This document shows, one piece after another, positions 1 through 28,190 of a stretch of DNA of 28,190 nt. Below the pieces are notes generated by a model. The model was not told the DNA's origin. It saw only the letters and a program-made list of their open reading frames with translations, and did no database searches. Both the position numbers and the translations under genes were made by a program. Source of the DNA: a virus; IMG/VR virus record IMGVR_UViG_3300034073_002251, positions 1 through 28,190 of that record. One strand, 5' to 3'. The stretch's first letter is position 1. Each line of letters opens with the position of its first letter.

Positions 1-21
1 AAAGCAGAGGCAAAGCGGTAA
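1..21 (+). CDS. Possible 3' end of an upstream gene (partial)
   Basis: Frame 1 reads KAEAKR followed by TAA at 19-21. A short charged tail of this kind would suit a scaffold or head protein lying just upstream of the capsid gene, but seven codons cannot establish it. Another frame stays open to about base 84, so the assignment is uncertain. The octamer CAAAGCGG occurs twice nearby (about 11 and 30). Confidence 0.28.
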   Translation, partial: KAEAKR

Positions 22-35
22 GCTATAGCCAAAGC

Positions 36-52
36 GGAAGGCTGTGCTTTCC
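36..52 (+). other. Short hairpin before the capsid gene
   Basis: GGAAGGC (36-42) can pair with GCTTTCC (46-52) across a 3-nt loop, with one G-T pair. No T-run follows, so it is not a convincing intrinsic terminator. It could be an RNA processing or pausing element ahead of the highly expressed capsid gene. This is inference only. Confidence 0.25.
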
Positions 53-95
53 CTGTCGGCTTGTGGCCACAACAACCCTTCATTAAAGGTCCGCT

Positions 96-1112
96 ATGGC
101 AACCCTGCGATCCGATGTGATCGTTCCCGAGGTTTTTAGCGCTTACGTTGATGAAGCCGTGACCACCCGGTCGGCTTTCATCAATTCAGGCGTCATCCAG
201 CCTCTGGACATCCTCAATGCCACTGAAGGTGGCGACTACGTCAACGTCCCCAGCTGGTCAGCCAATCTGTCCGGTGATGTGGAAATCCTCTCGGATACCA
301 CCAGCCTGACGCCTGGCAAAATCGGCGCTGAGAAGCAAATCTGCCCTGTCCTGCACCGTGGTCGTGCATGGGAAGTCCGCACCCTGGCCGCCTTGGCCGC
401 TGGTGATGACCCCATGGCTGCCATTGGCCGTAAGGTCGCTGACTACATCAGCCACCAACAGCAGAAGGACATCTTTGCCATCCTCGCTGGCATCTTTGGT
501 CCCCTGACCTCCAACACCACTGGTGTGCTGAAGGATCTGGCCATTGATTCCAATGCCACTGCTGCACCGCTGAGCCCCTCCAAGGTGGCTCGCGCTCGAG
601 CTGCACTGGGCGATCAAGGCGAAAAGCTGAGCGTGATTGCCATGCACAGCAAGTGCTACTACGACCTGGTGGAGCGCAAGGCCATCGACTACGTAACGGC
701 AGCAGAGCTGGGGATCACCCCGGATACTGCGCAGCCTGATGCGTTTGCTGGCAGCGTGGCTGGTGCCTACTCGACTGATGTCACAGTTCCATTTTATATG
801 GGGCTCAGAGTGATTGTTAGTGACGACGTGAACAACGATGGCACTAACTATGCCAGCTACTTGTTCACGCCTGGCGCTATGGCCTCCGGCACCCAGTCCG
901 GTCTGGTCACTGAAACTGATCGTGACATCCTCGCGCTGAGCGATGCCATGAGCGTGCATTGGCACAACCTCTACCACCCGCTCGGTGTGTCCTACACCTC
1001 TGGTGGCGTCAACCCCAACCGCACCGTGCTCGGCACTGTCGGTAACTGGACTCAGGTCTACGAGACCAAGAATCTCGGGATCGTGTCCATCGTCTCCAAC
1101 CCGAGCATCTGA
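96..1112 (+). CDS. Major capsid protein
   Basis: This 338-aa protein is read as the main shell subunit of the phage head. The ATG at 96 follows an AAAGG ribosome binding site at 85-89. The N-terminus (LRSDVIVPEVFSAYVDEA) and the stretch around residues 45-100 resemble the gp13-like/HK97-fold capsid proteins of many siphoviruses, in which a protein of 300-350 aa binds no ligand and self-assembles. The segment near residues 115-135 (DYISHQQQKDIFAILAG) looks like the long spine helix region. No protease or scaffold domain is fused to it. Its place as first gene of the visible structural block, followed by small decoration-like proteins, supports the call. A 290-aa open frame on the opposite strand is a shadow of its codon bias. 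The exact fold family is inferred from memory of related sequences. Confidence 0.88.
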   Translation: MATLRSDVIVPEVFSAYVDEAVTTRSAFINSGVIQPLDILNATEGGDYVNVPSWSANLSGDVEILSDTTSLTPGKIGAEKQICPVLHRGRAWEVRTLAALAAGDDPMAAIGRKVADYISHQQQKDIFAILAGIFGPLTSNTTGVLKDLAIDSNATAAPLSPSKVARARAALGDQGEKLSVIAMHSKCYYDLVERKAIDYVTAAELGITPDTAQPDAFAGSVAGAYSTDVTVPFYMGLRVIVSDDVNNDGTNYASYLFTPGAMASGTQSGLVTETDRDILALSDAMSVHWHNLYHPLGVSYTSGGVNPNRTVLGTVGNWTQVYETKNLGIVSIVSNPSI

Positions 1113-1123
1113 GGTAGCTAACC

Positions 1124-1510
1124 ATGGCATCTATCTTTGAGCTGGAATCCCCCAGCTTTGGCCGGTCTTCCACCGGCAAGGCTCTGGTTGCTGCTAGCAA
1201 TACCGCTGGCACCAGCCTCACTGCTGCCCAGTCGGTTGGGGCGATCATCACCGCTACCCCGACTGGTAACCGCACCATCACTACAGCCACGTTCGCTGAG
1301 ATTGTGGCTGAGCTTGGCGCCCAGGCCAAGGTCGGTCAGACCTTTGAGCTGACCATCGTCAACCTCGCTGCTGACACCCACACGCTGACCCTTGCTGGTG
1401 GCGATGCTGGTGTGACGGTGGTCGGTGCTGCGGCTGTAGCTGCTGCTTCGACTGCGACCTTCATTGGCCGCATGAACAGCACTTCTGCAATCGTGTTTTA
1501 CCGCTCCTGA
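1124..1510 (+). CDS. Small virion protein, possible capsid decoration protein
   Basis: This 128-aa protein follows the capsid gene by 11 bases, with GAGGTAGC before the ATG at 1124. It is rich in Ala, Thr and Val and has an alternating hydrophobic pattern in its second half (TFELTIVNLAADTHTLTLAGG, then an Ala-rich run, then TATFIGRMNS), which suggests a compact beta-sandwich. It has no signal peptide, membrane segment or catalytic motif. Position and size fit a capsid decoration or head-stabilising protein. I do not recognise a specific family, so the role is inferred from context. Confidence 0.7.
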   Translation: MASIFELESPSFGRSSTGKALVAASNTAGTSLTAAQSVGAIITATPTGNRTITTATFAEIVAELGAQAKVGQTFELTIVNLAADTHTLTLAGGDAGVTVVGAAAVAAASTATFIGRMNSTSAIVFYRS

Positions 1511-1512
1511 TC

Positions 1513-1671
1513 GTGGGTTTGTTTGCCTTCAGGCGACTGCGGGAACAGGAGGCTGCTTCTTCGGAGGTGGCCTCTTTCTCTATGCAGAGCCAACAGCAGG
1601 AAGAACCTGCTGAGAAGCCAAGGCGTCAGCGGCGGCAACCTAAGACCAGCAATGGTGATGGTGCCGAGTAA
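1513..1671 (+). CDS. Small charged protein of the head region
   Basis: A GTG at 1513 opens a 52-aa frame ending at TAA 1669-1671. That stop overlaps the ATG of the next gene (TAATG), the coupling signature used elsewhere in this operon, and this is the main reason to believe it. The product begins GLFAFRRLREQEAASSEV and ends in a Gln/Glu/Arg-rich tail (KPRRQRRQPKTSNGDGAE) likely to be disordered. An internal in-frame ATG at 1582 is an alternative start. Function is unknown. Confidence 0.55.
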   Translation: MGLFAFRRLREQEAASSEVASFSMQSQQQEEPAEKPRRQRRQPKTSNGDGAE

Positions 1672-2246
1672 TGGCAGTTTTCTTGGGTGGTGGTGATGCC
1701 CGCATCGACATCGGCGACGCCGGCGAGTCGCTCACGGTTGACGGGAAGGCGTATCGCGCTGCGGTGACCGTTACCAGGCCGAGCAATACCACGGCCTATA
1801 CCGCTGGTGACGTGATTGGCGTTGCTGACTCGGGCACGCCGGCTAACGCTGGCTCGGCAATCATCACGCTGCCGAGCATCGGCCCCAGTGGTGGGTATGT
1901 GCTGGTGCAGTCTGTGCGGCTGATGATCGGTCTGAGCGCCGTAACAGCCGGGATGGCGGGCTTCCGCTTGCATCTCTATACCGCCAGCCCCACGGCCATC
2001 CTCGACAACGCTGCTTTTGATCTGGTCAGCGGTGAGGTGGCGAATTATGCCGGGTTCATTGATCTGCCAACACCGCAAGATCTGGGCAGCACGCTGATGA
2101 CGCAGTGCGACTACTGCGGCACGATGGTGAAACTGGCCTCTGCGAGCACGTCGCTGTTTGCTGAGCTGGAAACTCGCGGAGCCTATACACCAGCCAGTGG
2201 CACGGTGTTTGATCTGCGGGTGTTGACGCTGGAGGCAGGGCTGTAA
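1671..2246 (+). CDS. Phage structural protein, function unknown
   Basis: This 191-aa protein is read from the ATG at 1671, coupled to the preceding stop (TAATG) and in turn overlapping the next start (TAATG at 2244-2248). The sequence is mostly predicted beta strand, with Thr/Gly/Ala-rich turns and short motifs such as AGDVIGVADSGTPA and FRLHLYTASPTA. It resembles uncharacterised virion proteins found next to capsid genes in siphovirus genomes. No membrane segment or catalytic motif is visible. A head-surface or head-fibre accessory role is plausible because the next gene is a lectin-like fibre. This is contextual inference. Confidence 0.72.
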   Translation: MAVFLGGGDARIDIGDAGESLTVDGKAYRAAVTVTRPSNTTAYTAGDVIGVADSGTPANAGSAIITLPSIGPSGGYVLVQSVRLMIGLSAVTAGMAGFRLHLYTASPTAILDNAAFDLVSGEVANYAGFIDLPTPQDLGSTLMTQCDYCGTMVKLASASTSLFAELETRGAYTPASGTVFDLRVLTLEAGL

Positions 2247-3568
2247 TGCGTGGCTCTGCAGCGTTCAGGGCTGCTGTAGCGCCTGGCGGTGTGCTTGCCG
2301 GCCCGTGGGCGAGGAATGAGCTGTGGCGGCGTGCGCGTGCGATGCCGTCGCTCGACCTGCGGTTTGCTGAGTCAAAGTCACTGGTTGATGCGGTCAGCGG
2401 CCAGAACCTGATCACGTTCACCAGGGCGTCTACTGGGACGTTTGTGGATTCTGATGGGGTGATCCGCAGCGCCGGAAATGACGTCCCACGCTTCGACCAC
2501 AACCCGCTAACGGGCGAGTGCCTGGGGTTGCTGGTCGAGGAGCAGCGGCAGAATTTGCTGCTCAGGAGTGAGGAATTTGATAATGCGAGCTGGACAAAAG
2601 GAAACTCAAGCGTTTCTGCTGATGCTACTCAAGCCCCAACCGGCACGACTACTGCTGACAAGTTGGTTGAGAACACAGCCACGACGGAGCACAACATCAC
2701 GCAAAGTGCGACTTGGTTGGGAAATACAACCTACACATTTTCTGTTTACGCCAAGCCAGACGGGAGAAGCAGATTTGACCTTTTGTTTGGAACAGCCGGA
2801 AACTGGTCTGGTGGTCGGCAGGCTGCGTTTGATGTGTCAACAGGTAGTGTTGTGGCTACAGATGGAGCTATGGCAAGCATCACAGCCGCTGGCGATGGCT
2901 GGTTTAGGTGCAGAATAACAGCAACTACAACGGCATCACCTTCCGCATCACTTGTTGCTTTGCGGATGATTGCCAGCGGCACATCGGTTACATACACCGG
3001 AGACGGTACCTCCGGCCTATTCCTCTGGGGCGCCCAACTAGAAGCCGGAGCATTCCCGACTTCGTACATCCCCACCACCGGCACCGCCGCGACGCGCACG
3101 GCTGATGTCGTGTCGATTAGTGGAATTGACCTGTCTAGTTGGTATAACCAATCAACTGGGTCTATCTTTTGCGAAGCCCTTAATAAAGGCTTACTTGGAA
3201 CCGCAGCGCCAAGACCTGTCTCCTTTAGCAATGGAACTAATAATAATCTTGTTGAGTTTTTCGGGTCAACTGACACTAGCATTGGATGGCAAGTTCTTGA
3301 TGGCGGAGTCACGCAGGCTAATGTTGCCCAATCCGCTAGTAGCTCTACCATAAACAAACTGGCTGCTACTTACGCGTTAAATAATTTTGCGTTATCAATA
3401 AATGCTGCGGCAAGTTCTACAGATACAAGTGGCACGATTCCAGTTATAGATCGTGTCCGAATTGGCAACCGACAAGACTCGGCACGCTCTTGGAACGGCC
3501 CAATCCGCCGCCTCACTTACTGGCCAACCCGCCTCCCCAACTCCACTTTGCAGAGCATAACTCTCTAG
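2246..3568 (+). CDS. Fibre or adhesin with lectin-like domains
   Basis: This 440-aa protein starts with an Arg/Ala-rich stretch, then LDLRFAESKSLVDAVSG and LITFTRASTGTFVDSDG (about residues 36-75), a motif set I know from phage fibre and concanavalin-like lectin proteins. Residues about 105-285 look like a carbohydrate-binding jelly-roll: NLLLRSEEFDNASW at its start, YTFSVYAKPDGRS in the middle and WGAQLEAGAFPTSYIPT at its end. A second beta-rich domain covers about 295-435 and ends WNGPIRRLTYWPTRLPN. It probably binds a cell-surface glycan from the virion surface. The middle of the gene is clearly richer in A+T than its ends, suggesting a replaced receptor-binding cassette. Being next to capsid genes, it may be a head fibre rather than a tail fibre. 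Confidence 0.75.
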   Translation: MRGSAAFRAAVAPGGVLAGPWARNELWRRARAMPSLDLRFAESKSLVDAVSGQNLITFTRASTGTFVDSDGVIRSAGNDVPRFDHNPLTGECLGLLVEEQRQNLLLRSEEFDNASWTKGNSSVSADATQAPTGTTTADKLVENTATTEHNITQSATWLGNTTYTFSVYAKPDGRSRFDLLFGTAGNWSGGRQAAFDVSTGSVVATDGAMASITAAGDGWFRCRITATTTASPSASLVALRMIASGTSVTYTGDGTSGLFLWGAQLEAGAFPTSYIPTTGTAATRTADVVSISGIDLSSWYNQSTGSIFCEALNKGLLGTAAPRPVSFSNGTNNNLVEFFGSTDTSIGWQVLDGGVTQANVAQSASSSTINKLAATYALNNFALSINAAASSTDTSGTIPVIDRVRIGNRQDSARSWNGPIRRLTYWPTRLPNSTLQSITL

Positions 3569-3570
3569 CC

Positions 3571-3900
3571 ATGTACTGCTACAAATTCTCCACCCGCCAA
3601 CAGTTCCGTACTCTCGCGGCAGCCGAGGGCCTCATCGACGCTGACGGCAACCTGATCACCAGCAGCCACACGCACGCCATTGATGAACTGGGGACCATAT
3701 ATCAAGGCGGCGAGTATGGCCCTGATGGTGAAGTCATCACCGCGCCAACTGCACTGACCGGCTGGCACGTGAATACCTTAGGTCTAGCCCCTGAATCATG
3801 GGATCAATACCTTGTAGTGGTGAATTCTCCCAGCCGGATCTTCGCTGGTGGTGCTACCCAGGCACCTGATGATGCAACCCTGCAGGAGATGCTCGCATGA
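3571..3900 (+). CDS. Phage protein of the fibre module, function unknown
   Basis: A 109-aa product is read from the ATG at 3571, two bases after the fibre stop. A longer frame from 3490 exists, but its extra 27 residues overlap the fibre gene and are Pro-rich shadow sequence. The protein begins MYCYKFSTRQQFRTLAAAEG and contains HAIDELGTIYQGG and TGWHVNTLG. Small proteins of this kind commonly follow fibre genes in phages, and may be virion components or fibre-assembly partners. No catalytic motif is visible. The stop overlaps the next start (ATGA, 3897-3900). Confidence 0.72.
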   Translation: MYCYKFSTRQQFRTLAAAEGLIDADGNLITSSHTHAIDELGTIYQGGEYGPDGEVITAPTALTGWHVNTLGLAPESWDQYLVVVNSPSRIFAGGATQAPDDATLQEMLA

Positions 3901-4100
3901 ATCCTTACATCAGAGCTGCCAAGAAACACCCGAAGGTCAAGCAGCAGGCTGCTGAGCGCATGGGCAAACGACCCGTCAAACCTGAGCCACCTGTCAAACC
4001 CGAGCCACCCAAGGGCAAGCAGCGTGCCCGCCATGAGGACGGCACATTCCAAGCCGACAACCCTGCCACACCCGAGGTGGACGAAGCATGGGAAGCCTGA
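3897..4100 (+). CDS. Small basic proline-rich protein
   Basis: This 67-aa protein starts at an ATG overlapping the previous stop. It is Lys/Arg-rich at the N-terminus and carries a near-perfect tandem repeat, PVKPEPP then PVKPEPP (about residues 26-39), followed by a KGKQRARHEDGTFQADNPATPEV tail. The RHEDGTF element recalls DEHGRF-like segments in other small phage proteins, including the one at 18901-19143 here. It is probably disordered. Its 3' end overlaps the next gene by 13 bases. Function is unknown. Confidence 0.6.
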   Translation: MNPYIRAAKKHPKVKQQAAERMGKRPVKPEPPVKPEPPKGKQRARHEDGTFQADNPATPEVDEAWEA

Positions 4101-4588
4101 TTGAACGCGAACTGGTCAACCACACCCAGTCGTTTCTCGGCAAGAACGACGTGCTGACGTATGGCTTCGCCAAGGGCAGTTATACGCCGCTCTACCGCGA
4201 CTACATGAAGGGCATCATTGCCAAGGTTGATGACCGCCTGACCGGCATCAAGTTCGAGCGGGTCAAACCACGCGATGCCGACCTGATCATCAATCATGGC
4301 GAGCTTGCACCCGGCACTTCCGGAAGTGCAGTCTGGGATTCGCAAGGCTGGGAGATCAGGATGCCCGCTGGCAGCAGCTTCTCCACTACCGTCTTCCGCC
4401 ATGAGTTGGGCCACGTACTCGGCCTAGGCCATGCACCGATGGGCAGCAACAGCCTGATGCAGCCGCAGATGAACGGCATCTACGACTTCACCGGCAAGGA
4501 CTGGCGGGCGCTGGAGTCGATCTGGGGCAAAGGCCAGCTGTTCATGACTGACGGTCTTCTGCCACAAGCCGCTGCAGTAGCCCCCTAG
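4088..4588 (+). CDS. Metzincin-type (matrixin-like) zinc metalloprotease
   Basis: This 166-aa protein carries the complete metzincin zinc-binding motif HELGHVLGLGH at residues 105-115 (His105, His109 and His115 as ligands, Glu106 as general base). Nine residues later is a SLM sequence with Met124 placed as the Met-turn. The upstream part (about residues 20-100) has the alternating strand/helix pattern of a minimal catalytic domain. There is no propeptide, signal peptide or membrane segment, so it would act in the cytoplasm or be packaged in the virion. Its substrate is unknown. Options are processing of a structural protein or degradation of host surface protein during entry. It lies between fibre-associated genes and the minor head protein. 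The catalytic assignment is firm; the biological role is not. Confidence 0.85.
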   Translation: MGSLIERELVNHTQSFLGKNDVLTYGFAKGSYTPLYRDYMKGIIAKVDDRLTGIKFERVKPRDADLIINHGELAPGTSGSAVWDSQGWEIRMPAGSSFSTTVFRHELGHVLGLGHAPMGSNSLMQPQMNGIYDFTGKDWRALESIWGKGQLFMTDGLLPQAAAVAP

Positions 4589-4689
4589 GCCTAGCTACTG
4601 GCACTTTCCGCCAGCGTCGCATATCTTGGAATTAGCTGGAGCAGCGGGCTGGCACCCCTGCCCCATGACCACCCTGCTATTCCAAGGTG

Positions 4690-5055
4690 ATGAAGCAATC
4701 GTATCTAATCGCTGCTGCCGCAAGCATTCCTGCTGTTTTGATCGTTTCGTGGTTTGCGGTCCCACTGATCTCTGTCCTGCTGTTCCCGCCTAAACCACAA
4801 CCTGAAGTGGTGCGGAATGAACCTGAACCGCAGCCTGCGCCACAACCCGTCTCAACCGATCCCTACCGTGAGATCAGCAGCCTCGAGCTGACCTCCTGCT
4901 GGATGTTCCTACGGGACAGTGCCAAGGATCCCCGTAGCTTCCGTGTGCTCAGCAAGACCCCAGCCAATGGCGGCATCGTTGAATTCACTGCCACCAATTC
5001 CTTCGGTGGCCCAGCCAGGCACACTTACCGCTGCACCACGGGACAACTGCAATGA
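4690..5055 (+). CDS. Membrane-anchored protein with proline-rich linker
   Basis: This protein of about 121 aa has one strongly hydrophobic N-terminal helix (residues about 5-32), then a Pro/Glu-rich linker (PPKPQPEVVRNEPEPQPAP), then a small domain with two cysteines (TSCWMFLRD and YRCTTGQLQ) that could form a disulphide outside the cytoplasm. I chose the ATG at 4690; a GTG at 4687 is equally possible. The ~100 bases upstream hold a weak hairpin (CTGGC 4598-4602 with GCCAG 4610-4614) and no clear promoter. Its stop is 3 bases before a terminator-like hairpin, so it ends a transcription unit. Function is unknown; cell-envelope anchoring or exclusion are possibilities only. Confidence 0.62.
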   Translation: MKQSYLIAAAASIPAVLIVSWFAVPLISVLLFPPKPQPEVVRNEPEPQPAPQPVSTDPYREISSLELTSCWMFLRDSAKDPRSFRVLSKTPANGGIVEFTATNSFGGPARHTYRCTTGQLQ

Positions 5056-5058
5056 AAA

Positions 5059-5083
5059 AGCCGGGGCCCCTCAGCACCCGGCT
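5059..5083. terminator. Intrinsic terminator hairpin, possibly bidirectional
   Basis: AGCCGGG (5059-5065) pairs perfectly with CCCGGCT (5077-5083) around an 11-nt loop. On the + strand it is preceded by AAAAA and followed by CTCCCCTTT, a poor T-tract. On the - strand the stem is followed by a clean TTTTT, a better terminator. It separates the 96-5055 unit from the minor-head gene and would also stop antisense read-through. Confidence 0.6.
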
Positions 5084-5090
5084 CTCCCCT

Positions 5091-5119
5091 TTCATCCGTG
5101 CCTACCCTAACGATATAAG
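5091..5119 (+). promoter_or_regulatory. Possible sigma-70 promoter before the minor head gene
   Basis: TATAAG at 5114-5119 matches the -10 consensus at five of six positions. TTCATC at 5091-5096 is a weak -35 with a 17-bp spacer. It sits directly after a terminator and 11 bases before the GTG start at 5131, implying a very short or absent leader. No Shine-Dalgarno sequence precedes that GTG, which fits leaderless translation. Inferred by consensus only. Confidence 0.35.
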
Positions 5120-5130
5120 CACGACCTGCT

Positions 5131-6165
5131 GTGGAATCTGAACTGATCATCGAATTCCTCCGTAATGCCTTGCGGCAGAAACGGCTGGAAGATCGACTGA
5201 TCAATCAGGCCATCGCAGACTTGCGCTCAACCTTGGCTGCTGTTGAAGGCATCCTGCAGGCTTCCTCTGCCTTGACCCTTGGCCCTGCTCGACAGCGGTC
5301 CATTGAAGCTGTTGCCGCTGCAGTGGCCCGCAACGTGCAGCAAACATGGGGTATCCCCCAGTTGGCCAGTCTGCAACAGGCCCTCGAGCCGTTCATTGAA
5401 CAACAGCTGGAGTTTGGCCGGCGTGTTGTTGAGCTGGCTGGTGGCACCCTCTCTGCCCCTGGTGCGGCCAACCTTGGAGCAGCGCAAGCTGTCAACAATG
5501 CAGTGATTGGCGGCAAAACGCTAGCCGAAACCTTGACCACCAGCTTCCCTGCACTGGTCGCTGATCGGGTGGAACGCTACCTACGGCTGGGGTTACAGCA
5601 AGCTGCTGGTGAGGTTGAAATCATTGGCTACAAGGATGCGGTCGTCGCTGTCTCTGAACGCAATGTGACAGCCATTATCCGCACAGGCGTGCAGGAGGTG
5701 GCTAGTGCTGCACAACAGGCCATCTATGCCGTTGAGTCTGATCCGGCATGGCTTGAGGGAAGGCTGACCTGGACGGCAGTGTTGGATTCAGCGGTCTGCC
5801 CGGTGTGCATTGGTCTAGACGGGCGAGAGTATGAACTGGGCCAGCCGGGGCCATACTTTGATGGAAGGAACAAGGTGTCAGTTCACCCCTCTTGCCGCTG
5901 TTACCTCCTCCCCAGCAAGTGGCGGGAAGAAACTATGCAACCTCCTGATGGTGGCAAACCTCAGCCCGTGGCCAGGCCTGCCGAAGGCGATAGCGGTGAG
6001 CAGACCGTCAGCTTTCGCAAGACCGTCAACCAATGGCTTCGTGACAACCCAGAGACGACCAAGGAGATTTTTGGTAAACGTCTCGGCTCGCGTTTGCTAG
6101 ACCGGGAGGACAAGCTAGACCTACCTAGCGCCATTAGACTTTGGCAAGCTCCTAAGGGCTCATGA
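5131..6165 (+). CDS. Minor head protein, Mu gpF/SPP1 gp7-like
   Basis: This 344-aa protein carries the Phage_Mu_F hallmark in residues about 215-262: the AVCPVC pair (Cys223, Cys226), then HPSCRC (His252, Cys255, Cys257). These proteins attach to the portal and are needed for head morphogenesis or DNA ejection, and usually sit beside portal and scaffold genes. The N-terminal 200 residues are helical, and the C-terminus is a charged segment ending in an RLGSRLLDREDKLDLPSAI motif that recalls C-terminal extensions of MuF proteins in other phages. The start is a GTG. Its position downstream of the capsid and fibre genes, rather than before the capsid, is unusual. The stop overlaps the next start (ATGA at 6162-6165). 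Confidence 0.87.
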   Translation: MESELIIEFLRNALRQKRLEDRLINQAIADLRSTLAAVEGILQASSALTLGPARQRSIEAVAAAVARNVQQTWGIPQLASLQQALEPFIEQQLEFGRRVVELAGGTLSAPGAANLGAAQAVNNAVIGGKTLAETLTTSFPALVADRVERYLRLGLQQAAGEVEIIGYKDAVVAVSERNVTAIIRTGVQEVASAAQQAIYAVESDPAWLEGRLTWTAVLDSAVCPVCIGLDGREYELGQPGPYFDGRNKVSVHPSCRCYLLPSKWREETMQPPDGGKPQPVARPAEGDSGEQTVSFRKTVNQWLRDNPETTKEIFGKRLGSRLLDREDKLDLPSAIRLWQAPKGS

Positions 6166-6722
6166 CCGTCACCGTTACTGCCACCGTTGGCGCGTCTAAT
6201 GCCAACAGCTACCTGACGGTGGCCGAAGGTGATGCCTATGCCGCTCTGGAGCTGCGCACCCTGAGCTGGTCCACTGCCACAACAGACAACAAGGGCAAAG
6301 CGGTCATCGCTGCTACTGCTGCCCTTGATCAGCTTGAGTGGGTTGGCACCAAGGCCAGCACAACCCAAGCGTTGCTCTGGCCACGGTCTGAGGCTGCCTG
6401 CGGAGAGAAGGCTTACGACGATGACGAGCTACCGCTTGAGCTGAAGCGGGCCACCTTTGAGCTGGCCAACTCCCTGCTAGCTGATTCTGGCCTCCTGAGC
6501 AGCAGCAACCCAGCAGTAGGTGAACTGATCCCTGGCATCCCAAATGCCAACCTCAAGGCTGCTCGCATCGACGTGATCAGCGTTGACTTCCGCGATGGTG
6601 GCGGTGCTCCGGTCTACACCAATGCTTTGACCATGGTCCCGGCACTGAAGGGCATCCTCGGGTGCCTGTGCTTGAGCAGTCCGGTCAGCAGTGTTGGCAG
6701 CGTCAAGGTGCAACGCAGCTAA
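6162..6722 (+). CDS. Head-tail adaptor (DnaT-like/gp6-type connector)
   Basis: This 186-aa protein begins MTVTVTATVGASNANSYLTV and contains AVIAATAALDQLEWVG and TTQALLWPRSEA. That combination is typical of the phage family often annotated DnaT-like single-stranded DNA-binding protein, whose genomic position and helical pattern fit the ring-forming head-tail adaptor next to the portal. It would form the first connector ring after portal binding. The central region is helical, with ELKRATFELANSLLADSG around residue 90-110. It follows the MuF-like gene with an ATGA overlap and shares TAATG with the next start. The connector role is inferred from family and synteny. Confidence 0.72.
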   Translation: MTVTVTATVGASNANSYLTVAEGDAYAALELRTLSWSTATTDNKGKAVIAATAALDQLEWVGTKASTTQALLWPRSEAACGEKAYDDDELPLELKRATFELANSLLADSGLLSSSNPAVGELIPGIPNANLKAARIDVISVDFRDGGGAPVYTNALTMVPALKGILGCLCLSSPVSSVGSVKVQRS

Positions 6723-7288
6723 TGGAACCCTCCAGCCAGCTGAACATGTTTGCTGGGCTGGGCGTTGCCGAGCAAAAGAAGCGGAACACTGATCTGCTGA
6801 GCACACCGTTGACAAGGCGTGAGCAGCGAGAGTTTGGCCGCTTGTATGCCGAGAACATCAAGCTGGTCAAATTCTTTCAGGCCAAGCTGGCTAGGAAGTA
6901 CCGCTACTGCATGGCCATTGAGGACATCAATAGCTGCGTGGATTTTGCAGCGATCAAGGCATTCAGGGCTTGGGATCCGAATCGCGGCAAGCTGAGCACT
7001 GTGCTTTGGTGTTTTGCCCATGGCGAGGTCTTGCATTACCTGCGGGGCAACAACTGGGGAATCAAGGCCCCCCATAAGGTCAGGGAACTAGGCAGCAGTG
7101 CTCGGCGGTTGATTGATCAGGGTCTGACGGTGGAGCAAGTGTGTGATCGGCTGCGGTGTGCCATGGATGATCTGAAGGATGCCTTGGTGGCCACGGCAGG
7201 CATTGCCCACGAAACGATGGGGTTTGACCTGCACCTGTCGAATCAGCCAACACCGTGGGAATGGCTTGAGGCGCAAGAGGCAAGCTAG
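6722..7288 (+). CDS. Small sigma-70-like factor in the late operon
   Basis: The 188-aa product starts at the ATG at 6722 (TAATG overlap with the adaptor stop); a longer frame from 6662 would run through the adaptor and is rejected. Residues about 40-112 read like sigma region 2: AIEDINSCVDFAAIKAFRAW, then DPNRGKLSTVLWCFAHGEVL and HYLRGNN, matching the DI-Q-G-LGLIKA/FDP-RG-FSTYA/I-GE--YLR pattern of SigF/SigB-type factors. Residues about 117-156 resemble region 3 with a helix-turn-helix (LTVEQVCDRLRCAMDDLKDAL). I see no region 4 in the remaining 30 residues. Such a factor would direct host RNA polymerase to phage promoters by -10 or extended -10 contacts, plausibly for late genes. The region 2 similarity is good; the activity is inferred. 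Confidence 0.75.
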   Translation: MEPSSQLNMFAGLGVAEQKKRNTDLLSTPLTRREQREFGRLYAENIKLVKFFQAKLARKYRYCMAIEDINSCVDFAAIKAFRAWDPNRGKLSTVLWCFAHGEVLHYLRGNNWGIKAPHKVRELGSSARRLIDQGLTVEQVCDRLRCAMDDLKDALVATAGIAHETMGFDLHLSNQPTPWEWLEAQEAS

Positions 7289-7308
7289 GGTCAAAGGGAT
7301 TCTTGACC

Positions 7309-7788
7309 ATGGCTACCGGCGCATTCTTCGCAGCCTTCGGCTACAAGTTCTATGTGAAGAAGGGGACCACCGCGAGCACGGTTCCCACTTCAGGGTCTGG
7401 CCTGGTCGAAGTGCTGAGCCTTGAGAATGCTGGCATCCAGGGTGCATCCTCGACTACTGAGGTGATCGACTATGGCAGCTCGCAAGGCTTTTCGGCCAGT
7501 CTGGTGACGGGTCAGAGCTACACGATCCCCTGCACGATGAACCTTGACCTGAATGACTCTGGTTACAAGGAGCTGAAGGATGCGGCGCTGAATGCTGCCA
7601 CTGGCGTGACGGTGCAGTGGTATCGGGAATCGCCGGAGATGAGCACCACGGGCGATCCTGAAAAGCACGCCGGCATTGCGTTTGTGACTGACTTCAGTGA
7701 GGACATCCAAGCTGGCAACGTGGCGAAGGTGACCTTTACGCTGACTGGTTACGGGGCTTATACCTGGACGGCTGAGACGAACGTCTAA
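7309..7788 (+). CDS. Major tail (tube) protein
   Basis: The 159-aa protein is read from the ATG at 7309, with an AGGGA ribosome binding site at 7295-7299; an in-frame TTG at 7303 is too close to that site. It begins ATGAFFAAFGYKFYVKKG and shows the beta-sandwich pattern of lambda gpV/HK97-like tail tube subunits: VIDYGSSQGFSASLVTGQSY, IPCTMNLDLND, then a C-terminal AKVTFTLTGYGAYTW strand. Polymerised rings of this protein would form the non-contractile tail tube. It lies just before the tape measure region. Its TAA (7786-7788) overlaps the TAG of the converging gene on the other strand (7785-7787). Confidence 0.85.
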   Translation: MATGAFFAAFGYKFYVKKGTTASTVPTSGSGLVEVLSLENAGIQGASSTTEVIDYGSSQGFSASLVTGQSYTIPCTMNLDLNDSGYKELKDAALNAATGVTVQWYRESPEMSTTGDPEKHAGIAFVTDFSEDIQAGNVAKVTFTLTGYGAYTWTAETNV

Positions 7789-8210
7789 AGCTGACGGCCT
7801 GCTAGAGCCTGCCATTGAGCCCTGAAGAAGGGTTCCAGTGGCAGGTTGTCTAATGCTTTGCCGATCCAGTCGCGTGGGGGGTAGTTCTTGCCGGGGACGC
7901 CACGGAGGATGAAGCCCGCATAGGTCACACCACTGTTGCCCCACGTGAATTCCAGTGTGGTGGCATTGATGCGATTGCGGCGCTGGGATTTGAGAAATGC
8001 CCCAGTGTCCACGATGTCTCGAGGGCTGCCTTCAATGGTGCCGTTTCGGCGGTAGGTCGTGACCGGCCAACTGAATTGCACCAGTTGGATTTCCTCTTTG
8101 AGCTGCTGATCCATGGCCTTGCCATAGGCCGTCATGATTGCAGGAATGCGCAGCTTGAGCTGTGTGCCGTTCCAGCCGGTCAGCTTGTAGGAGACCTTAA
8201 CGCTGACCAT
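7785..8210 (-). CDS. HK97 gp10-like tail completion/connector protein, inverted
   Basis: This 141-aa protein is read from the ATG at 8210 (MVSVKVSYKLTGWNG); an in-frame start at 8237 would overlap the preceding gene by 41 bases. The sequence has the gp10-like layout: an N-terminal helix (IPAIMTAYGKAMDQQL), then PRDIVDTGAFLKSQRR, a strand pair (TTLEFTWGNSGVTYAGFI), and PPRDWIGKALDNLP at the C-terminus. Proteins with DTG-L--S and Y-G--- strands are the usual tail-completion proteins between the head connectors and the tail. It is on the - strand inside an otherwise + strand operon, coupled to the gene upstream of it (14-bp overlap). It needs its own promoter. Confidence 0.75.
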   Translation of the reverse strand: MVSVKVSYKLTGWNGTQLKLRIPAIMTAYGKAMDQQLKEEIQLVQFSWPVTTYRRNGTIEGSPRDIVDTGAFLKSQRRNRINATTLEFTWGNSGVTYAGFILRGVPGKNYPPRDWIGKALDNLPLEPFFRAQWQALAGRQL

Positions 8211-8592
8211 AGATGGCCACCCTGATCCGGTCACCAATGACAGATTGCAGTGTGCTGCCGATCAGCCCTGTTGTGCCATACGGGTGCCGAGCGGCCATGA
8301 TTTCACAGGTCTTGGCAGCTTGGCCAGCAAAGGCAAGGGTGCCTTGAGTGCCGGGTTTGATCCGAGCATCAAGGGCTTGGGGATTGATGGCATACCCCTC
8401 AAAGATTTCGGTGTAGGCCTCAACGCCTGGCAGCTCGGTCTTATCTGGTGAACCTTGCCGCAGGAACGCTGAGATGGTCACATTTTCTGTGGCTGCCGTG
8501 ACGTTGCCCGTAGTGGCATCGGTGACAGTGCCCGCTGTAGGGAGGGCCAGGACGAGGGAAGCATTGGCAAGGGAAGCTAATGCTGATGCCAT
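8197..8592 (-). CDS. Head-closure (stopper)-like protein, inverted
   Basis: This 131-aa protein (MASALASLANASLVLALPTAG) is beta-rich in the middle and includes VTISAFLRQGSPDKTELPGVEAYTE and a terminal VIGDRIRVAIYGQR. Length, beta content and its position directly before a gp10-like gene match phage head-closure/stopper proteins, which plug the connector after DNA packaging. The family call rests mainly on this gene order. It is transcribed on the - strand, away from the tape measure gene 60 bases to its right. The start is the ATG at 8592. A dyad containing GGAAACCTA on this strand (8612-8620) lies 19 bases upstream of the start. Confidence 0.6.
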   Translation of the reverse strand: MASALASLANASLVLALPTAGTVTDATTGNVTAATENVTISAFLRQGSPDKTELPGVEAYTEIFEGYAINPQALDARIKPGTQGTLAFAGQAAKTCEIMAARHPYGTTGLIGSTLQSVIGDRIRVAIYGQR

Positions 8593-8611
8593 CGTCTACA
8601 CGCCTGTGGCA

Positions 8612-8629
8612 TAGGTTTCCGGCAACCTA
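8612..8629. promoter_or_regulatory. Dyad between the divergent stopper and tape-measure genes
   Basis: TAGGTT (8612-8617) and AACCTA (8624-8629) form a perfect 6-bp inverted repeat around TCCGGC. Each arm presents a GG(A/C)AACCTA element to one of the two divergent genes: GGAAACCTA on the - strand, GGCAACCTA on the + strand. The same nonamer occurs before two more genes (18173, 18586). It may be an operator or part of phage-specific promoters. Confidence 0.4.
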
Positions 8630-8651
8630 GAGGCAGTGAAAGAGAGGGGCA

Positions 8652-10574
8652 GTGGCAGACTCGCTTGGGCAAGCGGTACTGACGCTGACCGTTGACGATA
8701 AGCAGTTCAATGCTGGTCTGAATCAGGCAAAGCAAAAGGCTGAGGGTGCGTTTGCCAGTGTCAAGGGCCCCAATCTTGGCGGTGCATTGGGAGCGATCAC
8801 CACGGGGTTGGCAGGTGCTGCGGTGTCTGCTGCTGCTGTTGGTGCTGCAGTAGCGGGCATCGGCTTTGCAGCAACGCAGTCTGCTGGACAGATACAGAAG
8901 CTGACAGCTGCCTTTACTGGCCTGACTGGTTCTGCTGAAGCTGCTGGGCAACTGCGTCAAGCATTGTTTGATCTGAGCAAGACGACACCATTCAAGAATG
9001 AGGAGATCCTGCAGTCTGCTCAGCGATTCTTGGCTGTGGGTGTCAGCGTTGAAAACTTGAATGGCACCATCAACCGTGTGGGGGCCATTGCAGCGCAGTC
9101 TGGCCAGTCGCTTGAACGTTTGGCATTGATCTATGCCCAGGTCTATGCCAAAGGCAGGCTGCAAGGTGAAGAGAACCTTCAGCTGCTTGAGGCTGGTGTT
9201 GACCTGACACAAGAGTTGTCGCAGGTGACCGGCTTGTCTGGTCAGGCTTTGCAGGATGCCATGAGCAAAGGGCAGATTGGCATTGATAAATTCAATGCTG
9301 CCTTGGTGCTGGCTACTGGTGATATGAAGGCACTGGAGCTGGCAGGCAAGTCAGTTGATACTCAGTTCAACAATATCTTTGACAATCTTGGCCAGCTGTT
9401 CGGTGGGTTTGCTACGGCTTTAGCCCCGGCATTATCAGCAGCCTTCCGGGTGATCAACGAGGTCTTTGATGCTGCGTTTCCAGACCTTGATTCAATCACC
9501 AAATTCTTTGCCCCGTTGACGCAGGAAGCTCAGCGGTTTGCTCAAGTGCTTGGGGATAGCCCTGGTGTGATTGAAGTAATCGCTGGTGGCCTGCGCAACT
9601 TAGGCGAGGTGGTCATTCAGAATATTGCCGATGGCATTAGCTTTGTTAGCAATGTCTTGGAGAACATTGACCAAGAGAAGTTCATCCAAGGGTTTATCAA
9701 TGCTGAGATCGCAGTTAGGCGGGTCTTTTTGGCTGCGTCTGCGCTTGGTGCTCAGCTGGCCAAGAATGCAGAGCTGTCATTCCGTGCAGTCCGCGATCCT
9801 GGCAAGTTCTTTCAGGACATCACCAAAGCTGGTGGCTTTGGCAAGTTTATTGAGAAAGAGTACAAGAATGTTGAGGCCAAGTGGGATGCTTGGGCCAACT
9901 CCGAACCTTTAAAATTCCCTGATCTTACTGGCGATGGAAGTGATCAGGCAAGCAAGATCGCTGGTGACCTTGACAGCAAACTAGGCGGTGCTGGTGCCAC
10001 CTTGGCCAAAAAGGTTGAGGATGCCGCCCTCAAGCTCAAAGAGGCTGCCATTGAGGGCGCCAATGCCTATGTCCAGGCCATCCAAAGGTTGACCGAATCC
10101 AGAGTGCAGCTAGCTGAGCTACGTGGCAAACCCGAAGGCCTCAACCGTTTCCTGTCTGGTCAAGAGCAGTTTGACCGCACTCGTAACGCCATCATCAGCC
10201 TTGGCCCTGAGCTGAATCAATCCCTCGAGCAAGGGGCCAGCCTGCTCCGTTCTCAAGGTGTCGGCATTGGTCGGGAGTTGTTCGGCAACCTTCGGGCAAT
10301 CTTTGATAACGCTGTCACTGGTCGCAGCGCCAACCAAGAGGGCCTGCTGGCCTTGACCCAATTCATCCGTGACGTACAAGCCGAGCGTGGGGCAGAAGCT
10401 GGTGTGAAGACTGCTGAGCGTGAACTGGCAGACGTACAGAAAGGCTTGATTACCAGCAACACTGAACTGCGGGATGCCGTGGCTGCCCTTGTCCAGAAAG
10501 ACTGGAGCGTCCAGGTCAACCTGAATGGAGACAAGGGCGCATCTGTCATCGGTGATGTCGCAGGAGCACTCTGA
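8652..10574 (+). CDS. Tail tape measure protein
   Basis: This 640-aa protein starts at a GTG preceded by GAGAGGGG. It opens LGQAVLTLTVDDKQFNAGLN and has an Ala/Gly-rich hydrophobic stretch at about residues 40-80. It then contains the tape-measure N-terminal domain signature: FDLSKTTPFKNEEILQSAQR, GVSVENLNGTINRVGAIAAQSG and LALIYAQVYAKGRLQGEENLQ-LLEAG. Downstream are long helical segments and another hydrophobic patch near residue 245. These proteins set tail length and can insert into the host membrane. At roughly 1.5 A per residue the tail would be about 95 nm. It lacks a fused lysozyme or peptidase domain. It lies left of the distal tail genes, with an ATGA overlap. Confidence 0.9.
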   Translation: MADSLGQAVLTLTVDDKQFNAGLNQAKQKAEGAFASVKGPNLGGALGAITTGLAGAAVSAAAVGAAVAGIGFAATQSAGQIQKLTAAFTGLTGSAEAAGQLRQALFDLSKTTPFKNEEILQSAQRFLAVGVSVENLNGTINRVGAIAAQSGQSLERLALIYAQVYAKGRLQGEENLQLLEAGVDLTQELSQVTGLSGQALQDAMSKGQIGIDKFNAALVLATGDMKALELAGKSVDTQFNNIFDNLGQLFGGFATALAPALSAAFRVINEVFDAAFPDLDSITKFFAPLTQEAQRFAQVLGDSPGVIEVIAGGLRNLGEVVIQNIADGISFVSNVLENIDQEKFIQGFINAEIAVRRVFLAASALGAQLAKNAELSFRAVRDPGKFFQDITKAGGFGKFIEKEYKNVEAKWDAWANSEPLKFPDLTGDGSDQASKIAGDLDSKLGGAGATLAKKVEDAALKLKEAAIEGANAYVQAIQRLTESRVQLAELRGKPEGLNRFLSGQEQFDRTRNAIISLGPELNQSLEQGASLLRSQGVGIGRELFGNLRAIFDNAVTGRSANQEGLLALTQFIRDVQAERGAEAGVKTAERELADVQKGLITSNTELRDAVAALVQKDWSVQVNLNGDKGASVIGDVAGAL

Positions 10575-11323
10575 TGACCGTCACCATTGGCACCTTCAGC
10601 ACTAATGCCCTCACGGCCCAACCCTTCGGCTACGAAGGTGAAGCCCGCACCGGCCTAACAGCTCGCACCTTCCGTGTTGCTGGCCTGCTGACCGCTAGCC
10701 AGTGGCAAGCTCTCATCACTGAATACAACACCTGGCGAAACGCTCGGATCACCGACGAAGACACGCTCAGCAGCGGCACCGTTGGCACCACCGTCAGCCT
10801 GTCCATCACCTCGACCAATGGCCTAAGCGTGACCAGCTTGGCCTGTTGGTTCACTGAGCCTCCCACTGGTGAACAAGCTGGCACCTATGTCTCGGCCACC
10901 ATCACGTTGGTTGATGCTGCGCAGGCCCTGGCAGTGCTGTTGCGCAGTCAGGAGAAGTCAAGGCAGGAATCTGAAGCCACACGCCCCAGCCTTGGCACGC
11001 TGACCTTTGGCTCTGCTGTGGTCACCTTGACCGCCCCTGCTGACACCCGGCAGGATGGGCCTTCTGTTGCGCTGACGGCTACAGGCAAAAGCTATGTGAC
11101 CGGCCCGCTGGTGGCGCACAAGATCCGCCAGGTCGAGGGCTTCATCAGCTCTGGCACGTATGCCAACCTGCTCAGCTGGTATGACTCCACTGTCGCCAGT
11201 GTGCCCTCTGCTGGCACGTGGTTCCCGATCAACCCACCCACGGCCACGGCTGAGGTGATCATCACGGGTGGGGTCAAGGCCACAAGGTACAACGTGCAGA
11301 TGACCGTGCTGGAGGTGATCTGA
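10574..11323 (+). CDS. Distal tail protein with two similar halves
   Basis: This 249-aa protein directly follows the tape measure (TGATG overlap at 10572-10576), where the distal tail protein normally lies. Its two halves look alike: FRVAGLLTASQWQALITEYN with CWFTEPPT and VSATITLVDAAQ in the first, and IRQVEGFISSGTYANLLSWYD with WFPINPPT and YNVQMTVLEVI in the second. This suggests an internally duplicated beta-sandwich, as in tail-tip ring proteins. It would bridge the last tube ring and the hub. The central segment around residues 125-140 (RSQEKSRQESEATRP) is a charged linker. The stop overlaps the next start (TGATG). Confidence 0.72.
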   Translation: MTVTIGTFSTNALTAQPFGYEGEARTGLTARTFRVAGLLTASQWQALITEYNTWRNARITDEDTLSSGTVGTTVSLSITSTNGLSVTSLACWFTEPPTGEQAGTYVSATITLVDAAQALAVLLRSQEKSRQESEATRPSLGTLTFGSAVVTLTAPADTRQDGPSVALTATGKSYVTGPLVAHKIRQVEGFISSGTYANLLSWYDSTVASVPSAGTWFPINPPTATAEVIITGGVKATRYNVQMTVLEVI

Positions 11324-13254
11324 TGCCGATTGACATCAGGGCCAACGTGACCTGCAGCCTTGGCACGCTGATCAGTGCCAGTGTCAGTGATGACTATGTG
11401 CAGGGCAGCGGGCTAATCAAGACCAAGGGCAGCTGCGAGATCAGCGGCCTGATCAGTCCTGCGGTGGGCAGCGTGGTCACCTTCAACTACACCAAGAGTG
11501 GCGTCACCCGTTCGGTGCCTAGGAAGCTGCGGGTGCTCTCAAGCTTTGCTGACCCCTACCGCCGCACCACCAAGGTCGAACTCGGCTGCAAGCTGACCTA
11601 CCTCCAAGATCTGAAAGACCGGCTCAAGTGGGATGCCCTTGACGACCCTGAAAATGAGGAGATCACCGAAGCTGAAAGCCAGATCGTCACCTTTCCCATT
11701 AGTGCCACATCAGTTGCTCGAGAATGCCTGACAAAGCTGGGCATCACCGCATCTTCCATCCCACTGACCAACCGCTTCAGTATTCCTGAGTTTGACTTTG
11801 GCAGCGGCTATGTCCAGATCCTGAGTGATCTGCTTGTCTCGGAGTCTTACTGCGGCTACCTCGACTTCAGCGAAACGCTGCAGATCATCAGCCTGGCCGC
11901 TCCACCTGGGACGGGTCCATCATTCGGCACTGACAAGGTGATTGATGTTGGCCCCATCGGTGTTGGCGATCTTGCTGGCGATGCGGTCACCGTCAGCTAC
12001 AGCACCCTCAAACTCAAGGTGCCCGATGGCACTGAGGTGGCCGAGCGTGAAGAAGGCGAAGATTCACCGACCTCCCTGATTCCCCGTAGCTCATCTGGTT
12101 GGGGGACTGATGTTGCCACAACCTCTGCTAGCAGTGTTGCATCTGTGGCCTACACCGCTCCTGATGGCACTGAAATCATTGCCACCTATAACACCAAGAC
12201 CAGCACCAGCGAACAGACAACTTACGCTAAGCGTATCTTCAAAGGTGAAAACCGCTACGTCGTTGTTCGCCGGCAGATTAACGAAGACACAAGCCTGATT
12301 CAAATTGCGGGCAACATTGCATCGGCATACTTAAGCAACGGTAGAGCGTTTGGCAACAGTCAGGCTTCCTCAACCACTGTAGAAACCTTTGACTACGACA
12401 TTGATGGCAACGAAACATTTCGCGAATTGATCCGCACCGGCAGCGCTGCATTCCTGGCCGGTGCAGCCTCCATTGGCTGGGTCTACCCCAATGAGGACGG
12501 CAGCAATACGTTCATCCCAATCCCTACTGGAACGGTCACCTTGGAGCGGACCACCGTCAACAGCTACACCAACGGGGACTATCGCAAGACCATTACCCGT
12601 CGCTTTCAGCCTTGGATTTACAGCTCTGCTGGTCAACAGGCGATTGCTGAAAGCCGTGAATCAACCTCAACGGTTGATGCTGCCAACTCGATCCTCAGCA
12701 CGATCTACAACGGCCTTGTGCTGGTTGATGTGACAGTGAACACCACCCGTTCCGCTCCTGGTGCTGGAACACAGGAGGCCCCTTTGCCTGAGGACATCAA
12801 CAACGAAAATCTGGCCGACTCCAACACGGCAGACCCTGACAACGGTTTCCGCACTGAGAACACAAGCGAGGTCGAGCTGGCATTAGGCAGCCGCACTGCG
12901 ACCCGTCGTATTGAGTTTTCGTTGCCGTATGCCCCTGACGATAGGTTTGTGCGATCTGTCAAATCGGTCAGCCCCACAACCTACAGCTACACCGCTTTCA
13001 GTAGTGACGCTCCAGCCAAGGCCAAGCTGTACGGCACCACACAGAACCGCATCCTGTTTGGCAACCGCAACGGCATGAACATCCAGACCGTGCCCGAGAA
13101 CCTACCGGCTGCACCATTCGGCCCCTTCTACCTGACCGCTAACGGTGTCGTCACCCAGTACCGCACCAACGGCACGTCTTGGACGATGGATTCCGAGGGG
13201 ATCGTTGCTTCTACTGATGGCCTCTACTGGGGCGTTGTCGGGAGGACCGCATGA
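11323..13254 (+). CDS. Tail tip/baseplate hub protein
   Basis: This 643-aa protein sits third after the tape measure, the usual slot for the tail hub. Its N-terminus (MPIDIRANVTCSLG) and the segment FNYTKSG... RVLSSFADPYRRTTKVELGC (about residues 50-90), followed by a helical segment with TAISATSVARECLTKLG-like spacing (about 125-145), resemble hub domains of the gp27/lambda gpJ-N kind. The rest is long beta-rich sequence with few motifs, ending WTMDSEGIVASTDGLYWGVVG, as in proteins that carry adhesin attachment sites. The gene is free of frameshifts. Fine assignment is uncertain because hub families diverge strongly. Confidence 0.68.
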   Translation: MPIDIRANVTCSLGTLISASVSDDYVQGSGLIKTKGSCEISGLISPAVGSVVTFNYTKSGVTRSVPRKLRVLSSFADPYRRTTKVELGCKLTYLQDLKDRLKWDALDDPENEEITEAESQIVTFPISATSVARECLTKLGITASSIPLTNRFSIPEFDFGSGYVQILSDLLVSESYCGYLDFSETLQIISLAAPPGTGPSFGTDKVIDVGPIGVGDLAGDAVTVSYSTLKLKVPDGTEVAEREEGEDSPTSLIPRSSSGWGTDVATTSASSVASVAYTAPDGTEIIATYNTKTSTSEQTTYAKRIFKGENRYVVVRRQINEDTSLIQIAGNIASAYLSNGRAFGNSQASSTTVETFDYDIDGNETFRELIRTGSAAFLAGAASIGWVYPNEDGSNTFIPIPTGTVTLERTTVNSYTNGDYRKTITRRFQPWIYSSAGQQAIAESRESTSTVDAANSILSTIYNGLVLVDVTVNTTRSAPGAGTQEAPLPEDINNENLADSNTADPDNGFRTENTSEVELALGSRTATRRIEFSLPYAPDDRFVRSVKSVSPTTYSYTAFSSDAPAKAKLYGTTQNRILFGNRNGMNIQTVPENLPAAPFGPFYLTANGVVTQYRTNGTSWTMDSEGIVASTDGLYWGVVGRTA

Positions 13255-14483
13255 CCACCATCACTGCCCCGCTGACGTCAATCGCACTCGCGGCACCTGT
13301 GCCCGACGTGGTGCGGAGCTGCGTTGTCTCGCAGCCTTCCCCTCCACCGGCCCCCGGCGAAGAACCACCGTCCCCGGTCACAGTCCCCGGCATCTACACC
13401 CCCATCGCGCCGGGCGTCACCTACGCCAACCTCCCGGTCGCGCCGTCAGTCATTGACACCTCACCAGATCAGATGATCGGGTGCATCGTCACCGTTGCTG
13501 ACAACCCCCAAGGCAGGCTTGATGCCCTCTTCCCCTCTGCCGTGGATGGTGATGGCGTCATTGACCGGACCACCAATGACATCTGGGTCTACAACGGCAC
13601 CACATGGGACAACGTTGGCCCTACGCCTGGTCCGACCATCGTTGCCACCGTGGTCATCCCCCCGTGGAACGAAATTGTGCTGGCTGTCGCTCGCACCCGC
13701 ACCAAGCTGACCGTCACCTCTCTGCCCTATGCCCTGACGCTGCTAACTGAGCCCGACCCGATCATCACCAAAACCAAGGTATCTGCTCGCCGTCTGCTCA
13801 AGCCTCAACCCGTTGCCCTGACGCTGGAAGGCCATCCCCCTTACGTCAATGAAACTGTCATCCAGCCGCCAACGGCTACAACTACGCTGATCGGCTTTGC
13901 TCCTGAAATCAGCACTTCGTTTGTGGCGTTAGCTCCATCTGTGGGCTTGCAGCTGACTGCTTTGGCTCCTGTTGCCGTGGGTGGTGGTGCCTCGGTAGTC
14001 CTGCAACCTCCAAGCGCTGATATTGCTGTAACAGCGGCAGTCCCGGCAGTGACAAGCACTATCAACGTTTCGGCCATTACCTACAGCCAGTCGTCTGTGT
14101 GGTCTGGCTCCACAGCGGCCAACAACACCATCATGACCGATGGATCGTTCACGAACACAGGGGCTGCCACCGATCTAGGCACCAGTTCATGGGTGCGTAT
14201 GGATCTTGGTAGCACCAAGGCAGTTGGCAGCGTCGTCATCGGCACTGCCACTAGCAACATCCCCGGCGGATGGACAAAAGCTTACACCGAAAACCTGGAC
14301 GTTGAGTATTCACTGAACGGCACCAGCTGGACAACAGCTTTCAATACCGGCACGTTTGCGGTTAACGGTATCTACACATTCTCAGTAGACTTTTCCGCCC
14401 GTTACATCAGAATCGTCGTTGCGGATGAGTACGTGGCTATTTCTGAGTTCTACGCTCTCGCACCGGGTCAGACCTATCCCTAG
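13251..14483 (+). CDS. Tail fibre with C-terminal discoidin-like domain
   Basis: This 410-aa protein starts at an ATG overlapping the previous stop (ATGA). The first 70 residues are Pro-rich (SQPSPPPAPGEEPPSP). Residues about 75-125 include a IDRTTNDIWVYNGTTWDNVG segment, a small unit frequent in phage tail fibres. The middle holds repeated strands with alternating Thr/Val/Pro, including APEISTSFVALAPSVGLQLTAL-type repeats. Residues about 275-405 read as an F5/8-type C (discoidin) domain: SSVWSGSTAANN near its start, WVRMDLGSTKAVGSVVIGTA in the centre, and ARYIRIVVADEYVAISEFYA at its end. Such domains bind glycans. This is the best candidate for a receptor-binding protein of the tail tip. Confidence 0.78.
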   Translation: MTTITAPLTSIALAAPVPDVVRSCVVSQPSPPPAPGEEPPSPVTVPGIYTPIAPGVTYANLPVAPSVIDTSPDQMIGCIVTVADNPQGRLDALFPSAVDGDGVIDRTTNDIWVYNGTTWDNVGPTPGPTIVATVVIPPWNEIVLAVARTRTKLTVTSLPYALTLLTEPDPIITKTKVSARRLLKPQPVALTLEGHPPYVNETVIQPPTATTTLIGFAPEISTSFVALAPSVGLQLTALAPVAVGGGASVVLQPPSADIAVTAAVPAVTSTINVSAITYSQSSVWSGSTAANNTIMTDGSFTNTGAATDLGTSSWVRMDLGSTKAVGSVVIGTATSNIPGGWTKAYTENLDVEYSLNGTSWTTAFNTGTFAVNGIYTFSVDFSARYIRIVVADEYVAISEFYALAPGQTYP

Positions 14484-14535
14484 TAGGCCGTTACCCTGCT
14501 ACTCGGCAAACTAGGTGCAAAGCTGAACTGCGTTC

Positions 14536-14967
14536 GTGGCTGTCACAATCTCACCGTATAACCACACGGCTGCCCGCTTTGGCAGCGGCGCAAACGCAGT
14601 GGGTGATACCTACAAGCTGATGCTCTGCACGGCGGCCACCTTCAACGCTGCCAACACCACGCTCGCCGGCATCACCAAGACTGAGGTGACCAACGCCAAC
14701 GGCTACACCACAGGCGGGGCCACTCTGGCCAACGTGGCTGTGACCACCGTCACCACCAATGACGCCAAGTTTGACGCTGATGATGTGACCTGGAGCGCCA
14801 CGGGAAGCGGGATCACCGCCAGCTACGCCATCCTCTACAACGACACCGATGCTGATGATCCCCCAGTGGCCTTCATCGACTTCGGCGGTTCTGAGTCTGC
14901 GGCCAGCGGCACCGACTTCCTGATCGTCTGGAACGCCAGCGGCATCTTCACCTGGACGGTTGCCTAA
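14536..14967 (+). CDS. Small virion/tail protein (paralogue 1)
   Basis: This 143-aa protein starts at a GTG at 14536, after a 52-bp gap that lacks a clear Shine-Dalgarno sequence. It belongs to a widespread phage structural type recognised by GDTYKLMLCTA, NGYTTGGATL, ADDVTWSATGSGI, a SYAILYNDT strand, PVAFIDFGG and a terminal WNASGIFTW. Members are small beta-sandwiches found in the fibre module. The next gene shares the same order of motifs, so the pair probably arose by tandem duplication. It shares TAATG with that gene. Confidence 0.75.
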   Translation: MAVTISPYNHTAARFGSGANAVGDTYKLMLCTAATFNAANTTLAGITKTEVTNANGYTTGGATLANVAVTTVTTNDAKFDADDVTWSATGSGITASYAILYNDTDADDPPVAFIDFGGSESAASGTDFLIVWNASGIFTWTVA

Positions 14968-15371
14968 TGGCCATCTCCACCACGATCAGCACCAAGGAAC
15001 TGGAGCGTCAGGCTGCCTTGGTCTTTGAGGGCGAAACCCTGAAGGTCATGCTCTGCCAGGTTGGCGTGACCGGCTACACAGCAGAGAGCACCGTGGCCAA
15101 CTGGCAGTCTGTCGAGGTCAGCGGTGGCGGTTATGCCCGCTATTCCGAGGTCATCGGCACCGGCAGCTACAACGGGACTGCAGGCGTCTATCAGCTCCCT
15201 GCCATTGATGCCGAGTTCACCGCGACGGGTGCTGGCTTCACCTATGACCGCATCGTGCTCTACATCGACGGGGCTACGTATCCGCACTCGGTCATGGTCG
15301 AAGACCCCAATATCGTCCTTCTCGCGGGTCAAGTTCAGACGTACAGAATCGACCTCAGCCAGGATGATTGA
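14967..15371 (+). CDS. Small virion/tail protein (paralogue 2)
   Basis: This 134-aa protein begins at the ATG overlapping the previous stop. Aligned by eye with its neighbour it shows GETLKVMLCQ, SGGGYARYSEV, ATGAGFTYDRIVLYIDG and a final VQTYRIDL strand, keeping the spacing but little identity. Its N-terminus (STTISTKELERQAALVFEG) adds a short helix not seen in paralogue 1. It is likely a fibre-associated structural protein. It ends three bases before the next GTG start. Confidence 0.72.
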   Translation: MAISTTISTKELERQAALVFEGETLKVMLCQVGVTGYTAESTVANWQSVEVSGGGYARYSEVIGTGSYNGTAGVYQLPAIDAEFTATGAGFTYDRIVLYIDGATYPHSVMVEDPNIVLLAGQVQTYRIDLSQDD

Positions 15372-15374
15372 GCT

Positions 15375-16898
15375 GTGACGACCCGTATCACGGTCACCAC
15401 AGATAGCGGCGGTTTACTGGATCGCAACGCCCAGCAGCAGGCCGCCGCACGACAAGCCGCACTTTTGAAAGCACAGGCAGAGAAGGCCGCCGCCTTAGGT
15501 GAGGCCCAGTTACGCCAAGACCGCATCAACGCCGGCCTCGACCCAGCCACAGGCCGCCCCCTCCCCTTCACCGGCTCAACCCTCAGCCGCGTTAACCAGC
15601 AGCCTGCTGCCTCTCGCCAAGGGCTGGATTTACGTGTAAACGTCTTCGGCCTTTCTGCCTCTGTGTTTACCGAAAGGACCGAGGATGGCAGAACTTACTA
15701 CGATTTCACAAGAACAGTAACCATACATCCGCCCCGAGCTTCTGCCCCTATTGTATTTTCTCAGGCAGGCGATGTATTTGAACGCACACTGCCGGAGCTT
15801 GACCCAGCCGAAGACATCTCAACATACATCTCAACCCCATTTCTTGACCGAACGACAATAAGCACAGCGGGTTCTGGTACAGATACTAATTTCTATACCG
15901 CTAGTGGTGAAACCTATGGATTCTATGATAGCGGCATACCCTCTCCTTCTTACTTTGATTCATGGCGCTACGACATATTACAACAGAGCGCATACACGCA
16001 CATCGTTCCTGCTGGAACAGGGAGTGCATACGTCATCGTGGCATTTGACGTCAACTACAAAGCAGAGCGCATCAGGACAACATACACAAGATCGGGCACC
16101 ATATTCAACCCTCCCACTTCATACGACAGCACCACAACAGTAACCGCAACGATCTCAACGCTATTTCAACATTCTTATGAGTCCCGCAATGTAGAGTGCT
16201 TTTTCGTGACAGACACAACGGCTGTCAGAGTAAACACACCAACTACATTGCAGGCTAGGGTTGATGCCCTATACCCTGCTCCAGTCAAAAACGCTACAAC
16301 CGAAATAAACGCAGGCACCTTCGGGCCATTCCCAGGAGTCAGCACCCCTAACACGCGCACCAGGACAACTGTCTCTACTGGCGGATCAACATTTACGTGG
16401 GCAGAAACATCTTCTTACACTGCTGTTACTGTCCCAAAAGCTGAAAGCACAGCTATACCCTATGCAGCGCCACTATCCCGATACCTCGGTGGTTCGCTTG
16501 CTTGGACTCCTGCCGCTGCCCTAACGCTTCTTGCAGGGCCAGTCACAACGAAAACCCAAAGCGAGGTAACACCAGAAGAGATAGCTACGTTTAACAATTA
16601 CATATTCATGGAGTCTCAAGGCTTTGGCGCAAACAACATAACTAACACACGCAAATACTATATTGACACCTTCGACGGTACTGACACTGAGGGAAACCGA
16701 TATACCTTTGTAGAATACTCAGAACAAAGACCAACCACATGGGGCGATCCAGTACCAAATGGCAAAACCTGGCCAAGATCACCCGTTGTTACGCCCGCCT
16801 TGCAAGGTGAGTACACTCGGCACTCTAACTGGGGAAACTCAGCTATTTGCTCAAGGTATGTGGCGGCGCTTGGTCTTTCTCCCTCCCCTTCACCATGA
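15375..16898 (+). CDS. Large adhesin-like tail protein, atypical composition
   Basis: This 507-aa protein starts at a GTG after TTGAGCT. Residues about 14-55 form a Gln/Ala/Arg-rich helix (RNAQQQAAARQAALLKAQ), probably an attachment coiled coil. The remainder is Thr/Ser/Tyr-rich beta sequence without a recognised domain, ending GNSAICSRYVAALGLSPSP. The centre (about 15660-16860) is clearly richer in A+T and uses codons such as ATA and AGA that are rare in neighbours, whereas the first 280 bases have the G+C of the genome. This looks like a swapped-in receptor-binding cassette on a conserved N-terminal anchor. Function is inferred from position. The stop overlaps the next start (ATGA). Confidence 0.72.
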   Translation: MTTRITVTTDSGGLLDRNAQQQAAARQAALLKAQAEKAAALGEAQLRQDRINAGLDPATGRPLPFTGSTLSRVNQQPAASRQGLDLRVNVFGLSASVFTERTEDGRTYYDFTRTVTIHPPRASAPIVFSQAGDVFERTLPELDPAEDISTYISTPFLDRTTISTAGSGTDTNFYTASGETYGFYDSGIPSPSYFDSWRYDILQQSAYTHIVPAGTGSAYVIVAFDVNYKAERIRTTYTRSGTIFNPPTSYDSTTTVTATISTLFQHSYESRNVECFFVTDTTAVRVNTPTTLQARVDALYPAPVKNATTEINAGTFGPFPGVSTPNTRTRTTVSTGGSTFTWAETSSYTAVTVPKAESTAIPYAAPLSRYLGGSLAWTPAAALTLLAGPVTTKTQSEVTPEEIATFNNYIFMESQGFGANNITNTRKYYIDTFDGTDTEGNRYTFVEYSEQRPTTWGDPVPNGKTWPRSPVVTPALQGEYTRHSNWGNSAICSRYVAALGLSPSPSP

Positions 16899-17014
16899 CT
16901 GACGCCAAAGCCCTACTGCAAAAAGCCCAGACCCAAACGCAGGCTAACCGCTATGCGTTTCTCATTCGTCAACTCAACGCTAAGCTCACTAACAACATCC
17001 GTAATTCCAAGTGA
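16895..17014 (+). CDS. Very small helical protein
   Basis: An ATG at 16895 overlaps the adhesin stop (ATGA). The 39-aa frame ends at TGA 17012-17014, which overlaps the GTG of the chaperone gene (GTGA). Coupling at both ends supports a real gene. The product (MTDAKALLQKAQTQTQANRY onward to NAKLTNNIRNSK) is a Gln/Asn/Lys-rich amphipathic helix. Function is unknown. Confidence 0.55.
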   Translation: MTDAKALLQKAQTQTQANRYAFLIRQLNAKLTNNIRNSK

Positions 17015-17595
17015 CGACACTACCGTTCGTCGAATCTCCAGCTTCCCATTCAATTCGTCGTCTTGGCACCCCTGCTTCTGGCATCCTCGAGATGCCTGTC
17101 ATTGGTGGGTTGACCGTTGATGAGTCGGCCATCATTTCAGAGATGCTGGCCTCTGAACGCTCAGCCTTTGTTACTGGTGCTGCAGCAGCAGACGTGATTG
17201 CCAAGGTCGAGGAAGTCTCCCTGACTGAAGCGTTCCAGATCATTGAGAAGGCTGTCATGGGCAGACCTTTGGATGGTGACGCAGATCAAATCCGCATCCG
17301 TCATGCTGACCGGATTGCTGAGGTGGCCCGCGTCTATTCCAAGGCAGGCCAGGCCAACATGGAAGCGACCGTGACTGCCCTGATCCGCTGCAGGCTCAAG
17401 CTGCCGGAGTGGACAGTTGAGGAGACCCGTGGACTGCATAAGGCCCTCTTTGATGCCATCTGGGAGCTGGCACAGGAGGAGCAGGCTACAGAGCAGATGC
17501 CTGCTAGCCCGCCAACGGAGGAAGACCTGGGAAAGCAGCTGCCGGCCACTGGGAACAGCAGGAAGCCGACTGGTCGAAAATCTTCTGGGAGCTAG
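17011..17595 (+). CDS. Tail assembly chaperone, lambda gpG-like
   Basis: This 194-aa protein starts at a GTG. It has the layout of G-type chaperones: a short beta N-terminus, LTVDESAIISEMLASER near residue 34, a helical centre with EATVTALIRCRLKLPEWT and LHKALFDAIWELAQEEQ, and a low-complexity tail (EEDLGKQLPATGNSRKPTG). G-type chaperones coat the tape measure during tail assembly. The tail contains the heptamer GGGAAAG in the frame needed for -1 slippage, and the -1 frame is open long past this stop. The gene lies about 6.4 kb after the tape measure instead of just before it as in lambda. Confidence 0.78.
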   Translation: MTTLPFVESPASHSIRRLGTPASGILEMPVIGGLTVDESAIISEMLASERSAFVTGAAAADVIAKVEEVSLTEAFQIIEKAVMGRPLDGDADQIRIRHADRIAEVARVYSKAGQANMEATVTALIRCRLKLPEWTVEETRGLHKALFDAIWELAQEEQATEQMPASPPTEEDLGKQLPATGNSRKPTGRKSSGS

Positions 17596-18182
17596 CTAAC
17601 GGTTACCCCGGCCAGTTTGACCGGCAGACCTTTGGCCAGGAGAAGCGGGTCGTGGTGCTTAAGGCCTGGCGGACGCTGCACAGCATTAGACGGGAACAGG
17701 CAGCAATGGCAGAGCTGCCGGTGGCGAACCTGTCGGCCTTGATGGCCAACATGAACCGCGACCCGAAGAAGGCTAAGCCATTCAGCTTGTATGACTTCTG
17801 CGTCTTCAATGACAAGCCTGATGATGGCCCCGGCCAACTGTCACCAGAGGTGGCTGCTGTGGCCCTGGCATTGCGGCATGAGGACCGTGCACCTCGAGGA
17901 GTGCTGGCCATTTGGGATTCGATTCTGGCAGCTGCTTCAGAGTCGGCCAGTGTGCCAAGCATCAGGGCATTGGCATCCTCCGATGATCGGGTCTGGATTC
18001 TGTGCCCACGATGGGAGGGCCCGCATGTGCGTGGTGGGTTGGTCTGTGTGCTGGGCCAGGCCCATGGGTTGATTGAGGTCAGGGACATTGACCGCCCGCT
18101 GGCCAGCTATCAGGTCAGTGTGCCCAATCGAAGGTTGGCCGGCTGGATTGAAGCTGACCTGCTGTTGAAAGGGGAAACCTAA
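17011..18182 (+). CDS. Tail assembly chaperone G-T fusion made by -1 frameshift
   Basis: The -1 frame runs open from 17535 to TAA 18180-18182. Its first residues (HWEQQEADWSKIFWELANGY then PGQFDRQTFGQEKRVVVLKA) look like real protein well upstream of any start codon in that frame, and they overlap the end of the G frame. Slippage at G GGA AAG (17529-17535) would join 175 residues of G to 215 residues of T, giving about 390 aa. T-type domains recruit tail tube subunits to the chaperone-coated tape measure. A separate start at GTG 17652 (176 aa) is possible but would lose about 40 coding residues. The T part is longer than lambda T and ends RRLAGWIEADLLLKGET. Related residues SLYDFCVFNDKP occur near its middle. 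Confidence 0.75.
17529..17535 (+). promoter_or_regulatory. Programmed -1 frameshift slippery site GGGAAAG
   Basis: The heptamer is in phase as G GGA AAG with the G reading frame (codon GGA at 17530-17532, AAG at 17533-17535). Simultaneous slippage gives GGG AAA and continues in the T frame at 17535. This is the same heptamer used by phage lambda at its G/T junction. I did not identify a clear stimulatory pseudoknot downstream. Confidence 0.78.
18173..18181 (+). promoter_or_regulatory. GGAAACCTA element before the terminator gene
   Basis: The nonamer spans the last codons and stop of the chaperone gene, 22 bases upstream of the ATG at 18204. It recurs at 18586 and, inverted, at 8612-8620, each time shortly before a gene start. 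Function is unknown; it may be a phage promoter or operator element. Confidence 0.3.
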
Positions 18183-18203
18183 GGATCAGGAGGCCTAAAG
18201 CTG

Positions 18204-18584
18204 ATGACAGTATTGGAGCTGCGCAATGCACTGGCAGCCTTGCTGACCGCATCCTTGGGCACCTACACCTTGGGCAACGGCAGCACCACACCAGCAATCA
18301 GTGTGCGGGCCGTGGGCGAAAGGAGGCCAGTGGATACCACGGTCACGGGACTGGAGGTGGTCATTGTCCGTGACCCTGAGCTGACGCCAGTTGAGGTCTA
18401 CAAAGAGCCTGGTGCGTTCAGGGAATGGACGGTCTACTTGATTGACTGGTCTGATGCCACGAGTCTCGAGGCTCCTGCGGCAGCGGTCGTCGCGGCCTAT
18501 CCCGGCACGCTTGTCAGAGCAGCGAGTGTGCCCAAAGGAGTCGGTCCGCAAAACCAGATGGAACTGACGATCAGGTTCCAGTAG
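18204..18584 (+). CDS. Probable tail terminator / minor tail protein
   Basis: This 126-aa protein begins MTVLELRNALAALLTASLG and has a helix followed by strands (TPAISVRAVGER, LEVVIVRDPEL, EWTVYLIDWS), a second helix (LEAPAAAVVAAYPG) and a final strand (NQMELTIRFQ). The alpha-beta order and size resemble lambda gpU-type tail terminator proteins that cap the finished tail. A GGAGG ribosome binding site stands at about 18188-18192. The gene follows the tail chaperones and comes before the lysis genes. The call is from fold-like pattern and context; other minor tail proteins are possible. Confidence 0.55.
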   Translation: MTVLELRNALAALLTASLGTYTLGNGSTTPAISVRAVGERRPVDTTVTGLEVVIVRDPELTPVEVYKEPGAFREWTVYLIDWSDATSLEAPAAAVVAAYPGTLVRAASVPKGVGPQNQMELTIRFQ

Positions 18585-18585
18585 C

Positions 18586-18594
18586 GGAAACCTA
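18586..18594 (+). promoter_or_regulatory. GGAAACCTA element before the lysis-gene cluster
   Basis: The nonamer starts 2 bases after the stop of the previous gene and ends 25 bases before the likely GTG start of the first lysis gene. With AGGTTCC just upstream (18573-18579) it forms an imperfect inverted repeat, as in the dyad at 8612-8629. It may be the promoter or operator of the lysis cluster. Confidence 0.35.
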
Positions 18595-18619
18595 GAAGTG
18601 TCGTGCTCCAGCTTTGGTT

Positions 18620-18904
18620 GTGACTCCCGAGCAGCAACCACCACCCTTTGTGGAACGGAGGACGCTGAGCCGTGTGCAGGTCATGGAGGCCACTGCTGCG
18701 GCAGTGCTTGCCGCCGCCATTATCGGCACCGCTAGCGGTGTGGGTTGGCTCGTTGTCCAGCTTCCCACCCGTCTTCAGCAGTTGGAAAACCGGATGAACC
18801 AGATTGTTGAAAACCAGGAGCTGTTTAACCAGAAATTCATCCAACTGGAGAAAACAGTGCAGGAACACGACCGCCGCATCATCCGCTTGGAGCTTTCCCA
18901 ATGA
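18620..18904 (+). CDS. Membrane protein with coiled coil, holin-associated candidate
   Basis: The 94-aa protein is read from GTG at 18620 (MTPEQQPPPFVERR); TTG 18614 and ATG 18683 are alternatives and none has a good Shine-Dalgarno sequence. It has one membrane helix (about residues 25-48, AVLAAAIIGTASGVGWLVV) and then a regular heptad coiled coil to the end (LQQLENRMNQIVENQELFNQ). Small proteins with a membrane segment and coiled coil are frequent in lysis clusters, as holin partners or antiholins. The next gene starts within its last codons (ATGA overlap at 18901-18904). The precise lysis role is uncertain. Confidence 0.6.
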   Translation: MTPEQQPPPFVERRTLSRVQVMEATAAAVLAAAIIGTASGVGWLVVQLPTRLQQLENRMNQIVENQELFNQKFIQLEKTVQEHDRRIIRLELSQ

Positions 18905-19143
18905 ACCGCTTTGTCAAGGGTCAGGTTGATGCCAGCTTGTTCATCCCGGTCTTGATTGGGTTGATCTATGCCGGAAGCGGAGGCTGGACCGCTGAACGGT
19001 GGAATGGTGCCTTGGCCATCATGGGCATCGGTGCTGGCACTCGAGCTGGATTTGAGCGCGGCTACAACACGTTCAACCCTGACCTGCGGCAGCCGCAACA
19101 ACCCCGCGATGAGCATGGGCGATTCTCGCGGCGCGAGGAATGA
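18901..19143 (+). CDS. Small membrane protein of the lysis cluster, holin candidate
   Basis: This 80-aa protein has a hydrophobic N-terminal segment (about residues 11-28, LFIPVLIGLIYAGSGGW) and a second weak one (WNGALAIMGIGAG), giving one or two membrane helices, then a charged C-terminal tail ending RDEHGRFSRREE. Size, topology and its position before the endolysin fit a holin that makes the lethal membrane hole. The stop overlaps the next ATG (AATGATGG at 19140-19145). The assignment is by topology only. Confidence 0.55.
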   Translation: MNRFVKGQVDASLFIPVLIGLIYAGSGGWTAERWNGALAIMGIGAGTRAGFERGYNTFNPDLRQPQQPRDEHGRFSRREE

Positions 19144-19349
19144 TGGACGACAACCAGCACCAGCGGCGAGTCACCGACCACTGGCACATCATGGAACTGG
19201 TCATCCCCGTGGGTGCCATGTTCCTGCTGATCATCGGCGCAGTGTTCGCCTGGACGTTGAGCAGTACCGTGCATGAACAGCACCGGCTTCGTGGTGAACA
19301 TGGTCAGCTGCTGGAGCAAATCACCCATTCGTGCAAGGGGCGCAAGTGA
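19140..19349 (+). CDS. Small single-helix membrane protein of the lysis cluster
   Basis: This 69-aa protein has a charged N-terminus (DDNQHQRRVTDHWH), one strong membrane helix (about residues 19-43, LVIPVGAMFLLIIGAVFAW), and a polar helical C-terminus with one cysteine (LLEQITHSCKGRK). A second ATG at 19143 is an alternative start. The N-in topology with a short periplasmic helix resembles an inner-membrane spanin or holin, but it is too short for a typical Rz. Function is undecided. Confidence 0.55.
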   Translation: MMDDNQHQRRVTDHWHIMELVIPVGAMFLLIIGAVFAWTLSSTVHEQHRLRGEHGQLLEQITHSCKGRK

Positions 19350-19552
19350 TGGCCGTTCACTGGAGCTGGGATGACCTACGGATCATCGCGGACATCGTTG
19401 CTGGAAGCCTGCTGGCAGGCACACTCCGTCTGATCGTGCTCAAGGCGTTCCTTGAACCCATCGCTGCCTACGTGGGACAACAGGCATACCGCCGCGCTGA
19501 TCGAGCAGTCGGTGGCCGGCTGCCGGATCTACCGCCAATCGCTGAACCCTGA
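19349..19552 (+). CDS. Small membrane protein of the lysis cluster
   Basis: The 67-aa protein is read from ATG 19349, which overlaps the previous stop (TGATG); an in-frame upstream start at 19331 lies inside the preceding gene. It begins MAVHWSWDDLRIIADIVAGS, with one membrane-like helix (about residues 10-40) and an Arg/Pro-rich tail (RRADRAVGGRLPDLPP). It shares TGATG with the endolysin start (19550-19554). It could be a holin component. No family recognised. Confidence 0.55.
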   Translation: MAVHWSWDDLRIIADIVAGSLLAGTLRLIVLKAFLEPIAAYVGQQAYRRADRAVGGRLPDLPPIAEP

Positions 19553-20742
19553 TGACTTACGCCTCGGTCCGCGCTGCAGCGGAACATGCCGCTCGCCAGG
19601 GCGCGCTCACACCGCATCAGCTGGCTGCCTTCGGCTGGTTGGATGAATCGCTAAGCACCGAGCAGCGTCAAGAATTCACGGAGCTGTGGCGAGCAGCGGG
19701 GAGCCCAGCAGCGCCAGCTGATCCTGACTGGCTGGCGCCTGCGCTGAAGATCATCCGCGAGTTTGAGGGCTGCCGGCTTGAGGCATACCGCTGCCCTGCT
19801 GGCGTGTGGACGATCGGCTACGGCACCACCCGCTATCCGAACCCTGGTGGTGGGCCGGTGCGCAAGGGCGACTCAATCATGCAGCAGCAGGCTGAAGACT
19901 TCCTACGCCATGACCTGCTGACCCTGCGCGGTCCCGCCCTGCTGGATCTGCTGCCCATGGCCACCAGCTGGGCGCCCAACCGCATCGCCGCATTGGTGTC
20001 CTGGGCATACAACGTAGGCCTGGCTGCCGTTGAGGATTCAACCCTGCGCAAGCGGCTGAACGCTGGTGAGGATCCCGTAGTGGTGGTGACGGAAGAACTC
20101 CCCCGATGGAACAAGGCAGACGGCAAGGTGCTCGAGGGCCTGGTGCGTCGCCGCAATGCTGAGGTGGCGCTGTTCGTTGGTCAACCGCTCCAGCAGTCCG
20201 GCCATGGCAACCCGCTGCAGGTTCCCTGGTTTACGCAGATGGACAGTGCCGACCGCGACCAAGCGGCACGAATGTGTTTCTCCAGCAGCTGCGCCATGAT
20301 GCTGGCCTACCTAAAGCCTGGTGTGCTCACCGGCCCCAACGGTGATGACCAGTATCTGAAGCGCGTCCTGCAATACGGCGACACCACCAACCCATCAGCG
20401 CAGATCCGTGCACTATCCAGTTACGGCGTCAGGGCCAAGCTCACGAAGGTGGCCGGCTGGCGCACGCTTGAGGATCAAATCGCTGCCGGTATTCCCGTGC
20501 CCTGCGGGTTCCTGCATCGTGGCCCTGTCACTGCACCATCAGGTGGCGGTCACTGGCTTTGCGTGGTGGGCCACACCACAACCGATCTGATCGTGCATGA
20601 CCCCTTTGGGAAGGCCGACCTGGTGACCGGCGCAACGATTGGCAGCCCTGCACGGTTCGCCAAATACTCCCGCCAGTATTTCGGCCCACGCTGGGAAGTT
20701 GAAGGCACGCGAACAGGCTGGGCGATCATTGCCGAAAGGTGA
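19552..20742 (+). CDS. Bifunctional endolysin: GH24 lysozyme plus C39-like peptidase
   Basis: This 396-aa protein has three parts. Residues 1-57 (LTPHQLAAFGWLDESLSTEQ) are a helical spacer. Residues about 60-210 form a T4-type GH24 lysozyme with the E-8aa-C-5aa-T triad: Glu72 (REFEG), Cys81, Thr87 (WTIGYGTT), plus SWAYNVG near residue 150. Residues about 222-396 look like a papain-fold C39-type peptidase: PWFTQMDSAD, then catalytic Cys247 (in CFSSSCAMML), His334 (GGGHWLCVVG) and Asp350 (VHDPFG). The first domain would cleave glycan strands and the second a peptide bond in the cross-links. There is no signal peptide, so export depends on the holins just upstream. Gly-Ser-Gly-like linkers separate the domains. 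Confidence 0.88.
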   Translation: MTYASVRAAAEHAARQGALTPHQLAAFGWLDESLSTEQRQEFTELWRAAGSPAAPADPDWLAPALKIIREFEGCRLEAYRCPAGVWTIGYGTTRYPNPGGGPVRKGDSIMQQQAEDFLRHDLLTLRGPALLDLLPMATSWAPNRIAALVSWAYNVGLAAVEDSTLRKRLNAGEDPVVVVTEELPRWNKADGKVLEGLVRRRNAEVALFVGQPLQQSGHGNPLQVPWFTQMDSADRDQAARMCFSSSCAMMLAYLKPGVLTGPNGDDQYLKRVLQYGDTTNPSAQIRALSSYGVRAKLTKVAGWRTLEDQIAAGIPVPCGFLHRGPVTAPSGGGHWLCVVGHTTTDLIVHDPFGKADLVTGATIGSPARFAKYSRQYFGPRWEVEGTRTGWAIIAER

Positions 20743-20951
20743 AAGATGCCTTCCTGCTGCGCTTGCTCGGCTGGGTCTTCCTGGCGCAGTTCGCCATCTA
20801 CCTCGCTGGTGCCGCAAGCTGCATTTACATCGGCATCCGTCTGGAGCGTGCAGTCTGCGCCGACTTTGACGCCAACCTACAGCGCACCTTTGAGAGTGCC
20901 ACTGCCACCGTGCTGGCACTGCTTGGCGGTCGAGCACTCAACAAGGACTAG
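20739..20951 (+). CDS. Small membrane protein closing the lysis cluster
   Basis: This 70-aa protein starts at a GTG overlapping the endolysin stop (GTGA). It has one long hydrophobic segment (about residues 5-32, LLRLLGWVFLAQFAIYLAGA) then a polar part with Cys and a second weak hydrophobic stretch (SATATVLALLGGRAL). It may be a holin, antiholin or spanin-like partner; it is the last + strand gene of the late block. Its TAG (20949-20951) overlaps the TAG of a possible small gene on the other strand. Confidence 0.6.
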   Translation: MKDAFLLRLLGWVFLAQFAIYLAGAASCIYIGIRLERAVCADFDANLQRTFESATATVLALLGGRALNKD

Positions 20952-21112
20952 GGCGTTTTCATCCCTCGGCTTGCGCAGATCACCCGCAACACCTCCAGTG
21001 CTCGCTGTCCGCAGTAGCAGTTGACTGCCATCCCTGCTGCTACAACCTGCCAGACCGCTGATCCTCGTTCGTCCAAAACAACTGTGATGTAAGGCACAAC
21101 ATCAACAGCCAT
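20948..21112 (-). CDS. Possible small unknown protein at the block junction
   Basis: An ATG at 21112 opens a 54-aa frame that ends at TAG 20948-20950, interlocked with the stop of the + strand lysis gene. The product (MAVDVVPYITVVLDERGSAV, then WQVVAAGMAVNCYCGQRALE) has hydrophobic strands and a CYC pair, and looks protein-like. It has no clear Shine-Dalgarno sequence and lies 24 bases from the divergent gene at 21137, leaving little room for promoters. It is otherwise the only content of the 20952-21136 gap. Confidence 0.42.
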   Translation of the reverse strand: MAVDVVPYITVVLDERGSAVWQVVAAGMAVNCYCGQRALEVLRVICASRGMKTP

Positions 21113-21136
21113 GGCGGGCAACATACATACAAGACC

Positions 21137-21424
21137 TTGCTTAAGTTGCCAGTGGCTTGGAGTGAATGGTTAGTCCCGAGATTAAGCATTTCTGCAGAAG
21201 CGCAGATGCACAGTCACCTCTCCGCAATCAAACGTGAAGGGCCTGAGAACGTTGACCAGCTTGTGAACATTGCTTGCTCACTGGCTCAACAAAATGCAAT
21301 GCAATCTGCAATCATTCGTCAAGCCATCCATCACGTGAGTCTGCTTGAAATGCAGGCCGAGCTAAACAACCGCAAGCATCCCCCACGGATCATCCGCTGG
21401 TTGCTTGACCTGTTTAGCCAATAG
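21137..21424 (+). CDS. Possible small helical protein
   Basis: A 95-aa frame is open from a TTG at 21137 (GTG 21152 and ATG 21206 are alternatives; none has a good ribosome binding site). Residues about 35-80 are two amphipathic helices (NVDQLVNIACSLAQQNAMQS and IIRQAIHHVSLLEMQAEL), and the end is basic (PPRIIRWLLDLFSQ). The hydrophobic periodicity suggests a real product. Its 3' end lies antisense to the last 63 bases of the sigma factor gene. Function is unknown. Confidence 0.48.
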   Translation: MLKLPVAWSEWLVPRLSISAEAQMHSHLSAIKREGPENVDQLVNIACSLAQQNAMQSAIIRQAIHHVSLLEMQAELNNRKHPPRIIRWLLDLFSQ

Positions 21425-22291
21425 CATCTGCCGCTGCAGGGCCTTGTAGGCTCGTTCAGCTTGAAGCCTGACTGCTTCACGGGTCACATTCAGTTTGCGA
21501 CCAATGGCCGTAAACGTGTGTGGCTCGTTGCCATCCAAGCCATAGCGCAGCTTGATGATCAACTGTTGCCGTTCAGGCAGCGCAGCCATGGCCGTGCTCA
21601 ATAGTTCCGTGTCAATCTGATCTGACACCTGTTCAAGATGCTGGTCCGCATCAGAGCCATCCCCGATCAGTGCGCCAAGATCACTGCCATCATCAAAGAT
21701 GGCAATATCAAGGCTGGCGCAGGGTGCAGCCAGCAGCAGGGCCCTTTCGTATTCATCTTCAGTGATGCCCATTGCTTCGGCCACTTCTGGCCTGCTGGGC
21801 TGCCGGCCTAGCTCACCGGCTAGCCGCTGGATGATGCGGTTATGCCCCATAAACTTCTCAGCAATCTTGTGGGGCAGCCTGATTGGTCTACCGTTGGCCT
21901 CGATGCCACGGGTCATCATTTGAGTGATCCACCAGTAGGCATAGGTGGAAAACTTGTAGCCCCGTTCAGGGTCAAACTTCTCAACGCCACGGATCAGGCC
22001 GAGGATGCCGTCTTGCATCATGTCTTCGGCACTAGCCTGGAATCCACCCATGGACCGCTGGCGTTTACGGCAGATGGCTGCCACCAGCTTGAGGTTGGCG
22101 CTGATCATGCGATTGCGAGCAGCGATGCCGCGTTTGATGATCCGCTGTTCAGCTGTGGTGTAGGGCCCGCTGTTTTCCTCTTTGAGCTGCATCATGGCTT
22201 GGATGCGGCGGCCTAGGTGGATTTCTTCTGCTGGCGTGAGGAGGGGAATCCTGCCGGCCTCGTTCAAGAAAACATCAAGGGTGTCTTTCAT
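21362..22291 (-). CDS. RpoD-like sigma-70 factor (group 1/2 type)
   Basis: The 309-aa protein is read from the ATG at 22291, which shares TAATG with the dCTP deaminase stop; a longer frame upstream lies in another reading frame of that gene and is rejected. Regions are in order: 1.2 (about 5-35, VFLNEAGRIPLLTPAEEIHL), 2 (about 60-130, ANLKLVAAICRKRQ, FDPERGYKFSTYAYWWITQM), 3 (about 138-215, IRLPHKIAEKFMGHNR), and 4 (about 232-290, LPERQQLIIKLRYGLDG and a TFTAIGRKLNVTREAVRLQ helix-turn-helix). All elements for core binding and -10/-35 recognition are present. It resembles cyanobacterial group 2 factors more than typical phage ones, so it was probably captured from a host. It would redirect RNA polymerase to phage promoters. 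Confidence 0.9.
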   Translation of the reverse strand: MKDTLDVFLNEAGRIPLLTPAEEIHLGRRIQAMMQLKEENSGPYTTAEQRIIKRGIAARNRMISANLKLVAAICRKRQRSMGGFQASAEDMMQDGILGLIRGVEKFDPERGYKFSTYAYWWITQMMTRGIEANGRPIRLPHKIAEKFMGHNRIIQRLAGELGRQPSRPEVAEAMGITEDEYERALLLAAPCASLDIAIFDDGSDLGALIGDGSDADQHLEQVSDQIDTELLSTAMAALPERQQLIIKLRYGLDGNEPHTFTAIGRKLNVTREAVRLQAERAYKALQRQMLLAKQVKQPADDPWGMLAVV

Positions 22292-22812
22292 TAGAGGTGT
22301 CCTCGACTGGCAGTGACAATCTGATCGCCGTTGTAGTTCCCAACGACCGCATAGCTTTTGATTGGCACGTCGGCCATTACATAGAAGATCATCTGGCCGA
22401 TCTTCATGCCAGGCCAAATTGGCACCGCATGAAGCTGTCTGCTGTTGTGCAGTTCAAGCGTCATCACTGAACCGTTGAATCCAGGGTCCGCAAACCCTGC
22501 AAGAAGATGCTCAATCCCTTCCCTGGCCCTGCTGGACTTCAGGACGAACTGTGCCGCTAGATCGACTGGGATATTGAAGACCTCAAGGGTCTGGGCTAGC
22601 ACAAACTCACCGGGGCGCATCATGTACGGGTGCTCTTGGCTGTGGTGCTCGAGCGGATACGGGACCAGCTGCGGTGATTGGGCAGACTCAATCAAGAGCG
22701 TGCTGCCAAGCCTGACGTCAAGGCTTGCTGGGTTGACCAGTGCTGGATCAAACGGTGTGACCATGCCGCCATCACAGCGAGCCTTGATCTGAAAATCAGC
22801 AAGAATGCCCAT
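22291..22812 (-). CDS. dcd: dCTP deaminase
   Basis: This 173-aa protein has the dCTP deaminase/dUTPase fold motifs in order: PASLDVRLGSTLLI (about 28-41), FVLAQTLEVF (70-79), KSSRAREGI (92-100), FADPGFNG (107-114), and LELHNS (119-124), with Glu120 in the position of the water-activating glutamate. It would turn dCTP into dUTP, the precursor of dTTP, to feed phage DNA synthesis. Length is slightly shorter than the bacterial enzyme (about 190 aa). It lies between the regulator and the sigma factor in the early operon. A bifunctional dCTP deaminase/dUTPase is not excluded. Confidence 0.87.
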   Translation of the reverse strand: MGILADFQIKARCDGGMVTPFDPALVNPASLDVRLGSTLLIESAQSPQLVPYPLEHHSQEHPYMMRPGEFVLAQTLEVFNIPVDLAAQFVLKSSRAREGIEHLLAGFADPGFNGSVMTLELHNSRQLHAVPIWPGMKIGQMIFYVMADVPIKSYAVVGNYNGDQIVTASRGHL

Positions 22813-22859
22813 TGGCTTGTTTGGTGTTGAATAACGGAGAATTGATCGGGTGGTCTTGT

Positions 22860-23462
22860 TTAAGCAGTCTTCCAGTGGTAACCAGCAGCGGTCTCATTTG
22901 TATTGAGCACTGCTCTTAGCCGTTGTGGGGTCACATAAACTGACTTTGCCGCTCGATAGATTGACGAATACCGCCGCCCGCGCTCAATGCAGATCACAGG
23001 TTTGCGGGCCCATGGTTTCGGCAGTTCCATGGCTACGATTCGCGCTGCGGTCTTCTCGTTGTTAAAGAGCATGACCAGCGTTGATTCAGACTGCCCACCA
23101 AATAGGTAAGGCCGTTCTTCGGCCAATCGCCGCAAGCTATCCCTGGTAAAGAAGTGGACGTTATGTGGACCGTGGGGATAGTCGCGGGTTTTCAACCAGC
23201 CATTGGCAATCCACCGTTGGACGGTTGAATGCGAAACCCTCATGAGCTGGGCCACAAAACCAGTCGTGACCCATTCACCAGTGGATCGCCGCTGAAGGCC
23301 AAGGCCATCGCACTTTCGCTTTAGGGCAGTCTCTGACCGCTCGATGAAGCCCCGACCTTTGGCCTGACTGTTGTAAGCAGGCGTGACCATTGGCCAGGGC
23401 ATATCACCACAGAGCGACATCAGAATTTCAAGTTCTGCGTCAGACCAGTGGCGATGTCCCAT
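22860..23462 (-). CDS. DNA-binding protein: Myb-like, MerR-type HTH and NUMOD1 domains
   Basis: This 200-aa protein seems to contain three DNA-binding modules. Residues 5-56 (HWSDAELEILMSLCGDMPWP with ETALKRKCDGLGL) resemble a SANT/Myb or GcrA-like helical domain. Residues about 64-116 (VTTGFVAQLMRVSHSTVQRW onto FTRDSLRRLAEE) are a MerR-type winged helix-turn-helix. Residues about 154-198 (PVICIERGRRYSSIYRAAKS ... GYHWK) match the intron-encoded nuclease repeat (IENR1/NUMOD1) domain. No nuclease catalytic motif is present, so it is more likely a transcription regulator than an endonuclease. It lies one base after the previous gene. Confidence 0.72.
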   Translation of the reverse strand: MGHRHWSDAELEILMSLCGDMPWPMVTPAYNSQAKGRGFIERSETALKRKCDGLGLQRRSTGEWVTTGFVAQLMRVSHSTVQRWIANGWLKTRDYPHGPHNVHFFTRDSLRRLAEERPYLFGGQSESTLVMLFNNEKTAARIVAMELPKPWARKPVICIERGRRYSSIYRAAKSVYVTPQRLRAVLNTNETAAGYHWKTA

Positions 23463-23463
23463 C

Positions 23464-23787
23464 TCAGAATGCAGGCTCTTCGGATGAGAGGGTCACAGCT
23501 TGTGGGTTGATGGTGCCAAAGCTGCCGCGCTGGCCATCACGACCTTTGCCGTTGATGTAGACGCCAGTAACCTCAACCTCGCTCTTGGTTGCATAATCCC
23601 AGATCTTGCCCGTCTTATGACGGGAAGGATCATCAGCCAAGTTCATCAGGTACTGGGCAAAGGCATACGCTGATTCCAGTGGGATGAATAGCGACAGGTT
23701 AATGGGGTTTTTGCCCGACTGGTCATACCTGTTCTCTCCAGTGCTCCACTTCACTGGCTTGGGCAATGCAGGAGTAAAATCGCTCAT
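23464..23787 (-). CDS. Early operon protein of unknown function
   Basis: This 107-aa protein begins MSDFTPALPKPVKWSTGENR and continues with a beta-rich region: NPINLSLFIPLESAYAFAQY, SEVEVTGVYINGKGRDG and GTINPQAVTLSSEE. The mixed strands with an acidic C-terminus would be compatible with a single-stranded DNA-binding role next to ERF, but no OB-fold hallmark is certain. It is acidic at the end, like the SSB C-terminal tail, though lacking the final Phe motif of bacterial SSB (it ends EEPAF, which is suggestive). It overlaps the previous gene by four bases (ATGA). Confidence 0.7.
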   Translation of the reverse strand: MSDFTPALPKPVKWSTGENRYDQSGKNPINLSLFIPLESAYAFAQYLMNLADDPSRHKTGKIWDYATKSEVEVTGVYINGKGRDGQRGSFGTINPQAVTLSSEEPAF

Positions 23788-24008
23788 GGGATTGGGGGGA
23801 GTTGATAGTGTTGACGAATGATGCGGTGGGCCATTCCGCTAACGGTCAGGCCATTAGTTGAGGCATCTGCTACAAGCAGTTCATGGGCATCAGGCCAGAG
23901 GTAAACGCCAACGCGATGGCCGCTGTCAGTGCCAAAAAGTGCTTGCCGCATCTGGTGTGCTTCGCTGCTGCGACCAAGACGCTTGCGTTCGTTAGCCCTA
24001 GTGCTCAT
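23784..24008 (-). CDS. Ribbon-helix-helix-like small protein
   Basis: The 74-aa protein starts at ATG 24008, overlapping the previous gene stop; seven extra residues upstream are rejected. It begins MSTRANERKRLGRSSEAHQM and has RVGVYLWPDAHELLVADAST, then NGLTVSGMAHRIIRQHYQL: a strand followed by two helices, as in Arc/MetJ-type DNA-binding proteins. It could autoregulate the early operon. The pattern is suggestive, not decisive. Confidence 0.6.
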   Translation of the reverse strand: MSTRANERKRLGRSSEAHQMRQALFGTDSGHRVGVYLWPDAHELLVADASTNGLTVSGMAHRIIRQHYQLPPIP

Positions 24009-24262
24009 GAGCAGCCCGAGACCTCCCAAGCATCCAAGCGATCAGGTGCGCTTGGGTTGATGTTGAAGATGACGCTGGCCACTTGCACATCGGAAACCTT
24101 GTAGAACTCCCGTGTGGCCCGCAGCTGCTCAAGCACAGTCTCCATAAGCGTGTAGCGGAACGCTTGCCGTGGGTCGGCTGTCCAGGTCAGTTTCCCGTTC
24201 AGTGCTCCTGATAGGTACTGCCCCGTCTCCGTGTGCTGCACTAGGAAACGTTCCCGTTGCAA
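24005..24262 (-). CDS. Early operon protein, start uncertain (possible frameshift product)
   Basis: The real-looking part of this frame runs from about 24262 to TGA 24005-24007: RERFLVQHTETGQYLSGALN, then TADPRQAFRYTLMETVLEQL and DVQVASVIFNINPSAPDRLD. Its N-terminal neighbours in the same frame are Ser/Thr-rich shadow sequence, so I place the start at the TTG at 24262; GTG at about 24241 is an alternative. It overlaps the preceding gene (24129-24455) by up to 134 bases in a different frame, which is unusual. A +1 frameshift or a sequencing indel joining the two frames would remove the overlap. Function is unknown. Confidence 0.5.
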   Translation of the reverse strand: MQRERFLVQHTETGQYLSGALNGKLTWTADPRQAFRYTLMETVLEQLRATREFYKVSDVQVASVIFNINPSAPDRLDAWEVSGCS

Positions 24263-24455
24263 GCATGGTGCGGAGTTCAGCGGCAATCCGCTCGAGGACT
24301 GCTCGCCGGACGCAGTGTGTCCCATAGGCCGTGATGCGTGATTCAAAGGCTGCCGCAGCGAAGACTTTGTGCTCGTCCTGCTCGAGCTGACGGCTGGCCT
24401 TGTCGATGTGGTGGATCGCATAGACGATGTGCTCATGAGTCGATGCCTGTGACAT
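24129..24455 (-). CDS. Small helical protein after ERF, 3' end doubtful
   Basis: The ATG at 24455 opens a frame whose first ~65 residues look real and helical: MSQASTHEHIVYAIHHIDKA, LEQDEHKVFAAAAFESRITA, VRRAVLERIAAELRTMLATG. The rest (from about 24260 down to the stop at 24129) resembles non-coding shadow and overlaps a better frame. The start overlaps the end of ERF by 23 bases. It may be the N-terminal half of a longer protein that continues in the frame of 24005-24262. Confidence 0.5.
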   Translation of the reverse strand: MSQASTHEHIVYAIHHIDKASRQLEQDEHKVFAAAAFESRITAYGTHCVRRAVLERIAAELRTMLATGTFPSAAHGDGAVPIRSTERETDLDSRPTASVPLHAYGDCA

Positions 24456-25155
24456 TGGAGATGGTCTGCGAGAGGAAGTCGATGTGCTCTTGCGTCTTGA
24501 TGTGGTCTGCGATGCCGACACCTGCAGGCAGGCCGTATTGCAGACGGAACGCATCGACCAGTTGGGAACGCTGGTCAGGATCAAGAGCAAGGATGGCCTT
24601 CTTGATGGCATTCAGCGCATCAGGGGAGGCAGCAGGGACTGCTGGGACCGCTGGGGCAGGGGAAGAAGTCTGCGGCTTGCTTGCGGGTGCAGGCTTAGCG
24701 GCAGCGCGAGCAGGCTTGCTAGTGCTAGCAGCTTTGGGCTGATCAAAAGCATCCCCGTCATCATCTGGAATGCCAGCAGCCAGTCCAAGCATCGCCAGCA
24801 CCGCATAGCGTCGCTGATAGGTCACGGCGCCGCCCCAATCGTGCAAAGCGTTGCCACGACTGGAGCTTGGTGTCAGCAAGGGCAGCTCAGAGCGTTCTTC
24901 CTCGCCGGACGTGTGCTTGAGGCTAGTGACCAGCATCGTGCCAAGACCGTCCTCAGAAGGCCAAGGCCGAAAGGTCTGGGACAGGCGAATGCCGCACTCG
25001 GCCAGCTTGGGGAGGATCTCACCGAGAACCGTGGCTAGGTCGGCATAAGTGCCGTACTGAGCTTTTGAGGTTTCGTGGATGGTGCCGACTTTCTTGTGAA
25101 AATCGACCAAGGCGGCAGTGAGGGGACTACCAGTGGATGGAGAGGGGTTAGGCAT
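24433..25155 (-). CDS. ERF family single-strand annealing protein
   Basis: This 240-aa protein has the ERF core: LVDFHKKVGTIHETSKAQYG then YADLATVLGEILPKLAECGI in the N-terminal helical part, and the signature GGAVTYQRRYAVLAMLGLAA followed by IPDDDGDA (about residues 107-136). A long Ala/Pro/Ser linker (KPARAAAKPAPASKPQTSSP) follows, then a helical C-terminal domain (LNAIKKAILALDPDQRSQLV). ERF proteins anneal complementary single strands and circularise phage genomes. It opens the early operon just after the candidate promoter/operator. No clear Shine-Dalgarno sequence precedes the ATG. Confidence 0.87.
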   Translation of the reverse strand: MPNPSPSTGSPLTAALVDFHKKVGTIHETSKAQYGTYADLATVLGEILPKLAECGIRLSQTFRPWPSEDGLGTMLVTSLKHTSGEEERSELPLLTPSSSRGNALHDWGGAVTYQRRYAVLAMLGLAAGIPDDDGDAFDQPKAASTSKPARAAAKPAPASKPQTSSPAPAVPAVPAASPDALNAIKKAILALDPDQRSQLVDAFRLQYGLPAGVGIADHIKTQEHIDFLSQTISNVTGIDS

Positions 25156-25178
25156 GGGCTAGGCCCGTGGACCCCTCA

Positions 25179-25208
25179 ACACTACCCCTAGTAGTGACTA
25201 GTGGTCAA
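25179..25208 (-). promoter_or_regulatory. Candidate early promoter with overlapping operator dyads
   Basis: On the - strand, TTGACC (25208-25203) and TAGTGT (25184-25179) form a sigma-70-like promoter with an 18-bp spacer, reading towards ERF. Two dyads overlap it: CACTAC/GTAGTG (25180-25185 and 25191-25196) and CTAGT/ACTAG (25188-25192 and 25197-25201). Such overlap is typical of a repressor-controlled phage early promoter; the XRE-type regulator is encoded next door. Confidence 0.5.
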
Positions 25209-25219
25209 GGGATTGGCGG

Positions 25220-25930
25220 CTAGCGCGGGCAAAGCTCTCGAAACTCAGCGCACAGCTCGTCCGAGTCGCACCATTCCTGCATCGCTTCAATCGCTGGATT
25301 CCGCCCACGGTCATTGGTCATCTCAGCCAGCTCCGCAGGCTTCCAGACCTTGTGGCCGCCAAGCACCAGCTTGAAGGCTGCCACCTGTTCCCTCGTCATA
25401 CCCGTGCAGTGCTGCTGCAGGTCACGCCAGGCCTCCTGTCTGTCCATCAGGCAGTCCTGCGCATGGCGTAGGAACATTTCTCGCTGCTGGTTGCTCAGGC
25501 GTTCTGCTGCTTCCTCGCTGATCGCCCATTCCCGTTCCTTCAGCGCCCAGTCAGGGGCATCCTCCAGCCCGCAGAAGTGGGCGAAGAAGTCCACGGCGGT
25601 CCATGGCTGGCCATCCGGTCTACAGATCGGCTCCTGAGCCTTGATCTGATCGATCAGCCGGCGGTCAGCAATCGTCCCAAATTCCCTGCGGTGCAGGCGG
25701 TCGTTAGCGAGGCCAAGCTGAATGAAGGTCAGCGGCAGCGGCTGCGGGGTCTGGCCACGCTCGATTTTGTTCCAAACCGCATCAGTGACCGAGCTGAAGC
25801 CTGCTGATTTGCCCCATCGGCTCAGCGTGTCCTGCTTCCACCCGGCCCGTAATCGCCAGAGCTTGAGCGTTCGACCAAAGGTCACCCTGGCCTCTTGGCC
25901 GGGGAATAGCTCTCTGTCGGTTTCGGCCAT
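25220..25930 (-). CDS. XRE-type transcription regulator (candidate phage repressor)
   Basis: This 236-aa protein has an N-terminal helix-turn-helix: TFGRTLKLWRLRAGWKQDTL then VTDAVWNKIERGQTPQP (about residues 17-64), the classic XRE layout. The rest is helical and contains WTAVDFFAHFCGLEDAPDWA and EEAAERLSNQQREMF, with no LexA-like Ser/Lys protease motif, so inactivation by RecA-linked self-cleavage is not suggested. A good AAGGA ribosome binding site lies 8 bases before the ATG. It sits between the integrase and the early operon, the normal place for a lysogeny regulator. Whether it represses or activates is unknown. Confidence 0.72.
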   Translation of the reverse strand: MAETDRELFPGQEARVTFGRTLKLWRLRAGWKQDTLSRWGKSAGFSSVTDAVWNKIERGQTPQPLPLTFIQLGLANDRLHRREFGTIADRRLIDQIKAQEPICRPDGQPWTAVDFFAHFCGLEDAPDWALKEREWAISEEAAERLSNQQREMFLRHAQDCLMDRQEAWRDLQQHCTGMTREQVAAFKLVLGGHKVWKPAELAEMTNDRGRNPAIEAMQEWCDSDELCAEFRELCPR

Positions 25931-26005
25931 GGCGGGTGTCCTTATGCGAAACCTGCATCGGCAGGCCCTTTCAGTATCGGCTGCAACAGCAGCACACAGC
26001 CATAA

Positions 26006-27679
26006 CTAGCGGCTTTCTGCAGCTTGCCGGGATTCGGGCGCTGGCGCAATACCCCCCTCTGTCACCTCTTGTACGAGTTGGCCTGCTTCCGCTAGCCTCC
26101 CCCCGGCCCACAGGACACGGCGGTCCAACGGGCGCATGGTCTGCCATTCCAGTGGCCCACCGGGCAACCCCAGCCCCATTCGGCGCTCTTCGCCATCAAT
26201 CACGATCCGTAGCCCCAGCTCCCGCAGGCACCGATTGACAGCCCTGCGCTGCTCGCTGCTGTCTTCCCCTAACGCAAACGCTTGACGGAACGCTGCTAGC
26301 GGCTGAGCGGCTGCTTCAGATTTGCTGCTGTCTTGCTGCACCGCCAGCTGGGCCTCGAGCCCCATCAGTTCCTGTTCAAGTGTGTTGGCCTCCTTCTGCC
26401 GAAGGCTGAGCTGCTCAGACAGCACCTCGACCGCCAGGCCCTGCTCCGCTGCCTTGACCAGGGCCCGCTCGAGGTTTTGACGTTTGGTCTTGATGGCAGC
26501 CAACTCAGCTTTGAGGTGCTCGGCACGCTGCTGCAGGCCTGATGCCCCATCGCTGGCCTGTGCGGCCTCGACCATCGCCAGCAGGGCCTCTGGTTCCAGC
26601 CTGCGCAACAGATGGGCAGTGGCATCAAGCAACGGCACGTTGGCCCTGCGACAACCGTCGTTATGGCTTGCCCGGTGACGGCAGTACAGATAGCGGTATT
26701 CGCTTGAGCCGGAGCTGACGATGCCGACCCGTGTGCCGCAAATGCAATGCGTCAACCCCTGACCAACAAAACGCATCGTGCCGTTGGGCCCTGCCTGCTC
26801 AGCGGTCCTGCCCCGCTGGCGCATGATCTCCCGCACGGCCATGACCTTGGCCTTGTCCACGACCACCGGCAGCACGTCTTCATACAGCTGCTCCTGAGCA
26901 TCCTTGCCGTGATGACGCCTGCTGTTTAGGCGTAGCCCGCCATAGACCGCATCGGTGTTCATGGCCAGGTTGCGGACAGAGCCATTCGTCCAGCGGTTGC
27001 CTGAAGGGGTCAGGAGGCCTTTGGCATTGAGATCCCTGGCCGTGGCCGATGCCCCTTGGTAGCGGAGCATCTCAAAGCACAGCTTGATCGTCTTGACCTT
27101 GGCCTGATCGACCACATACCCCTGCTCGTCCCATTCGCACCAGGCAGGGCAGAAATGGCGGGGCCGTGGGTTGACGTTGGCCTCGAGCTTGGCGCGGTGA
27201 GCCTGCCAGCTGCCTTGCATCCGCATGGCCAAGCGAGCGGAGTATTCGTAGGCCGCCTGAATCTTGACCACCAGCACGATGAGTTTGCTTGGGTCGGAGC
27301 GAAGGGTGGCCCTGCTGTATTCGCTGCCGTCTTCCAAGGTCACGATGCGGACGCCGCTACCGACTAGGCCGCTGAGGATGGTTTCAATGGCATCCAAGGG
27401 CTCCTGTCTGCTCAAGCGGTCAATGGCCTCGACCAGCAGCAGCGGTGTGGTGCCGAGTTGGCCAGCTTGTGCCAGCTGCAGGAACCTGCCTAAGGCCCCC
27501 TTGCTGAGGTGGTCACCCTTGGAGGCTGAGCGGCCCGCATCACAGAGGTGCAGGGTGGTATCCAGCTGCAGGCCATGGCGTGCTGCCCATTCCTGCGCTG
27601 CCCCGCTCTGACGCCCCAGACCGCTGCCTGTGACCTGCTGCTTGGAGCTGACGCGCTCGTAGCTGAAGACCCGTTCCAT
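26006..27679 (-). CDS. Large serine recombinase (phage integrase)
   Basis: This 557-aa protein has an N-terminal resolvase catalytic domain: YERVSSKQQ with nucleophile Ser11 and Arg9, and a conserved EAIDRLSRQEP (about 84-94). A recombinase domain follows (about 190-290, with GASATARDLNAKGLLTPSGN and WTNGSVRNLAMN), then a zinc-ribbon (CIC at 312-314, Cys333, Cys343 in NDGC). A long coiled coil covers about 380-455 (ELAAIKTKRQNLERALVKAA), and a C-terminal tail is rich in Glu/Ala. Size and order match large serine integrases that insert phages at attB. It is on the - strand; its start lies 16 bases from a candidate attP palindrome. Confidence 0.93.
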   Translation of the reverse strand: MERVFSYERVSSKQQVTGSGLGRQSGAAQEWAARHGLQLDTTLHLCDAGRSASKGDHLSKGALGRFLQLAQAGQLGTTPLLLVEAIDRLSRQEPLDAIETILSGLVGSGVRIVTLEDGSEYSRATLRSDPSKLIVLVVKIQAAYEYSARLAMRMQGSWQAHRAKLEANVNPRPRHFCPAWCEWDEQGYVVDQAKVKTIKLCFEMLRYQGASATARDLNAKGLLTPSGNRWTNGSVRNLAMNTDAVYGGLRLNSRRHHGKDAQEQLYEDVLPVVVDKAKVMAVREIMRQRGRTAEQAGPNGTMRFVGQGLTHCICGTRVGIVSSGSSEYRYLYCRHRASHNDGCRRANVPLLDATAHLLRRLEPEALLAMVEAAQASDGASGLQQRAEHLKAELAAIKTKRQNLERALVKAAEQGLAVEVLSEQLSLRQKEANTLEQELMGLEAQLAVQQDSSKSEAAAQPLAAFRQAFALGEDSSEQRRAVNRCLRELGLRIVIDGEERRMGLGLPGGPLEWQTMRPLDRRVLWAGGRLAEAGQLVQEVTEGGIAPAPESRQAAESR

Positions 27680-27694
27680 GCCTCACAGCATAGG

Positions 27695-27742
27695 TGCGTG
27701 CATCTACGTCCTAGTCCCTGGACTGGGTTGCAGACTCGCGCA
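27695..27742. other. Candidate attP site of the serine integrase
   Basis: Around a central CT (27718-27719), the left 23 bases and the reverse complement of the right 23 bases match at 16 of 23 positions by my count. Inner arms are AGTCC (27713-27717) and GGACT (27720-27724); outer arms TGCG (27695-27698) and CGCA (27739-27742). Length (48 bp), a non-palindromic 2-bp centre and adjacency to the integrase gene are the known properties of serine-integrase attP sites. Confidence 0.6.
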
Positions 27743-27841
27743 GTCATGGTGTATGTTGATGGAGCAGGGGCAAGGGCCCCTTGGCACCTAGAAAATTGAA
27801 GAACTAGCGGGCAGTCAGCCCGATCCCGGTTGTGGCCTTCA

Positions 27842-27869
27842 CCCAGGCACCCGATGAGTCCCGCCTGGG
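27842..27869 (+). other. Leader hairpin A
   Basis: CCCAGGC (27842-27848) pairs perfectly with GCCTGGG (27863-27869) around a 14-nt loop. It ends 26 bases before the start of the small gene at 27896, and its 3' arm runs into CTGGGGGCT, repeated in the next leader. It could be an RNA leader controlling expression. No known riboswitch consensus is recognised. Confidence 0.4.
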
Positions 27870-27895
27870 GGCTCAACCACACACCGGAGATCACC

Positions 27896-28075
27896 ATGGC
27901 TGACGAGACCCGCGCCCTCCTCGCTGAAGCGGAGGCTTCCCGGCAAGAGACCGAACAGATCCTTGCTGAACTGGATGCCGCGCTGAAAGCGTACGGACGC
28001 TCAATCGAGCAAGGGCTGGCCTTGGCCGCAGAGATGCGCGACCTAGCCGCCCAGCTTGAGGAGTGGTTCTGCTGA
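27896..28075 (+). CDS. Small coiled-coil protein
   Basis: The 59-aa protein starts at ATG 27896 with a good GGAG ribosome binding site (27886-27889) 6 bases upstream; an in-frame start at 27830 would run through the leader hairpin and is rejected. The product (MADETRALLAEAEASRQETE, ILAELDAALKAYGRSIEQGL) is one long acidic heptad coiled coil ending LEEWFC. It is the first rightward gene beyond the integrase and probably early expressed. Function is unknown. Confidence 0.7.
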   Translation: MADETRALLAEAEASRQETEQILAELDAALKAYGRSIEQGLALAAEMRDLAAQLEEWFC

Positions 28076-28080
28076 GGGAT

Positions 28081-28096
28081 GCCCCCAACTGGGGGC
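28081..28096 (+). terminator. Terminator-like hairpin B after the small gene
   Basis: GCCCCC (28081-28086) pairs with GGGGGC (28091-28096) with an AACT tetraloop, five bases after the stop at 28075, then TGAGTATTTC, a weak T-rich tail. It may end the transcript or be part of the leader of the next gene (28174). Confidence 0.42.
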
Positions 28097-28173
28097 TGAG
28101 TATTTCACCGGCACATGCCCGGCACGGCCTGGAAGCGATGGCCTGCAGGGCACACCATTACCGGAGAACACCA

Positions 28174-28190
28174 ATGTCCACTAGCACCAT
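28174..28190 (+). CDS. Start of a further small gene (partial)
   Basis: An ATG at 28174 follows ACCGGAGAACACCA, with GGAGA at 28163-28167. This context is nearly identical to that of the gene at 27896. Only the first codons (MSTST) are inside the window, so nothing can be said about the product. Confidence 0.5.

Follow-up and report, generated by a model that had tools for sequence, protein, structure and literature searches.

What is the function of a 48-bp imperfect palindrome that lies directly upstream of an integrase gene in a virus genome, and if it is an attachment site, is it intact or one half of an integrated prophage boundary? The stretch of DNA that raises this question, referred to here as the window, is the whole 28,190 bp of the IMG/VR virus record IMGVR_UViG_3300034073_002251. 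An earlier note made from the sequence had placed the palindrome at 27695–27742 around a central CT (27718–27719), had counted 16 of 23 matching positions between its arms and had proposed that it is the intact attP of a serine integrase. Coordinates, centre and count all proved to be exact. In this study we find that the phages with the most closely related integrases keep the palindrome and its 2-bp centre at the same place, which supports the proposed function, and we are confident that the site is the intact attP of the adjacent large serine integrase.

The integrase and its upstream palindrome

By sequence and by predicted fold, the neighbouring protein (26006–27679, minus strand, 557 aa) is a large serine integrase with a catalytic serine domain and with recombinase, zinc ribbon and coiled coil parts. 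It carries the Pfam Recombinase domain and hits phrog_95, an integrase family of PHROG (1.9e-52). A search of the PDB with the single sequence gave only one weak, irrelevant match; a profile built from 26 integrase relatives resolved the identity, matching the solved serine integrases of SPbeta, A118 and phiC31. S11, R88, R91 and the zinc-ribbon residues C312, C314, C333 and C343 are invariant. The top fold matches of the predicted model (mean pLDDT 78, pTM 0.40, hence with an uncertain domain arrangement) are complexes of serine integrases with att sites. Further along on the same strand, the gene at 22860–23462 weakly matches the family phrog_66 (excisionase and transcriptional regulator), and its product is possibly a directionality factor or a regulator.

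The palindrome starts 16 bp from the integrase start codon. The earlier note had put the number of matches expected by chance at about 6, in agreement with our mean of 5.87 across every 2-bp-centred position in the window. A score of 16 is reached by two of the roughly 28,000 centres in the window, namely 27718–27719 and 8668, the latter where the tape-measure gene begins. When the 210-bp intergenic region was dinucleotide-shuffled, scores of at least 16 arose with P ~0.002 for 2-bp centres and with P ~0.009 when any centre of 0–2 bp was allowed; shuffles of the last 130 bp ahead of the integrase start gave P = 0.0007. Might the palindrome nevertheless be a product of chance and have no function? 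The second 16/23 site speaks for this possibility and the low shuffle probabilities at the integrase-adjacent place speak against it. Because the site at 8668 scores as high, symmetry alone is only moderate evidence for an attP, and it is the comparative evidence that makes the case convincing.

Conservation of the palindrome in related phages

Relatives were collected by scanning viral contigs, and rescans with clade alignments added no members. Their integrases are 100% (L002), 90% (L003), 70% (L018), 49% (L019 and L020) and 44% (L021) identical to that of the window. In both L003 and L018 the best palindrome lies at the identical place, with an AG centre at -40 in integrase orientation and a score of 17/23, despite 6 and 12 substitutions, respectively, in the 48-bp site relative to the window. 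The CAGG around the centre is kept in all three. Between the window and L018, symmetric positions are conserved in 28 of 32 cases and asymmetric ones in 6 of 14 (Fisher P = 0.003). As a control we traced 17 other window palindromes scoring at least 14 into L003 and L018: symmetry dropped in all five comparisons in which the homologue had at least six substitutions. The palindrome at 8668 is identical in L003 and is thus uninformative as a conservation control. In a simulation, six random changes in one arm gave 17/23 in only 0.6% of trials. Unlike the controls, the integrase-adjacent site therefore keeps its symmetry through substitutions in two relatives, and a chance origin without function appears extremely improbable. 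The earlier note had named conservation among phages with closely related integrases as one point on which its reading turned, and place, 2-bp centre and symmetry are indeed all kept in L003 and L018. The comparative weight comes mostly from three distinct versions of the site, those of the window, L003 and L018.

Compared with L003 and L018, the picture is less clear in the more distant members of the clade. L019 has a 15/23 palindrome with an AG centre at -26, overlapped by an AT-centred palindrome at -39, and the best palindrome of L021 scores 14/23 (P = 0.064). In the 130 bp before its integrase, L019 (IMGVR_UViG_3300020183_000200) thus has two palindromes that interleave at a spacing of about 13 bp.

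All arms fit a single half-site consensus, TGCGYKNRTCTRCRWSCYARWVC. It is matched by the integrase-side half-site (P', 27695–27717, plus strand) and, on the opposite strand, by the distal half-site (P, 27720–27742, minus strand), and nothing else in the window matches it. With a weight matrix built from the arms, each of four related records again yields the two arms only, with next-best matches of at most 14.5 bits versus 27–31 bits for the arms. Scans with the arm pattern returned the known records and one extra, L115, whose match we take as chance since this record has neither homology nor a comparable palindrome. In the half-sites, TGCG at positions 20–23 is invariant and TCT-C stands at 11–15, which may fit the layout expected of such half-sites, with a recombinase-domain region at 1–12 and a zinc-domain motif at 16–24. 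Searches for tRNA genes and Rfam families found neither in the window, so that an att site of the tRNA type is not indicated.

A mapped attP site in a sister family

The blind palindrome scan was also run upstream of distant integrase relatives (~28–31% identity). One of these belongs to Burkholderia phage JC1, whose integrase is 31% identical to that of the window over residues 3–318. Here the scan returned a 48-bp palindrome with a 2-bp centre and a score of 16/23, centred at -54 on GGGCACCC. In the JC1 lysogen, attP has been mapped to an overlap of 18 bp that lies 41 bp upstream of gp1, the serine recombinase, and the phage integrates in the 5' end of rimO (PMC9144972). The centre of the palindrome lies inside this published overlap. 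In ten sister records (L022, L023, L025, L027, L032, L038, L060, L064, L078 and L089) the integrase-side arm is kept and the sequence beyond GGGCACCC switches to rimO (GCPKALVDSER and variants), which extends the finding made in JC1 to many further records. Those of the rimO hybrids that were scored have symmetry at chance level. Hence, blind scoring of palindromes upstream of the integrase can recover a mapped attP and tell intact from hybrid sites in this group of integrases. The place of prophage ends, the other point on which the earlier note had made its reading depend, comes out in its favour in this sister family, the mapped JC1 case included.

Of the 67 related records that are 12 kb or longer, 28 end no more than 50 bp from the 5' side of the integrase and 1 as close to its 3' side. 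This bias is supporting evidence only, as excised proviruses are trimmed at gene boundaries. Taken together, the switch to rimO, the loss of symmetry in hybrids and the record ends place the prophage boundary of the wider family just upstream of the integrase start. Two-sided symmetry thus marks attP, and hybrids are without it.

Integrity of the site and its flanks

Positions 11711–28190 of the window correspond to bases 1–16480 of L002 and positions 1–6911 to its bases 30341–37251, both at 100% identity. Through this overlap the two records join into a circle of 42,050 bp that contains no host DNA at the site. A free circular, replicating or circularly permuted phage genome would give such a map, and we conclude from this closure that the site is intact. 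If the site were instead a prophage hybrid, attL or attR, it would also lie beside the integrase, which is all that can be said for this reading. It is hardly credible here: both arms match one half-site, the symmetry is two-sided and the circle closes without host DNA, whereas the scored hybrids of the sister family have lost their symmetry. The suggestion of the earlier note that the attP is intact is borne out by the same evidence.

The window is homologous to L003 and L018 up to 27742–27744, the outer edge of the palindrome. A replacement of about 1.3 kb starts exactly at this edge and leaves the site whole. The replaced stretch, from 27743–28190 of the window on to position 17328 of L006, contains small ORFs, and L003 and L018 have other sequence in its place.

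This arrangement bears on a further explanation, namely that a dimeric repressor or regulator uses the palindrome as its operator between divergent promoters, with attP located elsewhere. A suitable protein might be the HTH protein encoded beside the integrase (25220–25930), and -10-like boxes are found on both sides of the palindrome: TATGCT at 27687–27692 on the minus strand, which is kept in three lineages, and TATGTT at 27752–27757 on the plus strand. Phage operators are commonly repeated, however, and the half-site occurs only at this site in records that jointly cover the whole circle; moreover, the site stays with the integrase when its distal neighbour is swapped. On these two grounds an operator with no role as attP is very unlikely. 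The symmetry extends to +/-23 around a fixed, non-palindromic 2-bp centre, as in known attP sites (PMC3783163), and the JC1 palindrome at a like place is a mapped attP, both of which argue against an operator as well.

Could the attP also have a regulatory role? In this variant of the plain attP explanation, which is compatible with it, the integrase-side arm would form part of the integrase promoter, bound integrase would repress its own gene and integration would alter the upstream half of the promoter. The possible -10 box at 27687–27692 (minus strand), 7 nt before the integrase ATG, is found at the identical place in relatives, as TATGCT in the window, TATGTT in L003 and TATGCT in L018. 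This conserved TATGYT lies 2 bp beyond the arm and would place any -35 region inside it. A consensus sigma-70 promoter was not found, and we regard the regulatory role as a tentative proposal.

Host and lysogeny

The capsid protein of the window is 62% identical to the capsid of Synechococcus phage S-H1, for which no integrase is annotated. This resemblance is the sole basis of the host assignment, by which picocyanobacteria are the probable hosts. In unicellular cyanobacteria, lysogeny seems to be rare and is poorly documented (PMC6157547). Searching genome contigs for prophages with the integrase revealed no relative, and the same is true of the sigma factor of the phage against genome contigs. 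A tblastn search of phages and plasmids with the integrase gave relatives below 60% identity only, none of them in cyanophages or cyanobacterial plasmids. Neither prophages nor attL, attR or attB sites of the window clade were found in the genome and viral-contig searches. A search of the literature on serine integrases in such cyanophages retrieved no paper, which is not proof of absence. Among the other genes of the window, 21362–22417 (minus strand) encodes the sigma factor, a full member of the sigma-70 family with regions 1.2, 2, 3 and 4, and 19552–20742 (plus strand) combines a phage lysozyme and a C39-like peptidase domain in a single protein.

Discussion

The interpretation of the palindrome as attP is well supported; it is useful rather than surprising. 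Sites of this kind are known, and the present one comes from a little-known group of phages whose hosts are probably cyanobacteria. Binding, crossover at the CT, an attB and recombination are steps that we infer. An integrase dimer would bind attP so that each subunit takes up one half-site of 23–24 bp, with its recombinase domain close to the centre and its zinc domain over half-site positions 16–24. The bound attP would then synapse with attB in the host chromosome. At the central CT (27718–27719; AG in integrase orientation), which is the symmetry centre and the proposed crossover, both strands would be cut with a 2-bp stagger, exchanged and religated. One end of the resulting prophage would carry the integrase gene together with the P' half-site and its far end the remaining half-site, with the non-palindromic centre fixing the orientation of insertion.

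With a defined candidate attP and its integrase, picocyanobacterial genomes can be probed directly for prophages and attB sites, and the two form a candidate recombination pair for cyanobacterial genetics. On a broader and more doubtful hypothesis, the window might represent a phage clade of picocyanobacteria that is lysogenic by means of a large serine integrase at a conserved host site, with an attP arm that also belongs to the integrase promoter, whereby integration would alter integrase expression.

How does the site compare with known systems? Serine integrases use attP sites that are imperfect palindromes of about 40–50 bp with a 2-bp centre, and the 48 bp found here agree with this. The attP of JC1 resembles it in being a 48-bp 16/23 palindrome with a 2-bp centre just upstream of a sister serine integrase; it differs in its half-site sequence, its core GGGCACCC, its CA centre and its known target, rimO. 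Freshwater cyanosiphovirus S-LBS1 is a probable temperate Synechococcus siphovirus with a tyrosine integrase, and its att candidates are short direct repeats (PMC6157547); both it and the window clade are probable cyanophages with an integrase, of the serine type in the clade. The attP of Streptomyces phage phiJoe is an imperfect inverted repeat, no longer than 50 bp and with a 2-bp centre, that lies 18 bp upstream of int (PMC5311408), which comes close to the imperfect repeat and the distance of 16 bp in the window. The phiJoe site has a GG centre instead of CT and an actinobacterial host, and it has been confirmed experimentally. For the integrase of Listeria phage A118 (LI integrase), attP is a 50-bp pseudo-palindrome in which each subunit occupies a 25-bp half-site with the zinc-domain motif at positions 16–24 (PMC3783163). 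The sequence of that site is unrelated to the palindrome of the window, and the complex has been solved for A118 whereas the present integrase structure is a prediction; the invariant TGCG here lies at positions 20–23, within the range of the A118 zinc-domain motif.
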